From NCBI RefSeq assembly GCF_020616515.1, contig NZ_CP085135.1, forward strand, positions 124,001 through 188,000: a DNA stretch of 64,000 bases, read 5' to 3'. Source of the stretch: Mesorhizobium sp. PAMC28654 (GTDB taxonomy: Bacteria > Pseudomonadota > Alphaproteobacteria > Rhizobiales > Rhizobiaceae). The notes under the pieces were generated by a model. That model did not search any database. It had not been told where the DNA came from and saw nothing but the letters and a program-made list of their open reading frames with translations. Position 1 is the first letter of the stretch. The number at the start of each line of letters is the position of its first letter. Shown one piece after another: positions 1 to 64,000 of the stretch. The position numbers and the translations under genes are program-made.

Positions 1-159
1 CCATTCCAGCAGGCGCGAATGCCTGATCGACCACAGCCGGATCGCGAAGGAGCGCTGCACGCGCCGCTGCGGCGACACGTCGGCCGGCTTGTAGTCGGAT
101 TTCGGCGCTGCCTTCTTGACCAGAGTGGCCTGGGTAACCGCCGGCTGGGTTTCAGACAT
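1..159 (-). CDS. Methylenetetrahydrofolate reductase C-terminal-domain-type protein, N-terminal part only
   Basis: The gene is cut by the left edge and only the first 53 codons are visible, beginning MSETQPAVTQ and reaching a RSFAIRLWSIRHSRLLEW stretch. That basic/aromatic segment resembles the start of the short Cys-rich proteins annotated as methylenetetrahydrofolate reductase C-terminal domain proteins, which sit in folate/corrinoid clusters of rhizobia and roseobacters. The cysteine motifs that would confirm this lie outside the window. Its ATG overlaps the end of the upstream small gene by 8 bases (ATGTCTGA), so the two are probably translationally coupled. The identification rests on this N-terminus and on the context, so it is tentative. 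Confidence 0.6.
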   Translation of the reverse strand, partial: MSETQPAVTQATLVKKAAPKSDYKPADVSPQRRVQRSFAIRLWSIRHSRLLEW

Positions 160-454
160 TTTCTTTGCCGCCCGCCTTTACCAGAGCGACCAGCCGCTCA
201 CGGTCGTATTTCGTGTCGAGATCCTGAAAAGCCTTTTCGACCTCGGCCTCGAGGTCGTCACCAACCGGGATGGGATCAGCCTTGCGCCATTCGGCCAGAT
301 AGTCGTCGGTGCCACCTGCACCGGTGCGCATGGCGCACATGTCAATCGCCTCGGTGAAGCGCAGCGGCAGTTCGCGCTTGGCGTTCTGCCGGCCCTTCTT
401 GACGATGACCTGGGCGGGGATGTCGCGCCAGTAGACAACGATCAGATCGGCCAT
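152..454 (-). CDS. Virulence-factor-family small protein (PF13769-like)
   Basis: This gene encodes 100 residues beginning MADLIVVYWRDIPAQVIV and containing LPLRFTEAIDMCAMRTGA. These features match the small conserved proteins labelled virulence factor, whose molecular role is not known. The family recurrently sits beside methylenetetrahydrofolate reductase, DUF1638, corrinoid and MttB genes, which is also the arrangement here, so a role in one-carbon or corrinoid metabolism is more likely than virulence (inference). There is no signal peptide or membrane segment. The gene overlaps the following gene by 8 bases, so they are probably one operon. The promoter should lie in the 227-base gap to its right. 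Confidence 0.75.
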   Translation of the reverse strand: MADLIVVYWRDIPAQVIVKKGRQNAKRELPLRFTEAIDMCAMRTGAGGTDDYLAEWRKADPIPVGDDLEAEVEKAFQDLDTKYDRERLVALVKAGGKENV

Positions 455-681
455 GAATTCTTACTCCTCGTGGTTTCGAGCATTGCCGTATGCGTCGATG
501 GCCCGCTTGTTATGGGACGACGCCCGCGCATTCAAAAGCGACGCATTTGGATGTCGCAAAATGAAAGCGCGGAATCTTCGGTCCTGACAGCGCGAACAGG
601 TAAGTCAACTGGCAGGTCGAGTTCGGCGAAAAGCTTGCAACGGAGGCGGAATATCGCCAGGTCGTCTGGGCGAATCCCGTG
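455..681. other. Intergenic region upstream of the folate-linked pair
   Basis: No supported gene is seen in this 227-base gap. It must carry the promoter for the leftward virulence-factor-family gene and the end of the formyltransferase transcript. Short open frames on both strands have no recognisable product. Confidence 0.5.
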
Positions 682-1464
682 CTACCAGATGCCGCGTTTG
701 ATCCCGGTCCAGAGGTAGAACCAGATCGTCGGATGATACCATTGCTTCGAGGGCAGGCGGGGATCGAATGTGGTGAGACGGCCTGCCAGCGCATCGCTGA
801 CCGCATCGATACAGATGTCGCGCGAAAACGCCGCCTGCCGCAGCGCATGGCTGGAGATGGTATCACCGGGTTGCGGCTTGCCGCGGGCCTGCCGCAGCAC
901 GCCGCCGGTGTCGACGCCGGCATCGACCAGATGCACCGTCGAGCCGAAATTCTCCACGTCTCCGCTCGCCAGCGCCCAGTAGCCGCCATTCATGCCGCGA
1001 TATTTCGGAGCGATGCCGGCATGGTAGTTGAGCACCGGGCAGGGCATTTTCGCCAGGGTTTGTCTGGACAGCAGGCGGCATCCGGCGAGCAGCACGACGC
1101 CTGGGCCGATGCTTTGGATCGCCTTCAGGCATTCGGCTGAGTCGGCCGAGGCAATTTGGATGATCGATTGCCCTGCTTGCGGTTCGGTCCGCAGCTTCTG
1201 TTCGGCGATCATGCGCGCCGCGTGCCCGGCAAGAAAGCGCTTGCCAAGCCGGGTCAGCACCATCGTGCCAAGCTGCCCGATCATTGACACCCAACCTTGG
1301 CGGCGAGCGCGCTTGACCAGCAATTGCTTTTTGGATTCAGGGGTTTCGAGGATGACGCTAACAGGCCCCAGTCGATCGGAGATGGCGTTGACGATGGCCC
1401 AGATATGAGGGCCGCCTTCGGTGACCACAACGATCGCGGCTCTCTGTTCAATCGCTGAAGCCAT
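682..1464 (-). CDS. Formyltransferase-family protein
   Basis: The protein is about 260 residues and resembles the N-terminal formyl-transfer domain of methionyl-tRNA formyltransferase and of sugar N-formyltransferases. The catalytic Asn-x-His is visible in VLNYHAGIAPKYRG and the catalytic Asp in VDAGVDTGG. These are the folate-binding and active-site elements of enzymes that use 10-formyltetrahydrofolate. The acceptor substrate cannot be told from the sequence. The second methionine (MASAIEQR) was taken as the start because the preceding eight residues are basic and not family-like. The alternative start is 1488. The gene lies in a region rich in folate-linked genes, but its close neighbours (DUF4893, epimerase) do not define a pathway. 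Confidence 0.8.
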   Translation of the reverse strand: MASAIEQRAAIVVVTEGGPHIWAIVNAISDRLGPVSVILETPESKKQLLVKRARRQGWVSMIGQLGTMVLTRLGKRFLAGHAARMIAEQKLRTEPQAGQSIIQIASADSAECLKAIQSIGPGVVLLAGCRLLSRQTLAKMPCPVLNYHAGIAPKYRGMNGGYWALASGDVENFGSTVHLVDAGVDTGGVLRQARGKPQPGDTISSHALRQAAFSRDICIDAVSDALAGRLTTFDPRLPSKQWYHPTIWFYLWTGIKRGIW

Positions 1465-1562
1465 GGCGCGCTTTCTTGCCCGGCGCACGACCTGCCGCCG
1501 CGCACTCCCGGCTCAATTCTCTGTCGGCCCGGTTAAATGTTGATGACCGAAAGCATCGCCGA

Positions 1563-2141
1563 TCAGCGCTTGAACTCGACGATGTCGAGCTTCGATTCGT
1601 AGTAGGGCGCGGGGAATTCGATGCGCCATTCGCTGGCGCCGCTGCGGAAGGCGTAGCCCACCTGGTCGCTTTGCGGGCCGCTGCCATAGGGTTTTGCCGG
1701 GTCGCTGTTGACATAGGCGGAGCCGAGATAGATCGCCCGCTTTTCACCATCGTCGAAGAAGCGCCCCTTGGTGCGCTGCGAGCCGCTGACCTTTTCCAGC
1801 CTCCAGCCCGAACCATCGTCGGTTACCTTGCATTTGAACCAGCCATAGATGACGAGCGGGGACAGTCCGCCGGCCTTGATGGTGCGGCACTTCCAGCTGC
1901 CGGTCAGGTCCTTGTCGGAGAAGGACACGAGCGGCTTCGCCAGCAAGGCGTCGAGCTGCTTGACATCAGCGGGACTGCCGGCCTTCGCTTCGGCAAGAGC
2001 CGCCTTGCGCGTCTCGTCATACTTGTCGAGCCGAGCCTTGTCGGCGGGTGTGATCAGCTTCTGGATTTCGCCATCGGCGAGTGCCGGCAGCGTCGCGCAA
2101 ATGCCGAGGCACAGGGATAGAAGCAACGGACGAACAATCAT
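1563..2141 (-). CDS. DUF4893 periplasmic protein
   Basis: The protein has 192 residues with a clear Sec signal peptide (MIVRPLLLSLCLGICATLPALA, cleavage after ALA) and a mature domain typical of DUF4893. It includes GSWKCRTIKAG, a CKV segment and a C-terminal aromatic/Glu-rich stretch. The two cysteines (WKC and FKC) may form a disulfide in the periplasm. Function is unknown. It reads in the same direction as the formyltransferase but is separated from it by about 100 bases. It is divergent from the epimerase gene, so the 136 bases to its right should hold two promoters. Confidence 0.8.
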   Translation of the reverse strand: MIVRPLLLSLCLGICATLPALADGEIQKLITPADKARLDKYDETRKAALAEAKAGSPADVKQLDALLAKPLVSFSDKDLTGSWKCRTIKAGGLSPLVIYGWFKCKVTDDGSGWRLEKVSGSQRTKGRFFDDGEKRAIYLGSAYVNSDPAKPYGSGPQSDQVGYAFRSGASEWRIEFPAPYYESKLDIVEFKR

Positions 2142-2277
2142 CTGGGATACCTCTCCTTCGAGACTTGTCTTGGACTGTCAGCACGTGGCTGGAGCAGCGT
2201 GTTTGTCGGCCTGGCGTACAATATACCGGTTCGCGGTGGCCCATCATCCGTGCTTAACAGCCTGCGGAACAAAAATC

Positions 2278-3213
2278 ATGGTGTGTCCGATGCGGATTTT
2301 GCTTACGGGATCGTCGGGCTGGCTGGGCGCCACGCTGGCGCCGCGGCTCACGGCACTTGGCCACGAGGTAACTGGACTCGATCCCGTTCCGGCGGCGCAA
2401 ACGCGGATTGTCGGCTCAATCTCCGACCGCGACCTCGTGATGCGCGCGGTCCGGGAAAACGGGATCGAGGCGATCATCCACAGTGGCGCGCTGCACAAAC
2501 CGAACATCGAGCATTTTGAGAATACGGATTTCGTCGCGACGAACGTTCAGGGGACACTGAACCTGCTCGACGCCGCGGTGGCATGCGGTGTCGATCGTTT
2601 CGTCTTCACCTCGACAACTTCACTGATGATATCCCAGGCTATTCGCGCTGGCTTTCAGGGCGGCGCGCGTAAAGCCGCCTGGCTAACCGAGGACATGTCG
2701 CCCGAGCCGCGCAATATCTATGGTATCACCAAGCTTTCAGCCGAGCATCTCTGCCGCCTCTATCATATCCAGCATGGCCTGCCGGTGGTGGTGCTGCGCA
2801 CGGCCCGCTTCTTTCCCGAGGCCGACGACATGGCTGATACAATCGACCAGTCGGATGCCAACACCAAGGCGAACGAATTGCTGTTCCGGCGGCTGACGGT
2901 GGAAGATGCGGCGGAGGCTCATGTCGCTGCATTGGAGAAGGCGCCGCAGCTCGGCTTCGACATTTTCATTGTCTGCGCGCCGACGCCGTTCCAGCCTGAC
3001 GATTGCGCGGCGCTGATCGCCGACGCACCTTCGGTCGTCGCGCGCTATTTTCCTGAGTTTCCGGGCCTTTACACCAGAAAGGGCTGGACGATGTTCTCTT
3101 CGATCGACCGCGTCTATGACGCATCGCGGGCGAGGGACAGGCTCGGCTTCGCCTGCCAGACAAGCTTTGCCGATGTGCTGGCTACGCTTAAGGTGGAACA
3201 GGGCATGGCCTGA
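2278..3213 (+). CDS. NAD-dependent epimerase/dehydratase (extended SDR)
   Basis: The enzyme has about 311 residues. The Rossmann nucleotide-binding motif GSSGWLG lies in the first 20 residues. The catalytic Ser is in FTSTTSLMI, and the Tyr-x3-Lys pair is in YGITKLSAEHL. This is the extended short-chain dehydrogenase fold that usually acts on nucleotide sugars. The C-terminal part (PTPFQPDDCAAL) is not specific enough to name a substrate. Possible starts are ATG 2278 and ATG 2290 (MRILLTGSSGWLG). The open frame extends further upstream, but that part overlaps the DUF4893 gene and is not SDR-like. Its end is 12 bases from the convergent DUF1638 gene. Confidence 0.85.
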   Translation: MVCPMRILLTGSSGWLGATLAPRLTALGHEVTGLDPVPAAQTRIVGSISDRDLVMRAVRENGIEAIIHSGALHKPNIEHFENTDFVATNVQGTLNLLDAAVACGVDRFVFTSTTSLMISQAIRAGFQGGARKAAWLTEDMSPEPRNIYGITKLSAEHLCRLYHIQHGLPVVVLRTARFFPEADDMADTIDQSDANTKANELLFRRLTVEDAAEAHVAALEKAPQLGFDIFIVCAPTPFQPDDCAALIADAPSVVARYFPEFPGLYTRKGWTMFSSIDRVYDASRARDRLGFACQTSFADVLATLKVEQGMA

Positions 3214-3225
3214 CCGATTTCGAGC

Positions 3226-3891
3226 TCAGGCGTGAGCCGCTGCTTGCGCCAGCCCCGGCGTCAGGTCGCCATACCCGGTCGAGCGCCGCTCATAGGCCAG
3301 GCCGAGCAAGGCGGCAGCCCTTTCCGCAACCTTGTCGAGTTCCGGATCGTCGGTCTGGGCCAGATAGATCAGCTTCTCGTAATTGCCGAAATAGTCCTTG
3401 ATCAGCTCCGGGTGCTTGTCGATGCCGAGCGGCTTCATGAAGAAGGCGTCGAACTGGCGGCACAGGAAGTCGGTCATGTAGAACGACATCATGTCGTCGT
3501 CGCCGACCTTCGCATAGGCATCCATGCCCTGGTAGAAAGCGAAGCAGTGCGGGCCGGCCATGCGCTCGACACCATGCTTCTCGCAGACACGATCCAGCAG
3601 GCCGCCGGTGCCGCAATCGGCATAGCCGACGAAGATGTGGTCATAGCCCTCGGCCTTTGCCTTCTCGATGGCCTTGTCCATGGCGGGGGCAATGCGGTCG
3701 GGATAGAAATGAAACTCCGCGGGGAGACAGGTCAGTTCCAGATGATCGAGCTTAAGCTGCTCTTTCACGGCCAGAACTTCGCGCGCGATCATCCCGCAGG
3801 CAATGACCAAAAGCCTGCCTGCTTGATCCGATTGCGTTTTTTGCACCTTGGCCATGATTTCAGCTGAACCGGCTTTCGTTGCCGCAGTCAC
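3226..3891 (-). CDS. DUF1638 protein, corrinoid/folate-cluster companion
   Basis: The protein is about 220 residues and has the features of DUF1638: LLVIACGMIAREV near the start, FVGYADCGTGG in the middle, and conserved cysteines and histidines (GPHCFAFYQG) that could bind metal. The family has no established reaction, but it clusters with MttB methyltransferases and their corrinoid proteins in bacteria and archaea. Here it lies directly downstream of the corrinoid protein, separated by a strong hairpin terminator. A GTG at 3891 and an ATG at 3855 are both possible starts. A role in handling the methyl group or cofactor is inference from context. Confidence 0.85.
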   Translation of the reverse strand: MTAATKAGSAEIMAKVQKTQSDQAGRLLVIACGMIAREVLAVKEQLKLDHLELTCLPAEFHFYPDRIAPAMDKAIEKAKAEGYDHIFVGYADCGTGGLLDRVCEKHGVERMAGPHCFAFYQGMDAYAKVGDDDMMSFYMTDFLCRQFDAFFMKPLGIDKHPELIKDYFGNYEKLIYLAQTDDPELDKVAERAAALLGLAYERRSTGYGDLTPGLAQAAAHA

Positions 3892-3907
3892 CTTTCATCT
3901 GGTAAAG

Positions 3908-3935
3908 AAAAAGCCGCGCTGCAAGGCGCGGCTTT
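3908..3935 (-). terminator. Rho-independent terminator after the corrinoid protein gene
   Basis: There is a perfect 9-base stem (AAGCCGCGC/GCGCGGCTT) with a 6-base loop. Read leftward it is followed by a T-rich run (CTTTTTCTTT). It lies between the corrinoid gene and DUF1638, so DUF1638 is probably read at a lower level or from its own promoter. Confidence 0.8.
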
Positions 3936-3965
3936 AATGGTTGGCCAGGCGCCTTGCTGAACAGA

Positions 3966-4667
3966 TCAGGCCGAAGCGCGCATGTTGTTGTGCTTGCGCT
4001 TCATGTATTCCTTGGCGGTCTCGACCGCTACCGCCGCATCGCGGCAATAGGCATCGGCACCGACGGCCTTGCCGAATTCCTCGTTGAGCGGCGCGCCGCC
4101 GACCAGCACGACATAGTCGTCGCGGATGCCCTTTTCCTTCATCGTGTCGATGACGACCTTCATGTAGGGCATGGTCGTGGTCAGCAGCGCCGACATGCCG
4201 ATGATGTCGGGCTGGTGCTGCTCGATCGCATCGAGATACTTTTCGACCGCGTTGTTGATGCCGAGATCGATGACGTCGAAGCCGGCGCCTTCCATCATCA
4301 TGCCGACAAGGTTCTTGCCGATGTCGTGGATGTCGCCCTTGACGGTGCCGATGACCATCTTGCCCTGCTTCGGCGCGCCGGTGGCGGCGAGCAGCGGACG
4401 CAGGATGAACATGCCGGCCTTCATCGCGTTGGCGGACAACAGCACTTCCGGGACAAACAGGATGCCGTCGCGAAAATCCTCGCCGACGATGCGCATGCCC
4501 TCAACCAGCGCTTCGGTCAGCACCCTGTAAGGCACCCAGCCGCGCTCGAGCAGTATGTTGGTGCCTTCCTCGATCTCTTCCTTCAGCCCGTCATAGAGAT
4601 CGTCGTGCATCTGCTGCACCAACTCGTCGTCGGAAAGCTCGGAAAGGATGATCTCGTCGTCGGCCAT
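3966..4667 (-). CDS. Corrinoid (cobalamin-binding) methyltransferase protein, MtbC/MttC type
   Basis: The protein has 233 residues when started at MADDEIILSE (ATG 4667); an upstream in-frame ATG at 4727 adds 20 unlikely residues. Residues 1-95 form the helical methionine-synthase-like cap domain. Residues 100-230 form the B12-binding Rossmann domain, with the signature Asp-x-His-x2-Gly in GDIHDIGKNLV; His114 is the expected lower axial ligand to cobalt. Further B12-domain markers are DVIDLG and VLVGGAPLN. Such proteins carry a methyl group on cob(III)alamin between a substrate methyltransferase (MttB family) and a folate or coenzyme acceptor. The divergent neighbour is an MttB-family gene, its likely partner. 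A hairpin terminator follows. Confidence 0.93.
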   Translation of the reverse strand: MADDEIILSELSDDELVQQMHDDLYDGLKEEIEEGTNILLERGWVPYRVLTEALVEGMRIVGEDFRDGILFVPEVLLSANAMKAGMFILRPLLAATGAPKQGKMVIGTVKGDIHDIGKNLVGMMMEGAGFDVIDLGINNAVEKYLDAIEQHQPDIIGMSALLTTTMPYMKVVIDTMKEKGIRDDYVVLVGGAPLNEEFGKAVGADAYCRDAAVAVETAKEYMKRKHNNMRASA

Positions 4668-4957
4668 TTGTATCCAGCTCCTGGCGGCATCGCGACTGTG
4701 TCGCAAGGCACAAAATATTGCGTTCAATACCTAACCTGCGGGGACGTGTATCCATAGCTGATTTGCGACTTCCCGCAAAAGGAAAGCGACCGCAAATTTA
4801 TTGGAATTCTTGTCGATTTTGCGACAGTCGTTGGCGCTGGCTGGCCGTTTCGAATAGGGTGCATGACTACGATCCCGCAAGAAGCCGTGATATGCGGCCG
4901 TAACGGATTTCAGGCCAGATGGATTTCAGGCCGGAACAGATTCAGGGAAGAGCGAAC
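4668..4957. promoter_or_regulatory. Divergent control region between the corrinoid and MttB genes
   Basis: This 290-base region separates the leftward corrinoid gene from the rightward MttB gene and must hold both promoters. It is AT-richer in its middle (around 4790-4830) than the flanking genes. The 12-base direct repeat GGATTTCAGGCC occurs at 4905-4916 and 4921-4932, 16 bases apart, just before the MttB start. No individual promoter box was assigned with confidence. Confidence 0.4.
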
Positions 4958-6532
4958 ATGAGCGATCACGCGGCAGTCGATCAGGAAGCGTCAAACGCGC
5001 GGCGCGGACGCGCCGCCAGCGGTGGCGCGGCTGCGCGGCGCGCGGCGCGCTCGGGCGGCGGTCCCGGCACTCAGCTCACCTACATCAAGCGCAAGATCAA
5101 CGTCTATGAGGTGCTGGACGAGGAAGGCCTGGCGCTGATCGAGAAGAACACCGACACGGTGCTTGAAGAGATCGGCATCATCTTCCGCGACGACGCCGAA
5201 GCGCTGCAACTGTGGAAAGAGGCTGGCGCCGACGTCAAGGGCGAGCGCGTGCACTTCCCGAAGGGCCTCTGCCGCTCGCTGCTGAAGACGGCGCCACCCG
5301 TCTACACCCAGCATGCCCGCAATCCCGAGCGTTCGGTGCAGATCGGCGGCAATGCCACGGTCTTCGCTCCCGTCTACGGCCCTCCCTTTGTGCGCGACCT
5401 CGACGGCAATCGCCGCTACGCGACGATCGAGGATTTCCATAATTTCGTGAAGCTCGCCTATATGGCGCCGTCGATCCACCATTCGGGCGGCACCGTGTGC
5501 GAGCCGGTCGATGTGCCGGTCAACAAGCGCCATCTCGATATGATCTACGCGCACATCAAGTATTCGGACAAACCGTTCATGGGCTCGGTCACCGCGCCGG
5601 AGCGCGCCGAGGACACGGTCGCCATGGCCAAGATCGTGTTCGGTGATGACTTCGTCGAGAACAACACGGTGCTGACCAGCCTGATCAACGCCAACTCGCC
5701 GATGGTGTTCGACGAGACGATGCTCGGCGCGCTGAAAGTCTATGCGCGCCACAACCAGGCCTGCATCGTCACGCCGTTCATCCTGGCCGGCGCCATGAGC
5801 CCGGTGACGGTCGCCGGCACGCTGACGCAGGTCCTGGCCGAAGTGCTGGCCGGTGCATCATTCACGCAGCTGATCCGGCCGGGTGCGCCGGTGCTGTTCG
5901 GCACCTTTGCCTCGTCGATCTCGATGCAGTCGGGCGCGCCGACGTTCGGCACACCGGAGCCGTCGCTGGTTTCCTATGGCGCGGCACAGCTTGCCCGCCG
6001 TCTCGGCCTGCCGTTCCGTACCGGTGGCTCGCTGTGTGCATCGAAGGTTCCGGATGCGCAGGCAGCCTATGAAAGCGCCAACACGCTGAACTCGACCATC
6101 CTTGCCGGCACCAACTTCGTGCTGCATTCGGCTGGCTGGCTCGAAGGCGGGCTGGCGTCCTGCTATGAAAAATTCATGATGGACATCGACCAGCTCGGCA
6201 TGCAGCAGAAATTCTGCGAAGGCGTCGACCTGTCGGAAAACGGCCAGGCCATGGATGCCATCCGCCAGGTCGGCCCGGGCAGTCACTATCTTGGTTGCGA
6301 CCACACGCAGGCCAATTTCCAGACCGCCTTCTACCGCTCCAACATCGCCGACAACAATTCCTATGAGCAGTGGCTGGCCGAGGGCGAGAAGACCGCGCCG
6401 CAGCGCGCCAACGACCTTGCCCGCCGCTGGCTGGAAAGCTACGAGGCGCCGTATCTCGATCCGAGCATCGACGAAGCCTTGAAGGACTTCATCGCCAAGA
6501 AGAAGGGGTCGATGCCCGACGCCTTCACTTGA
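4958..6532 (+). CDS. MttB-family (trimethylamine methyltransferase-like) corrinoid-dependent methyltransferase, copy 1
   Basis: The protein has 524 residues from ATG 4958 (MSDHAAVDQE). An Arg/Gly/Ala-rich tail of about 40 residues precedes the MttB TIM barrel. Family features include LEEIGIIFRDDAEAL, the glycine-rich TPFILAGAMSPVTVAG stretch and GWLEGGLASCYEKF near the C-terminus. There is no in-frame amber codon, so this belongs to the non-pyrrolysine branch. Characterised members of that branch act on quaternary amines such as glycine betaine, proline betaine or carnitine rather than trimethylamine. The exact substrate cannot be read from the sequence. It is divergent from the corrinoid protein gene, and the two probably work together to demethylate a betaine-like compound. 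Confidence 0.9.
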   Translation: MSDHAAVDQEASNARRGRAASGGAAARRAARSGGGPGTQLTYIKRKINVYEVLDEEGLALIEKNTDTVLEEIGIIFRDDAEALQLWKEAGADVKGERVHFPKGLCRSLLKTAPPVYTQHARNPERSVQIGGNATVFAPVYGPPFVRDLDGNRRYATIEDFHNFVKLAYMAPSIHHSGGTVCEPVDVPVNKRHLDMIYAHIKYSDKPFMGSVTAPERAEDTVAMAKIVFGDDFVENNTVLTSLINANSPMVFDETMLGALKVYARHNQACIVTPFILAGAMSPVTVAGTLTQVLAEVLAGASFTQLIRPGAPVLFGTFASSISMQSGAPTFGTPEPSLVSYGAAQLARRLGLPFRTGGSLCASKVPDAQAAYESANTLNSTILAGTNFVLHSAGWLEGGLASCYEKFMMDIDQLGMQQKFCEGVDLSENGQAMDAIRQVGPGSHYLGCDHTQANFQTAFYRSNIADNNSYEQWLAEGEKTAPQRANDLARRWLESYEAPYLDPSIDEALKDFIAKKKGSMPDAFT

Positions 6533-6621
6533 AAGGAGCCCGAATCAGGCGGGGCTAAAGTCGCCAATATCATCCACAAGGAAGTCTGGCGGAGTGCCTT
6601 CTCCGATCCGGTCAAGAAGGA

Positions 6622-7311
6622 ATGATGTCCGGCAGCGTTGAAGCCATCGCTGCGGCGCTTTCGGCAAGCGGTCTCATCCTTCGCGGCGGCTTCAATTTCA
6701 CGGCAGCCGATGCGCCGCCGATTGGTCGGTCGGGCGCTTTGGCCAAATCTGTCCTGCTGGTGGGGCAGGCGGGATCGGCCCCCTGGCCGCATTTCCTGCA
6801 CTGGCGGGAAAAGCAATCACGGGCGATTACCGATCCACTCGATACGTGGTCGCGGCAGGTTATCGGCGCTGCGGCCGATATTTTTGGCGCGCGTGCGGTG
6901 TCTCCGTCCGACAAGCCGTATCTGCCGTTCCAGCAATGGGCGATGCGGGCGGAGGGTCTGAAGCCCTCGCCATTGGGCATCCTCATGCATCCGCAATACG
7001 GGCTCTGGCATGCCTATCGTGGCGCGCTGTTGTTCGAGGACGAGATTCATCTCGAGGCGCCTCAGGCAGCGATTCACCTGTGCGATGCATGTGTCGGAAA
7101 ACCCTGCATGAAAGCCTGTCCGGTGGACGCCTATTCGGAAGGTGGATTCGCCTATCAGTCCTGTCTTGCGCATGTGCGTGGGCTCAAGGGCGAACCGTGC
7201 CGCAGTGACGGCTGCCTTGATCGCAACGCCTGTCCTTACGGCGCCGCCTATCGCTATCCGGCGGAGGTGCAGGCCTTTCATATGGCAAGTTTTGCTCCGA
7301 TGGTCGGCTGA
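6622..7311 (+). CDS. 4Fe-4S ferredoxin-type protein, QueG-like Fe-S domain
   Basis: The protein has 229 residues. The C-terminal third has two cysteine groups: CDACVGKPCMKACPVDAY, a classic CxxCxxxxCxxxCP cluster arrangement, and later CRSDGC and NACPYG, which give a second set. The N-terminal part lacks cluster motifs. The arrangement resembles the iron-sulfur half of epoxyqueuosine reductase QueG and of corrinoid-reductive-activation proteins. It follows the MttB gene by about 90 bases, so supplying low-potential electrons to reactivate Co(II)-corrinoid is an attractive inference. There is no corrinoid-binding evidence in the sequence itself. Starts at 6622 or 6625 are equivalent. Confidence 0.75.
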   Translation: MMSGSVEAIAAALSASGLILRGGFNFTAADAPPIGRSGALAKSVLLVGQAGSAPWPHFLHWREKQSRAITDPLDTWSRQVIGAAADIFGARAVSPSDKPYLPFQQWAMRAEGLKPSPLGILMHPQYGLWHAYRGALLFEDEIHLEAPQAAIHLCDACVGKPCMKACPVDAYSEGGFAYQSCLAHVRGLKGEPCRSDGCLDRNACPYGAAYRYPAEVQAFHMASFAPMVG

Positions 7312-7395
7312 TCGATCTCCTTTCTGCCGGTACGGCTTGCCCGAGCGTCTACCGTATTCCCGACTGACACTTGACGGCAGACACAAACGATCCGA

Positions 7396-7424
7396 TTCAT
7401 CAAGTCATCAGATGACTTGATGAA
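7396..7424. promoter_or_regulatory. Perfect palindromic operator overlapping the FadR-type regulator start
   Basis: The sequence has a perfect 14-base inverted repeat around a single central A: TTCATCAAGTCATC, then A, then its reverse complement. The inner GTCATCAGATGAC fits the GT-(N)-AC pattern bound by GntR/FadR regulators. A possible -35 box TTGACG lies at 7371-7376, and the -10 region would touch the left arm. The regulator start codons (TTG 7417, ATG 7420) lie inside the right arm. Autorepression of the regulator/exporter operon is the obvious inference. Confidence 0.8.
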
Positions 7425-8109
7425 TAGGCCGATGCAGCCCGCCACCAGAACCAACCTTACCGACAGCGCCGCCGAAAGCCTGCGTGCCGAAATCATCGGC
7501 GGGCGCTGGGGCGTGGGCGAGCGCATTCCCAATGAGGCAGGGCTTGCCGATCTTCTGTCGGTCAGCCGCGGCACGGTGCGTGAAGCGGTGCGGGTCCTGG
7601 TCTCGCAAGGATTTCTGGATACGCGCCAGGGCTCGGGCACCTACGTGCGCTCCGCCGTCGATTCATCGGCCGCGCTCGACCGCGTCAAGCGCACTGGCCT
7701 TCGCGATCAATGGGAGGCGCGGGCAGCGCTGGACCTGGAGGCCGCGCGGCTCGCCGCCTTGCGTCATACGCCTGTCGATCTCGAGCGGATGCGGCAACTG
7801 CTGGCCGCGCGCGGCTCCGTCGCGGATGGCGGAAGCGAAGCCTTCATCCGTCGCGACATCGCTTTCCACAAGTCGGTGGTCGCGGCGTCCGGCAACAAGG
7901 CGATGATGGAACTCTACGACTTCTTCACCGCCGCGATCACCGAAACCATCCATGCCACCCTTGATGGCAGTTTACCCGAACCGGATCAGCAGGCGCACGC
8001 CGCGATCGTCGACGCCATCGCCTCGGGCGATCCAGATCGCGCCACCGACGCCGTCCGCGCTTTCATGGCTCCGGTGCTTGCCCAACTTGAAAGACTGCTT
8101 TTCCCATGA
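7420..8109 (+). CDS. FadR/GntR-family transcriptional regulator
   Basis: The protein has about 229 residues. An N-terminal winged helix-turn-helix (residues 10-75) contains ESLRAEIIGGRWGVGERIPNE, with LSVSRGTVREAVRVL as the recognition helix, and the wing ends with RQGSGTYV. A C-terminal all-helical FCD ligand domain includes RRDIAFHKSVVAASGN, where Asp and His are typical metal/effector ligands. FCD regulators sense small organic acids. Possible starts are ATG 7420, inside the operator, and ATG 7432. There is no convincing Shine-Dalgarno before either, and a nearly leaderless transcript is possible. The stop codon overlaps the next ATG by four bases, so it forms an operon with the MFS exporter it probably controls. 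Confidence 0.9.
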   Translation: MNRPMQPATRTNLTDSAAESLRAEIIGGRWGVGERIPNEAGLADLLSVSRGTVREAVRVLVSQGFLDTRQGSGTYVRSAVDSSAALDRVKRTGLRDQWEARAALDLEAARLAALRHTPVDLERMRQLLAARGSVADGGSEAFIRRDIAFHKSVVAASGNKAMMELYDFFTAAITETIHATLDGSLPEPDQQAHAAIVDAIASGDPDRATDAVRAFMAPVLAQLERLLFP

Positions 8110-9413
8110 ACCCGACATTTCACCAGTCCATCCCAAAGGCGTCATCCGAGGCCGTCACCGGTCTGGAACTCATAGACGCGGAAGCCGACAGCCTGCCCGC
8201 GCCGCGGCCACCTGAATTGCGTAGCCGTGCCGCGCGCATCGTTCTTGGTGCCGGCCTTGTGTTGATCGCCTTCAATTTGCGGTCGCTGTTTTCCAGCCTG
8301 TCGGTACTGCTGCCCGAGGTGATGCAGGCAACCGGGCTTTCAGCGGCGGGCGCCAGCCTGCTGACGACCCTGCCGGTCTTGTGCCTTGGCCTGTTTGCGC
8401 CCTTTGCGCCAAGGCTTGCCCAGCGTTTTGGCGCCGAACGCACCTTGCTTGGGGCACTCGTGCTGCTGGCGCTGGGAACCGGGCTGCGCTGGTTCGAATC
8501 GGTTCCGCTGCTGTTTGCCGCCACCTTTCTTGCCGGCGCCGCGATTGCCATCGGCAATGTGCTGCTGCCGGGCCTGGTGAAGCGCGATTTCGCAGACAAG
8601 GTCGCTTTGATGACCGGGCTGTACACGATGGCCTTGTGCGCCGGTTCCGCCGCTGCCGCCGGTCTCACGCTGCCAATCGAACACCTGATCACGGGTTCAT
8701 GGTCGGGGGCGCTCGCCGCCTGGGCGGTGCCCGTACTGGTCGTGCTGTTGATCTGGATCCCGCAGGCGCTGGGCAGCCGGCAGCTGGTGAGCCATCGCGG
8801 CTTCCGCGTCGTCGGCCTTTGGCGCGATCGCCTTGCCTGGCAGGTGACGCTGTTCATGGGGCTGCAATCAGCGCTTGCCTATTGCATTTTCGGTTGGCTG
8901 GCGCCGATCCTGCGCGAACGCGGTTTTGACGCGGCCACCGCCGGCGTCCTCGTTTCGGTCTCGGTGATGACCCAGGTCGTCACTTGCCTTGCGGTGCCGT
9001 CCTTCGCGGTGCGGCTGAAGGACCAGCGCGTTATCAATGTGGCGCTTGTCGTCGTGGCGGTAATCGCGCTGCTCGGCATTCTTTTCGCACCGACGTCGAC
9101 CGTGCTTTTCTGGGCGGTCCTGCAAGGTATCGGGCAGGGCGGACTGATCGCGGCCGCGATGACCCTGATCGTGCTGCGTTCGCCGGATTCGCATGTCGCG
9201 GCACATCTGTCGGGCATGGCACAAGGCGTGGGCTATGTGCTTGCTGCATTCGGCCCGCTGCTCGTCGGTCTGATCCGGGGCTGGACCGGCAGCTTTTCGG
9301 GGACGGCCTTCCTGTTTGTCGCGCTCGGGCTTGGCGTGGCCGTCATGGGGTTTGGCGCCGGCCGTGCATTGCATGTCGGCGCACGGGCCGTACCCGCCGA
9401 CGGCCAGGGCTGA
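8106..9413 (+). CDS. CynX/NimT-family MFS transporter
   Basis: The protein has 435 residues. A hydrophilic N-terminal tail of about 45 residues is followed by roughly twelve membrane segments. The first segment (VLIAFNLRSLFSSLSVLLPEV) matches the opening of CynX-type carriers, the major-facilitator subgroup that includes the cyanate transporter CynX and the 2-nitroimidazole carrier NimT. The transported compound is not predictable. The ATG overlaps the stop of the FadR-type regulator (ATGA), so the two are translationally coupled, and the exporter is likely induced by the regulator's ligand. No terminator is obvious before the convergent small membrane protein gene. Confidence 0.87.
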   Translation: MNPTFHQSIPKASSEAVTGLELIDAEADSLPAPRPPELRSRAARIVLGAGLVLIAFNLRSLFSSLSVLLPEVMQATGLSAAGASLLTTLPVLCLGLFAPFAPRLAQRFGAERTLLGALVLLALGTGLRWFESVPLLFAATFLAGAAIAIGNVLLPGLVKRDFADKVALMTGLYTMALCAGSAAAAGLTLPIEHLITGSWSGALAAWAVPVLVVLLIWIPQALGSRQLVSHRGFRVVGLWRDRLAWQVTLFMGLQSALAYCIFGWLAPILRERGFDAATAGVLVSVSVMTQVVTCLAVPSFAVRLKDQRVINVALVVVAVIALLGILFAPTSTVLFWAVLQGIGQGGLIAAAMTLIVLRSPDSHVAAHLSGMAQGVGYVLAAFGPLLVGLIRGWTGSFSGTAFLFVALGLGVAVMGFGAGRALHVGARAVPADGQG

Positions 9414-9430
9414 GCTGGCTGGATTGGTCT

Positions 9431-9715
9431 TCAGGGTTTTCTGCCGAAAGCCAGTCCCGCCGCGTGAAAGAGACCCATCAGCAGGACCCCGATGGCACCA
9501 AAGACCAGCGAGACGATGGGATACTGTCCGAAGTTGGTCCCGTACGCCAAGAGGGTTGCTACGATAAAGCTTGCCCAGCCAACTATCAGATTGGGCACAG
9601 CAGAGTTGCCGAATAAGCACGGGTAGGATCCCCTGGTTATCCCGCTCACGAAATGTGGGACACCATTGACACCAAAAACGCCTGTGAAAAAGGCAAGGAT
9701 TGCCGCTAGCCACAT
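9431..9715 (-). CDS. Small conserved inner-membrane protein, unknown function
   Basis: The protein has 94 residues from MWLAAILAFFTGVFGVNG, with three to four hydrophobic segments (residues 1-20, 42-60 and 68-88). A loop reads VPHFVSGITRGSYPCLFG. This loop pattern recurs in small uncharacterised membrane proteins of alphaproteobacteria. A longer open frame extends upstream to 9895, but its extra 60 residues are basic and not membrane-like, so the internal ATG was chosen. It is convergent with the MFS gene and divergent from the hydrolase gene. No function can be given. Confidence 0.65.
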   Translation of the reverse strand: MWLAAILAFFTGVFGVNGVPHFVSGITRGSYPCLFGNSAVPNLIVGWASFIVATLLAYGTNFGQYPIVSLVFGAIGVLLMGLFHAAGLAFGRKP

Positions 9716-9906
9716 ATGAGTTCCGTCCCCAGATCGAGGCACGCTGTTCCCTACGGACCGCCCGGTTCTCGAGCCGCTCCAGAAATTGTGCGCGAGGCCA
9801 ACGTAGAGCAACCCCGATACGCATTTGTGAACGCGGCGGATCCACATCGCCTTGCCCAACTGGCTGGCGCGGATATGTATCGCACGACAAGTCAACGGAG
9901 CGGATT

Positions 9907-10644
9907 ATGGCCAAGCAGGATATTCAGATCAAAACCAGGGATGGCGTGGCCAAGGCGGGGCTCTTCCGCCCTGCGTCCGCATCGTCGACCAAAGCCGGAA
10001 TCATTCTCTACATGGACGCCTTTGGTCCGCGATCTGCGCTTGATGCCATGGCGGAACGGTTGGCAGGCGACGGCTATGCGGTGCTGGTTCCCGATCTTTT
10101 CTATCGATTTGGCGCCTATGGTCCGTTCGACGCCAAGACGGCATTCGCCGAGGAAAAGAGCAAGGCGGCGCTCATGGCCATGGTTGGCGGCACGACGCAG
10201 GAGATGACCATCAGCGACAGCGGCGCTTTCCTTGAGGCGCTGGCCGCTGAAGGTGTTATCGGACCGATCGGCACGGTCGGCTATTGCATGGGCGGCGCAC
10301 GGGCGCTGAACGCCGCCGCTGCATATCCCGACAGGATAAAGGCGGCCGCCAGTTTCCATGGCGGCAATCTAGCCAGCGACGCCGCCGACAGCCCACACCA
10401 CAAGGCAGCCGCCATCAAGGCGCGGGTCTATGTCGGCATGGCGGGTGTCGACAGAAGCTTTCCGCCCGAACAATCGGCGCGGCTGGCAGAGGCGCTGCGG
10501 GTAGCGGAAGTCGATCATGTCATCGAGAACTATGTCGGCATGGCGCATGGCTGGTGCGTGTCCGATCACGGTGTGTTCGATGCGGTGGGCGCCGAGCGCC
10601 ATTGGAAACGGCTGGGCGTGCTCTTCGCCGAAACCCTGATCTGA
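9907..10644 (+). CDS. Dienelactone hydrolase-family protein
   Basis: The enzyme has 245 residues and an alpha/beta-hydrolase fold. The nucleophile is a cysteine, Cys127, in the elbow GYCMGG, as in dienelactone hydrolases. The acid residue is expected near GMAGVDRSF, and the catalytic His is in GMAHGWCV. ATG 9907 was chosen because it has a good ribosome site (GGAG at 9896-9899) and begins a family-like N-terminus (MAKQDIQIKTRDG). The open frame continues upstream but reads across the divergent small membrane gene. It stands alone, so the physiological ester or lactone is unknown. It is cytoplasmic, with no signal peptide. Confidence 0.87.
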   Translation: MAKQDIQIKTRDGVAKAGLFRPASASSTKAGIILYMDAFGPRSALDAMAERLAGDGYAVLVPDLFYRFGAYGPFDAKTAFAEEKSKAALMAMVGGTTQEMTISDSGAFLEALAAEGVIGPIGTVGYCMGGARALNAAAAYPDRIKAAASFHGGNLASDAADSPHHKAAAIKARVYVGMAGVDRSFPPEQSARLAEALRVAEVDHVIENYVGMAHGWCVSDHGVFDAVGAERHWKRLGVLFAETLI

Positions 10645-10758
10645 CCGTCCTCACCTGACGCTCTTGCCTGTTGGCTGCCCCGCACGTTCGGGGTATCAGG
10701 CTGCGAAAGCCGCGCGTCGTCTTAGGGCGACGCAGGCCGAGCGGGAACGAACAGCTGA

Positions 10759-11937
10759 ATGCAATCCTATGATGTGGTGATCATCGGCGCCGGCGCCGCT
10801 GGAATGATGTGCGCCGTGGAGGCCGCCAAGCGCGGCCGCTCGGTGCTCATCCTCGATCATGCGGCGATGCCCGGCGAAAAGATCCGCATCTCTGGTGGTG
10901 GCCGCTGCAACTTCACCAATATCCATGCGAGCCCAAAGAACTTTCTTTCGGGGAATCCGCATTTCTGCATCTCGGCGCTCAGCCGCTACACGCAACGCGA
11001 TTTCATCGCGCTCGTCCAACGTCACCGCATCGCCTATCACGAGAAGACGCTGGGACAGCTGTTCTGCGATGGCTCGGCACGCCAGGTCATCGACATGCTG
11101 GTCGGCGAAATGCAGGACAGGGGCGTGCAACTGTCATTGTCGACCAGCGTCGAGAACATCAGCAAGACCGAGGATGGGTTCGTCGTGACGCTGTCGACCG
11201 GCACGGTCACCTGCCAATCCATGGTCGTGGCTTGCGGCGGCAAGTCCATTCCCAAGATGGGAGCCACGAGCTTCGGCTATGAGATCGCTGATCGGTTTGG
11301 CCTGGCCATCATCGAAACACGCCCGGCGCTGGTGCCGCTGACCTTCGACGCAAAGACACTCGAGCGACTTGCGCCCTTGGCCGGCAATGCCGTCGACGCC
11401 GAAGTTTCTTGCGGCAAGACGCGGTTTTCCGAAGCCATGCTGTTTACGCATCGCGGCGTCAGCGGGCCCTCGATCCTGCAGATATCGTCCTATTGGCGCG
11501 AGGGCGACGAGATCCGCATCGCCATGCTGCCGGGGACGGACGTGGCCGAGCTGCTTGGCGCCGCCAGGCGCATCAACGGACGGCAAGCGGTTCAGACGGT
11601 GCTGGCAAACCACTTGCCGAAGCGTCTTGCGCAGGCTGTGGCCGAGCGCACCGGAATCAATGGCAATCTCGCTGATATGACCGACCTACAGATGAAATCC
11701 GTCGAAGCCGCGGTCAACGACTGGCGCATCAAGCCTGCCGGATCGGAAGGCTATCGCACCGCCGAAGTGACGCTTGGCGGGGTCGACACGAGCGCGCTCG
11801 ACCAGAGGACGATGCAGGCGAAATCCGTGCCGGGCCTGTTTTTCATAGGCGAAGTCGTTGACGTCACTGGCTGGCTCGGTGGTTATAATTTCCAGTGGGC
11901 GTGGTCGTCCGGCTGGGTGGCTGGACAAGCGGTCTAG
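10759..11937 (+). CDS. YhiN/HI0933-family flavoprotein (BaiN-like)
   Basis: The protein has 392 residues. The N-terminal dinucleotide motif is VVIIGAGAAGMMCAVEAAKRG, and the family signature ISGGGRCNFTN lies at about residue 50. A second nucleotide-binding element is VACGGKSIPKMG, and the C-terminal GLFFIGEVVDVTGWLGGYNFQWAW closes the FAD site. These NAD(P)/FAD proteins are widespread. One gut relative reduces bile acids, but the usual bacterial role is not known. The length is normal for the family. It stands alone, convergent with the chromate transporter genes 31 bases downstream. Confidence 0.9.
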   Translation: MQSYDVVIIGAGAAGMMCAVEAAKRGRSVLILDHAAMPGEKIRISGGGRCNFTNIHASPKNFLSGNPHFCISALSRYTQRDFIALVQRHRIAYHEKTLGQLFCDGSARQVIDMLVGEMQDRGVQLSLSTSVENISKTEDGFVVTLSTGTVTCQSMVVACGGKSIPKMGATSFGYEIADRFGLAIIETRPALVPLTFDAKTLERLAPLAGNAVDAEVSCGKTRFSEAMLFTHRGVSGPSILQISSYWREGDEIRIAMLPGTDVAELLGAARRINGRQAVQTVLANHLPKRLAQAVAERTGINGNLADMTDLQMKSVEAAVNDWRIKPAGSEGYRTAEVTLGGVDTSALDQRTMQAKSVPGLFFIGEVVDVTGWLGGYNFQWAWSSGWVAGQAV

Positions 11938-11968
11938 ACGGCACCTGCGGCAGCCATGGTCCGATTGC

Positions 11969-12520
11969 CTAGACAAGGCCCGTCGCATGGAGCCCGATAA
12001 AAATAGCCACACCCGCGCCGATCAAAAGAAGCGGGTTCACCCTGGTCAGAAGAAGCGTTCCTGTTGATGCAAATGCCACGGTGCGTGCGAACCAGCCGCC
12101 GTCTATGGCCTGCAGCAATACATAGGTCGACGCGAGGATCATGCCCGCGGCGACGGGCCGGAGTCCTGCCTCCAGCGCCCGCTTCCAGCGCGTACCGCCG
12201 TCGCGGGACCACAGATGAGCGACGGCGTAGATAAGAAAGGTCGTCGGGCCAAAAATGGCCAGGGTTGAAACGACGGCGCCCCAAAACCCGGCGACCTGCC
12301 AGCCAATCAACGTAACCAGCAGGGATCCCGGCCCCGGGGCCATCCGCGATATGGCGAATGCCTCGACAAATTGCGACTGGCTCATCCATTGATGGACGTC
12401 GACAACCTGCCGATTGATATCGGCAATGGCGCTCTGTCCGCCGCCGATGGTGACGAGGGAGAGCGGAGCAAACACCGCCAGCAAGCTCAGCACCAGCGAG
12501 GTGTGCGGGCTCTCACTCAT
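11969..12520 (-). CDS. Chromate transporter, second half (ChrA-type short subunit)
   Basis: The protein has 183 residues from MSESPHTS with about six membrane helices. Chromate-transporter repeat features are LVTIGGGQSAIADI near the start and AFAISRMAPGPGSLLV after it. In many rhizobia the CHR carrier is split into two short genes with opposite topology, and this is the second. Its ATG overlaps the first gene's stop by eight bases (ATGAGTGA), so translation is coupled and a 1:1 complex is likely. Chromate or sulfate efflux is the family role. The real substrate here is untested. Confidence 0.9.
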   Translation of the reverse strand: MSESPHTSLVLSLLAVFAPLSLVTIGGGQSAIADINRQVVDVHQWMSQSQFVEAFAISRMAPGPGSLLVTLIGWQVAGFWGAVVSTLAIFGPTTFLIYAVAHLWSRDGGTRWKRALEAGLRPVAAGMILASTYVLLQAIDGGWFARTVAFASTGTLLLTRVNPLLLIGAGVAIFIGLHATGLV

Positions 12521-13076
12521 CAACTTGTCCCTTGGCGTAGGCATTGGCCACGCCCAAAGATCCGACGGCCAGAACGACCCAGAAAAGCGGCCAGTGCAGG
12601 ATTGCGACGGCGATGAATGTGCCGGCCATGATCATGATGGGAATAGCGTTTCGAGGCACCGCTCGCGCCGCCGTGATGCCCATGGATAGCGACAGGCCGA
12701 CAGCGGCCGCCGCGGCTCCGGTCAACACCACATGCGTCAGCGGATAGCGCGACAAGGAGGCGAATACCGCTCCCAACAGAACTATGACGATGGCGGGCGG
12801 GACGATGATGCCGACAAAGCCAATCAAGGCGCCACGCCAGCCAAGAAACCTGTAGCCGATCCAGACGGCCATGTTCTTGACGTTCACACCAGGCAGCGCC
12901 TGGGAAATGGAAAGGCCGTTGAGGAATTCCTCCTGCGTCATCCATTTGCGGTTTTGAACAAATTCCCGCAGCAGCCAGCCACTCAATCCACCGCCGAAAC
13001 TCGTCAGGGCGATGCGTGTGAAAACCCAGAACAGCTGCGAGCCGCTAGGGGCGGATGGTGTTTTCGGTGTCGACAT
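12513..13076 (-). CDS. Chromate transporter, first half (ChrA-type short subunit)
   Basis: The protein has 187 residues from MSTPKTPSAPSG and about six membrane segments. It contains the CHR hallmarks ALTSFGGGLSGWLLREF, GLSISQALPGVNVKNMAVWIG and the Gly/Pro-rich GIIVPPAIVIVLLG. It partners the coupled downstream gene to form a two-subunit carrier for chromate or a similar oxyanion. An upstream ATG at 13100 adds eight residues and is less family-like. A rhizobial palindromic repeat lies just upstream and may overlap the promoter region. Confidence 0.9.
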   Translation of the reverse strand: MSTPKTPSAPSGSQLFWVFTRIALTSFGGGLSGWLLREFVQNRKWMTQEEFLNGLSISQALPGVNVKNMAVWIGYRFLGWRGALIGFVGIIVPPAIVIVLLGAVFASLSRYPLTHVVLTGAAAAAVGLSLSMGITAARAVPRNAIPIMIMAGTFIAVAILHWPLFWVVLAVGSLGVANAYAKGQVDE

Positions 13077-13110
13077 ATTCAACGTTCTGGCTGCGGCCAT
13101 CTCTTCGTTG

Positions 13111-13180
13111 GAGCATGATCCCCGGACAAGCGAAAACCGTTTCTCCCAGAAAACCGGTTCCGACTTTCGGGATCGTGCCC
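13111..13180. repeat. Rhizobial short interspersed palindromic repeat
   Basis: This is an imperfect inverted repeat of about 70 bases. The left arm GCATGATCCCCGGACAAG is matched by the complement of TTTCGGGATCGTGC on the right, with CGAAAACCG and CGGTTCCG arms inside. The GCATGATC...AAAACCG...CGGGAT..GTGC pattern is the type repeated between genes in Mesorhizobium and related genomes. A related element is at 56434-56482. Confidence 0.7.
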
Positions 13181-13492
13181 TAGCAAGAGAACCAGAGACC
13201 CGAGTCGAGCCGGAATTGCCAGCGCCATGCTCGACGGCAACAGGTCACTCTTTCTGGCGCCCGCCGTGAAGGCCTCTCGTTTTTCGACATCCCGCTCGAA
13301 GGGCGTGGCCGTTCGAGTGGGTGGCGGGGCAGTCAACCTATTGCGTCCGCATGCTGCGGCGGACAACATTCCCTTCCAGGAAGACGCCGGCCCGCGCTGT
13401 ATCCGGAACGACGCCTTGCTGTGCGGCCAGGCGACACAGTCTCGAAACACACCTCCTGAATATCGGCGACGTCGATACAATCAGGAGGCGAG
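13181..13492. other. Intergenic region without a supported gene
   Basis: About 310 bases lie between the palindromic repeat and the secreted-protein gene. Several short open frames cross it on both strands but none has recognisable family features or consistent codon use. It should contain the promoter for the gene starting at 13493, whose Shine-Dalgarno (AGGAGG) is at 13482-13487. Confidence 0.5.
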
Positions 13493-14421
13493 ATGCGGTT
13501 TTTCACTATTGGCAGGGCTTTGGCCTTTGCACTGTTGACGGGTTGCCTGGCGACGCCAGCCATTGCCGGGCAAAAGCAATGTTCCTGCCAGGATTTGCAG
13601 AGCATTCAAGAGGAACTGAAGAATGCGGAATATGAAGCTCAGTTCTTTTCGGATATGGCAAAAAAGTTGAAGGCAGTGGAGGATCCGCTGATCGAGGCGC
13701 ACAAGAACCCGATCGATCCTGATTCGGACGTCAATATCGGCCATCGCTCGTCCTTGAAACGCACCGAAATCATGAGCATCGCGAGCGCTGTTCGAGAGAA
13801 ACGGCATCCGTCTATTGGGACAGGCTGCCAAGCCTTATCGCCGCCGAGGAGGCGGAACGCTACGCAGAGCAGGCCAAGGCCATGCGGGCAGTGCTGAAGC
13901 GTGTCGTCGATGAGGGCACCATGACTGTCGAGGCGAAGATGGAACCCCGCTTTACCGGTCCGCAATTCGATGTCACCTATTCCTATGTCACGCCGTCGGT
14001 GAAGATGGAGGGCAAGAGCTCGCCGGGATCCGACAGCTGGACGTTGAACGGAAAAGGCAAGCGGTCCGGCAAGATCAAGAACATGAAAGTCGGTGGCATG
14101 ACCTGCAAGTCGAGCGGCCAGCTGAACGACGACATCGACATGGTTCTGGACACGGACGGTTTCGCCATGAGCCTCAGAAACAGGTCCACGGGCAAGCCCG
14201 GCGATGTCAAGGTTCGATGCACGGGCGGGTACGGCATGTCGATGCGTCCGAAGGGTGAGGTCGGCAGCGGCGACGTCTTTGCCGAGGAACGCCTGGCCAA
14301 CGATGCTGATGTGTCGCAGGACGTCAGAACCATGCCATTCGCCAAGATTGTCGCTCAGGGCGGCATGTCTCTCAGTGGCAAGAACACGGTCACGGTGCGT
14401 CTTGTCTGTCCAGGCCAATGA
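13493..14421 (+). pseudogene. Secreted hypothetical protein interrupted by a frameshift
   Basis: The first frame encodes a signal peptide (MRFFTIGRALAFALLTGCLATPAIAG) and a mature start rich in Lys/Glu with CSCQDLQSIQ. It then runs into low-complexity basic nonsense after about residue 100. From about 13796 the neighbouring frame takes over with coherent sequence (TASVYWDRLPSLIAAEEAER onward), which joins the downstream frame ending at 14421. The whole span is 929 bases, one short of 310 codons, so one lost base near 13785-13800 explains the break. The C-terminal part has several Cys and Gly-rich strands and no family I recognise. It may be a true pseudogene or a sequencing error. No slippery heptamer was seen that would support programmed shifting. 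Confidence 0.7.
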
Positions 14422-14508
14422 GGCCCCATCGGCCGCTATCGCGGATCAATTCGAACTTTTTCTTCCCATCACCCCAAGGAATCGCCACTAGCCTTCGTCC
14501 AAGAGACA

Positions 14509-15072
14509 ATGATGGCGATGATGCTGGATGAAAACGAAGCCTCCGACGCCGAACTGATCGGGCGGGCGAAGGGCGGAGACAGGGGGGCGTTCGGCACATT
14601 GCTGGAGCGCCACTATGACTTCGTCTATCGAGCCGCCTATCGCTGGTGCGGAAGGAAGGCCGACGCCGAGGATATCGCCCAGGATGTCTGCGTCCGGCTT
14701 GGCCGTGCGATCCGCGACTATCATGGTGGCGGCGCGTTCACGACATGGCTCTACGCCATGACGCTGAACGCCGTGCGCGACATGATGCGCAAGACTGCCC
14801 GCGAGGCGGTCAAGACCGAGGCCTACGGCGCCCACGCCCTGATCTCGGGCGAAGCTTCGGTCGAGGTGGAAGATCCGGCCGAGGCGCTTTGGGCGGCGGT
14901 GCGAATGCTGCCCGACAAGCAGCGCGATGCGGTGCTGCTCGTCTATGGCGAAGGGCTCAGTCACGCGGCTGCGGCCGAGGTGATGGCGATCTCGGAGACG
15001 ACGGTTTCCTGGCACATCCATGAAGCGAAGAAACGGTTGAAGACGCTGATGCGTTCAGCCGGGGAAGTGTGA
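14509..15072 (+). CDS. ECF-type RNA polymerase sigma factor
   Basis: The protein has up to 187 residues; four closely spaced ATGs make the exact start uncertain. Sigma region 2 is at residues 18-90, with DFVYRAAYRWCGRKADAEDIAQDVCVRLG. Region 4 is at 125-180, with LLVYGEGLSHAAAAEVMAISETTVSWHIHEAKKRL as the -35-reading helix-turn-helix. There is no N-terminal region 1, as expected for extracytoplasmic-function sigmas. Its stop overlaps the next start by four bases (GTGA), coupling it to a membrane-anchored von Willebrand A protein whose N-terminus looks like an anti-sigma. Self-regulated control of that protein is the natural inference. Confidence 0.92.
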   Translation: MMAMMLDENEASDAELIGRAKGGDRGAFGTLLERHYDFVYRAAYRWCGRKADAEDIAQDVCVRLGRAIRDYHGGGAFTTWLYAMTLNAVRDMMRKTAREAVKTEAYGAHALISGEASVEVEDPAEALWAAVRMLPDKQRDAVLLVYGEGLSHAAAAEVMAISETTVSWHIHEAKKRLKTLMRSAGEV

Positions 15073-17243
15073 CCATGGTCGACGACAACGAACTTAGGAA
15101 GCTGCGCGACATCGCGGCACCGGCGCCGGGCGAGGACGCGAAGGCACGCGCCTTCGAGGCCGCCATGCGCGCTTATGACCTGGTCGAAAAAGATTCGCCC
15201 GCCACCCAAGGATCGGCCGCGGGGCTTCGTCTCACAGAGCGAGCACAAAAGCTCTGGAGCGAAATCATGCAAAAGAAATTGATTGCCACGCCGGCCATTG
15301 CCGGGCTGGTCGCCTTGCCGATCGCCGGATACGCCACTTTTCAACTGCTGAGGGAACAGCCGCCGATATTGGGCGGCGGCCAGACGATCACGGAAACGCT
15401 GGCTGACAAGCCTGCAACGATGACGCCGCTGGCCAAGCCGGCGACGCAGACCCTGGCGGCCAACGAGCCGCTTGCGCCGAACGCCCCGGCAAAGGACAAG
15501 AAAGCGGATGCGGAAAGCCGCGATGCATCCGAGGCGCCGGTGGCGCCGGCCGCGCGGCCGAAGTCCGAAGCGCCCGTTGCTGTTGGTGCAGCGCAGGAAT
15601 CGGCGCCGAGCGTTCCCAACCAGGATGCCGCCAGCGCTGGAGCGGCAACGTTGAATATTGCGCCCCTTGCGCCGCCGCCTGTTGGTGAGTTTGCGCTGGA
15701 TGGCGCCAAAAGCGCGCCCAGCTCGTCGCGGGTTGCCCGCATGTCCGCCGAGTCCAAGCTGATGGTGCGGCAGCCCGCGCCAGTTCCTTCCGATCAACTG
15801 TCGGTGCAGGAGGAAAACCGCAATCGCGTCGAGGATTTCAAGACCAATCCGGTGCATGCGGCGCTCGAGGATCCGGTCTCGACCTTCTCGATCGATGTCG
15901 ACACCGCCTCTTATGCCTTCGTGCGACGCTCGCTGAAGGAAGGGTCCGTGCCACAGGCCGATACGGTCCGCGTCGAGGAGATGATCAATTACTTCCCCTA
16001 TGACTGGAAGGGGCCGGATTCCGCTTCGACGCCGTTCAACTCGACCGTCAGCGTCATGCCGACGCCGTGGAACAACCAAACCAAGCTGATGCATGTCGCC
16101 ATCAAGGGCTTTGACATCAAGCCCGCCGAGCAGCCCAAGGCCAATCTGGTCTTTCTGATCGACGTTTCGGGCTCGATGGATGAACCGGACAAGCTGCCGC
16201 TGCTGCAGTCGGCGTTCCGGCTGCTGGTCAACAGGCTGCAGCCCGATGATACCGTCTCGATCGTCACTTATGCCGGAGAGGCCGGTACGGTGCTGATGCC
16301 AACCAAGGTTTCCGAGAAGGACAAGATCCTGGCGGCGATCGGCAACCTGCAGCCGGGCGGATCGACGGCGGGCGAAGCCGGCATCAGGCAAGCCTACAAG
16401 CTTGCCCAGCAATCCTTCATCAAGGATGGCGTCAATCGCGTGATGCTGGCCACCGACGGTGACTTCAATGTCGGCCAGTCGGATGATGACGATCTGAAAC
16501 GGTTGATCGAAAAGGAGCGCCAGACCGGTGTGTTCCTGTCGGTGTTCGGCTTCGGCCACGACAATCTGAACGACCAGATGATGCAGACCATCGCCCAAAA
16601 CGGCAATGGCACCGCCGCCTATATCGACACGTTGGCCGAGGCCGAGAAGGTGCTGGTCGAGGATGCGTCCTCGACGCTGTTTCCGATCGCCAAGGATGTG
16701 AAGATCCAGGTCGAGTTCAATCCGCAAAAGGTCGGGGAATACCGGCTGATCGGCTACGAGACCCGCGCCTTGAACCGCGAGGATTTCAACAACGACCGCG
16801 TCGATGCCGGCGACATCGGTTCCGGTCATTCGGTCACCGCCATCTACGAGATTACGCCCAAGGGCAGCGGGGGCGAGCAGGTAGACCCGCTGCGCTATGG
16901 CCAGGCCTCGGTGGACAATGGCGGCGTGGCCAATGCCGACGAATATGCCTTCGTCAAGATCCGCTACAAGCTGCCGAACGAAGACGTCTCGAAGCTGATC
17001 ACCACGCCGGTGACATCAGCCAACGAGGTATCGTCCTTCGATCAGGCGAGTGCCGATCAGCGTTTCTCGGTTGCCGTCGCGGCGTTCGGCCAAAAACTTC
17101 GCGACGAGGATGCGACGGCGAAGTTCGGCTACGACAAGATCATGCAGATCGCCGATGCCGCCCGGGGCGCCGACCCGTTCGGATACAGGTCCGAGTTCCT
17201 GTCGCTGGTGCGGCTGGCCTCGGCGCTGGGCGACGGCAAGTAG
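15069..17243 (+). CDS. Membrane-anchored von Willebrand factor A protein (YfbK-like) with anti-sigma-like N-terminus
   Basis: The protein has about 724 residues. Residues 1-65 are charged and cytosolic (NELRKLRDIAAPAPGEDAKA), like short anti-sigma proteins. A membrane segment follows at about 70-95 (IATPAIAGLVALPIAGYATF). Residues 100-240 are Ala/Pro-rich periplasmic linker. A YfbK-type N-domain precedes the vWA domain, whose MIDAS motif Asp-x-Ser-x-Ser is visible in FLIDVSGSMDEPDK at about residue 365, with the matching LATDGDFNVG. A DUF3520-type C-terminal domain ends the protein. Start is GTG 15069 or ATG 15075. vWA proteins bind partners through a divalent metal. The coupled sigma factor suggests this protein both senses and regulates, but its partner is unknown. 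A terminator follows. Confidence 0.9.
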   Translation: MTMVDDNELRKLRDIAAPAPGEDAKARAFEAAMRAYDLVEKDSPATQGSAAGLRLTERAQKLWSEIMQKKLIATPAIAGLVALPIAGYATFQLLREQPPILGGGQTITETLADKPATMTPLAKPATQTLAANEPLAPNAPAKDKKADAESRDASEAPVAPAARPKSEAPVAVGAAQESAPSVPNQDAASAGAATLNIAPLAPPPVGEFALDGAKSAPSSSRVARMSAESKLMVRQPAPVPSDQLSVQEENRNRVEDFKTNPVHAALEDPVSTFSIDVDTASYAFVRRSLKEGSVPQADTVRVEEMINYFPYDWKGPDSASTPFNSTVSVMPTPWNNQTKLMHVAIKGFDIKPAEQPKANLVFLIDVSGSMDEPDKLPLLQSAFRLLVNRLQPDDTVSIVTYAGEAGTVLMPTKVSEKDKILAAIGNLQPGGSTAGEAGIRQAYKLAQQSFIKDGVNRVMLATDGDFNVGQSDDDDLKRLIEKERQTGVFLSVFGFGHDNLNDQMMQTIAQNGNGTAAYIDTLAEAEKVLVEDASSTLFPIAKDVKIQVEFNPQKVGEYRLIGYETRALNREDFNNDRVDAGDIGSGHSVTAIYEITPKGSGGEQVDPLRYGQASVDNGGVANADEYAFVKIRYKLPNEDVSKLITTPVTSANEVSSFDQASADQRFSVAVAAFGQKLRDEDATAKFGYDKIMQIADAARGADPFGYRSEFLSLVRLASALGDGK

Positions 17244-17316
17244 TGGTGACGGTGGTCGGTTTCTTTCAGGCGGGATCGTTCTGACAGGGGAGGCCGTCCT
17301 GCGGGCGGATGAGGCA

Positions 17317-17352
17317 GGCCGGCGAGGGATCTTTTCCTTGCCGGCCTTTTTT
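17317..17352 (+). terminator. Rho-independent terminator of the sigma/vWA operon
   Basis: An 11-base stem (GGCCGGCGAGG with CCTTGCCGGCC, one G-T pair) is followed by six T residues. It lies 73 bases after the vWA gene, directly before the glutamine amidotransferase start, so the two are separate transcription units. Confidence 0.9.
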
Positions 17353-17401
17353 CGTTGCGCTGCGATCTTACGCCAACCATTCTGGCGGAAAAGGCAGAGC
17401 C

Positions 17402-18097
17402 ATGAAGAAACGTATTGTTCTGGTGCGGCACAGCGACGAGCCTGCTGACGACCGTGTGTTTACCTATCTCCGGCAAAACGGCTATGAGCCGGTCTTGCGT
17501 CGAGCCTATGCCGGAGAGGCGCTGGATGCTGATGACGATGTCGCGGGCGGCGTCGTCTATGGCGGCATGTACAATGTCTACGACACGTCGCTGCATCCTT
17601 TTTTGCTGGATGAGTACCGATTTATCGACTTCTGCATGAATGCCGACATCCCGTTGCTCGGCATCTGCCAGGGTGCGCAGCAGATCGCCTGGCATCGCGG
17701 TGCGCATGTCGGTCCGCCGGCGAGCGGCATGCATGAATTTGGCTATTATCCGCTTTATCCGAGCGTGGGGGCGGAAGATTTCCTGTCCGCGCCGATCCAT
17801 GTGACGCAGTCACACTGGCATGGCTTCGAATTGCCGGAAGGCGCCCAGCACCTTGCCTCGAGCGACCTGTTTCCCAATCAGGCTTTCCGCATCGGCGACA
17901 AGGTCTACGGCCTGCAGTTCCACGCGGAAGCCACGCCGAACGGTTTCAGGCGCGTGCAGACCCGTCCTGGCGCGAACTATGACAAGCCTGGCGCACAGAC
18001 GCGCGAGGAGCAGGACCGTCTCATGAACCTGCATGATGCCGGGCAAGCCGCCTGGTTCGATGGGTTCCTGCGGAAGCTTTTCCCGCCTTTGATCTAG
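17402..18097 (+). CDS. Class I glutamine amidotransferase-like protein
   Basis: The protein has 231 residues from ATG 17402 (MKKRIVLVRHSDEP). The catalytic triad of class I glutaminase domains is present: Cys89 in LLGICQGAQQ, His174 and Glu176 in YGLQFHAEAT. It is a free-standing domain similar to the GMP synthase glutaminase and to gamma-glutamyl hydrolases of polyamine breakdown. Without a synthase partner the ammonia acceptor is unknown. The stop codon TAG is formed at the TA target of the IS630 insertion. The original flank also begins with G, so the same stop is regenerated and the protein is unaffected by the insertion. Confidence 0.87.
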   Translation: MKKRIVLVRHSDEPADDRVFTYLRQNGYEPVLRRAYAGEALDADDDVAGGVVYGGMYNVYDTSLHPFLLDEYRFIDFCMNADIPLLGICQGAQQIAWHRGAHVGPPASGMHEFGYYPLYPSVGAEDFLSAPIHVTQSHWHGFELPEGAQHLASSDLFPNQAFRIGDKVYGLQFHAEATPNGFRRVQTRPGANYDKPGAQTREEQDRLMNLHDAGQAAWFDGFLRKLFPPLI

Positions 18098-18109
18098 AGC
18101 AGAATCTGA

Positions 18110-18676
18110 TCATTCCGGCTCATATCCTGTTGCGGCGAAGTAGTTGGCGCACTCGGTTGGTGTGAAGCAAGGCAGTGCGGCGCTGATGGTATCCCACAAT
18201 TCCGCGACGGTTCGTGCGGCGGCTTTGCGTAGAATCGATTTCAGCTTGGAAAAGGCGTTCTCGATCGGGTTGAAGTCGGGGGAATAGGGCGGGAGGAACA
18301 TCATCCTTGCGCCGGTTGCTTCGATCGCCACACGGGCGGCTGCGCTTTTGTGCGCCGGCAGGTTGTCGAGGATCACGACATCGTCGGGCCGCAGCGTCGG
18401 CACGAGAACCTGCTCGACATAGGCGACAAACCATTCGCCAGTCATCGGGCCGTCCAGGACCATTGGCGCGGTCATGCCAGTGAGGCGCAGGGCGCCGGTG
18501 AACGTCGTCGTCTTCCAATGGCCATGCGGGATTGGCGATCGGCACCGCATCCCGCGCTTCGTGCGCCCCCGCAGTCGAGCCATCTTTGTCGAGGCTCCGG
18601 TCTCGTCGATGAAGACCAGATGCTCGGGATCAAGATCGGGCTGGGCGTCGAACCAGGCGTTTCGTCGCGCCGCCAC
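18110..18676 (-). CDS. IS630 transposase, frame B (catalytic DDE part)
   Basis: This is the catalytic half of the transposase, read after a -1 shift at the A9 run. The given start (MAARRNAWFDAQP) is only the first in-frame ATG; the true product begins at the slip near 18709. The three acidic residues of the DDE triad are visible: Asp in VFIDETGAST, Asp in VILDNLPAHKS and Glu in NPIENAFSKLK. Nothing is missing, so the fused transposase should be functional. Confidence 0.9.
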   Translation of the reverse strand: MAARRNAWFDAQPDLDPEHLVFIDETGASTKMARLRGRTKRGMRCRSPIPHGHWKTTTFTGALRLTGMTAPMVLDGPMTGEWFVAYVEQVLVPTLRPDDVVILDNLPAHKSAAARVAIEATGARMMFLPPYSPDFNPIENAFSKLKSILRKAAARTVAELWDTISAALPCFTPTECANYFAATGYEPE

Positions 18677-19059
18677 GTCTGGCCGCTCCTGCTCGCTGGC
18701 GTGCGCCGTTTTTTTTTGAAGGTCATGGAGTGACGATCGAGAAACCGCCAGATCGTGCTCGTCGCAAACGACGCGCCATGCTCCTGTCGCAGCAACTCGG
18801 CGAGTTCGACCAGCGTGATGTCCACCCGCCTCTCGATCGCCGCCAGGATGATGTCGCGATACGCTTCAACGCGGTGGGACCGCCTGTCGCCGCCCTGCGG
18901 CTTTGCGCAGGTGGCTCCGGTCTCGCGCCATTCCCGGACCCAACGCACCGAGCTTGCCGCCGCCACGCCAAATCGCGCCGCTGCCGCCCGTCGCGACAGG
19001 CCGCCATCAACCGCTGCGACCACCCGAGCCCGCAAATCTTCCGATAAGGATTTCGCCAT
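18472..19059 (-). CDS. IS630 transposase, frame A (N-terminal part)
   Basis: The first part of the transposase starts MAKSLSEDLRARVVAAVDGG and contains two helix-turn-helix DNA-binding units (residues 1-110), including LSRRAAAARFGVAAASSVRWV. It reaches the lysine run TFKKK at the slippery site (nine A on the coding strand, 18709-18717). After that the zero frame is nonsense until its stop. A -1 shift there continues into frame B as KKKTAHASEQERP, giving a fused protein of about 316 residues. Frame A alone would be a DNA-binding fragment that could inhibit transposition. Confidence 0.88.
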   Translation of the reverse strand: MAKSLSEDLRARVVAAVDGGLSRRAAAARFGVAAASSVRWVREWRETGATCAKPQGGDRRSHRVEAYRDIILAAIERRVDITLVELAELLRQEHGASFATSTIWRFLDRHSMTFKKKRRTPASRSGQTWRRDETPGSTPSPILIPSIWSSSTRPEPRQRWLDCGGARSAGCGADRQSRMAIGRRRRSPAPCASLA

Positions 19060-19288
19060 GCCATGCCGGCCTCCGAATCCAGCAGATATGCTGAATCAGA
19101 TTTCCAATCCCAACGAAACCCCTATCGATTCTATCCGCTCGGATTTTGCTCTAGCTGCCTCCAGCAAAGGCCATAGCCAAGTTTAGACCTGTGTGCAGGG
19201 ATCGTTAAATTGCGAGACATTTCCGGTACTGGATCGCAACTCCCACTTGTTACACCGGTTGTACCTACGGGGCTTGAGGGAGCCGGAC

Positions 19289-19549
19289 TTGCAGATCAGA
19301 ACTATCGCCAACTCGCCACCGCCGGCCCGGGACGCTTCGGCGATTCCATCAGCTGAATCCAGACGCATCAGTGACGACGTCCAGCAGGCGCGTCACACCG
19401 CGATGTCAGCGCTGACCAACGACCGCTTCCGCATCATGCTGGAACAGATAACCGATCCGGTTTCATCCGGCGCGCTGATGACGATGCGCGGCGACAACGT
19501 CGTCGATTTCAGGTCGGCGCAGTCAAGCTACGCTGACAATGGCGGATAG
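19289..19549 (+). CDS. Possible small hypothetical protein
   Basis: This is a candidate 86-residue protein beginning at TTG 19289 after a good Shine-Dalgarno (GAGGGAG at 19276-19282, six-base spacer). The C-terminal half (SALTNDRFRIMLEQITDP and following) uses GC-ending codons like the neighbouring real genes. I recognise no family. It may be a genuine small protein or the remnant of a gene truncated near the IS. The rest of the gap between the IS and the methyltransferase gene (19154-19288) shows nothing supportable. Confidence 0.4.
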   Translation: MQIRTIANSPPPARDASAIPSAESRRISDDVQQARHTAMSALTNDRFRIMLEQITDPVSSGALMTMRGDNVVDFRSAQSSYADNGG

Positions 19550-19564
19550 TCAAAAAGCGATCGC

Positions 19565-20602
19565 TTAGGCGCGGCTGCGGCGACGCTCGCGGCGGGCTTC
19601 GCTGGTCTCGGCGGTGTTTTCGGTCGCCACCTTGTTGCGCATCGGGCCGATGCGCTCGACGATCGCGGCAACAGTCGGACGATCCGCCTTCTGATGCGCG
19701 TCAAGCGCCTTGCGCATGGCGGCAAGGTGCTGGAACGAGGTGCCGCAGCAGCCGCCGACGATTTTCGCGCCGGCATCGACCGCGAGCCGCACATAATCAG
19801 CCATCAGTTCCGGCGTGCCGGAATAATGGATTTCGGTGCCGCGAAATTCCGGGATGCCGCAATTGCCCTTGACGATCACCGTCGCCTCCGGCTTCGCCTC
19901 GGTCATGTCGAGCAGCGAGGCAAGGATGTCGGACGCGCCAACGCCGCAATTGGCGCCGACGCCTAGCGGGGCCTCTGACAGGCCATCAACGACGCCGTGG
20001 ATATCCCTGGGCAGCAGGCCCATCATGGTGCGGCCGGCGGTGTCGAAAGAACCCGTATAGGTATAGGGCAGGCCGACGCGAATGGCGGCTTCGGCCGCGG
20101 CGCGGATTTCGTCCGGCGCCGACATTGTTTCGATCCAGGCGACTTCGGCGCCACCTTCCTTGAGGCCCTCGATCTGCTCGGCGAAGGCCTCGACCGCCTC
20201 GTCATAGGTCATGGCGCCGAGCGGAACCAGAAGTTCGCCCGTCGGGCCGACCGAGCCGGCGACGATCACCTTGCGGCCGGCCTTGTCGGCGACAGCGCGG
20301 GCGATCTCGGCAGCGCGCTTGTTCAGGGCATGCACGCGGTCCTGCGCATGGTGCAGTTTCAGCCGATGGCGCGTGCCGCCGAAGGAGTTGGTCAGGATGA
20401 TGTCGGCGCCGGCATCGACGAAATTCTGGTGCAGGCTGGTGATGGTGTCGGGCGCCGTCTCGTTCAGCAGTTCGGGTGCCTCGCCGGCTTCCAGCCCCAT
20501 GGCGAACAGGTTTGTGCCTGTGGCGCCATCGGCCAGCAGCACGCCCTTTTCAGCCAGCAGCGCGTCAATGGGGTTGGTCGTCGTCATCGAATTGGCTTTC
20601 AT
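19565..20602 (-). CDS. bmt: Betaine-homocysteine S-methyltransferase
   Basis: The enzyme has 345 residues and belongs to the homocysteine methyltransferase family. It opens with the family stretch LLADGATGTNLFAMG. The zinc ligands are visible: Cys in VGANCGVG and the Cys-Cys pair in IVGGCCGTSF. This set transfers a methyl group from glycine betaine, or from a related onium donor, to homocysteine, giving methionine and dimethylglycine. It fits the rhizobial Bmt type rather than the longer MetH. Starts at 20602 and 20587 (MTTTN) are both possible. Its product dimethylglycine would be a substrate for the dehydrogenase-like enzyme at 25.7-28.3 kb. A small palindrome upstream may be an operator. 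Confidence 0.9.
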   Translation of the reverse strand: MKANSMTTTNPIDALLAEKGVLLADGATGTNLFAMGLEAGEAPELLNETAPDTITSLHQNFVDAGADIILTNSFGGTRHRLKLHHAQDRVHALNKRAAEIARAVADKAGRKVIVAGSVGPTGELLVPLGAMTYDEAVEAFAEQIEGLKEGGAEVAWIETMSAPDEIRAAAEAAIRVGLPYTYTGSFDTAGRTMMGLLPRDIHGVVDGLSEAPLGVGANCGVGASDILASLLDMTEAKPEATVIVKGNCGIPEFRGTEIHYSGTPELMADYVRLAVDAGAKIVGGCCGTSFQHLAAMRKALDAHQKADRPTVAAIVERIGPMRNKVATENTAETSEARRERRRSRA

Positions 20603-20623
20603 GTTTGCAAGTTAGATAAGGAT

Positions 20624-20639
20624 ATAAGGAAGTCTTTAT
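20624..20639. promoter_or_regulatory. Candidate operator upstream of the betaine-homocysteine methyltransferase gene
   Basis: A 16-base imperfect palindrome, ATAAGGA-AG-TCTTTAT, has one mismatch between its 7-base arms and lies 22 bases before the gene. AT-rich palindromes of this kind, bound by ArsR-family methionine-cycle regulators (SahR/SamR type), are known in Proteobacteria. Assignment to such a regulator here is inference. Confidence 0.35.
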
Positions 20640-20690
20640 GTGCAGTCAACGAAATTGCGGCCTTTCAAGTGTGGGCGCGACCGCCGTTCC

Positions 20691-21293
20691 TCACGATCCG
20701 GACGTGATCTCGACCTCGATCTCGGTGCAGACTCCGCCATTGGTCGGATAGTAATCGACCGAGCAGGCGGTAACCACCAACAGCAGGTCCTGTTCGGCGC
20801 GCAACGTCACATAGCCGCCGGGCGGATTGATCGACGCCTCGACCACCAGCCTGCCGTCCGGCTGCGGCAGGGAGTTCTGGAAGAGATCGACCGGATCCGG
20901 GGCAAAGGGAAGCGATATGCCCTCGGCGGCAAGCCCCTGCATTAGATTGTCCCGGCAATTCGGGTGGTTGGGAAAGCCGGCCCGTTCGTAGAGCGCGCTG
21001 TCGCAAGCGGGGTAAAGCATGTCATGCGGGCCGGGCGAGGCATCCTCGACCAGTGTCAGCATAGGCTTGGCGGCGGCGCTGTAGAAATGGTCGCCGATCC
21101 CCGGAAAGAGGCGCTCGGTGATGTCGCGGGTCTGCGACGTGCTCAGCCAATCGAGCGTCGGTTCGGTGGTGAATGCCCAGAGGTCTGACACCTGCTGTCC
21201 CTTGGGATCAGTGATGCGAACGAGATCTCCGCGCGAGACGCGGAAGGACCGGCCCGACTGTGGAGGGACGACGATACGGCGTGAATCTGGCAT
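20691..21293 (-). CDS. DUF1989 urea-carboxylase-associated-family protein
   Basis: The protein has 200 residues from MPDSRRIVVPPQSG. It shows the DUF1989 pattern: RGDLVRITDPKGQQVSDLWAF near the start, and NCRDNLMQGLA plus FQNSLPQPDG in the second half. Its relatives are carboxyguanidine/urea-amidolyase-linked proteins, some of them deiminases of guanidine breakdown, so metal-dependent C-N chemistry is possible. No urea carboxylase is nearby. The neighbours are betaine-homocysteine methyltransferase and an XRE regulator that may control it. An upstream ATG at 21335 is possible but adds unconserved residues. Confidence 0.85.
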   Translation of the reverse strand: MPDSRRIVVPPQSGRSFRVSRGDLVRITDPKGQQVSDLWAFTTEPTLDWLSTSQTRDITERLFPGIGDHFYSAAAKPMLTLVEDASPGPHDMLYPACDSALYERAGFPNHPNCRDNLMQGLAAEGISLPFAPDPVDLFQNSLPQPDGRLVVEASINPPGGYVTLRAEQDLLLVVTACSVDYYPTNGGVCTEIEVEITSGS

Positions 21294-21373
21294 GGGCTGT
21301 CCTTGGTGAATGGAAATGAATCGGCTCTCGACCATCTCGGGCCAAGCAATCGAATGAGCACGGCCGCCGGCGA

Positions 21374-22231
21374 TCAGACAGAGCCTGATGGGAACGACAT
21401 GCCGGCCAGGTTGCGCGCGAAGGCGGCGGCCTCATGCGGGTTGACGTCGGCGACGCGGATCAGATTGTCGAAATGGCGAGTCAGTGCCTGGATCGGCTGG
21501 GTGGCGTTCAGCACCACATACATGTCGCCGACATAGATGGCGGCCCGATAAGGGCCGAAGATGGTGAGCGGTATCGAATAGCGCATGCGGCCGTCATAGA
21601 GAAACAGACGGAAGGTCGGGTAGAGGTCGTCGAGCAGCGTCGCCATATGGGTGAGTTGTTGCTGGCGATCGGTCGCCGGAAAATGGTCCCAGACGCCCAG
21701 GCCGCGCGCGAATATCTCCAGCGTGTGGCGCGGCATGCAGACTTCCATGTCGGTTTCCGGGCGCCGGTTGTATTCGATGCGGTATTGGGTCTCGATGGCC
21801 TGTGCCTGGCGGCTCCTGTTGGTGATGTTGGCTTCGTAGTCGACGAGCGCGTGCGTCCGCAGAAGATCGGGAATGCCGGCCGGTACATAGCGGATCTTGG
21901 TGCCGGCGGCTTCAGCGAACCATTTGGCCAGCAGCGTGCGGTCGAAGCCATCCGGCGCTTCCTCGATCTCCAGGCTCTCGCGGATTTCACCGGTCAGGCC
22001 TTCGTCCTGGCTGAGGCCAAGCAGCCAGTCCAGCGACACCTTGAATTCGGCGGCGATGTTGAGCAGCGTTTCGGCTCGCGGCAGGCGTGTCGAGGCGCCG
22101 GACAGGAGTTGCGACAGGGCCGACCGATCGATGCCGACAGCAGTGGCGAATGCCGACTGGTTGAGGTCGGACCGTGTCAGGAGCAGCTTCAGACGCTCCC
22201 GAAAGATTGCTGACAGATCCCGTTTGTCCAT
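21374..22231 (-). CDS. XRE-family transcriptional regulator with C-terminal sensor-like region
   Basis: The protein has 285 residues from MDKRDLSAIFRERLKLLLTR. The N-terminal helix-turn-helix (residues 10-70) contains LNQSAFATAVGIDRSALSQLL, the XRE fold. The long C-terminal region has IFARGLGVWDHFPATDR and IPLTIFGPYRAAIYVGDMY and is not one I can name; it presumably binds an effector. The gene is divergent from the fatty acid desaturase, and a perfect inverted repeat at 22398-22419 lies between them, so it may control that operon and itself. Confidence 0.85.
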   Translation of the reverse strand: MDKRDLSAIFRERLKLLLTRSDLNQSAFATAVGIDRSALSQLLSGASTRLPRAETLLNIAAEFKVSLDWLLGLSQDEGLTGEIRESLEIEEAPDGFDRTLLAKWFAEAAGTKIRYVPAGIPDLLRTHALVDYEANITNRSRQAQAIETQYRIEYNRRPETDMEVCMPRHTLEIFARGLGVWDHFPATDRQQQLTHMATLLDDLYPTFRLFLYDGRMRYSIPLTIFGPYRAAIYVGDMYVVLNATQPIQALTRHFDNLIRVADVNPHEAAAFARNLAGMSFPSGSV

Positions 22232-22397
22232 CGCCGTTCTCCGCGAATCCTGAGGAAAAATTTGCGCCAGAGCCAGCCGAAACAGCGGTTCAGGCGTAAA
22301 TGAATCCCTAAGGCTGTTTACAATGTATAACATGTGCGGTCAAAAATGCGCAATCGCAACATTTTGTACACTTTGTCTCGTTGAGTGGAATCACTTC

Positions 22398-22419
22398 TCC
22401 TGACACAATGCTGTCAGGA
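22398..22419. promoter_or_regulatory. Perfect inverted repeat in the XRE/desaturase divergent promoter
   Basis: The sequence TCCTGACA-CAATGC-TGTCAGGA has 8-base perfect arms and a 6-base spacer. It sits 31 bases before the GTG start of the desaturase gene. It is a plausible operator for the divergent XRE regulator. Confidence 0.5.
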
Positions 22420-22449
22420 ACCAACAGGGGTTCCGGCGACTGAGGGACA

Positions 22450-23472
22450 GTGGTCGATAGCATGACAGGCAAGAGCATCAAGCGACGCAACACACCAGCC
22501 ATCGAATGGCCGACCGTGGTACTGGCTTTATTCTGTTACGGAACATGGCTTGCCACCGGCTTCCTGCTCTGGCCTTCCTATCCCATCCTGGCTCTCGTCA
22601 TCCTCGGCTTCACCCTGGCATTGCAGTCATCGATCATGCACGAAGTGCTGCATGGCCATCCGACACGCAGCGCGTTGGTCAACGAAGCTTTCGTCTTTCT
22701 GCCTATAGGTTTCGTCTGGCCGTTCCGCCGCTTCAAGACGTTGCACTTGCGCCACCACGCCGACGAGCGGCTGACCGATCCGCTCGATGATCCGGAAAGC
22801 TACTACCAGGCGCTCTGGATGCACGAAGACCTGCCGCCAACGATGAAATTCCTGCTGAAGATCAACAATACCATGGCCGGCCGTTTCTTCCTCGGCCCCT
22901 GGCTGTCCTGCATCGGTTTCTTCATCGACGACGCCAAGCATGTGATTGCCGGCGACAAGGCGATCCGCAAGGCCTGGCTGCTGCATGCGATCGGCCTCGC
23001 GGTCGTTGTCCCGATCGTGCAGTTCGGCTTCGGTATCCCGCTGTGGCTCTACATTTTGGTACCGGTGTGGCTCGGCCAGTCGCTGATTGCGATCCGCACC
23101 TTTGCCGAGCATCAATGGTCCGAGCATCCGGAAGGCCGCACGGTCATTGTCGAGCGTTCGCCGCTGTCGTTCCTGTTCCTCAATAACAATCTGCATTTCG
23201 TCCACCACAAGACCCCGACCGTGGCGTGGTACAGGCTGCCGAAGCTGTTCCGCGACCGCCGCGAGGAATGGTTGCGGATGAACAATGGCTATGCCTATCC
23301 GAACTATTTCGCGTTGATCAAATCCTATGCCTTCAAGGCAAAAGAGCCGCTGGTCCATCCGGTGCTGCGGCGTGCGCCGGAGCCAGGCAGGGCATTCAAG
23401 CCGCGCATCAGGGCGCGCAACGTCAATGGTCTCGGTACAGCGCCGGTTCCCGCCGAGCCGCCCAAGGAATAA
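22450..23472 (+). CDS. Membrane fatty acid desaturase-family protein
   Basis: The protein has 340 residues and four to five hydrophobic segments. It has the histidine clusters of di-iron membrane desaturases: HEVLHGH at about residue 62, LRHHAD at about 100, and a third VHHKTP box near residue 255. It would introduce a double bond into, or hydroxylate, an acyl or alkyl substrate with oxygen. It starts at GTG 22450 or ATG 22462. It is followed 88 bases later by a PhnD-like protein and probably shares its transcript. The substrate is unknown. Confidence 0.9.
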   Translation: MVDSMTGKSIKRRNTPAIEWPTVVLALFCYGTWLATGFLLWPSYPILALVILGFTLALQSSIMHEVLHGHPTRSALVNEAFVFLPIGFVWPFRRFKTLHLRHHADERLTDPLDDPESYYQALWMHEDLPPTMKFLLKINNTMAGRFFLGPWLSCIGFFIDDAKHVIAGDKAIRKAWLLHAIGLAVVVPIVQFGFGIPLWLYILVPVWLGQSLIAIRTFAEHQWSEHPEGRTVIVERSPLSFLFLNNNLHFVHHKTPTVAWYRLPKLFRDRREEWLRMNNGYAYPNYFALIKSYAFKAKEPLVHPVLRRAPEPGRAFKPRIRARNVNGLGTAPVPAEPPKE

Positions 23473-23560
23473 GCTTTTGCGGCAGGCAGGCCTGGCCTGC
23501 TAGGCTGGCTTCGGTCGGTCACTCCCTTCAACCTTTCCACGCAGCGGTCTGGTATTTGGC

Positions 23561-24388
23561 ATGAGCGAATTTGTTGCGGCGTTGCCGATGTATGACTGGC
23601 CTGAGGTGCACGACGAAGTCGACGCCCAATGGGTGCGGCTGCGCGACGCCTTCAGGCAACGAGGCATCAACGCGCCGGAAATCATTGTGCGGCGCAATGG
23701 CGACCTGCCACCGGTGCCCGGTGGCATCCACGATACCAATGGCAAGCTGATCGCACCCGATCCGGCGACATTGCCGCCCGACGAACTCGATTATCACAAG
23801 CTTTGGCTGCACCCGGCGCTGTTGTTCGCGCAGACCTGCTGGGGGCCGATGGAACTCGGCCTGTCGAGCCATGTGCGGGTGGTCGGTCAGCCAAGCTACG
23901 ACGCCTATGAGGGCGGGCAGGGCGAGCTCTATTCCAGCGCGCTGGTGATGCGGACGGGCGAGGGGCCGGAGGCTCGATCGCCTGCCGACGGCAAGGCCTT
24001 CCTCCCACTTGATCTGATCCGCGGCAAGCGCTTCACCTTCAACAGCCTCGATTCCATGTCGGGCACCATTGGCCTGACGCGCGACCTTGAGGCGCAAGGC
24101 GAAAGCCTGGACATCTTTGCGTCACGCAGCGAAAGCGGAGGCCATCGCGGCTCGATCGTCGCAGTCGCCGAGGGCAAGACGGATATCGCTGCGATCGATT
24201 GCGAAAGCTGGGCGTTGGCGCGGCGTTTCGAGCCGGCGGCGCGGAAGGTTGCGATCGTCGGCTGGACGGCACGGCGCAAGGGCCTGCCGTTCATCACCGC
24301 CAGGGCGACGCCGGAAAATACGGTCAGGGCAATGCGCGAAGCACTTGCCGGACTAGCCGAGCAGCCTCGCATCCAACGGGTAGGTTGA
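23561..24388 (+). CDS. PhnD-like substrate-binding-fold protein without signal peptide
   Basis: The protein has 275 residues and resembles the binding component of phosphate/phosphonate ABC transporters: LPMYDWPEV near the start, FNSLDSMSGTIG at about residue 165, and an AIDCESWAL stretch. There is no signal peptide or lipobox, so it should stay in the cytoplasm, and no permease or ATPase lies nearby. It may be a ligand-sensing or catalytic relative. It probably forms an operon with the desaturase. Its 3' end overlaps the end of the DddP-like gene on the other strand by 36 bases. Confidence 0.8.
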   Translation: MSEFVAALPMYDWPEVHDEVDAQWVRLRDAFRQRGINAPEIIVRRNGDLPPVPGGIHDTNGKLIAPDPATLPPDELDYHKLWLHPALLFAQTCWGPMELGLSSHVRVVGQPSYDAYEGGQGELYSSALVMRTGEGPEARSPADGKAFLPLDLIRGKRFTFNSLDSMSGTIGLTRDLEAQGESLDIFASRSESGGHRGSIVAVAEGKTDIAAIDCESWALARRFEPAARKVAIVGWTARRKGLPFITARATPENTVRAMREALAGLAEQPRIQRVG

Positions 24389-25708
24389 AAGCTGCTCGTT
24401 GCCGGTCTGGGTGATCAGGATCTGCTCCTCGATCTTGACGCCCTCGCGGCCACCGAGCCTGCCGATATAGCTTTCCACGCACAGCACCATGCCCGGTTCG
24501 ATTACCCCGTCCGGCGTGTCTGATGTCCAGTCGCTGGCATGGGGCAGGGTCGGGTACTCGTCTGCCAGCCCAACGCCGTGATAGAGCACGCCGTAGCGGG
24601 TCGGGAAACAATCTCCAGGTGGCACCGCCGAGCGTTCGACAAGGTCGCGGAACGAGATGCCGGCCTGCATCAATTCTGTATTGTGGATGATCTGGTCGGC
24701 TGCGATTCGGAACAGGTCACGCTGTTCATTAGTCGGCTTTGTATCGCCGCATAGCCAGGTACGCGACAGGTCGGCGCAGAAGCCGTAGGGGCCGATCAGG
24801 TCGGTGTCGAAGGCGACGAGATCGCCGGCTTCGATGATACGCGACGAGCATTCCTGGAACCATGGATTGGTGCGCGGCCCCGACGCCAGCAGCCGCGTCT
24901 CGATCCATTCGCCGCCGCGCGCGATGTTGCCGCGATGCAGTTCCGCCCACAATTCGTTCTCGGAAATGCCGGGCTTCAGGGCCTGCTCCATCTCGCCCAT
25001 CGCCGCCTCGCAGGCGACGATCGCGCGGCGCATGGCGAGGATCTCGTCGGGTGATTTGATCAGCCGCGCCGTCTCCATCACCGCTTCGCCATTGCCGATC
25101 GAAATACCGAGACGGGCGAGTTCCTCGACGCCTTCCGGATTGATGTGGTCGACGGCGATGCGGCTGTTGCCGCCGCCATGTTCCCTGACCAGATCGGCGA
25201 TGCCGGCGGCCCAGCGGCGGACTTTCTGCTCGGTCAGTTCGCCGCCATAGAGGTACATCCACGATACCGCCGGGCGCACCTCGTCGACGACGCCGGAATG
25301 ATCGGACAGGTGTTCGCAGGAAAAATAGTCGAACAGAACCACCGGGCCTTCGGTGGCGACGAAACAATGCCGAGTCGGGTTGTGCGCCACCCACAGCTGC
25401 ATGTTGGTGCTGTCGGTGGCGTAGCGGATGTTGACGGGGTCGTAGAGCAGGGCGCCGGCATAGCCGCGGCGCTTCAACTCGGCGCGGATGCGGTCAAGCC
25501 GGTATTGGCGCATTTCGGCCAAGTCGGGGGCGGCAATGCCCGCCGCCGCCCATTCAGCTTCCGCCTGGGCGCCATAGCCCAGCACATGCTGGTTGAGTGA
25601 CGCCGCCTTTTGACGGGAGGCGTCGCGCAGGGCCTCGATCGAGCCGGGCTCGAACGGCATGATCTTGCGATGGCGACCAAAGCCCGCCTTCAGCCCCGCG
25701 CTGTCCAT
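24353..25708 (-). CDS. M24 metallopeptidase-fold protein closely resembling DMSP lyase DddP
   Basis: The protein has 451 residues with an N-terminal creatinase-like domain and a pita-bread M24 domain. It resembles DddP much more than Xaa-Pro peptidases: NIRYATDSTNMQLW, GGEWIETRLLASGPRTNPWF and FDTDLIG are nearly the DddP wording. Metal ligands Asp301, Asp303, Asp313, His377, Glu412 and Glu427 keep exactly the spacing I recall for Ruegeria DddP (D295, D297, D307, H371, E406, E421). Asp383 and Tyr372 fall where its catalytic D377 and Y366 would be. DddP cleaves dimethylsulfoniopropionate to dimethyl sulfide and acrylate. The gene starts nine bases after the dehydrogenase gene with its own GAGG site, so it is in the same operon. 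Whether the substrate is DMSP is inference. Confidence 0.85.
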   Translation of the reverse strand: MDSAGLKAGFGRHRKIMPFEPGSIEALRDASRQKAASLNQHVLGYGAQAEAEWAAAGIAAPDLAEMRQYRLDRIRAELKRRGYAGALLYDPVNIRYATDSTNMQLWVAHNPTRHCFVATEGPVVLFDYFSCEHLSDHSGVVDEVRPAVSWMYLYGGELTEQKVRRWAAGIADLVREHGGGNSRIAVDHINPEGVEELARLGISIGNGEAVMETARLIKSPDEILAMRRAIVACEAAMGEMEQALKPGISENELWAELHRGNIARGGEWIETRLLASGPRTNPWFQECSSRIIEAGDLVAFDTDLIGPYGFCADLSRTWLCGDTKPTNEQRDLFRIAADQIIHNTELMQAGISFRDLVERSAVPPGDCFPTRYGVLYHGVGLADEYPTLPHASDWTSDTPDGVIEPGMVLCVESYIGRLGGREGVKIEEQILITQTGNEQLSTYPLDARLLG

Positions 25709-25717
25709 GGAGGAACC

Positions 25718-28288
25718 TCAGGTCCGCATCTTCTCGCCGCTTGGATCGAAGGGCGCCTCGACATTGATGCGGGCTGGACGGCGATGTCCGAGGATCTCGA
25801 TCTCGAACAGTCCGGCGCTCTCGTCCTCGGCCAGTGCCGCCGGCACGTAACCCTGCGCCATCGACTTCCGCACATAGTGAGCGTAACCGCCGGAGGTTAC
25901 CCAGCCGACCACGCGCCAGTCACCGTCAACGATGCCGCGCACGGCTGAAGCGCCTTCGGCAGCCTTGGAGCCGCGTATTTCCTTGCCGGCCTTGTCGAAG
26001 CGCGGCGCGCCGTAGCCATGCGGCTTTTCCACCGTGCCATAGTCCTTGCTGACCTTGGCCCAGATAGGCTCGTCGCCCATGACGTCGGCACCGTCCGCAT
26101 CGACGATGAAGGAGACGCGGCGCAGCTTTGGCCCTTCGGCCTGTTCCTTGGCGGCTGCTTCGCGGCCGATGAAATCGTTCTTCTCCAACTTGATGAAACG
26201 GTCCATCGCGCCTTCAAACGGCCCGTAGATCGGCCGCAACTCGCGGAACCAGGTCGGGAAGTTCTTTTCCAGGCGCATCGACAGCAGCGCGCGCATGCCG
26301 AAATCGACCAGGCCGAATTCCTCGCCGGCGTCCTTGATCGCCTTGTAGACGAGGCGCTGGTAGGCAGGCGCCATCCAGATCTCGTAGCCGAGGTCGCCGG
26401 TATAGGTGATGCGGTTGACCAAGCAGGGCGCGCCGCCGACCGCCATTTCGCGGAAATCCATGAAGCGGAACGCCTTGGTCGAGATGTCGACATCGACCAG
26501 CTTCTGCAAGAGGTCACGCGATTTCGGACCGGCGATCGAGAGACCGACCAGGGTCTGATCGAAGCGGTGGATGCGCACCGAACCGTCCTTAGGCAGGTGC
26601 TTCTCGAACCAGCGCATGTGGTATTTCTGCGCGGCGGAAGAGCCCCAGATCATGAAGCGATCTTCGGCGGCCTTGGCGATGGTGAAGTCGCCGATCAGCT
26701 TGCCGAATTCGTTGAGCATCGGCGTCAGCACGATGCGGCCGGTCTTCGGCATGCGGTTCGTCATCAGCCGATTGAGGAAATCCTCCGCTGCTGGTCCCGA
26801 CACTTCGTACTTGGCGAAGTTGGCGATTTCGGTCACGCCGACGCGCTCGCGCGTGGCACGCACTTCCTCGCCGATCGGGCCAAAGTCGTTGGAGCGATGG
26901 AAGGAGACGATGTCCTTCGGCTCCTTGCCCTTCGGCGCGAACCAGAGCGGGGTTTCAAGACCCCACGAGTCGCCCATGACGGCGTTGTTGGCCAGCATCG
27001 TGTCGTAGAGCGGCGTCGTCTGCGCAGGACGCGCGGCCGGCAGTTCCTCATTGGGGAAGCGGATCGAGAAGCGACGCGAATAGTTCTCGCGCACCTTGGC
27101 ATTGGTGTAGCGCAGGCCGGCCCATTCACCGAAGCGGGTGACATCCATGCCCCAGACGTCGAAGCCCGGATCGCCATGAACCATCCAGTTGGACAGCGCC
27201 AGGCCAACGCCGCCGCCCTGGCTGAAGCCGGCCATGACGGCGCAGGCGCACCAGAAATTGGTCAGGCCCTGCACCGGGCCGACCAGCGGATTGCCGTCGA
27301 GTGCGAAGGTGAAGGGGCCGTTGATGATCTGCTTGATGCCGGCCTTCTCGATGCCGGGGAAATGCTTGAAGCCGATTTCCAGCGACGGCGCGATGCGGTC
27401 GAGATCCGGCGGCAGCAACTCATGGCCGAAATCCCACGGCGTGTTGACCGGCGACCAAGGCTTGCAGGCCTTTTCGTAGGTGCCGAGCAGGATGCCGTTG
27501 CGCTCCTGTCGGGTGTAGATCTCGCCCTTGAAATCGAGCACGCCGATCATCTCGCGGCCGGTCGACTTGTTGAATTCCTCGACCTCCGGCATCGGCTCTG
27601 TGAGCAGATACATGTGCTCCATGGCCAGCACCGGCAGTTCGACACCGACCATGCGGCCGATCTCGCGCGCCCACAGACCACCGCAGTTGACGACATGCTC
27701 GGCTTTCACCGTGCCTTGTTCGGTGACAACGTTCCAGGTGCCGTCGACTTCCTGCGTCAGTTCGACGACGCGGTTGCGCAGCACGATCTCGGCGCCGAGC
27801 TTTTTCGCCGCCTTGGAATAGGCGATCGTGGTGCCAGACGGATCGAGGTGGCCTTCGACCGGATCCCACATGGCGCCGACAAAATTGGTCTCGTCCATCA
27901 GCGGGAACATCGCCTTGGCTTCGGATGGCGTGATCAGCTCGGTGTCCATGCCGAGATAGCGGCCCTTGGCGTGGGCGAGGCGCAGGAAGTCCATGCGCTC
28001 CGGCGTATCGGCCATCATCACGCCGCCGGTCAGGTGCAGCGAGCAGGACTGGCCGGAAATCTCCTCGATCTCCTTGTAGAGTTGCACCGTGTAGGCTTGC
28101 AGCTTGGCGACGTTGGGATCGCCGTTCAGCGTGTGGAAGCCGCCCGCCGCATGCCAAGACGAGCCGGAGGTGAGCTCGGAGCGCTCGATCAGCATGATAT
28201 CGGTCCAGCCGGCCTTGGCCAGATGGTAGAGAACCGAGCAGCCGACGACGCCGCCGCCAATGACAACCGCTTTTACGTGGGATTTCAT
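25718..28288 (-). CDS. FAD-dependent dimethylglycine/sarcosine dehydrogenase-family protein
   Basis: The protein has 856 residues in three parts. An N-terminal D-amino-acid-oxidase-type FAD domain has VIGGGVVGCSVLYHLA and the SSWHAAGGFH stretch where FAD is attached to a His in the family. An FAO_M linker domain follows. The C-terminal half is a glycine-cleavage-T-like tetrahydrofolate domain with a GcvT barrel tail. The family oxidises N-methyl groups of dimethylglycine or sarcosine and passes the carbon to tetrahydrofolate. Its GcvT half is also related to the DMSP demethylase DmdA. The ATG overlaps the stop of the DUF559 gene by four bases. The enzyme would consume the product of betaine-homocysteine methyltransferase, or another methylated substrate of this locus. 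Confidence 0.88.
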   Translation of the reverse strand: MKSHVKAVVIGGGVVGCSVLYHLAKAGWTDIMLIERSELTSGSSWHAAGGFHTLNGDPNVAKLQAYTVQLYKEIEEISGQSCSLHLTGGVMMADTPERMDFLRLAHAKGRYLGMDTELITPSEAKAMFPLMDETNFVGAMWDPVEGHLDPSGTTIAYSKAAKKLGAEIVLRNRVVELTQEVDGTWNVVTEQGTVKAEHVVNCGGLWAREIGRMVGVELPVLAMEHMYLLTEPMPEVEEFNKSTGREMIGVLDFKGEIYTRQERNGILLGTYEKACKPWSPVNTPWDFGHELLPPDLDRIAPSLEIGFKHFPGIEKAGIKQIINGPFTFALDGNPLVGPVQGLTNFWCACAVMAGFSQGGGVGLALSNWMVHGDPGFDVWGMDVTRFGEWAGLRYTNAKVRENYSRRFSIRFPNEELPAARPAQTTPLYDTMLANNAVMGDSWGLETPLWFAPKGKEPKDIVSFHRSNDFGPIGEEVRATRERVGVTEIANFAKYEVSGPAAEDFLNRLMTNRMPKTGRIVLTPMLNEFGKLIGDFTIAKAAEDRFMIWGSSAAQKYHMRWFEKHLPKDGSVRIHRFDQTLVGLSIAGPKSRDLLQKLVDVDISTKAFRFMDFREMAVGGAPCLVNRITYTGDLGYEIWMAPAYQRLVYKAIKDAGEEFGLVDFGMRALLSMRLEKNFPTWFRELRPIYGPFEGAMDRFIKLEKNDFIGREAAAKEQAEGPKLRRVSFIVDADGADVMGDEPIWAKVSKDYGTVEKPHGYGAPRFDKAGKEIRGSKAAEGASAVRGIVDGDWRVVGWVTSGGYAHYVRKSMAQGYVPAALAEDESAGLFEIEILGHRRPARINVEAPFDPSGEKMRT

Positions 28289-28746
28289 GAAGATAGGTCC
28301 GTTTTTGAAGGGATTGAATCGAGAGAGGGCGGTGTGAAAACAAAGCGAAGGTCGGATACAGCGATGTTTTCGGTCAGCCTGCCATCAAGCGCGGCAAGGA
28401 TGGTTTCACAGACGGGAGTGCGATGTTTCAGGACGTCGTGGCTCCAAACACGCAGGATCGAATAGCCCTGGGCGCGCATGAAATCGTCGCGGCGGCGGTC
28501 ATAGGAACTGCCGGCGTGTTGTGAGCCGTCGACTTCAACGATGAGCCATTTTTCGTGGCAGGCGAAGTCAGCAAAAAAGGGGCCGATGGAGAATTGGCGG
28601 GTGAATCGATAGCCGCCAAGTTTGCGCGCCTTTAGTTCAAGCCAAAGCAATGCTTCTGCCTGGTTGACTCCCTGCCTGAGAGTTCGGGCTCGCTGGGTTG
28701 TGCCTATTTTGCGGCGGCTGCGCGTTTCATGACCGGCTTCCCCCAC
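28285..28746 (-). CDS. DUF559 endonuclease-domain protein inserted in the operon
   Basis: The conserved core is about 110 residues: TTQRARTLRQGVNQAEALLW, then FSIGPFFADFACHEKWLIVE and VDGSQHAGSSYDRRRD. This gives the Asp...Glu-x-Asp arrangement of PD-(D/E)xK nucleases related to very-short-patch repair endonucleases. The start is uncertain: GTG 28746 gives a normal-length family protein, whereas upstream ATGs at 28812 and 28902 read through a palindromic repeat and add low-complexity residues. It lies between an MttB gene and the dehydrogenase gene and overlaps the latter's start (ATGA). It appears to be a passenger that became translationally coupled to the operon. Confidence 0.75.
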   Translation of the reverse strand: MGEAGHETRSRRKIGTTQRARTLRQGVNQAEALLWLELKARKLGGYRFTRQFSIGPFFADFACHEKWLIVEVDGSQHAGSSYDRRRDDFMRAQGYSILRVWSHDVLKHRTPVCETILAALDGRLTENIAVSDLRFVFTPPSLDSIPSKTDLSS

Positions 28747-28880
28747 TCCGTCGCCGCTTTGCGGCGCCACCTCTCCCCCCTCCGGAGGGAGAGGAAAGGT
28801 GCCAGCCTGCATAAGCTCGCGCCCTTCCTCTCCCCCGTCGATCGGGGGAGAGGTGTCGAGCGAAGCTCGACGGAGTGGGG
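28741..28880. repeat. Composite palindromic repeat (rhizobial REP/RIME-like)
   Basis: This 140-base element has outer inverted ends CCCCACTCCGTCG (28741-28753) and its complement (28868-28880). Inside are two hairpins rich in C/G: CTCTCCC..GGGAGAG at 28771-28794 and CCTCTCCCCC/GGGGGAGAGG at 28827-28853. It sits between the MttB gene and the DUF559 gene. A similar CTCCCCC-type pair is at 49146-49310. Confidence 0.8.
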
Positions 28881-28908
28881 GTCGACTGTTCATCGCCAAC
28901 ATAGATGA

Positions 28909-30486
28909 TCAAAAATCGGTCGGCGCGCCGCCTTCGGCCGTGCGCTTTTCGACGAAGGCATTGAGTTCCTCGCGGATGGCCGGGTCCATGTAAGGCTCTT
29001 CGTAGGAAGCCAGCCGTTCCTTCCAGATCTTGTTGGCCTTTTCCATCGCCGTCGGCGATCCGGCTTCCGCCCAGGTCTCGAAATTGCGCCAGTCGGAGAG
29101 GATCGGCGAATAGAAGGCGGTCTTGTAGCGGTCCTGCGTGTGCTGCGTGCCGAAGAAGTGGCCGCCGGGGCCGACCGACTGGATGGCGTCGAAGCCGAGC
29201 GCCTCCTCGGAAAGGTCGAGCGGGGTCAGGAATTCAGCCACCATCTGCAGCAGGTCTATATCCAGGATGGTCTTCTCGTAGGAGCAGCGCAGGCCGCCTT
29301 CGAGCCAGCCGGCGGCGTGCATCATGAGATTGCCGCCGCCCTGGACGGCGCCCCACAGCGAGAACACGCTCTCATAAGCCGCCTGCGCGTCGACCGTGTT
29401 GGCGGCACAGGTGTTGGAGGTGCGGTAGGGGATGTTGTAGCGGCGGGCGAGCTGGCCGCCAACGAGCTGTGCCTTCATGTATTCAGGCGTGCCGAAGGCC
29501 GGTGAACCGGACTTCATGTCGACATTGGAGGTGAAGCCGCCATAGCCGACCGGTGCACCCTTCCTGACCATCTGGGCGAAGGCGATGCCGGACAGCGCCT
29601 CGGCATTCTGCTGCACCAGCGCACCGGCGATGGTCACCGGCGCCATGGCGCCCGACAGGGTGAACGGCGTGACGATGACGACCTGACCCTTGCTCGACAT
29701 CTGGATGATGCCTTCCATCATCGGCACGTCGAGCTTGAGCGGCGAATTGGTGTTGATGATGGTGAAGACCGACGGCTCTTCCAGCATCTGCTCGTGGCTG
29801 ATGCCGCGCGCGATGCGGGTGATCTCTATGCCGTCGACATTGCGTTCCTTGCCGAGCGAATAGATGTGGAACACCTTGTCGGTCAGCGTCGCCAGGTCGC
29901 GGATGCATTCGAGGTGGCGGACCGACGGGTGGATATCGGTCGGCTCGACCGGATAGCCGCCCGTGCAATTCAGGATGTTGTGCATCTGCGCAAGGCGCAG
30001 GAAGTTGCGATAGTCCTGCTGGTTGCCCGGCCGGCGGCCGCGATCGATGTCGGAGCAATTGGGCGCCGAGGCCATCATCGAGATGATCAGATTGTCGCCG
30101 CCGAAGCGCACATTATGCGCGGGGTTGCGGGAATGAATGGTGAATTCGGACGGGCAATTCGACACCAGCTCGAGGATCATGTCGCTGTCGAAGCGCACGC
30201 GTTCGCTGCCTTCGCGTACGTCGGCGCCATTCGCTTTCATGATGCGGCGGGCTTCGTCATGCAGCACGTCGACGCCGATTTCCCGCAGCACGCGCAAGGA
30301 GGCGAGGTGGATCGATTCCAACTCGTCTTCCGAGACCAGCTTGGTTGGCGCGAGCGGGTTTCTCAGCTGGCGGAAAGCCGGCTGCTCGAATGCGGACGAG
30401 CCGCCGGCGCGCTTTCCAGCGCGGCCGCCACGGCGGGCGCGGTCGGGTGCCAGTACCGGTTCTGCAGGTTGTAGGGCGGCGGTCAT
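28909..30486 (-). CDS. MttB-family corrinoid-dependent methyltransferase, copy 2
   Basis: The protein has 525 residues from ATG 30486 (MTAALQPAEP). An open frame continues 97 codons upstream but with unrelated sequence. The overall plan is the same as copy 1: a basic Gly/Arg tail, LREIGVDVLHDEARRI, TPFTLSGAMAPVTIAG and HAAGWLEGGLRCSYEK. Sequence details differ throughout, so this is a diverged paralogue, not a recent duplicate. There is no in-frame amber codon. As the first gene of the operon with DUF559, the dehydrogenase and the DddP-like gene, it probably demethylates a substrate or product of those enzymes using the shared corrinoid protein at 4 kb. The methyl donor is unknown. Confidence 0.9.
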   Translation of the reverse strand: MTAALQPAEPVLAPDRARRGGRAGKRAGGSSAFEQPAFRQLRNPLAPTKLVSEDELESIHLASLRVLREIGVDVLHDEARRIMKANGADVREGSERVRFDSDMILELVSNCPSEFTIHSRNPAHNVRFGGDNLIISMMASAPNCSDIDRGRRPGNQQDYRNFLRLAQMHNILNCTGGYPVEPTDIHPSVRHLECIRDLATLTDKVFHIYSLGKERNVDGIEITRIARGISHEQMLEEPSVFTIINTNSPLKLDVPMMEGIIQMSSKGQVVIVTPFTLSGAMAPVTIAGALVQQNAEALSGIAFAQMVRKGAPVGYGGFTSNVDMKSGSPAFGTPEYMKAQLVGGQLARRYNIPYRTSNTCAANTVDAQAAYESVFSLWGAVQGGGNLMMHAAGWLEGGLRCSYEKTILDIDLLQMVAEFLTPLDLSEEALGFDAIQSVGPGGHFFGTQHTQDRYKTAFYSPILSDWRNFETWAEAGSPTAMEKANKIWKERLASYEEPYMDPAIREELNAFVEKRTAEGGAPTDF

Positions 30487-30684
30487 GATGGTCCTCGTAC
30501 GATGCGATATTGGGCGGCATAATGGACCGGCGGCTGTCCGGCCATTGCGGAGGCGGCGACCACTAGGACGAGGGAAGCGACATGCCCATGGGGCAGGTGA
30601 CTGGATCGCCGATTTGACGGTGCTGAAACTTACGCAAGCAGCTTTCGATCTGTACGTTGTCCCGATCTCTGACCGCGAGCAGCA

Positions 30685-31857
30685 ATGACCTCTTCCACCG
30701 ACACCGTCGAACCACCCTTGCAATGGGCAGCGCTTGCCGGCGTCACCGCGGCGCTGGCCATGTTTGGTGCGGCGCAAGGCTTGAGCTCACCGCTGTTCAC
30801 GCTGCTGATGCAGAAGCAGGGCATGTCGCCCGCGCTGATCGGTCTTTCCGCCGCCATGATGCCGCTCGGCCTGGTTCTTTCGGCGTCATTGGTGCCGGCC
30901 GCCGTCCGGCTCGTTGGCGCGCGCACGCTGGCCGTCAGCTGCTCGCTGATCGGCGCGCTCTGTTTCTTCGCCATCGGCTATCTGCAGGACTGGGTCGCCT
31001 GGTTCGTCATCCGCTTCATTGTCGGCGTCATCATCAATCCGCTCTACATCCTTGGCGAGGTCTGGGCGCTGTCGCTGGCGCCGCCCTCGCGGCGTGGCAG
31101 GGTCATGGGTGTGTTCAATTCCGTCCTGGGGGTCGGATACGCGACGGGGCCGCTGGTCTTGACCGCTGTTGGTACGTCGGGATGGGTTCCTTTCATCGTC
31201 GGGATCGCTGGGTTCGTGCTCTGTGCGGTGATCCTGCGCGCTGTCTCGGCCAGCCTTGCCGGCTTCGAGGACGACGGCCAGCCCTCCGGCGGCCTTGTCG
31301 GCTTCGCCAGGCTGGCGCCGGCGCTGCTGTTCGCGGTGATGGTCTCGGCCGCGGTCCAGCAGAGCACCTATGCGCTGATCCCGGTCTTTGGCTCCGGCTA
31401 TGGGCTGCCTGAAGCGGTGCTCGCCGCGCTGGTTATGGCGCTGTCGCTCGGCAACATCTTCCTGCAGATCCCGCTTGGCCTGCTGGCGGAACGTTTTGGC
31501 GGCCGGGCCATGATCATCGCCTGCGCGGTCGCGACAGCCGTTTGCGCGGTTCTGTTGCCGTTGCTGATCACGACGCCGTTGATATGGGTCGTGTTGCTCG
31601 TCATGGGCGCGGTCGGCTACGGCGTCTACACGATGGCGCTGGTCGAACTGGGTAGCCGGTTCAAGGGATCGGCACTTGTCTCCGGCAATGCGGCGTTCGC
31701 CCTGATGTGGGGCGCCGGCGGCATCGTCGGTCCGCCAAGCGCCGGCGCACTCATGCAGGCGATTGGGCCGCTCGGCCTGCCCACGGTGATCGCCGCGCTC
31801 GATGTGCTCCTGGTGGTGTTCGCGCTTTACCGGTCGTCGGTGCGACACAAGTCCTGA
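30685..31857 (+). CDS. MFS transporter, tandem copy 1
   Basis: The protein has 390 residues and about twelve hydrophobic segments, typical of the major facilitator superfamily. The conserved inter-domain pattern is visible in SLAPPSRRGRVMGVFNS. It is about 50 percent similar by eye to the next gene (for example SPALIGLSAAMMPLG against SPAMIGLSAAMTPIG), so the two arose by duplication. It is divergent from the MttB operon across about 200 bases, so it could import or export the operon's substrate, but no substrate class is clear. Confidence 0.87.
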   Translation: MTSSTDTVEPPLQWAALAGVTAALAMFGAAQGLSSPLFTLLMQKQGMSPALIGLSAAMMPLGLVLSASLVPAAVRLVGARTLAVSCSLIGALCFFAIGYLQDWVAWFVIRFIVGVIINPLYILGEVWALSLAPPSRRGRVMGVFNSVLGVGYATGPLVLTAVGTSGWVPFIVGIAGFVLCAVILRAVSASLAGFEDDGQPSGGLVGFARLAPALLFAVMVSAAVQQSTYALIPVFGSGYGLPEAVLAALVMALSLGNIFLQIPLGLLAERFGGRAMIIACAVATAVCAVLLPLLITTPLIWVVLLVMGAVGYGVYTMALVELGSRFKGSALVSGNAAFALMWGAGGIVGPPSAGALMQAIGPLGLPTVIAALDVLLVVFALYRSSVRHKS

Positions 31858-31952
31858 GCCCGTGGCGCAAGCGGATTTCGCCGCGCGGCCCTTTCGTTCT
31901 CGAAATCCTGGAGATAGCTGGATGGCTCGCCGAGGGAGAGCGGCACTTCATT

Positions 31953-33125
31953 ATGGATGACAAGATGGTAGCGGCCGGTTCGAGCGACAGCGAGGCGGGA
32001 ATGCAATGGGCCGCGATCACCGGCGTGATCGCGACCGTGTCCGTGTTCGCCATCGCGCAGGGGCTCTCCTATCCGTTGTTGAGCTTCATCCTGCAGCGCC
32101 AGGGCGAATCCCCGGCCATGATCGGATTGTCGGCGGCGATGACGCCGATCGGCTTCATCGCCTCGTCGCCGTTCATCCCGGCATTGGCGCGACGGTTCGG
32201 GGCAGGGCGAACGGCGCTCACCTGCGCGGTGCTATCGGCGGTCGTCCTGGCGCTGATCGGCTTGACGCAGAATGTCTATCTGTGGTTTCCCCTGCGCTTC
32301 CTGATCGGGGTGGTGACCAATCCGCTCTATGTGCTCAGCGAAATCTGGGTGATCGCGCTGGCGCCGCCGGCGCGGCGCGGCCGCCTGATGGGCGTCTATT
32401 CGACGATCATCTCGGCCGGTTTCGCGGCGGGACCGCTTTGCCTGCTTGCTGTCGGCACCGAGGGCTGGCCGCCATTTCTTGTCGGCATCTCCGCCTTCGC
32501 TCTTTGCGGCATCTGCCTGGCTTCGGTGCTGCCACGCTTGCCCAAGGTGGACGGGGCAGGACACCAGGTGTCCGTCCTTGGCTTCATGCCGCTGGCCACG
32601 CTGCTGATGTTTTCCGTCGTGATCGCCGCCGGCTTTGAACAGACGGCCTTGGCGCTGCTGCCGGTCTATGGCACGCATTACGGCATCACCGAGACCCGCA
32701 TGTCGGCGCTGCTGTCGGTGATGATTGCCGGCAACATCGCCATGCAGGTGCCGCTTGGCCTGCTGGCGGAAAGACTCACGGCGCGGCTGGTGCGGCTGAT
32801 CTGCACGGCGATCACGGTGCTCGGATGCGTCCTGCTGCCGCTCCTCATCGAAACGCCGCTGATCTGGCCGATGCTCTTCGTCTGGGGCGCTGTCTCCTAC
32901 GGTATCTATACGATGTCGATCATCGAGTTGGGAGAGCGCTTTACGGGCTCGACATTGATCGCTGGCAACGCCGCCTTCGCGCTGATGTGGGGCGTTGGCG
33001 GCATTTCCGTGCCGCCACTGACGGGAAGCACCATGGATGTCCTGGGCGCCGGCGGCCTGCCGCTCACGCTTGGCCTGCTGTGCCTGGCATTGGCGGTGGC
33101 GAGTGTTGGTCGCAGGAAAGCCTGA
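31953..33125 (+). CDS. MFS transporter, tandem copy 2
   Basis: The protein has 390 residues from ATG 31953 (MDDKMVAAGSSDSEAG), with about twelve membrane segments. It is a paralogue of the preceding carrier, with the same opening MQWAAITGVIATVSVFAIAQG and the conserved LAPPARRGRLMGVYST loop. The open frame extends 5' into the end of copy 1, but the homology with copy 1 begins at this ATG. It is likely cotranscribed with copy 1 (95-base gap). The substrate is unknown. A prolyl oligopeptidase follows in the same direction. Confidence 0.85.
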   Translation: MDDKMVAAGSSDSEAGMQWAAITGVIATVSVFAIAQGLSYPLLSFILQRQGESPAMIGLSAAMTPIGFIASSPFIPALARRFGAGRTALTCAVLSAVVLALIGLTQNVYLWFPLRFLIGVVTNPLYVLSEIWVIALAPPARRGRLMGVYSTIISAGFAAGPLCLLAVGTEGWPPFLVGISAFALCGICLASVLPRLPKVDGAGHQVSVLGFMPLATLLMFSVVIAAGFEQTALALLPVYGTHYGITETRMSALLSVMIAGNIAMQVPLGLLAERLTARLVRLICTAITVLGCVLLPLLIETPLIWPMLFVWGAVSYGIYTMSIIELGERFTGSTLIAGNAAFALMWGVGGISVPPLTGSTMDVLGAGGLPLTLGLLCLALAVASVGRRKA

Positions 33126-33209
33126 ATCCTCGGCCGAGGTACCGCGGCTATTGAATATCGGAGCGGGCATGTCGATGTTGCGTGCCGAAGCCTTCCTATC
33201 GGAGATTCC

Positions 33210-35270
33210 ATGACCAAGCCCATCACCAAGCCAGAAGCCAGCGCCGAAGACCCCTTCCTCTGGCTGGAGGACAGGACAGCCACGCAGTCGCTCGACTGGG
33301 TGCATCGCCAGAACGAAGTCACCGTCGGCCAGCTGCAGGGCGATCCATCCTACCAGGCGTCGTTCGAGACGGCGCTGGACCTTATGACGGCCGAGGACAA
33401 CATCGCGGTCGGCTCGGCACTTAAAGGCCATGTCTACAATTTCTGGCAGGACAGGACCAATGCGCTCGGCCTGTGGCGCCGCACGACGGTCGCTTCCTAC
33501 AAGACCGAGAAGCCGGATTGGGAAACGATCCTCGACTTTGACCAGTTGGCGACGAAGGAGGGGATAAAATGGGTGTTCAGCGGCGCCGGCCGGCTCTATC
33601 CGGAGTTCAGCCGCTGCCTGCTCTCGATGTCGCCGGATGGCGGCGATGCCAGCGAGATGCGTGAATTCGATATCGAGACCAAATCCTTTGTCGAGGGCGG
33701 ATTTCGAGCGCCGGCCTCGAAGTCGGGCTTCGGCTGGCTGGACAAAGATACCGTCGTTTCGGCGGCCTTCGAAGAGGATGACAAGACGCAGTCCGGCTAT
33801 CCGCGCGTGATCAAGCTGTGGAAGCGGGGCACGAAGCTGGAAGACGCGACGCCGATCTTCGAGGCGCAGAAAGAGGATCTTGCCGTCGGTGCCGGCGTCG
33901 AGTTCGACGGCGACAAGCGCCATGTGTTCCTGGCGCGAACGCTCGATTTCTTCGCATCGCACAGTTTCCTGCACCTTCCGTCAGGCGAAAACAGACGCAT
34001 TCCGCTGCCCGACGACGTCACCGACACTGCGCTGTTCAAGGACCAGCTGGTGTTTGGGGTGCGTACCCCATGGACGGCGCCGGACGGCACGGCGTGCCAG
34101 CCCGACGGGCTTTATTCGCTCGATTTCGTGCAATGGATCGAAACCGGTGAACTGCGCGCCATCGAAACCCTCTTCGCTCCGGCATATCGCGTCTCGATCG
34201 CTGGCCTTTCGCGAACCCAGGACCGGCTGTTCATCAACATGATGGACAATGTGCGCGGCAAGGTCATCGTCTGCGAGCGCAAGGAGAGCGCCTGGTCGCT
34301 GAAGCCGGTCGCGTTGCCCGAAAACGGCAATGTCGGCATCAGCCATGCCGAGCATTTCGGCTCCAGCGTCTCCTTCTCGTTCACGGATTTCCTGACGCCA
34401 AGCTCGATCATCTGGTCGGATGACAATGGCGAGACGCTAGCAACCGTGAAGTCGCAGCCGGCGCGTTTCGACGCGTCGCCGCTGATCTCCGAGCAGTTCG
34501 AGGCGCGCTCGAAGGACGGCACGATGATCCCGTATTTCGTCGTCCGGCGGCGGGACCAGAAGGATCCGGTGCCGACGCTGCTCTATGGTTATGGCGGTTT
34601 CGAAGTGCCGCTGCTGCCCGGCTATGCCGGCGTACGCGGCAGGCTGTGGCTGGAGAAGGGCAATGCCTATGTGCAGGCCTGCATTCGCGGCGGCGGCGAG
34701 TTCGGGCCGGCCTGGCATCAGGCCGCGCTCAAGGGCAACCGCCAGAATGCGTTCGACGATTTCGCGGCGGTCGCGCAGGATGTCGTCAAGCGCGGCATCG
34801 CCACGGCGGCCTCGCTCGGCATCCAGGGCGGTTCGAATGGCGGTCTGCTGACCGGCGTTTCGCTGACGCAGCATCCCGAGCTTTTCGGCGCTGTTATCAT
34901 CGAGGTGCCGCTGCTCGACATGCTGCGCTACACCGAATTGCCGCCAGGGGCCTCCTGGATGGCTGAATATGGCGATCCGTCAAAACCGGAAGACGCGAAG
35001 TGGCTTTCCGCCTATTCGCCCTACCAGCATGTCGATGCCGGCGCCGACTATCCGCCGGTGCTGCTGACGACGTCGACCGCCGATGACCGCGTCCATCCCG
35101 GTCATGCGCGCAAGATGGCCGCCCGCCTGCAGGAAGCCGGGCATGAAAAGACGCTGTTCTTCGAGGAGACCGAGGGCGGGCATGGCGGGCGCGGCGACCG
35201 CCGGCCGCAGGCGGCGCAGACGGCGATGAAGTATGTATTCCTGCAGAGGGCGCTGACCGCCAAGGCTTGA
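33210..35270 (+). CDS. S9A prolyl oligopeptidase-family peptidase
   Basis: The protein has 686 residues. An N-terminal seven-bladed propeller (residues 60-420) opens with PFLWLEDRTATQSLDWV. The C-terminal alpha/beta-hydrolase domain has Ser542 in GGSNGGLLTG, the catalytic Asp in TSTADDRVHPGH and the His in ETEGGHGGRGDR. This is a complete triad for cytosolic cleavage of short peptides after proline or basic residues. There is no signal peptide. A 10-base-stem hairpin follows, possibly its terminator. Confidence 0.92.
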   Translation: MTKPITKPEASAEDPFLWLEDRTATQSLDWVHRQNEVTVGQLQGDPSYQASFETALDLMTAEDNIAVGSALKGHVYNFWQDRTNALGLWRRTTVASYKTEKPDWETILDFDQLATKEGIKWVFSGAGRLYPEFSRCLLSMSPDGGDASEMREFDIETKSFVEGGFRAPASKSGFGWLDKDTVVSAAFEEDDKTQSGYPRVIKLWKRGTKLEDATPIFEAQKEDLAVGAGVEFDGDKRHVFLARTLDFFASHSFLHLPSGENRRIPLPDDVTDTALFKDQLVFGVRTPWTAPDGTACQPDGLYSLDFVQWIETGELRAIETLFAPAYRVSIAGLSRTQDRLFINMMDNVRGKVIVCERKESAWSLKPVALPENGNVGISHAEHFGSSVSFSFTDFLTPSSIIWSDDNGETLATVKSQPARFDASPLISEQFEARSKDGTMIPYFVVRRRDQKDPVPTLLYGYGGFEVPLLPGYAGVRGRLWLEKGNAYVQACIRGGGEFGPAWHQAALKGNRQNAFDDFAAVAQDVVKRGIATAASLGIQGGSNGGLLTGVSLTQHPELFGAVIIEVPLLDMLRYTELPPGASWMAEYGDPSKPEDAKWLSAYSPYQHVDAGADYPPVLLTTSTADDRVHPGHARKMAARLQEAGHEKTLFFEETEGGHGGRGDRRPQAAQTAMKYVFLQRALTAKA

Positions 35271-35291
35271 TCTCGAATCCTTCGGGCAGCG

Positions 35292-35326
35292 GAGCAAAGG
35301 ATGTTCACCTTGAGCGTCCTTTGCTC
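35292..35326. terminator. Hairpin after the oligopeptidase gene
   Basis: A perfect 10-base stem (GAGCAAAGGA/TCCTTTGCTC) with a 15-base loop lies 22 bases after the stop codon. No long T run follows, so termination is likely but weak, or the hairpin protects the 3' end of the messenger. Confidence 0.5.
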
Positions 35327-35531
35327 TAAGGTGGCGTCCATGGGTCCCGTCGTGACATTGGCCAGCCTCCTTGGGGCTCGGGCGTTTAGGGGCGCGATGA
35401 CACCGTCACCGCGGACGTTGCGCGCCGAGCTTCTGCGGCTATGCGCCCGCATCGGCTATTCGCCTCCCGTCGCCCTCTGACGAATCCGCCCCGGCTCAGC
35501 CGGATTGATTCCAAGAGGAAAGATCAAATCC

Positions 35532-36911
35532 ATGACCTATCAGAACTATTCGCTGAAGCAGCTTCAGCAGATCGACGCCGCGCATCATCTCCACCCGTTC
35601 ACCGACCACAAGGAGCTGCGCGAATCCGGCTCGCGCATCATCACCCACGCCAACGGCCCGTTCATCTACGATTCCGAAGGGGCTGAAATCCTCGACGGCA
35701 TGGCCGGCCTGTGGTGCGTCAACATCGGCTATGGCCGCGATGAGTTGGCGGACGCCGCCTACGCGCAGATGAAGGAGCTGCCTTACTACAACTCGTTCTT
35801 CAAATGCTCGACACCGACGCCGGTGCTGTTGTCCAAGAAACTGGCGGAGATCGCGCCGAAGAACATCAACCAAGTGTTTTATGGCTCCTCGGGCTCGGAG
35901 GCCAACGACACGGCGCTGCGTCTCGTGCGCCACTACTGGGCGCTGGAAGGCAAGCCGGAAAAGAACCGCATCATCTCGCGCAAGATGGGCTATCACGGCT
36001 CGACGGTTGCCGGCACCTCACTCGGCGGCATGGACTCCATGCACAAGCAGCTTGGCGGCGAGGTTCCCAACATCGTTCATGTGATGATGCCTTACGCCTA
36101 TGAGTTGGCGCTGCCTGGCGAGAGCGATCATGATTTCGGCCTGCGCGCGGCAAAGGCCGTCGAGGACGCGATCCTCGAAGCCGGCGCCGACAAGGTTGCC
36201 GCCTTCATCGGCGAGCCGGTGATGGGGGCAGGCGGCGTGAAGATACCGCCGTTGAGCTACTGGCCGGAAGTGCAGCGCATCTGCCGCAAATATGACGTCC
36301 TGCTGATGCTGGACGAAGTCATCACCGGCTACGGCCGTACCGGCGAGTGGTTCGCGGCCCAGACCTTCGGGATCGAGGCGGACACCATCACCACGGCCAA
36401 GGCGCTGACCTCCGGCTACCAGCCGCTGTCGGCGCTGCTGGTCGGCGACCGCATCGCGACGACGCTGGTCGAGAAGGGCGGCGAATTCAATCACGGCTAC
36501 ACCTACTCGGGCCACCCGGTAGCCTGCGCCGTTGCGCTGAAGAACCTCGAGATCATCGAGCGGGAAGGGCTGGTCGACCGCGTCAGGACCGACACCGGGC
36601 CGTATTTCGCCGAGGCCTTGCAGGAGCGCATCGCCGGGCACGATCTGGTCGGCGAAGTCCGTTCGATCGGGCTGATGGGGGCGATCGAGATCGTCAAGGA
36701 CAAGGCGACCAAGGAGCGTTTCCTGCCGTCGGGCAGTGCGGCCGTTGTCGTGCGCGATCATGCGATCACGCAGGGCATGATGCTGCGTGCCACCGGCGAC
36801 ACGATGATCCTGTCGCCGCCGTTGATCTGGACGCGCGACACGATCGACATGGCCTGCGAGCGCATCGCCACGGCGCTGGATCTGGCTCAGGCGGATCTGC
36901 GCAAGCGCTAA
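35532..36911 (+). CDS. Class III omega-aminotransferase
   Basis: The enzyme has 459 residues from ATG 35532 (MTYQNYSLKQ), preceded by an AAGAGGAAAG ribosome site. PLP-binding features are GSSGSEANDTALRLV, LMLDEVITGYGRTG and Lys290 in TTAKALTSGYQP, which forms the Schiff base. It resembles taurine/polyamine- or beta-alanine-type pyruvate transaminases, but the residues seen do not fix the amino donor. It stands alone. A GC-rich hairpin follows 14 bases after the stop. Confidence 0.9.
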   Translation: MTYQNYSLKQLQQIDAAHHLHPFTDHKELRESGSRIITHANGPFIYDSEGAEILDGMAGLWCVNIGYGRDELADAAYAQMKELPYYNSFFKCSTPTPVLLSKKLAEIAPKNINQVFYGSSGSEANDTALRLVRHYWALEGKPEKNRIISRKMGYHGSTVAGTSLGGMDSMHKQLGGEVPNIVHVMMPYAYELALPGESDHDFGLRAAKAVEDAILEAGADKVAAFIGEPVMGAGGVKIPPLSYWPEVQRICRKYDVLLMLDEVITGYGRTGEWFAAQTFGIEADTITTAKALTSGYQPLSALLVGDRIATTLVEKGGEFNHGYTYSGHPVACAVALKNLEIIEREGLVDRVRTDTGPYFAEALQERIAGHDLVGEVRSIGLMGAIEIVKDKATKERFLPSGSAAVVVRDHAITQGMMLRATGDTMILSPPLIWTRDTIDMACERIATALDLAQADLRKR

Positions 36912-36924
36912 GTCCGCAATCTCC

Positions 36925-36953
36925 GCCGGGCGTTCTTTGTGAGGACGCCCGGC
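36925..36953 (+). terminator. Hairpin after the aminotransferase gene
   Basis: A perfect 9-base stem (GCCGGGCGT/ACGCCCGGC) with an 11-base loop begins 14 bases after the stop. There is no T run, so it is a probable but imperfect terminator. Confidence 0.5.
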
Positions 36954-37023
36954 CTGGAGCCCATCTCGTCGCGGCAGGGAACGAATGCCGCCTTCCGCGC
37001 GTAGTGTGGTAGGCAGTAGCCAT

Positions 37024-37416
37024 ATGGGCCGCGACAAGGGGTTTGTTTCCATGAGAAAGACCGGCAAGAGCCGACGCGTGCAAGAAGCAGCCAGCATCGG
37101 CGGTGACCTGATGCTGGCGCCGCTGGTGGCTATGATGCGCATGCCGCTGATGGCCATGGACGCAGGGAGTAGCCAGCCGTGGGGCACGGAAACCGCCCGC
37201 GCGGTGAGCGAGAAGACCGTTGCCGTGGCCGAAGGCGTATTCGCGGCGCAGATGTCGCTGCTTCAGTCGGCGTCTCGCTTCTGGCCGGAGGTGTTTTCCG
37301 GACGCACGCCGTCTTTGTTCAACGGTGTCGCGGCGGAGCGCTCCGTCAACGCCGCGCTGAAGCCGGCAAGCGTTGCCGTGAAAGCGAATTTTCGCCGGCT
37401 GTCGACAAAAACCTGA
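37024..37416 (+). CDS. Small phasin-like protein
   Basis: The protein has about 130 residues. After a basic start (MRKTGKSRRVQEAAS) it is dominated by amphipathic helix with alternating Ala/Val/Met/Gln. It includes ETARAVSEKTVAVAEGVFAA and QMSLLQSASRFWPEVF, the composition of phasins and similar granule- or lipid-associated proteins. No strict signature identifies it. ATG 37024 and ATG 37051 are possible starts. It would bind polyhydroxyalkanoate granules if this reading is right. A hairpin follows. Confidence 0.5.
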   Translation: MGRDKGFVSMRKTGKSRRVQEAASIGGDLMLAPLVAMMRMPLMAMDAGSSQPWGTETARAVSEKTVAVAEGVFAAQMSLLQSASRFWPEVFSGRTPSLFNGVAAERSVNAALKPASVAVKANFRRLSTKT

Positions 37417-37435
37417 ACAAGGCACCCGGCTAAGC

Positions 37436-37455
37436 GAAAACCGATTACGGTTTTC
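37436..37455 (+). terminator. Small hairpin after the phasin-like gene
   Basis: An 8-base perfect stem (GAAAACCG/CGGTTTTC) with a 4-base loop lies 19 bases after the stop. It resembles the AAAACCG core of the rhizobial palindromic repeats, so it may be a repeat fragment acting as a terminator. Confidence 0.45.
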
Positions 37456-37541
37456 AGCGTCATCGTCTAGAACCCGCCAAGAGACATTTGCCCAAAGTGC
37501 GTCGCTATGCGCTTTTCGGCGATATGCATCAGGGGGACATC

Positions 37542-38186
37542 ATGGCCGGACAACCACTTAACGAACCGGCCGAAATTCCGGCCGAGCTTGACCGCTGGAA
37601 CTGGGGTGCTTTCTTCCTCAACTGGATCTGGGGTATCGGCAACAGCACCTTCATCGCGCTGCTGGCGTTGATCCCTGTCGTCAACATCGTCATGATCATC
37701 GTACTGGGCGCGCGCGGCAGCCGCTGGGCCTGGCAGAATCGCACATGGCGCGATGCCGAGCAGTTCCGCAAGACGCAGCGCAACTGGGGCATTGCAGGAC
37801 TGGTCGTCTGGGTCGTTGCCATCGGCGGGCTTGCCGCTTCCATCAGCAGCATTCCCTACGTTCTCAAAGGCAATGACGCCTATCGCATGACAATGGACAC
37901 CGTGCGCGCCAATGCCAACGTGAAGGCGGAGATCGGTGACGACGTCGCCGACAACTACTGGATCGGCGGTAGCGTCAATGTCGACGCGAATGGCGCCGGC
38001 GATGCCAAGCTGAGCATTCCGCTCCACGGTGCCAAGGGAAAGGGCACCGCGTATTCTCACGCCGTCAGAACCGCCGGCGCATGGAGCATGCGGTTGCTGG
38101 TTGTATGGGTCGAGGGGGTCGATACGCCCATCGTGCTGGTCAATGAAGATCACGTCCCGATCCCGAACGCGGCAATCGGGATATAG
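37542..38186 (+). CDS. Coa1/Tim21-like (cytochrome oxidase assembly factor family) membrane protein
   Basis: The protein has 214 residues from ATG 37542, with an AGGGGG ribosome site 5 bases before it. An N-terminal hydrophobic region (WNWGAFFLNWIWGIGN plus two helices, residues 15-60) resembles small RDD/DUF2628-type membrane parts. A further helix lies at about residues 85-105. The C-terminal domain (YWIGGSVNVDANGAGDAKLS and IPLHGAKGKGTAY) matches the Coa1 fold that in mitochondria assists cytochrome oxidase assembly. In bacteria this family is common but untested. No cytochrome oxidase gene is nearby. Confidence 0.75.
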   Translation: MAGQPLNEPAEIPAELDRWNWGAFFLNWIWGIGNSTFIALLALIPVVNIVMIIVLGARGSRWAWQNRTWRDAEQFRKTQRNWGIAGLVVWVVAIGGLAASISSIPYVLKGNDAYRMTMDTVRANANVKAEIGDDVADNYWIGGSVNVDANGAGDAKLSIPLHGAKGKGTAYSHAVRTAGAWSMRLLVVWVEGVDTPIVLVNEDHVPIPNAAIGI

Positions 38187-38468
38187 GCGGGGAACGGCAA
38201 TATAGGTGGCGCAAACGCAAAAACCGCGCTCCAGCGGGAACGCGGCTTTGCCAGATACGCTTGGCGCTTCGCTACTCGAACACTTGGCGAAACTTACGGG
38301 CTCCGGTACGCGAGACCTGATCCGGAGCGCCGGGCGGATGCGATATGTCCGCCTCGCCATCCGTTTTATAGGGACATCGTTACCGGGGGGTTATCGAGAG
38401 CTTAAGCAAACCTAAATTTGCGGTTTTTCTACCTGACCAGTTCGGGAAAAGTCCGTCAAATCCGTTGG
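38187..38468. other. Intergenic region between convergent genes
   Basis: No supported gene lies in these 282 bases. There is one hairpin at 38219-38247, described separately, and a second stem GCTCCGG/CCGGAGC around 38300-38330. AT-rich sequence follows at 38390-38430. A short open frame beginning GTG 38206 has no recognisable features. No tRNA arms were found. Confidence 0.5.
38219..38247 (-). terminator. Hairpin terminator for the leftward dehydrogenase operon
   Basis: The stem CCGCG/CGCGG, extended by flanking A-T pairs, is followed by a run of T when read leftward (AAAAA at 38219-38223 on the + strand). It is the likely end of the transcript from the acyl-CoA and hydroxyisobutyrate dehydrogenase genes. 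Confidence 0.5.
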
Positions 38469-39353
38469 TTACGCTGGGTTGCCGCGCAGAAAATTAATTA
38501 TGCCGGAGAAATCGGCGCCGCCATGTCCCTGGGCATTGAACAGCGCATAGAGTTGCGCCGCCTCGGCGCCAAGCGGCGTCACCGCGCCCGCGCCTTGCGC
38601 AGCCTCCTGCGCCAGCTTCAGATCCTTCAGCATCAGGGCCGCGGCAAAGCCCGGTCTGTAATCCTTGTTGGCGGGCGAGGTCGGCACCGGGCCGGGCACC
38701 GGGCAATAGGTGGTCAGCGACCAGCATTGGCCGGAGGAGGTCGAGGCGACATCGAACAGCGCCTGATGCGAGAGGCCGAGCTTTTCCGCCAGCACGAAGG
38801 CTTCGGCGACGCCAATCATTGAAATGCCGAGGATCATGTTGTTGCAGATCTTGGCCGCCTGTCCGGCGCCATCCTCGCCGCAATGCACGATGCGGCCGGC
38901 CATCGACTTGAGAATCGGCTCGGCCCTGGCGAAAGCATCCTTCGACCCACCAGCCATGAAGGTCAGCGAGCCGGCGGTGGCGCCGCCGGTGCCGCCCGAA
39001 ACCGGCGCGTCGATCGACAGCAAACCATGCTTGCTGGCGACGGCATGCGCCTTGCGTGCCGATTCGACATCGATGGTCGACGAGTCGATGAACAGCGCGC
39101 CTTTTTTCGCTTTGGGTGCGATATCTTCGTAGACCGACAGCACATGCTTGCCGGCGGGCAGCATGGTGATGACGACATCGGCGTCCTTCACCGCGGCAGC
39201 CGCGTTGGCCATGACGACGACGCCATGGTCGCGCGCGACAGTCAAATTCTCAGGCATCAGGTCGAAGCCGTGCACCGTATGCCCTGCCTTGACGAGGTTG
39301 GCGGCCATCGGATTGCCCATATTGCCGAGGCCGATGAAGGCGATCGTGGTCAT
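38469..39353 (-). CDS. mmsB: 3-hydroxyisobutyrate dehydrogenase
   Basis: The enzyme has 294 residues from ATG 39353. It has the nucleotide-binding GLGNMGNPMAANL, the substrate motif FIDSSTID...DAPVSGGTGGA, and the catalytic Lys in GQAAKICNNM, the beta-hydroxyacid dehydrogenase hallmarks. The GGTGGATAGSL and YCPVPGPVP variants match 3-hydroxyisobutyrate dehydrogenase of valine breakdown. It could also act on 3-hydroxypropionate. It follows an acyl-CoA dehydrogenase gene by 26 bases in one operon. A longer open frame upstream is not family-like. Confidence 0.9.
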   Translation of the reverse strand: MTTIAFIGLGNMGNPMAANLVKAGHTVHGFDLMPENLTVARDHGVVVMANAAAAVKDADVVITMLPAGKHVLSVYEDIAPKAKKGALFIDSSTIDVESARKAHAVASKHGLLSIDAPVSGGTGGATAGSLTFMAGGSKDAFARAEPILKSMAGRIVHCGEDGAGQAAKICNNMILGISMIGVAEAFVLAEKLGLSHQALFDVASTSSGQCWSLTTYCPVPGPVPTSPANKDYRPGFAAALMLKDLKLAQEAAQGAGAVTPLGAEAAQLYALFNAQGHGGADFSGIINFLRGNPA

Positions 39354-39379
39354 TGTCTCTCTCCCGGAATCTGGTGATT

Positions 39380-40546
39380 TCAACGGCCGATCAGGGCGCG
39401 TGCGATGATGACGCGCATGATCTCGTTGGTGCCTTCGAGAATCTGGTGGACGCGCAGGTCCCGCACCAGTTTCTCGATGCCGTAGTCGTGCAGGTAGCCG
39501 TAGCCGCCAAGCAGCTGCAATGCGTCGTTGGCAACGTTGAAACCAGTGTCGGTGACGAAGCGCTTGGCCATCGCCGACCATTTGCCGGCGTCGGGCGCCT
39601 TGCGGTCGAGCTTCGAGGCGGCGGCATAGAGGAAAATACGCGCCGCCTGCAGTTCCGTCTCCATGTCGGCTAGCCTGAACTGCAGGGCCTGGAACTGGTT
39701 GATCTTCGAGCCGAATGCCTTGCGCTCGGCAGTATAAGACAGCGCCTTGTCTAGTGCTGATTGCGCGCCGCCAAGAGAGCAGGCCGCGATGTTAAGCCGG
39801 CCGCCATCCAACCCCGCCATGGCGATGCCGAAGCCAGCGCCTTCGGTCGACAGCAGGTTTTCCGCGGGTACCTTGCAGTCCTCGAAGATGACCTGGCGGG
39901 TCGACTGCATGTGCCAGCCCATCTTGTGTTCGTTGGCGCCGAAGGAAAGGCCCGGCGCGTCCTTGGGAACCACGACCGTGGAAATGCCCTTCGGGCCCTC
40001 GGCGCCGGTGCGCACCATGACAGCGTAGACGTCGCTGTCGCCGGCACCGGAGATGAACTGCTTGGTGCCATTCAGCACATAGTCGCCGCCGCTCTTCACC
40101 GCCCGCGTCTTCAACGCGGCGGCGTCGGAACCGGAGCCCGGCTCGGTCAGGCAATAGCTGGCCAGCCATTCCATCGAGGTCAGCTTCGGAAGGAAGCGCT
40201 GGCGCTGCTCCTCATTGCCGAAGCGATCGATCATCGATGCCACCATGTTGTGGATCGAGATGAAGGACGAAAAGGCCGGGTCGGCGCGGGAAAGAGCCTC
40301 GAAGATGAGCACGGCGTCGAGCCGCCCGAGCGCTGAGCCGCCGACATCATCGCGGACATAAATGCCGCCGAGGCCGAGCGGTCCGGTTTCGCGGATCACA
40401 TCGGCAGGAAAGTGTTTCCTGCGGTCCCAGTCGAGCGCGTTCGGCGCGACACGGTCGGCGGCGAAGGCTTCGGCCATTTCCTGTATGGCGCGCTGTTCCT
40501 CGTTGAGTTCGAACTGGATGGTGCTCGCATCGACCGCGGCGTCCAT
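39380..40546 (-). CDS. Acyl-CoA dehydrogenase, isobutyryl-CoA type
   Basis: The enzyme has 388 residues. It has the N-terminal helical domain, the FAD-binding YCLTEPGSGSDAAALKT region, and the C-terminal QILEGTNEIMRVIIARAL segment around the family's active-site region. The full-length ACAD8-like pattern and the mmsB partner point to oxidation of isobutyryl-CoA to methacrylyl-CoA in valine catabolism. Start is ATG 40546. It shares a 126-base divergent promoter region with the cupin gene at 40673, which makes a second use in acryloyl-CoA metabolism worth considering (inference). Confidence 0.9.
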   Translation of the reverse strand: MDAAVDASTIQFELNEEQRAIQEMAEAFAADRVAPNALDWDRRKHFPADVIRETGPLGLGGIYVRDDVGGSALGRLDAVLIFEALSRADPAFSSFISIHNMVASMIDRFGNEEQRQRFLPKLTSMEWLASYCLTEPGSGSDAAALKTRAVKSGGDYVLNGTKQFISGAGDSDVYAVMVRTGAEGPKGISTVVVPKDAPGLSFGANEHKMGWHMQSTRQVIFEDCKVPAENLLSTEGAGFGIAMAGLDGGRLNIAACSLGGAQSALDKALSYTAERKAFGSKINQFQALQFRLADMETELQAARIFLYAAASKLDRKAPDAGKWSAMAKRFVTDTGFNVANDALQLLGGYGYLHDYGIEKLVRDLRVHQILEGTNEIMRVIIARALIGR

Positions 40547-40672
40547 GGCGTGCTCCCTGATATCTGCTGTCGTTTTTGGCTTTGCGCGGGCACCAATCTA
40601 GACCAATGATGCCGCCGCGCAACCCGACCTTCCGCGGAGCGGCTGTGCGCGGATGGATGCCCGAAAGAGACC

Positions 40673-41287
40673 ATGACGACAAATTTCAACAAACTGCTCG
40701 AGACGTTCCATGGCTATCTCGCTGGTGTCGACAGCGCGCTGGTGCGTGATGCCGTGGCGCGAATCGCTTGGGATATGCCGGCTCGATCGCTCGATCCGCA
40801 CCCGCTTGCCTGCGTCGGCCATCTTGATCGCGCTGTCGAATTGGCGCCGCCGGACGCGAAGCCGCTGGTGCGACTTGTGGCGGACCAGCGCAACGATCTC
40901 CGCTGGGGCCAGACCTACAGCGAGGCGGATTTCGGCAAGGCGTTCATCGACAATTACGGCTGGCTGGAGGTGCTGGGCATGCGTGGCCACTTTGCCAATG
41001 ACGCGGTCGCGGCCGGTCTGCTGATCCTTGGGCCGGACATTGTCTATCCCGACCATCATCACGTCGCCGAGGAGATCTACATTCCGCTGACCGGTGGCAC
41101 TGAGTGGCGCATGGGCGAAGGCGGCTTCCACGTTCGCGGAGCAGGCGAGGTGATCCATCATGCCTCGAACGTCAACCACGCCATGCGCACCGGGAGGGAA
41201 CCGCTGTTGGCCCTGTACATCTGGCGCGGCGGGCCGCTGGCGGCGAAATCGACGATCACCGGAACCGTCGCGCAGGGCAGGGCATAA
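40673..41287 (+). CDS. Cupin of the DMSP-lyase family (DddL/DddQ/DddK-like)
   Basis: The protein has 204 residues. A helical N-terminal half is followed by a single cupin barrel. The DMSP-lyase cupin signature is visible in LGPDIVYPDHHHVAEEIYIPL: His128, His130, Glu134 and Tyr136 match in spacing the H56, H58, E62 and Y64 I recall for DddK, and His169 would be the fourth ligand (H96). The later HHASNVNHAMRT and LLALYIWRGG match the family's end. DddL/Q/K enzymes cleave dimethylsulfoniopropionate by beta-elimination using a bound metal. Many rhizobial relatives are untested, and the wider superfamily includes other activities. The stop codon overlaps the cobQ start (TAATG), so translation is coupled. 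Confidence 0.85.
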   Translation: MTTNFNKLLETFHGYLAGVDSALVRDAVARIAWDMPARSLDPHPLACVGHLDRAVELAPPDAKPLVRLVADQRNDLRWGQTYSEADFGKAFIDNYGWLEVLGMRGHFANDAVAAGLLILGPDIVYPDHHHVAEEIYIPLTGGTEWRMGEGGFHVRGAGEVIHHASNVNHAMRTGREPLLALYIWRGGPLAAKSTITGTVAQGRA

Positions 41288-42762
41288 TGGCCAAGGCCAT
41301 CATGCTGCAGGGCACCGGTTCGGATGTCGGCAAGACGGTGCTGGTTGCGGGCCTGTGCCGTGCCGCGAAAAAGCGCGGGCTGAAGGTGCGGCCGTTCAAG
41401 CCGCAGAACATGTCGAACAATGCCGCCGTCGCCGACATTCCCGGCGACAACAACCATGGCGGCGGCGAGATCGGCCGGGCGCAATGGCTGCAAGCGATCG
41501 CCTGCGGCGTCGCGCCGAGCGTCCACATGAACCCGGTGCTGCTCAAGCCGCAGACCGATGTCGGCGCGCAGGTCATCGTGCAGGGCAAGGTCTTTGGCGA
41601 GGCGCGGGCGCGCGACTATCAGGCGCTGAAGGGCCGGCTGATGGATGCCGTGCTGGACTCCTGGGCGAAGGTTGGCGAGGGCGCCGACCTGGTCATCGTC
41701 GAGGGCGCCGGCTCGCCGGCGGAAATCAACCTGCGCAGCCGTGACATCGCCAATATGGGTTTTGCGACGCGCGCCAATGTGCCGGTGGTGCTGGTCGGCG
41801 ACATCGATCGCGGCGGCGTCATTGCCTCGGTCGCCGGCACGCATCTGATCCTGCCCGAAGAGGACCGGCGCATGATCGTCGGCTACCTCATCAACAAGTT
41901 CCGGGGCGACGTTTCGCTGTTCGATGACGGCATCAAGTCCATTGAACGTTTCACCGGCTGGCGCTGTTTTGGCGTCGTACCATGGCTGAAGGCCGCCGCG
42001 CGCCTGCCTTCGGAGGATTCCGTGGTGCTGGAAAGGTTGGTTTCCGGCGAGAAACGGGCGCTGAAGGTGGCCGTACCGATGCTCGGCCGTATCGCCAATT
42101 TCGACGACCTCGATCCGCTCAAGGCCGAGCCGCAGGTCGAGGTGGTGTTCGTGCCGCCCGGAAAGCCGCTGCCCGCGGATGCCGGACTGGTGGTTATTCC
42201 CGGCTCCAAGTCGACGATCGGCGATCTCCTGAAATTCCGCGAGAACGGCTGGGACAGCGATTTGCTGGCGCACCGCAAGCGCGGCGGCCATGTCGTTGGT
42301 ATCTGCGGCGGCTTCCAGATGCTGGGCCGGATAGTGCGCGATCCGCAGGGCATCGAGGGCCATGTGACCGAGGCCGAAGGGCTGGGCCTGCTCGACGTGG
42401 AGACGGTGATGGAGCCCGAAAAGACGGTTCGCAATGTCAGCGCGCGCTCGGTGCAATTCGACCTGCCGCTGGCAGGCTACGAAATCCATCTTGGCCGCAC
42501 CACTGGGCCGGACACGCTTCGGCCTTCCGCTGTCATCAACGGCGCCGATGACGGCGCCATTTCCGCTGACGGCAAGGTGCTGGGCACCTATATGCACGGG
42601 CTGTTTTCCGCCGACGCTTTTCGGGGGAAATTCCTTGAAAGCCTGGGCGTCAGGGGCGGCGGCCTCGACTACCGCGCCGAAGTGGAACGGGCGCTGGACG
42701 ACGTCGCAGACGAGCTGGAGGTTCATCTCGACTGCGACGCGATCTTTGGCCTGGCGCGTTAG
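41287..42762 (+). CDS. cobQ: Cobyric acid synthase
   Basis: The enzyme has 491 residues. The N-terminal ATPase part has the P-loop-like GTGSDVGKTVLVAGLC and PQNMSNNAAV. The C-terminal class I glutaminase-like domain has Cys340 in GICGGFQML and His437 in YMHGLF. It amidates adenosylcobyrinic acid a,c-diamide at four side chains using glutamine and ATP, a late cobalamin step. Start ATG 41287 overlaps the cupin stop by one base. A longer frame upstream is not family-like. No other cob genes are in the window. It is a useful partner for the corrinoid protein and MttB enzymes here. The stop overlaps that of the convergent VOC gene. Confidence 0.96.
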   Translation: MAKAIMLQGTGSDVGKTVLVAGLCRAAKKRGLKVRPFKPQNMSNNAAVADIPGDNNHGGGEIGRAQWLQAIACGVAPSVHMNPVLLKPQTDVGAQVIVQGKVFGEARARDYQALKGRLMDAVLDSWAKVGEGADLVIVEGAGSPAEINLRSRDIANMGFATRANVPVVLVGDIDRGGVIASVAGTHLILPEEDRRMIVGYLINKFRGDVSLFDDGIKSIERFTGWRCFGVVPWLKAAARLPSEDSVVLERLVSGEKRALKVAVPMLGRIANFDDLDPLKAEPQVEVVFVPPGKPLPADAGLVVIPGSKSTIGDLLKFRENGWDSDLLAHRKRGGHVVGICGGFQMLGRIVRDPQGIEGHVTEAEGLGLLDVETVMEPEKTVRNVSARSVQFDLPLAGYEIHLGRTTGPDTLRPSAVINGADDGAISADGKVLGTYMHGLFSADAFRGKFLESLGVRGGGLDYRAEVERALDDVADELEVHLDCDAIFGLAR

Positions 42763-43178
42763 GCCTTTTCGCCTGCCTTCGGCCAGTAAGTACCGAAGGA
42801 CCAGACATTGCCTTCCGGGTCGCGGCAGATGAATTCGCGGCTGCCATAGTCGCGGTCGACCAGTTCCTGGATGATCACGGCGCCGGCCTTCTTTGCGCGG
42901 GCATAGGCGACGTCGGCGTCCTCGACGGCAATGTAGATCGACTTGCCGCCGCCTGAACCGGGCTCGCCGACCATCTTGCCGTAGTCGTCGTCGCGCACCG
43001 TGCCCAGCATGATCATCGAAGAGCCGAAGACCAGTTCGGCATGATGAACGATGTCGCCTTCACCATGACGGGTGCGCACGCTGAACCCGAAGGCCTCGCC
43101 GAGCCAGTCGATCATTTTTGCCGCGTTCCGGTAGCGCAGGGCAGGGTAGAGCCGGGGCGGCTCGGTGGTTGCGGGCAT
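42759..43178 (-). CDS. VOC/glyoxalase-like protein
   Basis: The protein has 139 residues from MPATTEPPRL. It shows the vicinal-oxygen-chelate fold pattern PALRYRNAAKMIDWLGEAFGF, a VYIAVEDAD-type strand and the C-terminal CRDPEGNVWSFGTYWP. It belongs to the PhnB-like or bleomycin-resistance-like group and may bind a small ligand or metal. An upstream ATG at 43214 is possible. It lies downstream of the AraC regulator in the same orientation. Its stop codon overlaps that of cobQ on the other strand (TTAG). Confidence 0.88.
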   Translation of the reverse strand: MPATTEPPRLYPALRYRNAAKMIDWLGEAFGFSVRTRHGEGDIVHHAELVFGSSMIMLGTVRDDDYGKMVGEPGSGGGKSIYIAVEDADVAYARAKKAGAVIIQELVDRDYGSREFICRDPEGNVWSFGTYWPKAGEKA

Positions 43179-43262
43179 GGTCACCTCCTTCATATGGGTT
43201 GGTCGATAACCCACTCTGTGCGACGGCCGTTCCGGCGTCTTGAAGAAATGTTACCTGCCGAT

Positions 43263-44096
43263 CTATGCCGGAACCGAGAGCGCGGTCGGCGTCTCGCCGG
43301 CAAGGTCTCGGAATTCGCGTACGAGATGCGCCTGGTCGGCATAGCCGCAATCGGCGGCGATATCCGCCCAATCGCTTGCGGGCTGTCTCGACAGGCCGAG
43401 CGCCCGGTTGAAGCGGACGATGCGCGACAGTGTCTTGGGGCCGACGCCGACCGCATTGGAAAAGCTGACGGCGAGATGTTTGCGGCTCCAGCCCAGACTG
43501 TCGGCGAGCGATGAAATACGCGTGCGGCCACCAGACGCGACGATGCTGTCATAGGCCCAGGCAATTTCGATCGGCATTTCCCTGGCTTTGGCTAGCCGAG
43601 CGGCGACGAAGGCTTCGGCCAGATCGAAACGCGACGTCCAGTCCGGCGTATTGCCAAGCCTTTCGCGCAGCGCCGTCCCTTCAGCGCCGAGTACGTCATC
43701 CAGAACAACCATACTGCCGGTCAGCTCGCTCATTGGCCGGCTGAAGAAACGGCGTGCGCCGAGCGGCGTGAAATTGACCTGGACGCAGCAGGCGCCGCCG
43801 AAGGATTCGATCACCACCGGTCCGGCATAGAGGCCGGCGGCAAAACTGGCGAAACGGTCATTGTCGCCGGGTTTCTTGCCGAGTCCGATAGCGAAGGGCT
43901 CTGCAAAGCTGATCACCAGCGGCACGGTCAGCGATGCGTATTCGATATTGCGGAAATGGCCGGGGGCGGTTTCGCGATAGAAGCAGATGTCGGTAACAAT
44001 GCCCGCAAGCCTCGAGTCGGGAATCCGCCGCAGCATCTCGAAGCGGCCGGCAACGGACCGATCCTGTTCTTTCTGGCATTGAAGTTCGCTTGGCAT
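43263..44096 (-). CDS. AraC-family transcriptional regulator
   Basis: The protein has 277 residues from MPSELQCQKE. A poorly conserved N-terminal sensor half is followed by a C-terminal pair of helix-turn-helix motifs (residues 180-270): SSLADSLGWSRKHLAVSFS and DWADIAADCGYADQAHLVREF, the typical AraC DNA-binding domain ending in GETP. The effector is unknown. The next gene (VOC protein) is 84 bases downstream and may be its target or belong to the same operon. Confidence 0.9.
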   Translation of the reverse strand: MPSELQCQKEQDRSVAGRFEMLRRIPDSRLAGIVTDICFYRETAPGHFRNIEYASLTVPLVISFAEPFAIGLGKKPGDNDRFASFAAGLYAGPVVIESFGGACCVQVNFTPLGARRFFSRPMSELTGSMVVLDDVLGAEGTALRERLGNTPDWTSRFDLAEAFVAARLAKAREMPIEIAWAYDSIVASGGRTRISSLADSLGWSRKHLAVSFSNAVGVGPKTLSRIVRFNRALGLSRQPASDWADIAADCGYADQAHLVREFRDLAGETPTALSVPA

Positions 44097-44129
44097 AGGC
44101 GGGAATCTAGCAGACCCTCGGCCGGAATC

Positions 44130-44157
44130 AAAAGCGCCCGGCTTTTGGCCGGGCGCT
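44130..44157 (-). terminator. Rho-independent terminator of the TSUP carrier gene
   Basis: A 10-base stem (AGCGCCCGGC/GCCGGGCGCT) with a 5-base loop and an A run on its left, read as T residues on the leftward transcript, lies between the TSUP and AraC genes. Confidence 0.8.
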
Positions 44158-44291
44158 CCGAGTTGCCTGAGATTGGAGTGCTCGGCGTTGAAGCGCCGGC
44201 ACAATGCCATGGATTGAAACTGATCCCCATCAGCTCATGTCAGACCGCCGACCGACATGATTCGTACGCCCATATTCTATCAGGGGCGCAC

Positions 44292-45080
44292 TCACACGCC
44301 AGCAATCAGAGCGCGCAATGGGTTGGTCGGATCGGCGAGAAGCTTCACCGCCAGTGCCAGGCAGACGATCACCAGAAGCGGCTTGATCAGCCGGGCGCCA
44401 ATGCGCATGGCAAGGCTTGCGCCGAGACGCGCGCCAAGGAACTGGGCGATGCCCATCATCAGGCCGATCTTCCAGTAGACAACGCCAAAGGCCGCGAAGA
44501 CGACGAAGCCGCCGATGTTGGAGGCGAAATTGAGCAGCTTGGTGTGCGCCGTCGCCTTGAGCACGCCATAGCCGGCCAGCGCAACGAATGCGAGCATATA
44601 GAAGGAGCCGGCCCCCGGACCGAACAGGCCGTCGTAGAAACCGACCGCCGGCACGATGGTCAGCCCGAACAGGAATGGCGAGAGCCGCTCGGCGCGGTCG
44701 ACGTCGTCCATGTTGGGCTTGAAGGCGAAATAGATGGCGATGGCGATCAGGACGATGGGAAGGAGGGCCCGGAGGAGATCGCCGGGCACGATCGTTGCCA
44801 GCAAGGCTCCGATCGCGCTTCCTATGAGGGCCAGCAGCGCCGAGGGAAGTTGGCGGCGCAGGTCGACATGGCCCTTCGAGGCATAGTGGATTGTCGCCGA
44901 GCCGGAGCCGAACATGCCCTGCAGCTTGTTGGTGGCCAGCGCCTGGACTGGGGTGAAGCCGGCGAGCAGAAGCGCCGGGACGGTGATCAGTCCGCCGCCA
45001 CCGGCGATCGAATCGACAAAACCGGCGGCAAAGGCCGCGAAGGCGAGCATGACGACGGTCTGGGTGGCGAGATCGAACAT
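44292..45080 (-). CDS. TSUP/TauE-family anion transporter
   Basis: The protein has 262 residues with seven to eight membrane helices in two internal repeats. The first repeat motif SIAGGGGLITVPALLLAG and the pattern ATNKLQGMFGSG are diagnostic for the TSUP/TauE-SafE family. The second repeat shows FYDGLFGPGAGSF and TKLLNFASNIGGF. These carriers move sulfite, sulfoacetate or other small sulfur anions outward. The substrate cannot be deduced. It is divergent from the TerB-like gene. Confidence 0.92.
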   Translation of the reverse strand: MFDLATQTVVMLAFAAFAAGFVDSIAGGGGLITVPALLLAGFTPVQALATNKLQGMFGSGSATIHYASKGHVDLRRQLPSALLALIGSAIGALLATIVPGDLLRALLPIVLIAIAIYFAFKPNMDDVDRAERLSPFLFGLTIVPAVGFYDGLFGPGAGSFYMLAFVALAGYGVLKATAHTKLLNFASNIGGFVVFAAFGVVYWKIGLMMGIAQFLGARLGASLAMRIGARLIKPLLVIVCLALAVKLLADPTNPLRALIAGV

Positions 45081-45194
45081 TGGATCGATGGGAGCGTTCG
45101 GAGATTCAGGGCAGGAGGCGTTCGACCACGCCGACCCCGTTTGCGCAAGGCCGATTCCGCGCTACCTATTGGGGCGAATCGGAAAGGGATCTTT

Positions 45195-45626
45195 ATGGCT
45201 GCCGGATTGCTGGACCAGATACGCTCGATCTTCGACGGCGACCCCGGCGTGCGCAAGGTGGCTGACGATCCGGTGCTGTCAGCGGAATTGCTGATGCTGT
45301 TCCGCATGATCCTTGCCGATGGTTTGGTGAGCGAAAGCGAAATGGCTGTATTCAGGCGTATCTGCAAGGACGCCTTCGACATTCCCGAATCCAGCATCGA
45401 CGCCGTCATCGAATATCTCAACGACTTCGGCTACGAGACCAATGGCTCGCAGGCCATCGCGCTGTTTCGCGAGCTCGATATCGAGCGGCGCAAGTTGCTC
45501 GCCCGTCACATGGTGGAAATCGCCAAGGCGGATTCGCAGCTTGCCGAAAGCGAGGTGCGTCTCCTGCGTCGCACGCTTGACCTGCTCGGGATCAACCCGG
45601 TCGATGTGGTTAAGCCTAACGAATAA
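45195..45626 (+). CDS. TerB-family (tellurite-resistance-like) protein
   Basis: The protein has 143 residues from ATG 45195 (MAAGLLDQIRSIFDG) with a GGAAAGGGA ribosome site. It is helical throughout, with the TerB pattern FRMILADGLVSESEMAVFRRI and HMVEIAKADSQLAESEVRLL. The acidic positions in these helices are the usual metal-binding candidates. It is a single-domain relative, not part of a ter operon. Function in stress response is inferred from the family only. Confidence 0.88.
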   Translation: MAAGLLDQIRSIFDGDPGVRKVADDPVLSAELLMLFRMILADGLVSESEMAVFRRICKDAFDIPESSIDAVIEYLNDFGYETNGSQAIALFRELDIERRKLLARHMVEIAKADSQLAESEVRLLRRTLDLLGINPVDVVKPNE

Positions 45627-45652
45627 GAACGAACCGCCCGCTTGCCGGCGGC

Positions 45653-47274
45653 TCACCCCTGTTCCTGCATTCGGCGCGCAATCGCCCGGCGCAAATCAGG
45701 GGCGGCGGCGACCAGCGCCTTGGCTGCGTCTGACCGCGGATGGTCGAGCACGTCGTTCGTCTTGCCGCGCTCGACGATCTTGCCGTCGTGCATCACCAGC
45801 ACCTCATCGGTGATGGCGCGGGCGACCGTCAGGTCGTGGGTGATGAACAGATAGGCGACGCCGAGCTTCTGGTTGAGTTCGGCGAACAGGTCGAGGATCT
45901 GGGCGCGGATCGAGACGTCGAGTGCGGATACCGGCTCGTCGGCGACGACCAGTTTCGGGCGCGTGATGATAGCGCGGGCGATCGACAGGCGCTGGCGCTG
46001 GCCGCCGGAAAATTCGTGCGGATACTTGTCCATGTCCCTGATGTCGAGGCCGACCTCATGCAGCGCGTGCGCCACCATCTCGCGGCGTTCGGCGTTCGTC
46101 GGTTTCTTGTCCAGGACATGCAGCGGTTCGGCAACCAGTTTCGCCACCTTCTGGCGTGGGTCGAAGGAGCCGTAGGGGTCCTGGAACACCACCTGCATGT
46201 CGCGCCGGGCAGGCTTGAGCTCTGCCTCGCTCTTGTCGGTGATGGCCTGGCCCTTGAAGCGGATCGTTCCTGACGTCGGCCGGTCCAGCGCCAGTATCAT
46301 GCGGGCAAGCGTTGACTTGCCGCAACCGGAGCGCCCGACCAGCGCAACCGACTGGCCCGGCGCTATCGACAGGGAAACATCGTCGACGGCGTGGATCGGC
46401 GCCGCGCGCCTGAGCAGCGACGTGCGCCGGCCAGGATAATCCCGCGTCACGCCTTCGACCTCAAGCAGAGGCGTGGTCGATCCGGCATTGTGTGGCCGGG
46501 CGCGCGCCGGCACATGCATCGAGGCCTGCGCCAACTGGCGCGTGTAGGGATGGAGCTGTTCCGACAGGGTACGCGCCGTCTCGCCGGCCTCCATCACTTC
46601 GCCGCGACGCAGGATGATGATGCGATCCGCCATTTCCGTCACGACCGCGAGGTCATGAGAGATCAGCAGCAAACCCATATGGTTTTCGGTGACAAGGTCG
46701 CGCAGAAGGTCGAGGATCTGCGCCTGCAGCACCACGTCGAGCGCCGTGGTTGGTTCGTCCGCGATCAGCAGCTTCGGTTTCAACGCGCAGGCAATGGCGA
46801 TGACGACGCGCTGGCGCTGGCCGCCGGACAATTCGTGCGGATAGCGCGACAGCGGGAATTGCGCTTCGGGCAAGCCACGCGGTCGAGCATTTTTCGCGCG
46901 TGGTCCTCGGCGTTGGCGCGGCTTGCCTTCGTGTGCCAGCGTATGCCTTCGGCAACCTGCTCGCCGATGGTCTTGACCGGATTGAGCGCCGTCATCGGCT
47001 CCTGGAAGATCATGCCGATATCGTGGCCGCGTAGCGCGCACATCTGGTCTTCGGTCGCCGCCAGGATGTCGATGCCGTCGAATATAACGCGCCCGCTAGC
47101 GCGCGCGGCATAGGGCAGAAGCCGCATCAGCGTCAGCGCGGTCATCGACTTGCCCGAGCCGGATTCGCCAACCAGCCCCATCACTTCGCCGGGCGCGACG
47201 GAAAGTTCGATCCCCTTCAGGATTGGCGTGTCGCCGATGGCCAGCGTGAGGTCCTGGATTTCGAGCAGGCTCAT
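45653..47274 (-). pseudogene. Dual-ATPase peptide ABC transporter gene (DppD-DppF type fusion) with a frameshift
   Basis: The gene should encode two ABC domains in about 540 residues. The first has Walker A GESGSGKSM, then MIFQEP. The second has GRSGCGKSTLARM, FSGGQRQRLSIARA and VADEPVSALDV. The reading frame breaks in the first domain: up to KMLDRV it reads from 47274, after which the coherent sequence [20 protein letters not shown] is in the next frame. Inserting one base near 46875-46882 (restoring DRVGLPEA) repairs it, and the total, 1,622 bases, is one short of 541 codons. Both halves otherwise look intact. The transporter may therefore be inactive, or the base may be a sequencing error. 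Confidence 0.85.
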
Positions 47275-48140
47275 CGCCGCCGCCGCGATTTCGGGTCGAT
47301 GATGTCAGCGATGCCGTCGCCAAGCAGGTTCAGGCCGAGCACGGTGATGACGATCGCCATGCCCGGAAAGATCGCCATCCACGGCGCCATCACCATGCGT
47401 GTCTGCGCGTCGAACAGCATGCGGCCCCAACTCGGCATCGGCGGCTGTGCGCCGAGCCCCACATAGGACAGTCCGGCCTCGGCGAGAATGCCCAGCGCGA
47501 ACTGGATGGTGCCTTGCACGAGCAGCAATGTGGCGATGTTGGGCAGCACGTGCTCGATGGTGATGAGCGTCCTGCTCTTGCCGGCGGCGCGCGCCGCGAG
47601 GATGAACTCGCGCGGCCAGATCGCCAGCGCGCCCGCGCGGGCGACTCGCGCGAACACCGGTATGTTGAAGATGCCGATGGCAATGATGGCGTTGACCGCG
47701 CCCGGCCCGAAGATGGCGGTGATCATGATGGCCGAAAGCAGGGCAGGGAAGGCGAAGACGAGATCGTTGATCCGCATCAGCGCTTCGTCGACCAGACCGC
47801 CGCGCGCGGCGGCAAAGGCGCCGAGCGGCACGCCGATGCCCATGCCGATACCGACCGCGACCAGCGCCACGGCGATCGAGTTGCGGGCGCCGACCATGAT
47901 CATCGACAGGATGTCACGGCCGAAATGGTCGGTGCCGAACCAGTGGGTGAGCGAGGGACCTTGCGTCTTGTCGGCGATAATCAGCCTGGTGATGTCGTAG
48001 GGCGTCCAGGCATAAGAGACTACAGCCATGGCCAGGATCAGCAGGGTGATGCCGAAGCCGGCAACGAATGCGGTATTCCCGAACGCCTTTGCCAGGATAC
48101 CGCGGAACGTCTCCTCGGGGATGTCGATATGCAGCGTCAT
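47271..48140 (-). CDS. Peptide/nickel-type ABC transporter permease (DppC-like)
   Basis: The protein has 289 residues with six membrane segments and the permease signature ARAAGKSRTLITIEHVLPN, which contacts the ATPase. It is the second permease of a dipeptide/oligopeptide-type importer. The ATG overlaps the upstream permease stop by four bases, and its own stop overlaps the ATPase gene start by four bases, so translation is coupled through the operon. The ATPase gene is frameshifted. Confidence 0.92.
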   Translation of the reverse strand: MTLHIDIPEETFRGILAKAFGNTAFVAGFGITLLILAMAVVSYAWTPYDITRLIIADKTQGPSLTHWFGTDHFGRDILSMIMVGARNSIAVALVAVGIGMGIGVPLGAFAAARGGLVDEALMRINDLVFAFPALLSAIMITAIFGPGAVNAIIAIGIFNIPVFARVARAGALAIWPREFILAARAAGKSRTLITIEHVLPNIATLLLVQGTIQFALGILAEAGLSYVGLGAQPPMPSWGRMLFDAQTRMVMAPWMAIFPGMAIVITVLGLNLLGDGIADIIDPKSRRRR

Positions 48141-49084
48141 TGCCGGCTTCTCAGTCGCGGATCAACGACCGCATAGGAAAGGTCGACGAGCAGGTTGACG
48201 GCGATGACCGCGGCGACCAGCAGCATGACGACGCTTTCGACCACGATCAGGTCGCGCTGGGTGATCGCCTGGAACACCAGCCGGCCGAGCCCAGGCAGGT
48301 AGAAGACATTTTCGATGATGATGGTGCCGGCAAGCAGGAAGGCGAACTGCAGGCCAAGGATGGTCAGGACGGGGATCATGGCGTTGCGCAGCGCGTGGCG
48401 CCACAGGACGGCGCGGTAGGGCAGGCCCTTGGCGCGGGCGGTGCGGATATAATCCTCGTTCAGCACCTCGATCAGTGCCGAACGGGTCACCCGGGCAAGG
48501 ATCGCGGCTTGCGGCAGGGCAAGGGCGATCGCCGGCAGGAGCAGGGCTTTCAGCGCGGGCCATGCCCCGGCGCTCCAGCCGGGAAAGCCGCCCGCCGGCA
48601 CCAGCCGCAGCCAGACAGCGAAAAGATAGATCAGCATCAGCGCGAACCAGAAGTTCGGCACGGCAACGCCAAGCTGCGCGGCGCCCATGGTTATCGTGTC
48701 GCCGATCCGCCCGCGCCGGCCGGCGGAAAACAGGCCGACGGGAATGGCGATGACGGTGGAGAGCGCCAGGGCGATCAACGCCAGCGGCAGCGAGACGACG
48801 AGTCGTTCGCGTACAAGATCGATGACGGGCACCGAATAGGTATAGGAACGGCCGAAATCCAGGCTCAGCAAACCACCGGCCCAGTGCAGGTAGCGCTGGA
48901 TAAGGGGCGCGTTGAGGCCCATCTGGTCGCGTAGCAGTTCGACCTGGTCGGCGCTGGCATTCATGCCCAGCATCAGCCGCGCCGGATCGCCGGGCAGGAT
49001 CTCCAGCACGGCGAAGACGACCATGGAGGCCAGCACCAGGGTGAGCGCGGCGATGACAAGGCGCTTTAGGAGGTAGGCGGTCAT
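48137..49084 (-). CDS. Peptide/nickel-type ABC transporter permease (DppB-like)
   Basis: The protein has 315 residues with six membrane helices. It has the DppB opening LEILPGDPARLMLG and the ATPase-contact loop TARAKGLPYRAVLWRHALRN. It pairs with the following DppC-like permease. It lies 257 bases after the substrate-binding gene, separated by an inverted pair of palindromic repeats that could lower its expression relative to the binding protein, a common arrangement. Confidence 0.93.
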   Translation of the reverse strand: MTAYLLKRLVIAALTLVLASMVVFAVLEILPGDPARLMLGMNASADQVELLRDQMGLNAPLIQRYLHWAGGLLSLDFGRSYTYSVPVIDLVRERLVVSLPLALIALALSTVIAIPVGLFSAGRRGRIGDTITMGAAQLGVAVPNFWFALMLIYLFAVWLRLVPAGGFPGWSAGAWPALKALLLPAIALALPQAAILARVTRSALIEVLNEDYIRTARAKGLPYRAVLWRHALRNAMIPVLTILGLQFAFLLAGTIIIENVFYLPGLGRLVFQAITQRDLIVVESVVMLLVAAVIAVNLLVDLSYAVVDPRLRSRQ

Positions 49085-49145
49085 GGATGTTGGGTGACCG
49101 CTGCGTTGCCTGTTGCAGAGATCGGGCGACGGTATCGTTCTGCAC

Positions 49146-49310
49146 GGCCCCCCTCTGTCCTGCCGGACATCTCCCCCTCAAGGGGGGAGATCGGCAGTTT
49201 CAGCGTTGGCGAAACAAATGCATCGTTGATGATTTGCGAAACTAGTGGCGACGGCGCAATCTCCCCCTTTGAGGGGGAGATGCCCGGCAGGGCAGAGGGG
49301 GGCGCGACGG
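49146..49310. repeat. Inverted pair of palindromic repeats between binding-protein and permease genes
   Basis: There are two copies of a repeat of about 50 bases in opposite orientation. The first (49146-49196) reads GCCCCCCTCTGTCCTGCCGG then CATCTCCCCCTC with a complementary GGGGGAGAT arm. The second (about 49256-49308) is its near complement. The whole can fold into a large stem. It is the same CTCCCCC-type family as the element at 28741-28880. The space between (49197-49255) has no gene. Confidence 0.8.
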
Positions 49311-49340
49311 AGCGCAAGCGTCGCCTGTTGGCCAACTGCC

Positions 49341-50819
49341 TCAATCCGCCCACTTCACCTTGGTCAGATCATTGGCCTGGATCGGCGCGTTTTCCCAAAG
49401 GCCCTGCAGCTTGGCGTCCCAGACACCGACCTTCGGCAGTTCGAACAGGAAGCCGACCACGGCGTCGTCGGCCAGGATTTTCTGCGCCTGCGCGTAAAGT
49501 TCCTTACGCTTGGCTTCGTCGGAGGTGAGCTCCAGATCGGCGATGACCTTGTTGAACGTCGGGTTCTCGTAGCTGAAGTAGTAGTCCTTGCGCGAATAGA
49601 TATCGATGTCGTTGGGCTCGGTGTGCGAGACGATGGTCAGGTCGTAGTCCTTCTTGGTGAACACCTGGTCCAGCCACTGCGCCCATTCGACCGGGATGAT
49701 CTCCAGGTTGATGCCGACATCACGAAGCTCCGACGCGATGATTTCGCCGCCAAGCCGCGCATAGGAAGGTGGTGGCAATTTCAGCGTCGCCGTGAAGCCA
49801 TTTTCCAGTCCTGCTTCCTTCAACAGTTCCTTGGCCTTGGCGATATCGTGTGGATAGCGGCCAGTGAGGTCGACATAGTATTTGTTGGTCGGCGACATGT
49901 GTGAGCCGATCGGCAGGCCAAGGCCGGCCGAGGCGCCGTCGATGATCGCCTTGCGATCGAGCGCGTAGGAAATCGCCTGCCGGACCTGCAGCTTGTCGAA
50001 TGGCGGCTTCTTGTTGTTCATCGACAGGATGGTTTCGCCTTCGGTCGCACCGACGACCACCTTGAAGCGCGGATCGTCCTTGATCTGCGCGACGCTGTCG
50101 GGGTCGAAGAAGGGGAAGGCCTGGATGTCGCCGGACAGCAGCGCCGGCACGTAGGCGGCGGCATCGGGAACGATGCGGAACTCGACCTTGTCCAGAAACA
50201 CCGGGGTGCCCCAGTAATGGTCGGACTTCACCAGCGTGATCGACGATCCCTTGACCCAGTTCTGGAACTTGAACGGGCCGGTGCCGATCGGTTTCTCCTT
50301 GTTGGTGTCCGCCGATCCGGGCGATACCATCACCGCGTCGCCCCAGCCCATATTGTAGAGGAAGGAGCCCTGCGGGTGCTTCAGCGTGACTTTCACCGTC
50401 GCGGGATCAACCACCTCGACGGTGTCGATGGCGGCGAACAGGCCCTTTTGCGCGTTGACCGAATTGTCGGCGCGGGCGCGGTCGAGCGAGAATTTCACGT
50501 CGTTGGCGCTGAAATCGGCGCCGTCATGAAATTTCACGCCCGTGTGCAGCTTGAAGGTGTAGACCTTGCCGTCGTCGGAAATGGTCCAGCTTTCCGCCAG
50601 GTCCGGCAGCACTTCGCTGTTGGGACCAATGCGGGTCAGGCCCTCGAACACATTGGCATAGAGAACCTCCTTGATCGCCGCGGCGGCGCCCGCGGTCGGG
50701 TCGAGATGCGGAGGTTCAAGTGGAATACCGATGACCAGGTCGGTTCGCGCGGCGAATGCCGAGGTTCCGGCGGCCAGTGACAGGGCGGCGGCGGCCAGAA
50801 TGATCTTCCACAATTTCAT
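49341..50819 (-). CDS. Family 5 (DppA/OppA-like) solute-binding protein
   Basis: The protein has 492 residues from MKLWKIILAAAALSLAAG. It carries a clear signal peptide ending near GTSAFA and then the family 5 fold, with VIGIPLEPPHLDPTAG at the start, ESWTISDDGKVYTFKLHTGVKF and GTGPFKFQNWV. It binds oligopeptides or similar solutes in the periplasm and delivers them to the downstream permeases. The preceding M20 deacylase gene, 129 bases upstream in the same direction, suggests the solute is an N-acylated amino acid or peptide. Confidence 0.92.
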   Translation of the reverse strand: MKLWKIILAAAALSLAAGTSAFAARTDLVIGIPLEPPHLDPTAGAAAAIKEVLYANVFEGLTRIGPNSEVLPDLAESWTISDDGKVYTFKLHTGVKFHDGADFSANDVKFSLDRARADNSVNAQKGLFAAIDTVEVVDPATVKVTLKHPQGSFLYNMGWGDAVMVSPGSADTNKEKPIGTGPFKFQNWVKGSSITLVKSDHYWGTPVFLDKVEFRIVPDAAAYVPALLSGDIQAFPFFDPDSVAQIKDDPRFKVVVGATEGETILSMNNKKPPFDKLQVRQAISYALDRKAIIDGASAGLGLPIGSHMSPTNKYYVDLTGRYPHDIAKAKELLKEAGLENGFTATLKLPPPSYARLGGEIIASELRDVGINLEIIPVEWAQWLDQVFTKKDYDLTIVSHTEPNDIDIYSRKDYYFSYENPTFNKVIADLELTSDEAKRKELYAQAQKILADDAVVGFLFELPKVGVWDAKLQGLWENAPIQANDLTKVKWAD

Positions 50820-50948
50820 CGTGCAACTCCCCATAGGCTCGAACCGGCGGATAGAAGCGTGATTTTTCAGCGGAGTAAATCGCGTTTCGTGCTGTCCGGC
50901 ATCGCAAGGAGGAATGTTTTTTCCGCCGCTGCTTGAGCGCGGTCCTGA

Positions 50949-52229
50949 TCATCCGGCGATCTTGCCCCGCAGCAGCACGTTGAGCCCGATCGCCATCACC
51001 TTCGCCGATTGCACCATGTCGTTGATGCCCACCCATTCGTCGGGCCTGTGGGCGAGATCGAGGATGCCCGGACCATAGGCGATGCAGTCATAGATATGGC
51101 CGATGCGGGCGATGTGTTTCTGGTCGTATGTGCCCGGTGAAATCACATAATCGGGCTCGCGGTCGAATATCTCCATGATGCCCTTGGCCACTGCCTTCAC
51201 CACCGGGGCATCGCGCTCCGTCATCAGCGGCAGCACTTCCATTATGTCGCGGATCTTGTAGTCGAACTTCTTCCGCTCGCGCTTCAGCCGGTCGAGGATG
51301 TCAGTCACCTCTTTCTTGACGGTGCCGAGGTCTTCCTCGAGCAGAAAGCGGCGGTCGATGGTCAATCGGCAGGCATCGGGCACGTTGGGCGAGGGCAGGC
51401 CTGGCCGGAAATCCTCGGTCTGGCCGCCATGGATGGAGTTGATATTCATGGTCGAACGCCTGGCGCCTTCGGGCACGACAGGCATGCGCGTGATCTTGCG
51501 GTCGAGTGCCGGGAACAACTCATCCTCGAAGGCCTGCAGCACAGCGCCCATGTGGCGCACCGCATTGTCGCCGAGGAATGGCATCGAGCCATGCGCGATT
51601 TCGCCCTTGGTTTCGATCTCCGCCCACCACACGCCGCGATGGCCAAGGCAGATACGGTCCTTGTTCAGCGGTTCGGGAATGATGACGTGGTCGACCTTGG
51701 GGCTTGAGAAATAGCCGAGCTTGGCCAGATGGGCGACGCCGCCGAAGCCGCCGGACTCCTCGTCGACCGTGCCTGAAATCTCGATGGCGCCGGGAAAGTC
51801 GGGAAAGACCTCCATGAAGGCCTCGGCGGCAATGATCGAGGCGGCAAGGCCCCCCTTCATGTCGCATGCGCCACGGCCATAGACCCTGCCGTCCTTCACG
51901 ACGCCGGCAAAAGGATCGACGGTCCAGCCGTCGCCGGCTTCGACCACGTCGATATGCGAATTGAAATGCACGCAGGCGCCAGGTGACCGGCCGTCGAAGC
52001 GGGCGACGACATTGACGCGCGGGTAGCGGTCGGTATCGCCCGGCGTACCCTCAGCGCGGACGAATTCGGTCTCGAAACCCTGCTTCCTCAGGCGCGCGCC
52101 GATGTATTCCGCACATGGGCGATAGGCTTCGCCGGGCGGATTGATGGTTGGAAAGCGGATCAGGTCGGCGGTCAGTGCGACGAGGTCATCGACCCGGTCG
52201 TCCACCGCCTTGAGGAGTCGTTGGTTCAT
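50949..52229 (-). CDS. M20-family deacylase (ArgE/DapE type)
   Basis: The enzyme has 426 residues from MNQRLLKAVDDRVDDLVAL. Metal-binding motifs of the M20 family are visible: HFNSHIDVVEAG, the Asp of GRGACDMKGG and the Glu pair in GTVDEESGG, followed by the dimerisation domain and a C-terminal His in LDLAHRPDEW. It resembles acetylornithine deacetylase/succinyl-diaminopimelate desuccinylase but the N-acyl substrate is unknown. It is the first gene of a transporter operon, so it probably processes the imported solute. Confidence 0.9.
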   Translation of the reverse strand: MNQRLLKAVDDRVDDLVALTADLIRFPTINPPGEAYRPCAEYIGARLRKQGFETEFVRAEGTPGDTDRYPRVNVVARFDGRSPGACVHFNSHIDVVEAGDGWTVDPFAGVVKDGRVYGRGACDMKGGLAASIIAAEAFMEVFPDFPGAIEISGTVDEESGGFGGVAHLAKLGYFSSPKVDHVIIPEPLNKDRICLGHRGVWWAEIETKGEIAHGSMPFLGDNAVRHMGAVLQAFEDELFPALDRKITRMPVVPEGARRSTMNINSIHGGQTEDFRPGLPSPNVPDACRLTIDRRFLLEEDLGTVKKEVTDILDRLKRERKKFDYKIRDIMEVLPLMTERDAPVVKAVAKGIMEIFDREPDYVISPGTYDQKHIARIGHIYDCIAYGPGILDLAHRPDEWVGINDMVQSAKVMAIGLNVLLRGKIAG

Positions 52230-52451
52230 TTGGAGAATTGAGCAGCGATCGCCCTGGTTTGGCAAGTCCGCTCCTGACAACGTCCGTGCGGCGTGTCGTT
52301 GCGGCAACTATCGCGGGAAAATCGTTCAAATTCGCCGCTTTGGATTGCCCAATTCGTCAAGAACTGTGTGCTATTTCACGTATCTGCCTCTTAAAAAATG
52401 AAAAACGACGTGAAAACATGCAGGCAGGGGCAATCAAAGGGGTTTGATCGC

Positions 52452-52883
52452 ATGAAGAAGACAGTTCTCATGGCGGCAATGCTTGTCGCGATGCTGTTCG
52501 GCTCGTCAGTTCAAAGCTGGGCCGCCAGCCTGGTTGCAAACATCGATGTGTCGTCGCAGACGATGACTGTGAGCCAGTACGGCGAAGTGCTTTACCGCTG
52601 GAACGTATCCACCGCCCGCAAGGGGTATTTTACGCCGCGCGGCGCCTATAGGCCGCAACGGACGGAGCGGATGTGGTACTCGCGCAAATACGAGATGTCG
52701 CCGATGCCTTACTCCGTGTTTTTCCACGGCGGCTACGCCATCCACGGCACCGGCGCGGTCAGGCAACTGGGGCGTCCGGCATCGCATGGCTGCGTGCGGC
52801 TGCAGACGGCCAATGCCGCAACCTTCTATTCGATGGTGCGGGAAGCTGGCTTCGGCAATACGCGGATCCTCATCACAAACTAA
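52452..52883 (+). CDS. L,D-transpeptidase (YkuD type), exported
   Basis: The enzyme has 143 residues from ATG 52452 (MKKTVLMAAM), with a signal peptide cleaved near SWA. The mature part is a compact YkuD domain. It has IHGTGAVRQLG and the catalytic SHGCVRLQTA, in which Cys114 is the nucleophile and His98 and His112 assist. It makes 3-3 crosslinks in peptidoglycan or attaches proteins to it. In rhizobia such enzymes anchor outer membrane beta-barrels, which fits the outer membrane protein gene just downstream. The 3' end has a degenerate duplicate at 53145-53186. Confidence 0.92.
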   Translation: MKKTVLMAAMLVAMLFGSSVQSWAASLVANIDVSSQTMTVSQYGEVLYRWNVSTARKGYFTPRGAYRPQRTERMWYSRKYEMSPMPYSVFFHGGYAIHGTGAVRQLGRPASHGCVRLQTANAATFYSMVREAGFGNTRILITN

Positions 52884-52955
52884 GATGGTCAAAAACTGCC
52901 GCCCCAATCGGGGCTGCGGGCACTGTTGCTGTGCCCTTTCGGTTGTATCGAGGGT

Positions 52956-53136
52956 CGAAATGTTGCAGGAATAGCGCAATGGTACCGAAAACAAGGCCGC
53001 CACGTCTGGTTTAAAGCTGTTGATGCTTGCTTTAGCGCGCACGTATCGGCCAAACTTCATTCCAACATTTGCCGGGGGACGACGGGCTTAGCCGGGGGAT
53101 GCAAAACGCCGCGAAGAGGGGTCTTCGCGGCGTTTT
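52956..53136 (+). pseudogene. Remnant of a deleted outer-membrane-protein gene copy
   Basis: The segment 52956-52994 matches 37 of 39 bases with the leader of the intact gene (53263-53301). Segment 53047-53136 aligns without gaps to 54191-54280, the end of the intact gene plus its terminator. The tail still reads TYRPNFIPTFAGG against TYRPNFVLPFVGG in the living copy. The coding body is missing. The deletion probably arose by recombination at the CACGTATCGG-like sequence near 53040. Confidence 0.85.
53103..53136 (+). terminator. Terminator left from the deleted gene copy
   Basis: A perfect 15-base stem (AAAACGCCGCGAAGA with its complement) and a four-base loop end in TTTTG. It is nearly identical to the terminator at 54247-54280. 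Confidence 0.9.
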
Positions 53137-53144
53137 GATTTGAT

Positions 53145-53186
53145 AGCCGGTTTGGGCAATACGTCGATCCTCATTGCGAACCAAGA
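53145..53186 (+). pseudogene. Remnant of a duplicated L,D-transpeptidase 3' end
   Basis: These 42 bases match the end of the L,D-transpeptidase gene (52844-52885) at about 33 positions. They still read AGLGNTSILIANQD against AGFGNTRILITN in the intact gene. The stop codon has changed to CAA. The segment marks the left part of the second duplication unit. Confidence 0.8.
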
Positions 53187-53389
53187 CAGCCAGCGACTTG
53201 GGCTCTGCCAGGAGCTCAGACGCTCATCGGCGTCGCTGTATCGTTCCGGGTCTGCCGATGTCCGAAATGTTGCAGGAATATCCCAATGGTACCGAAAACA
53301 ACAGCGCTGCGCCTGGCCTGACCCCGCCGGTGGCTTGCTTGAACACGTATTGGTGGTACATCCCGGACAGGCAACATGAGGGGATTCTA

Positions 53390-54226
53390 ATGTACAGACT
53401 GCTTATGGGCGCGGCGATCGCGGCAACAGCCACCTCGGCTTTCGCCGCGGATGTGGTCGTCATGGATCAGTCCATCGCCGCTCCGCACATTTCCGGCTAT
53501 GTCGAGGCTTACCTCGGCGGATTGTATCTGACCGTCCCGGGCGACCATGCAACGGCGACCACTGCGGGCGGTGTCGGCCGTGTGAATTTCCCGATCGACG
53601 CCCGCTGGAACATCCAGACCGACGCAATGGTCGATTCCCTTTGGTTTCAGGGTCAGAATCTTTACGGCTACGGCGGCGCCGTCCATGCCTATTGGCGTGA
53701 TCCGAGCGCCTATGCGTTGGGCGGCTTCGCGACGATCACGGGCTACGGCGGCGACGGCATCGGCGGTGAGAATATCTATAACTTTACGGCCGGTCCTGAA
53801 GCCCAAGTCTATTTGGGCAATGTGACCCTGTACGGTCAGGTTTACTACGGGCAGCTGCGGGCCAACGGTTCGTCAGAGCATATTGACGACTGGGGTACTC
53901 GTGGCGTTGCCCGATATTTCGCGCGGGACAACCTTCGCTTCGATGCCGAACTCGGTTTTTCGAGCGTGTCCATATCCGGCGAACATCTCAACACCGTCAC
54001 CGGGGCGCTGCAGGCCATGTACCGGTTTTCCGGCACGCCGCTGTCGGTGTTTGGGCGCTACCAGCTGGATCATGTGTACGCAGGCGGCGAAAGCGAGAAC
54101 ATCCACAAATATGTGATCGGCTTGCGGGCGAGCTTCGGTTCGGACACGTTGCTTGATGAAGATCGCAACGGCGCCACGATGGACACCTACCGGCCAAACT
54201 TTGTTCTGCCATTTGTCGGGGGATGA
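53390..54226 (+). CDS. Outer membrane beta-barrel protein
   Basis: The protein has 278 residues from ATG 53390, with a GAGGGGATT ribosome site, followed by a signal peptide (MYRLLMGAAIAATATSAFAA). The mature part has alternating aromatic/Gly strands (GYVEAYLGGLYLTV, NLYGYGGAVHAYWRD) and ends in the C-terminal phenylalanine-containing strand FVLPFVGG. It resembles small surface proteins of rhizobia that are crosslinked by L,D-transpeptidases. An open frame extends further upstream but reads through the repeated leader. It is the intact copy of a duplicated pair and is followed by a strong terminator. Confidence 0.87.
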   Translation: MYRLLMGAAIAATATSAFAADVVVMDQSIAAPHISGYVEAYLGGLYLTVPGDHATATTAGGVGRVNFPIDARWNIQTDAMVDSLWFQGQNLYGYGGAVHAYWRDPSAYALGGFATITGYGGDGIGGENIYNFTAGPEAQVYLGNVTLYGQVYYGQLRANGSSEHIDDWGTRGVARYFARDNLRFDAELGFSSVSISGEHLNTVTGALQAMYRFSGTPLSVFGRYQLDHVYAGGESENIHKYVIGLRASFGSDTLLDEDRNGATMDTYRPNFVLPFVGG

Positions 54227-54246
54227 ATGGCCTTGGCGGGGGATGC

Positions 54247-54280
54247 AAAACGCCGCGAAGAGGTGTCTTCGCGGCGTTTT
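54247..54280. terminator. Bidirectional terminator
   Basis: A perfect 15-base stem with a four-base loop has A and T runs on the two sides. It serves the outer membrane protein gene and probably also the leftward lipid A operon ending at 54333. Confidence 0.92.
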
Positions 54281-54332
54281 GATTCATGTGATCTGTTGAG
54301 CGAGCGATCGGAAAGGTAGCTGCCAAGAGGCA

Positions 54333-55328
54333 TCAACTGACTTGGCTGGCTTCCGGTGGCTGTGCCTGCCGCTTGCGCCGGCCGCCAGTGATTTCCCACC
54401 TCTTGTGGAACCACATCCACTGGCCGGGGTCTTCGCGCACCCAGCGCTCGACCACGTCGTTGAGAAGCTGCGTGGTGGCATGGACGTCGACGCTGCCGCT
54501 GCTCGTGCGCGGCAATGACAGCTTGTCCTCGATCTCGAGCCGGAAGCGGTTATTGGGAAGCCTCACGCAGCGCGCCGGGTAGACATCACAGTCGTAGTGA
54601 CGGGCAAGGGTGGCAAGCACCCGGTTGCTCTGGCAGGGACGACCGAAGAATGTCGTGTCGAGACCGTTCGAGAACTTCTGGTCGACGAGGACGCCGATAT
54701 TGCCGCCGTTCTCCAGCACACCCGCCAGCGCGAAGGACGCGCCGGTCGAAGACGGCAGCAGCGATCCCATTGTAGAGCGCCGCGTCGAGAGAATGTAGTC
54801 GGCGAGGTAGGGGTTGTTGGGCGGGCGAAACAGCGCAGTGATGTTCATGCCGAAAGTGGCGGCGGCCACCGGCAGCAGTTCAAAATTGCCGAGATGCCCG
54901 GTGAAGATGATATGCGGCTTCTGCTCGCCGGCAATCTCGACGAAATGCTCGATACCCTTGACCTCGACACGGCCCGGCCTTGTAGCGGCGGGATCATAGT
55001 CGAACAGGGCGTCGAGAAAGATGTATTCAGCGGCAAGGCGGGCCATGTTGCCCCACATGTCCGATGCGATCGCCTGGATTTCGCCGTCGCTCTTTTCGGG
55101 ATAGGCCTTGCGCAGATTGTCGATGGCGACGTCATGGCGGCCCACCCATGGGCCTATGTGCCGGGCGATCCGGTCGGCAAAATTGAGCGCGCTGTCGGCG
55201 GGCAGCAGGCGCAGCACCGAGATGATCAGCATCGCGGCCCGCGCAACTAGCCAGTAATTGAGCTGGCGGAGCTGCCTGCCGTAGCGAAACGCCAGGTCGC
55301 GGCGGGTCTTCTTGAACATGTTGGCCAA
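54333..55328 (-). CDS. lpxXL: Lipid A very-long-chain acyltransferase LpxXL
   Basis: The enzyme has 331 residues of the LpxL/HtrB acyltransferase family. It has the catalytic His/Asp-type box FTGHLGNFELLP, RPPNNPYLADYIL and VDQKFSNGLDTTFFG. The last gene of the lipid A very-long-chain operon in rhizobia transfers 27-hydroxyoctacosanoate from AcpXL to lipid A, and this gene is in that position. It is an inner-membrane-associated enzyme with one N-terminal hydrophobic helix (residues 30-45). It starts eight bases after the preceding dehydrogenase gene. Confidence 0.92.
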   Translation of the reverse strand: MANMFKKTRRDLAFRYGRQLRQLNYWLVARAAMLIISVLRLLPADSALNFADRIARHIGPWVGRHDVAIDNLRKAYPEKSDGEIQAIASDMWGNMARLAAEYIFLDALFDYDPAATRPGRVEVKGIEHFVEIAGEQKPHIIFTGHLGNFELLPVAAATFGMNITALFRPPNNPYLADYILSTRRSTMGSLLPSSTGASFALAGVLENGGNIGVLVDQKFSNGLDTTFFGRPCQSNRVLATLARHYDCDVYPARCVRLPNNRFRLEIEDKLSLPRTSSGSVDVHATTQLLNDVVERWVREDPGQWMWFHKRWEITGGRRKRQAQPPEASQVS

Positions 55329-55336
55329 GACAGATC

Positions 55337-56362
55337 CTAGACGCGCAGGATGATCTTGCCGAACACGTCGCGGCCTTCCATGCGCTTCAGCGCCGTGTCG
55401 ATGTCGTCAAAGCCGACTTCGGTATCGATGACCGGAGCAACGATGCCCGCCGCCATCTTCTGCATGGCATTGGCCATGTTCTCCATGCGGCAGCCGAAGG
55501 ATCCCAGCAGCTTCAATTGCTGCTGGAACAACTGCATCAGGTTGATCTGCGTCGACACGCCGGAGGTCGAGCCGCAGGTGACCAGGCGACCGCCACGCTT
55601 CAGGCACAGCATCGAGGCGGCAAAAGTATCGGTGCCGACATGCTCGAACACCACGTCGACACCCTTCTTCTTCGTCAGCTTGCGCACGATGCCTTCGAAG
55701 CGGTCCTCGCGGTAGTTGATGACATGGTCTGCGCCGAGCGCCTTGGCCTTGTCGATCTTGTCGTTCGAACCAACCGTGGTGATGATGGTGCAGCCCATCC
55801 GCTTCGCCAGCTGGATCGCGGCGGAGCCGATGCCGGAGCCGCCGGCGTGGACAAGGATCGTTTCGCCCGGCTGAAGCTTGGCATTGTCGAACAACATGTG
55901 TTCGACCGTGCCGAAGGTCACGGGCGCCACGGCCGCGCCGATATCGGTCACGCCGGGCGGGGCGGGAACCAGCAGGCGCGCCGGCAGATTGATCTTTTCC
56001 TGGGCAAAGCCGTCGAGATGGAAGCCGTGCACGCCGGAAACATGTTCGCACAGATTGTCGCGGCCCTCGCGGCAGGCGCGGCAAAGCCCGCAGGTGCGCG
56101 CGCCGTAAATCGACACAAGCTGCCCGGGGACGAGATTGGAAACGCCGGGGCCGACCGCTTCGACCTCGCCCGAGGCCTCGGCGCCGACGACGAGCGGTAG
56201 CTTGCGCTTGGCGAAGGCCATGCCGCGCCAGCCCCACACGTCGATGTGGTTGAGTGCCACGGCCTTGATGCGCAGCGTCACTTCGCCGAGTGACGGCGGC
56301 GGGGGAGGCGGCAGGTCCACCGTTTCAAGACGGCGATCCTCGATAAGTTGCAGTGCGCGCAT
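55337..56362 (-). CDS. adh2XL: Zinc-type alcohol dehydrogenase-like protein Adh2XL
   Basis: The protein has 341 residues of the medium-chain dehydrogenase family. It has an N-terminal catalytic domain with VVGAEASGEVEAVG and structural zinc cysteines (CGLCRACREGRDNLC). The C-terminal NAD(P) domain has VHAGGSGIGSAAIQLA. In the rhizobial lipid A long-chain operon this gene is required for normal 28-carbon acyl synthesis, but its exact step is not settled. It lies between the ketosynthases and lpxXL in the same order as in Rhizobium. A palindromic repeat separates it from fabF1XL. Confidence 0.9.
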   Translation of the reverse strand: MRALQLIEDRRLETVDLPPPPPPSLGEVTLRIKAVALNHIDVWGWRGMAFAKRKLPLVVGAEASGEVEAVGPGVSNLVPGQLVSIYGARTCGLCRACREGRDNLCEHVSGVHGFHLDGFAQEKINLPARLLVPAPPGVTDIGAAVAPVTFGTVEHMLFDNAKLQPGETILVHAGGSGIGSAAIQLAKRMGCTIITTVGSNDKIDKAKALGADHVINYREDRFEGIVRKLTKKKGVDVVFEHVGTDTFAASMLCLKRGGRLVTCGSTSGVSTQINLMQLFQQQLKLLGSFGCRMENMANAMQKMAAGIVAPVIDTEVGFDDIDTALKRMEGRDVFGKIILRV

Positions 56363-56401
56363 GGAGCCTGTCGGTTCTGTTGAGCGGAAAGCGCGACTTA
56401 T

Positions 56402-56418
56402 AAACGCGTCGCGCGTTT
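56402..56418. terminator. Short hairpin between fabF1XL and adh2XL
   Basis: The sequence AAACGCG-TCG-CGCGTTT is a 7-base stem with a three-base loop. With the adjacent repeat it may reduce readthrough between the ketosynthase and dehydrogenase genes. Confidence 0.5.
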
Positions 56419-56433
56419 TAAGTCCTTGTTTTT

Positions 56434-56482
56434 ATGCATGTCGTTATCCCAAAACCGCATCGCGCTTTTAGGCGACATGCAT
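56434..56482. repeat. Rhizobial palindromic repeat
   Basis: Arms ATGCATGTCG (56434-56443) and CGACATGCAT (56473-56482) are perfect complements, with a CCCAAAACCG core. This is the well-known short repeat found between genes in Mesorhizobium, Rhizobium and Sinorhizobium. Its right end touches the stop codon of fabF1XL. Confidence 0.85.
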
Positions 56483-57753
56483 TAGACCGGTTCCCGCGCC
56501 ATGACAAGGCAAGTGTTCTGGCCGCCGAAGCCGAAGGAGTTCGAAAGCACGCTGCGAACCTCGGCGTTGCGCTTCTTGTTGGGCACCACGTCAAGCACGA
56601 TCGCGGGGTCGGGATTGTCATAGTTGATGGTCGGCGGGATGACGCTTTCGCGCATGGTCATCAGCGAGAATGCAGCCTCGACGGCGCCTGCGGCCGAGAG
56701 AGTGTGTCCAATCATCGACTTGTTCGACGAGACCGGCATCGAGCTGATCCGCTCGCCGAACACCGTCGATAGCGACAGATGTTCCATCTTGTCGTTTTCC
56801 GGTGTCGAAGTGCCATGGGCATTGACGTAGTCGATCTCGTCCTTGCTCAAGCCGGCATCGGCGAGGGCGGCGCGGACAGCGGCTATCGCCGGCGAGCCGT
56901 CCGGCTTCGAGCGGGTGCGATGGAAATCGTCAGCCTTCTCGCCGCAGCCGCTGAGGATGCCGAGAACGGTCGCACCGCGTGCAAGAGCAGCCTCGAGCGA
57001 TTCCAGCACAAGCGCGCCGGAGCCTTCGGCCAGCACGAAGCCGTCGCGGTCCTTGGAGAACGGTTTTGACGCCTTCTCGGGATTGTCATTGTGGGTCGAG
57101 AGCGCTGACAGCAGCGAGAAACGGATCAGCGCTTCGGCGGTTGCCGAGCCGTCGGCGCCGATCGAAAGCGCCCGGTCGCATTCGCCGCGCCGGATTGCCT
57201 CGACGCCGAGCTGGATCGCGGTGGCGCCGGAGGCGCAGGCGGTCGACAGCGTGATCGGCAGGCCGCGCGTGCCGAAAAGTTCGGCGAGGCGGTCGGCGAT
57301 CGAGCCGAACTGCGTGGTCTCGAAGATGTCGAGTTCCTTCAGCCCGCGCGCTACCCGCAGCAGCCTTTCGGCGCCGGAGTCCTGGCTGTCGGAATTGTAG
57401 AGTGAGAAGCGCTCGTGCCAGTCGAGCTCGACCGGCGGCGAGGCAAGGAAAAGCGGACCACCGAAATCACCGGAGTCGAGACCCGATTCCGCCACGGCTT
57501 CGCGCGCGGCGGTTTCGGCCAGCTCGTAGGTGAGAGGGCTGGCGCCCTTCGAACTCGATGCCAGGAAGTCGACCGTGCCGGAGATGCGGGTGTTCAAATG
57601 ATCGACTGGAAAGCGGGTGATCGGGTGGATGCCGGATTTGCCGGAGGTCAGCGCCGCCCAATTGTCGGTCTTGCCGATGCCAAGCGAGGTCACCACGCCA
57701 ATGCCGGTGACGGCGACGATCGGCCTGCCCATGTGATCATTCAGTTTGGCCAT
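56482..57753 (-). CDS. fabF1XL: Beta-ketoacyl-ACP synthase FabF1XL
   Basis: The enzyme has 423 residues with a complete condensing-enzyme active site: Cys173 in STACASGATA, His313 in NAHGTSTPEN, Lys345 and His350 in SNKSMIGHTLSAAG. It extends acyl chains on AcpXL to make the 28-carbon hydroxy fatty acid of lipid A. It pairs with FabF2XL, read just before it, whose active site is degenerate. The gap between the two genes is 51 bases. Confidence 0.92.
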   Translation of the reverse strand: MAKLNDHMGRPIVAVTGIGVVTSLGIGKTDNWAALTSGKSGIHPITRFPVDHLNTRISGTVDFLASSSKGASPLTYELAETAAREAVAESGLDSGDFGGPLFLASPPVELDWHERFSLYNSDSQDSGAERLLRVARGLKELDIFETTQFGSIADRLAELFGTRGLPITLSTACASGATAIQLGVEAIRRGECDRALSIGADGSATAEALIRFSLLSALSTHNDNPEKASKPFSKDRDGFVLAEGSGALVLESLEAALARGATVLGILSGCGEKADDFHRTRSKPDGSPAIAAVRAALADAGLSKDEIDYVNAHGTSTPENDKMEHLSLSTVFGERISSMPVSSNKSMIGHTLSAAGAVEAAFSLMTMRESVIPPTINYDNPDPAIVLDVVPNKKRNAEVRSVLSNSFGFGGQNTCLVMAREPV

Positions 57754-57804
57754 GCGGTAGCCCTCGACCGTTTATCGTTGTGGCATGGACGTTCAAACAC
57801 CGCC

Positions 57805-58992
57805 TTACGCGGCGTTGACCAGCGCCATGCCCTCGAATTGGTGATAGCCGATCGCCGTTGCAAGGACGCTTTTTGGCACGCCTTCGAATGGCTTCTCGGC
57901 AGCGGCATCAAAAACAGGGTAGGCGGCCTTGCGATCGACAGCGAGTGCCGCCAGCGCCACGGCGAACGGAAACTGCGCTTCCTTCATGTGTCCGGTCAGC
58001 GTCGAGAAGCCGCGCGTGGTGATCGCCGGATTGGCGTCGAGCGCAGCCTTCTCGGCGGTGGTTGCCGCGTGAGCGCCCGATGCACCCGATAGTGCCAGCA
58101 AATTGCCGTTCGGCAACGCGGCTCGGCTAAGCAGCGCGGCAATCTCCGCGTCGAGTTCGCCCCGCCGCCGTCTGGCGCGGCCAGAGACGACCGCCCCCAA
58201 CTCGGCATAGATTTTCCGCCCACGGCCTACCGCGTGTTCGCGCTGCTCCAGCACCAGGAAAGCGCCGCCGGATCCCGACACCACGCCACCACCTTCCGCG
58301 CCCTGTCTTTGCCAGACCGGTTTCCATGGGCCGCGATGCAGATAGCCGGCCAATTCATAGCCGAGCAGCATGTCGGAATGTTCTGTCTGGAAGGCGCCGC
58401 CGACCAGGATATGCGTCGACTGGCCCGAGCGGATGCGCGCGGCAGCCGTCTCGACGGCCGAGACACCCGCACCTTCCTCACCCATGAAGGTGCGCGACGA
58501 TCCCGTCACCTTGTGGACGATGGAGATGTTGCCGGCGAGCAGATTGGAAAGCTGGGCCAGGAACAGGGTTGGCCGCAGTTCGGTGGTGAGTTTCTCGTTG
58601 AGCAGCACATCGCGGTCGTTGCGGCTTTCCGAAGCGGCCATGATATCGGCGTCGACCGCCTCGTCGCGCTCGCCGCCGCCGGCGGCCACGACCATATCCA
58701 TGGTCGTGCAAAGCTCGTCATTGCCCTTGATGCCGGCATCGTCCAGCGCGAGCCCGGCGGCATAGGTGCCAAGCCGCTGCCAGGTTTCCATCTGCCGCTG
58801 GTCGCCGCGCTTGGCGATCTGCAGGTTCCAGTCGATGGCCGGTAGCGGATGGACGGTGTAAGGCGCGAACCGCCCGGATTCGAGCACGGGGCTCAGACCT
58901 GGCTGGGCGAGTTTCCGCCAATGCGCATCCGGACCCTCTCCCAGCGAGGAGACAAGGCCGATGCCGGTGATGACGACGTCGTGAGGGCTCAT
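57805..58992 (-). CDS. fabF2XL: Beta-ketoacyl-ACP synthase-like protein FabF2XL, lacking the catalytic cysteine
   Basis: The protein has 395 residues with the ketosynthase fold (VVITGIGLVSSLGEGPDAHW at the start and TGHMKEAQFPFAVAL near the end). At the position of the catalytic Cys it has Glu173 in TFMGEEGAGVSAVETA, and the first active-site His is also absent. Only the last conserved His remains. This resembles chain-length-factor subunits of type II polyketide synthases. The product is probably a heterodimer partner of FabF1XL that sets the 28-carbon length (inference). No FabZ-type dehydratase lies between it and acpXL, although one occurs there in Rhizobium. Confidence 0.87.
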   Translation of the reverse strand: MSPHDVVITGIGLVSSLGEGPDAHWRKLAQPGLSPVLESGRFAPYTVHPLPAIDWNLQIAKRGDQRQMETWQRLGTYAAGLALDDAGIKGNDELCTTMDMVVAAGGGERDEAVDADIMAASESRNDRDVLLNEKLTTELRPTLFLAQLSNLLAGNISIVHKVTGSSRTFMGEEGAGVSAVETAAARIRSGQSTHILVGGAFQTEHSDMLLGYELAGYLHRGPWKPVWQRQGAEGGGVVSGSGGAFLVLEQREHAVGRGRKIYAELGAVVSGRARRRRGELDAEIAALLSRAALPNGNLLALSGASGAHAATTAEKAALDANPAITTRGFSTLTGHMKEAQFPFAVALAALAVDRKAAYPVFDAAAEKPFEGVPKSVLATAIGYHQFEGMALVNAA

Positions 58993-59050
58993 GGGCGGCT
59001 GTTGTGGGTCAGGCTGCAGGGCGCGTCAAGGTCGCGCGGCTTGCGCCACA

Positions 59051-59332
59051 TCAGGCGGTCTTGGCCGCGACCAGCGCGTCGATCTTGGCGCACAGGTTCT
59101 TCATGACGAAATAATCGTCGGTCGAGGCCTTGCCGTCATTGACTTCCTGCGTCCACTTTTCCAGCGGCACCTTGATGCCGAATTCCTTGTCGATGGCAAA
59201 GACGATGTCGAGGAAGTCGAGGCTGTCGATGCCGAGATCGTCGATCGTGTGGCTCTCGGGCGTAATGGTGTCGATATCGATCTCGCTGGTGTCGGCAATG
59301 ATCTTGGCGACTTTGTCGAACGTGGTGGACAA
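59051..59332 (-). CDS. acpXL: Acyl carrier protein for very-long-chain fatty acids, AcpXL
   Basis: The protein has 93 residues with the phosphopantetheine site Ser37 in [13 protein letters not shown]. This longer carrier protein, with the C-terminal Lys/Ala-rich tail, is the AcpXL type. It carries 27-hydroxyoctacosanoate and related long acyl chains for lipid A. It is the first gene of the leftward operon acpXL, fabF2XL, fabF1XL, adh2XL, lpxXL. Confidence 0.95.
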
Positions 59333-59499
59333 GGGGCTTTTCCTTCATTTGCGGGCGGAATCTGTCCGCATGTGGTTGCGCGCTGTCTAATCGGTTTTTC
59401 CCGGCAGGAAAAGACCGAATGCGCCGCGCGCGAATGGGATACAGGGTGGCAATCGGCCAAAATGATGGCGTTGCCGGCGGATGGTCGCTGCGGATGTCC

Positions 59500-60051
59500 T
59501 CAAAATGTCACGCGACCGAGCACGCGCAAGCCCTCGCCCTGGGGCTCGACGACCACCGCTTCGCCTTCGCGCGGCGAAATGCCGGTGAGCGCGACGATGT
59601 CTTCCAGATGGGTGACCATGACCAGATTGTCGGAGCCGGAATAGGCGCGGATCTCCTTCATGATCGCCGCGATCTGGGCGGCCTTCGCGGTCTCGTCGGT
59701 CGACAGCAGGTCGAGCGGCGCAAAGAGTTCCGGCTCGGCCTCGAAGGCGATCCGGGCTGTGTCCACGCACCGGCAATAGCGGCTGGACAACACGCGAGAG
59801 ACGGGTGCCGCGCGGGCGGCGAACAGTGCGCCGATCTTGCTCGCCTGCTGTTTACCGCGCGCCGACAGATTGATCTGGGTGGAACAGTTGGCGATGTCGA
59901 AATTGGCCGGATCGGTGGCGCCGGTAACCATCGCATTGCGAAGCAGCACGACATGTCCGCCATCACGCAGCAGCGCCCAGCCGGCGTCGGTCGCATGAGC
60001 AGAAGCGGGAATGACAAGCAGAAACAGCGCCAGGGCAAATCGAATCATCAA
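59500..60051 (-). CDS. Exported histidine-phosphatase-fold protein with His-to-Asn change
   Basis: The protein has 183 residues with a signal peptide (MMIRFALALFLLVIPASAHA). The fold is that of the phosphoglycerate-mutase/histidine phosphatase family: SARGKQQASKIGALFAAR, the RVLSSRYCRCVDTA stretch and a late His148 in MVTHLED. At the catalytic position, however, the motif reads LLRNAM rather than the usual Arg-His, so Arg38 is followed by Asn39 and the phosphoenzyme nucleophile is missing. It may bind a phosphorylated ligand without turnover, or the change may be an inactivating mutation. Starts at residue 1 or 2 are equivalent. Confidence 0.8.
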   Translation of the reverse strand: MMIRFALALFLLVIPASAHATDAGWALLRDGGHVVLLRNAMVTGATDPANFDIANCSTQINLSARGKQQASKIGALFAARAAPVSRVLSSRYCRCVDTARIAFEAEPELFAPLDLLSTDETAKAAQIAAIMKEIRAYSGSDNLVMVTHLEDIVALTGISPREGEAVVVEPQGEGLRVLGRVTF

Positions 60052-60266
60052 CTATCCTTTAAAGGTCGCCAGCAGGCGGTTGCCGATGACCGGTATATAG
60101 GGACGGTAAAGTTTGCTGAAAAACAAGGCACGGCCGCGTGAGTTCTCGGACCACTGCGCATACTGCCAGCCGCGCACGACCTTCAGCCGTGGCGCTTGTC
60201 GCAGGCTTGCTATTTCAAGGCACTGGCCAATTGCGCTGCAATCAGGGCTCGCCTATCACCGGGGAA

Positions 60267-61217
60267 ATGTCCCCGCTGACTGAAACAGTCCTTTTTGTCT
60301 TCAGCCTTGTCGCACTCGGCTATCTTGCCGGGCTCACCGGCTATCTGAAGCCGGCGAGCGGCGAGGGGATATCCGACTTCGCGGTCAGCGTGGCGATGCC
60401 GCTGCTGCTGTTCCAGACGATGGTGAACGCCGATTTCCATGGCGTGGCGCCGTGGTCGCTTTGGTCAGCCTATTTCATCGCGGTGGCGCTCACATGGGCC
60501 GCCGGGCATCTGGTCACCACCCGGATTTTCGGACGCGACGCACGCGCCGGGATCGTCGGTGGCGTATCATCGTCCTATTCCAATGTGGTCCTGCTTGGCG
60601 CTCCCTTCATCCTCGGCATATTCGGGCCGAACGGGTTCGAGGTGCTGTCGCTGCTGGTGTCCGTGCACCTGCCGATCATGATGATGGCCTCGATTGTCCT
60701 GTTCGAGATATTTGGCCGTCGCGGCGATGAGCCAGTTCATCCCCTGCGGGTCGTCAGGAGCTTCCTGCGGAAATTGCTCGTCAATCCGCTGATCATCGGC
60801 ATCCTGGCCGGCCTCGCATGGCGCATCAGCGGAACGCCGCTGCCGGGGCTTGTCTCGCGGCTGGTCGACGCGCTGGCCAGTACCGCCGGCCCGGTGGCGC
60901 TGTTCGCGATGGGGCTCAGCCTGCGCCGTTTCGGCATTTCCGGCAACATCCGGCCGGCGCTGGCGCTCTCGGTGCTGAAGCTGTTCCTGATGCCGGCGCT
61001 GGTTCTCGGTCTTGTCTGGCTGTTCGGGCTGCCGCCGCTGACCGCCAAGGTGGCGGTCGTGGTGGCGGCGCTGCCGTCGGGCATCAATTCCTACCTCATT
61101 GCCGTGCAGTTCAACACGGGCCAGGCGCTGGCGTCGAACCAGATGACCATCGCCACCGCTTGCGCGGCCGTCACCACCGCCTTCTGGCTGGCCGTTGTCG
61201 GATACGTGTTCGGGTAG
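60267..61217 (+). CDS. AEC-family transporter (auxin efflux carrier type)
   Basis: The protein has 316 residues from ATG 60267 with a GGGGAA ribosome site. There are ten hydrophobic segments. Family pattern is visible in GYLAGLTGYLKPASGEGISDF, VSSSYSNVVLLGAPFILG and GINSYLIAVQF near the end. The family exports auxin in plants and moves malonate or other organic acids in bacteria. The substrate is unknown. A strong hairpin follows between it and gabD. Confidence 0.9.
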   Translation: MSPLTETVLFVFSLVALGYLAGLTGYLKPASGEGISDFAVSVAMPLLLFQTMVNADFHGVAPWSLWSAYFIAVALTWAAGHLVTTRIFGRDARAGIVGGVSSSYSNVVLLGAPFILGIFGPNGFEVLSLLVSVHLPIMMMASIVLFEIFGRRGDEPVHPLRVVRSFLRKLLVNPLIIGILAGLAWRISGTPLPGLVSRLVDALASTAGPVALFAMGLSLRRFGISGNIRPALALSVLKLFLMPALVLGLVWLFGLPPLTAKVAVVVAALPSGINSYLIAVQFNTGQALASNQMTIATACAAVTTAFWLAVVGYVFG

Positions 61218-61293
61218 TTATTCCCTGGCCCAAAGCCTATATGCCATCTTGCAATTGCTTGCCGGGCTTGCCCTCGGTAAAGAGCAGTGGCTC

Positions 61294-61330
61294 ACGTCCT
61301 GACGTACCGGCATCAATGCCGTCAGGACGT
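61294..61330 (+). promoter_or_regulatory. Large hairpin in the gabD leader region
   Basis: Outer arms ACGTCCTGACG and CGTCAGGACGT are perfect complements, with an inner GGCAT-CA-ATGCC hairpin. It lies 53 bases before gabD. It could be an operator or a terminator of the preceding gene. No T run follows it. Confidence 0.5.
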
Positions 61331-61382
61331 TCACAAGAAATCCACAGACCGGCCCGTCAGTGTGCCGAACGGAGGCTAGACC

Positions 61383-62840
61383 ATGCTTCAGAAAACCAGC
61401 CATTTCATGCGGCAGGCCAATCTCATCAACGGCGAGTGGGTGCAGGCCGACAGCGGCCAGACCGTTGACGTCAACAACCCGGCCACCGGTCTCAAGATCG
61501 GCACCGTGCCTAAGTCGGGTAAGGCCGAGACCCGTCGCGCCATCGAGGCCGCCGACGCTGCCTTCAAGTCATGGCGCAAGACCACCGCGCTCGACCGTTC
61601 GAAGCTGCTGCGCAAGCTGCATGACGCGATCATGGACAATCAGGATGTGCTGGCCGAACTGCTCACCATCGAGCAGGGCAAGTCGCTGTTTGAATCGAAG
61701 GGCGAGATCGGCTCGGCCGCGGCCTACATCCTGTGGTTCGCCGAAGAGGGTCGCCGCACCTATGGCGACGTTGTTCCGTCGCCGTGGGCCGACCGCCGCA
61801 TCCTGGTCACCAAGGAGCCGGTTGGCGTCATAGCCGCCATCACCCCGTGGAATTTCCCGTCCTCGATGCTGGCCCGCAAGCTCGGCCCGGCGCTCGCCGC
61901 CGGCTGCACCGCCGTGGTCAAGCCGGCTTCGCAGACCCCTTATTCAGGCCTCGCCTGGGGCGCGCTCGCCGAGGAAGTCGGCTTCCCGAAAGGCGTGATC
62001 AATATCCTGACGGGTGCCGCCGGCGAGATCGGCGACGAAATCTGCTCCAATCCCCTGGTGTCGAAGATCACCTTCACCGGCTCGACCGAGGTCGGCAAGA
62101 TCCTCATCCAGAAGTCGTCCGTCACCGTGAAGAAGGTGTCGATGGAGCTCGGCGGCAACGCGCCGTTTATCGTCTTCGACGATGCTGATCTCGAGCGTGC
62201 CGTGGCCGGCGCCATCACCGCCAAGTACCGTAATTCCGGCCAGACCTGCGTCTGCACCAACCGCTTCCTGGTTCAGGCTGGTGTCTACGACAAATTTGTC
62301 GAAAGGCTTGCGGCCGCCAGCAACGAGCTGAAGGTCGGTTCCGGTCTTGAGGACGGCGTGCAGCAGGGACCGCTGATCGACGAGAAGGCGGTTGAGAAGG
62401 TCGAGGAACTGATCGCCGACGCCACCGCCAAGGGTGGCAAGGTCGTCGCTGGCGGCAAGCGCCATGCGCTGGGCGGCTCGTTCTTCCAGCCGACGGTCAT
62501 TGCCAACGCGACGCCCAAGATGCGCTTCATGAAGGAAGAGATCTTTGGCCCGGTGGCCCCGGTGTTCAAGTTCGAGACCGAGGAAGAGGCCATCGCACTC
62601 GCCAATGACACCGAATTCGGTCTCGCCTGCTATTTCTACACCGGCGACCTTGGCCGTGCCTTCCGTGTCATGGAAGGTTTGAAATACGGCATGGTGGGCG
62701 TCAATGAAGGCCTCATCACCACGCCGGAAGCGCCGTTCGGCGGCGTCAAGGAATCGGGTCTCGGCAAGGAAGGCGGACATCAGGGTATCGAGGATTACCT
62801 CGACACCAAGTATGTTTGCATTGGTGGCCTCGGCCTCTGA
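61383..62840 (+). CDS. gabD: Succinate-semialdehyde dehydrogenase (NADP type)
   Basis: The enzyme has 485 residues of the aldehyde dehydrogenase superfamily. It contains ITPWNFPSSMLARKLGPAL, the catalytic Glu in VSMELGGNAPF and Cys in GQTCVCTNR, plus FGPVAPVF. The double-Cys CVC and the start MRQANLINGEW match GabD of 4-aminobutyrate breakdown. It is followed by galM in the same direction. It could also oxidise malonate or related semialdehydes. Confidence 0.93.
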   Translation: MLQKTSHFMRQANLINGEWVQADSGQTVDVNNPATGLKIGTVPKSGKAETRRAIEAADAAFKSWRKTTALDRSKLLRKLHDAIMDNQDVLAELLTIEQGKSLFESKGEIGSAAAYILWFAEEGRRTYGDVVPSPWADRRILVTKEPVGVIAAITPWNFPSSMLARKLGPALAAGCTAVVKPASQTPYSGLAWGALAEEVGFPKGVINILTGAAGEIGDEICSNPLVSKITFTGSTEVGKILIQKSSVTVKKVSMELGGNAPFIVFDDADLERAVAGAITAKYRNSGQTCVCTNRFLVQAGVYDKFVERLAAASNELKVGSGLEDGVQQGPLIDEKAVEKVEELIADATAKGGKVVAGGKRHALGGSFFQPTVIANATPKMRFMKEEIFGPVAPVFKFETEEEAIALANDTEFGLACYFYTGDLGRAFRVMEGLKYGMVGVNEGLITTPEAPFGGVKESGLGKEGGHQGIEDYLDTKYVCIGGLGL

Positions 62841-62899
62841 TTCTCCAAGCCGGTCCGCAAGGTCAGGCAGGCATCCATCAACGACTGGCGTTTGCGGGC

Positions 62900-63925
62900 A
62901 TGACAATGAAGGACGGCGAGGTTTTCGGGACGACGCAGGCGGGCGAGGACGTCCGCCGCTTCACCATCAAGGGCGGCGGCCTCACCGCCAGCATCATCGG
63001 GCTGGGCGCGATCGTCCAGGATCTGCGCTTGAACGGCCATGATGCGCCGCTGGTGCTCGGCTACGATCGTTTCCAGGCTTATGAAACGGACACGGCCTTC
63101 TTCGGCGCGGTTGTCGGGCGCTTCGCCAACCGCATCCGCGACGGCCGCTTCACCCTCGCCGGCAATCGTTACCAGACTGAACGCAATTACCTCGACAAGC
63201 ATACGCTGCATGGCGGCTCGCAGGGCTATTCCCACCGGGCCTGGGCGGTTTCGCTGCATGGCCGGGATTTTGTCACGCTGACATTGCATGACCCCGACGG
63301 CTCAATGGGATTTCCGGGCGCGCTCGAGGTGACCTGCACTTATCGGCTGAAGATCCCGGGTACGCTCAGCGTCGAGCTGACGGCGACATGCGAGGAGCCG
63401 ACGCTGTGCAACCTCGCCCAGCACTCCTATTTCAACCTGGATGACGGCGGCGCCGGCGATATACTCGACCATCGGCTGATGCTGAATGCCGGCGCCTATC
63501 TGCCGGTGGACGGCGACATGATCCCGACCGGCGCGGTGAAGCCTGTCGACGGCACCGCCTTCGACTTCCGCCAGGCACGGCCGATACGCATGGAAAACGA
63601 GGGCGAACAGCTTCCTTACGACCAGAATTTCTGCCTTGCCCCGACGCGCGGCCCGCTCCGGCAGGCGGCCTGGGCGCAAGGGGCAAACTCAGGCGTCGAG
63701 ATGGAGGTCTGGACCACGGAGCCCGGCGTCCAGCTCTATACCGGCCAGTATGTGGCGCCGGTGTCATTGGGGCTGGGCGGGCGCCGCTACAACGCATTCT
63801 CCGGCTTCTGCCTGGAGGCTCAGGTCTGGCCGGACGCACCCAATCGGCCTTATTTTCCGCAGGCGACGCTGTGGCCGGGCGCGATCTATCACCAGGTGAC
63901 GGAATATCGGTTCAGGCTGCCTTAG
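62900..63925 (+). CDS. galM: Aldose 1-epimerase
   Basis: The enzyme has 341 residues from MTMKDGEVFG (a second ATG at 62906 is equivalent). It has the beta-sandwich galactose mutarotase fold, with VVGRFANRIRDGRF at the sugar-binding edge, HGGSQGYSHRAW, the catalytic His in LAQHSYFNLD and the catalytic Glu in FCLEAQVWPD. It interconverts alpha and beta aldoses. It is downstream of gabD by 60 bases and possibly in the same transcript. Confidence 0.92.
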   Translation: MTMKDGEVFGTTQAGEDVRRFTIKGGGLTASIIGLGAIVQDLRLNGHDAPLVLGYDRFQAYETDTAFFGAVVGRFANRIRDGRFTLAGNRYQTERNYLDKHTLHGGSQGYSHRAWAVSLHGRDFVTLTLHDPDGSMGFPGALEVTCTYRLKIPGTLSVELTATCEEPTLCNLAQHSYFNLDDGGAGDILDHRLMLNAGAYLPVDGDMIPTGAVKPVDGTAFDFRQARPIRMENEGEQLPYDQNFCLAPTRGPLRQAAWAQGANSGVEMEVWTTEPGVQLYTGQYVAPVSLGLGGRRYNAFSGFCLEAQVWPDAPNRPYFPQATLWPGAIYHQVTEYRFRLP

Positions 63926-63940
63926 GCCGACCTTTTCGAC

Positions 63941-64000
63941 CTATCCCGCAAACGCGCTACGCAAAACCTCGAACGGTGCCAATGCGCCGCGTACCTGCAC
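63941..64000 (-). CDS. Possible end of a leftward gene, cut by the window edge
   Basis: The last 60 bases read leftward as VQVRGALAPFEVLRSAFAG and a stop. The codons fit the neighbours' GC-ending use, so this is probably the C-terminus of a gene outside the window. Too little is seen to name it. Confidence 0.4.
   Translation of the reverse strand: MQVRGALAPFEVLRSAFAG

Follow-up and report, generated by a model that had tools for sequence, protein, structure and literature searches.

The last gene of a conserved methyl-group operon in Mesorhizobium sp. PAMC28654 encodes an M24 metalloenzyme related to the DMSP lyase DddP, which sequence trees place beside the DddP clade but outside it. Its active-site residues are those of DddP, and on the alignment they characterise a large family rather than one substrate. 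The operon also carries an MttB-family methyltransferase and a dimethylglycine-dehydrogenase-like (DMGDH-like) flavoenzyme, and the protein is best read as a two-metal enzyme, a lyase or a hydrolase, that takes part in quaternary-amine catabolism. That Mesorhizobium carries dddP homologues is already in print (PMC7039863). The sister-lineage position of the protein and the conserved MttB operon are new as far as titles and abstract openings show, a literature search at that level having returned no description of them.

The DddP-like protein and its operon

The window, the whole 64-kb stretch of DNA that was analysed, lies in a genome consisting of a single contig of 6.7 Mb. Its relevant features are collected in Table 1.

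Table 1. Features of the window, in order of position
Feature	Position	Strand	Description and evidence
DUF1638 protein	3226..3891	minus	Pfam DUF1638, 85 bits
Corrinoid (B12-binding) protein, MtgC-like	3966..4667	minus	Pfam B12-binding and B12-binding_2
Second MttB-family methyltransferase	4919..6532	plus	Pfam MTTB, 778 bits; 39% identical to operon MttB
Cysteine-rich protein	6622..7311	plus	No family match in Pfam or NCBIfam; next to an MttB gene at several related loci
Betaine-homocysteine-methyltransferase-like (BHMT) protein, MtgE/Bmt type	19565..20602	minus	NCBIfam PRK07534, 572 bits (cut-off 338); MtgE reading after PMC12478193
Helix-turn-helix regulator	21374..22333	minus	Pfam
FA_desaturase-family protein	22450..23472	plus	Pfam
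PhnD-like (Phosphonate-bd) protein	23561..24388	plus	Convergent with DddP-like gene, 36-base overlap; Pfam
DddP-like M24 metalloenzyme (P0001)	24353..25708	minus	451 aa; last gene of operon; PDB, NCBIfam, alignment
DMGDH-like FAD/folate demethylase (DAO + GCV_T)	25718..28288	minus	856 aa; Pfam; PDB dimethylglycine dehydrogenase, E 4.6e-169
DUF559 ORF	28285..28902	minus	Optional insert between MttB and DMGDH-like gene; Pfam
MttB-family methyltransferase	28909..30486	minus	525 aa; likely start ATG 30486; Pfam MTTB
MFS transporter	30685..31857	plus	Divergent from operon; Pfam
Second MFS transporter (MFS2)	31707..33125	plus	Pfam

In a PDB search the closest solved structures to the DddP-like protein were DddPs (4rzy, E 1.1e-114; 4b28, E 3.5e-107), and the next family was proline dipeptidase (prolidase) at E 1.7e-18. 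The similarity to DddP is far beyond chance, which confirms the initial annotation of this ORF as an M24 protein nearest to DddP. Identity to the two crystal DddPs is 46% and 42%, and the Pfam domains are Peptidase_M24 and Creatinase_N. The NCBIfam DddP equivalog model NF043017 matched the protein over nearly its full length with 476 bits, below the cut-off of 600. The best non-DddP model of NCBIfam gave 58.8 bits (cut-off 393), DoeA_2 47 bits (cut-off 575) and methionyl aminopeptidase 40 bits (cut-off 171); no creatinase, ectoine hydrolase or Xaa-Pro peptidase family cut-off of NCBIfam was reached. An identity as creatinase, ectoine hydrolase or prolidase was dropped on these PDB and NCBIfam scores. 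The genome holds a single DddP-like gene of the operon type and, elsewhere, one paralog (42% identity) that is without the active-site Trp and Asp.

NF043017 was passed at 600 bits in 12 of 385 genomes sampled from the class, and relatives at E <=1e-60 were present in 78 of them; in the order, 50 of 249 sampled genomes had relatives at E <=1e-40. Public plasmid records with relatives number 178, of which 152 are from Rhizobium or Sinorhizobium; all of these relatives are less than 60% identical and belong to mixed subgroups. Those from Paracoccus yeei and Oceanisphaera carry the name DddP in such records, the latter with 626 bits against NF043017, and many relatives are labelled Xaa-Pro dipeptidase or aminopeptidase in public databases. 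A profile search of metagenomes from Yellow Sea and Bohai Sea sediments assigned dddP to 37.8% of bacteria on average, with Mesorhizobium among the carriers (PMC7039863). The statement that DddP is known mostly from marine bacteria and fungi is dated in the light of that study and of the plasmid records, and on the same grounds the notion that DddP-type genes are unheard of in rhizobia was rejected.

On the minus strand the gene order is MttB, DUF559 ORF, DMGDH-like gene and DddP-like gene, with 9 bases from the DMGDH stop to the DddP-like start. The PDB matches of the operon MttB were 4yyc, a putative trimethylamine methyltransferase (1.8e-106), 2qne (7e-97) and 9yce, a glycine betaine methyltransferase (8.9e-97). 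Conservation was followed in the best 80 of 174 relatives in the collection of named genomes, 76 of the 80 being titled Mesorhizobium; a neighbour was counted at >=45% identity over 35% of the query, and BHMT at >=60% identity. At 72 of these loci each flank extends for 7.9 kb or more, and in all 72 (69 named Mesorhizobium) an MttB and a DMGDH-like gene lie upstream on the same strand. The position as last gene of an operon with these two enzymes, as first proposed, is borne out by the common strand, the 9-base gap and this constant pair. Over all 80 loci MttB was present in 74, the remaining six being cut by contig ends, and the other neighbours were DMGDH-like (78), PhnD-like (79), desaturase-like (76), helix-turn-helix regulator (75) and BHMT (73) genes; MFS2 was found in 55 and the DUF559 ORF in 19. 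The gene set recurs in a different family of the order (L041).

Active-site residues and position in the trees

A MAFFT alignment with R. lacuscaerulensis (Rl) DddP (4rzy) placed Asp301, Asp303, Asp313, His377, Glu412 and Glu427 opposite the metal ligands Asp295, Asp297, Asp307, His371, Glu406 and Glu421, and Tyr372 and Asp383 opposite Tyr366 and Asp377. The eight residues named in the initial annotation are thus correctly numbered and correspond one-for-one with those of 4rzy; in addition, Trp106 and Phe284 pair with Trp95 and Phe278. The Rl numbers match those of RdDddP in PMC4108388, in which the six ligands are named and Tyr366 and Asp377 are proposed as candidate bases. The PDB sequences 4s01 and 4s00 depart from 4rzy exactly at the Asp and the Tyr. 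According to a review (PMC5395565), the sulfur in DddP is bound by Trp and Tyr, and two His of the peptidases are replaced by Asp and Phe; the same review reports the suggestion that such an exchange, together with the Asp, abolishes peptidase activity in DddP. Position 284, Phe in the DddP-like protein, is His in the three other M24 proteins of the genome. All ten positions are invariant in 80/80 related loci (the best 80 of 174 relatives), and the matched stretch is without a stop.

The Trp, Tyr and Asp and the six ligands occur together in 73 of the 85 rows of the family (the 88-row alignment minus three outgroup rows). Among these are 7 Mesorhizobium rows, 36/36 rows of the DddP clade and 12/12 rows of a clade in which some proteins are encoded next to Rieske genes. 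One of the 12 rows lacking the full set is the paralog of the genome, with Trp changed to Tyr and Asp to Gly in 6/6 rows of its subgroup. The Phe of position 284 varies within the DddP clade (31/36 Phe) and within the 12-row Rieske/MttB clade. Since the nine residues are kept in relatives beside Rieske oxygenase or MttB genes as well, they are not diagnostic for a DMSP lyase, and their use as the mark of such an enzyme is not supported. As proof of DMSP cleavage the active-site residues were rejected for the same reason.

Two stretches had been described as almost DddP wording, and this holds for one of them. TDSTNMQLW is exact in 17 of the 85 rows, 10 from the DddP clade and 7 from the window's own group, and nowhere else, and so leans towards DddP. 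GGEWIETRLLASGPRTNPWF is exact in 13 rows, nine of which (the window, L007 and seven others) are outside the DddP clade, and it was rejected as special to DddP. Four columns were considered as markers of the DddP clade, picked post hoc after viewing the alignment. Only Rl A103 is clean over all rows, with Ala in 36/36 DddP-clade rows and 0/49 other rows; the DddP-like protein has His (His114) there. The other candidates have exceptions among the 49 other rows (F155, Phe in 11; G282, Gly in 3; H333, His in 1), and within the DddP clade the H333 column has His in 33/36. The leaky columns, together with the possession of TDSTNMQLW by both groups, slightly weaken the separation from DddP.

As outgroup the 88-row tree had three further M24 proteins from this genome, creatinase, DoeA and prolidase of known function being left out, and in both trees the DddPs of proven identity are the two crystal ones, the fungal DddP being left out. 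In the 88-row tree both crystal DddPs lie inside a 36-row clade with support 100/100, and the window protein forms, with six Mesorhizobium-group relatives and L012, an 8-row clade outside it (89/98). In a 90-row tree, made from the 88-row set minus seven rows plus nine others, the DddP clade (35 rows) had support 100/99 and the 8-row clade 100/96, and the two were sisters with moderate support of 85/93. The lineage of the window is thus probably the sister of true DddP. The expected grouping with DddP, apart from the three other M24 proteins of the genome, was recovered, but the protein stays outside the DddP clade itself at 100/100 and 100/99.

Compared with the DddPs of known structure (4rzy, 4s00, 4s01, 4b28), the protein is alike in full-length similarity, the six ligands, the equivalents of Trp95, Tyr366, Asp377 and Phe278, and TDSTNMQLW. 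It differs in its identity of 46% and 42%, the score of 476 against 600 bits, the position outside the clade, the missing Ala at Rl 103 and the neighbourhood. In the term 'DddP-type DMSP lyase homologue' of the initial annotation, the relation to DddP as an M24 protein is therefore well placed, but the DMSP lyase label goes too far in view of the score, the clade and the non-diagnostic residues.

Gene neighbourhood and the methyl system of the genome

MttB genes within 6 kb were counted for each clade, the loci inside a clade being related and not independent. An MttB was present at 6/7 loci of the window's 8-row clade (the seventh is cut by a contig end), at 5/7 loci of an outer clade, and at 0/34 loci of the DddP clade, of which 10 have one flank shorter than 6 kb. 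In the 12-locus Rieske/MttB clade, 3/12 loci have MttB and a further 5/12 a Rieske oxygenase gene, three of these five (L061, L062, L081) being near relatives; of L079 and L109, one has MttB and the other a Rieske gene. Linkage to MttB is weak in the 16-row clade that holds the paralog of the genome (2/15 loci) and absent at L102, L104 and L105 (0/3) and at L108 (0/1), which is a counter-point to the betaine-type reading set out below. Nine loci that did not map to the tree were left out of these counts; two of them, including the Sinorhizobium meliloti plasmid L112, have a match to MttB and to the DMGDH-like protein. Within 6 kb of DddP-clade loci, DMGDH-like genes occur at 5/34 and Rieske genes at 3/34, so that the contexts are not fully separate.

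At L143 the BHMT-like, DddP-like, corrinoid, DUF1638 and MttB genes are consecutive on one strand with a DMGDH-like gene adjoining, all within 7.8 kb, and this gene order makes the operon argument stronger. At L041, L043, L047 and L049 the MttB and M24 genes are accompanied by one for an ABC binding protein of family 5 (peptide-type).

Four component kinds of the MtgBCDE system, by which Ruegeria pomeroyi couples glycine betaine demethylation to methionine synthesis (PMC12478193), are present in the window, namely MttB-domain, corrinoid, DUF1638 and MtgE-like proteins. On these four components the difference is that here the genes stand in three groups over about 27 kb. The DUF1638 protein is the predicted corrinoid-recharging partner (PMC12478193). 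The corrinoid protein scored 209 and 173 bits against the NCBIfam MtgC models, below their cut-offs of 370 and 310, and is 84% identical to that of L046, where the DddP-like gene is about 7 kb away. The main text of PMC12478193 is without the word peptidase, and no mention of an M24 enzyme was noted in that paper, whereas the window has the DddP-like M24 gene.

A DddP-like M24 protein of a Rhizobium phaseoli plasmid (L081) has the same Trp, Tyr, Asp and ligands but is 43% identical and has Tyr for Phe at 284. Its neighbours are a Rieske oxygenase with reductase, a 4-hydroxyproline epimerase and a glycine betaine/proline transporter, where the window has MttB instead; judged by these neighbours, an enzyme encoded there may demethylate betaines.

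MttB-family matches occur at 9 places in the genome (one with an internal stop) and DMGDH-like matches at 16, several over the folate-binding part only. Three further MttB genes directly adjoin a DMGDH-like gene, in the same side-by-side arrangement, but without a DddP-like gene. Because one such gene stands against several MttB and DMGDH-like pairs, the DddP-like enzyme is probably devoted to a single methylated substrate rather than to the demethylation of betaines at large. That the other pairs work without it is also a counter-point to the betaine reading set out below. In M. alhagi, an mttB is salt-induced and was judged after knockout not to be involved in salt resistance.

Function of the DddP-like enzyme

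From the residues of the active site, the placement in the trees and the conservation of the operon, all read from sequence, we lean slightly towards a two-metal enzyme of the DddP-like M24 branch that takes part in the B12- and folate-linked breakdown of a methylated quaternary-ammonium (betaine-type) compound. In the order of steps that we propose, MttB would act first, loading the corrinoid protein with a methyl group. More N-methyl groups would then pass to folate through the DMGDH-like flavoenzyme, and what is left of the skeleton, or else a related onium compound, would be cleaved by the DddP-like enzyme. By analogy with DddP, the carboxylate would be held by the metals, Asp383 would abstract a proton, and the onium group, presumed to be of the N-onium class, would be positioned by Trp106 and Tyr372. 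A substrate of the DddP mechanism must offer the metal a carboxylate, carry an acidic hydrogen on the alpha carbon and bear an onium group at the beta carbon. A beta-onium propionate such as beta-alanine betaine would be the simplest candidate substrate that fits this chemistry, although it is not singled out, and DMSP cleavage may be a side activity. The initial annotation already allowed for another onium compound besides DMSP and placed the gene in a methyl-group operon; both points are supported, and the use of the residues as the mark of a DMSP lyase is not. As a further counter-point to the betaine-type reading, MttB and DMGDH-like enzymes alone could demethylate a betaine, which leaves a lyase without explanation.

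The protein could instead be a genuine DMSP lyase that converts plant-derived DMSP to dimethyl sulfide and acrylate, in which case the operon would deal with osmolytes imported alongside it, and we consider this rather unlikely. The DddPs as nearest solved relatives, the conservation of the six ligands with Trp, Tyr, Asp and Phe, and the sister relation of the two clades (85/93) all speak for it. FgDddP, only 32% identical to RdDddP, conferred DMS production on E. coli (PMC4108388), and the identities found here are higher. The restriction of exact TDSTNMQLW to the DddP clade and the window's group also favours a DMSP lyase and is at the same time a counter-point to the betaine-type reading, as are the DMGDH-like and Rieske genes near some DddP-clade loci. 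An AcuI/YhdH-type protein of the genome exceeds its cut-off (442 against 297 bits), but the same model passes in 2/14 control genomes and the protein therefore does not point to DMSP. The lack of an acuI nearby says little, because its close linkage to dddP is known from one bacterium only (PMC3338564). Against a DMSP lyase stand the score below the 600-bit cut-off, the position outside a strongly supported DddP clade and the His in place of its invariant Ala at Rl A103, and no DmdA over cut-off was found in the genome. A different original substrate of DddP itself is plausible, since its Km for DMSP is 14-17 mM (PMC5395565).

It seems still less probable that the protein is a hydrolase of the creatinase, ectoine hydrolase or Xaa-Pro peptidase kind, which would split an amide or C-N bond and so feed the methylamine pathway, for example by releasing a betaine from a conjugate. 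The M24 fold with its Pfam Peptidase_M24 domain is in keeping with such an enzyme, as are the peptide-type binding proteins at the four loci named above and the peptidase names of many relatives in the databases. The scores of the non-DddP families, DoeA_2 and methionyl aminopeptidase among them, fall far below their cut-offs, however, and the His at position 284 of the genome's three remaining M24 proteins is a Phe here, an exchange that, together with the Asp, is suggested to abolish peptidase activity in DddP (PMC5395565).

Returning to the betaine-type reading, a wider version can be offered only tentatively. DddP would then be a specialised branch of a wider two-metal onium-lyase family that usually cleaves nitrogen betaines, and the Mesorhizobium member, widely conserved together with the B12-dependent demethylation operon, would be an undescribed betaine lyase partnering it. 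Counts of dddP genes are used to estimate the microbial potential for dimethyl sulfide, and they may be too high, because the usual active-site residues fail to separate DddP from relatives with another neighbourhood. If the nitrogen-betaine lyase family is real, some of the enzymes behind many environmental dddP counts would produce no dimethyl sulfide. Through the conserved operon the other substrate of the family can be approached directly and by experiment.

Additional features in the window and in its genome (G000)
Feature	Position	Strand	Remarks
Second DddP-like paralog (L002)	G000:C1:3991574-3992734		42% identical
Cysteine-rich protein, 229 aa	6622-7311	+	adjoins second MttB and corrinoid gene
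DUF559 ORF	28285-28902	-	between MttB and DMGDH-like gene
Further DMGDH-like gene	G000:C1:6467482-6469706		adjoins MttB gene; two pieces in different frames
Two overlapping ORFs	18110-19059	-	one a DDE_3 match, the other with helix-turn-helix domains

DddP-like paralog and desaturase neighbours

At the second DddP-like paralog of the genome, the active-site Trp is replaced by Tyr and the catalytic Asp by Gly, and its subgroup shows the same replacements throughout (six of six rows). The function of this paralog must differ. An isochorismatase-family gene adjoins several of its relatives.

Near a DddP-like gene on a Rhodobacteraceae bacterium M382 plasmid (L114) are genes for a fatty acid desaturase, a ferredoxin subunit and a guanidino-oxopentanoate decarboxylase; at the edge of the locus lies a ring-hydroxylating dioxygenase gene. 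This is another case of the desaturase and DddP-like pairing, beyond that in the window.

Possible operon insert, DMGDH-like pieces and transposase

A DUF559 ORF was counted in 19 of the 80 related loci (best 80 of 174 relatives) and looks like an optional insert. The further DMGDH-like pieces are either two genes or one broken gene. The overlapping ORF pair is one transposase split over two frames, presumably of the IS630 type.

Cysteine-rich protein near the second MttB

No family match to the cysteine-rich protein was obtained in Pfam or NCBIfam. MttB also adjoins its relatives in several loci. The protein may donate electrons to the corrinoid or act as its recharging partner.
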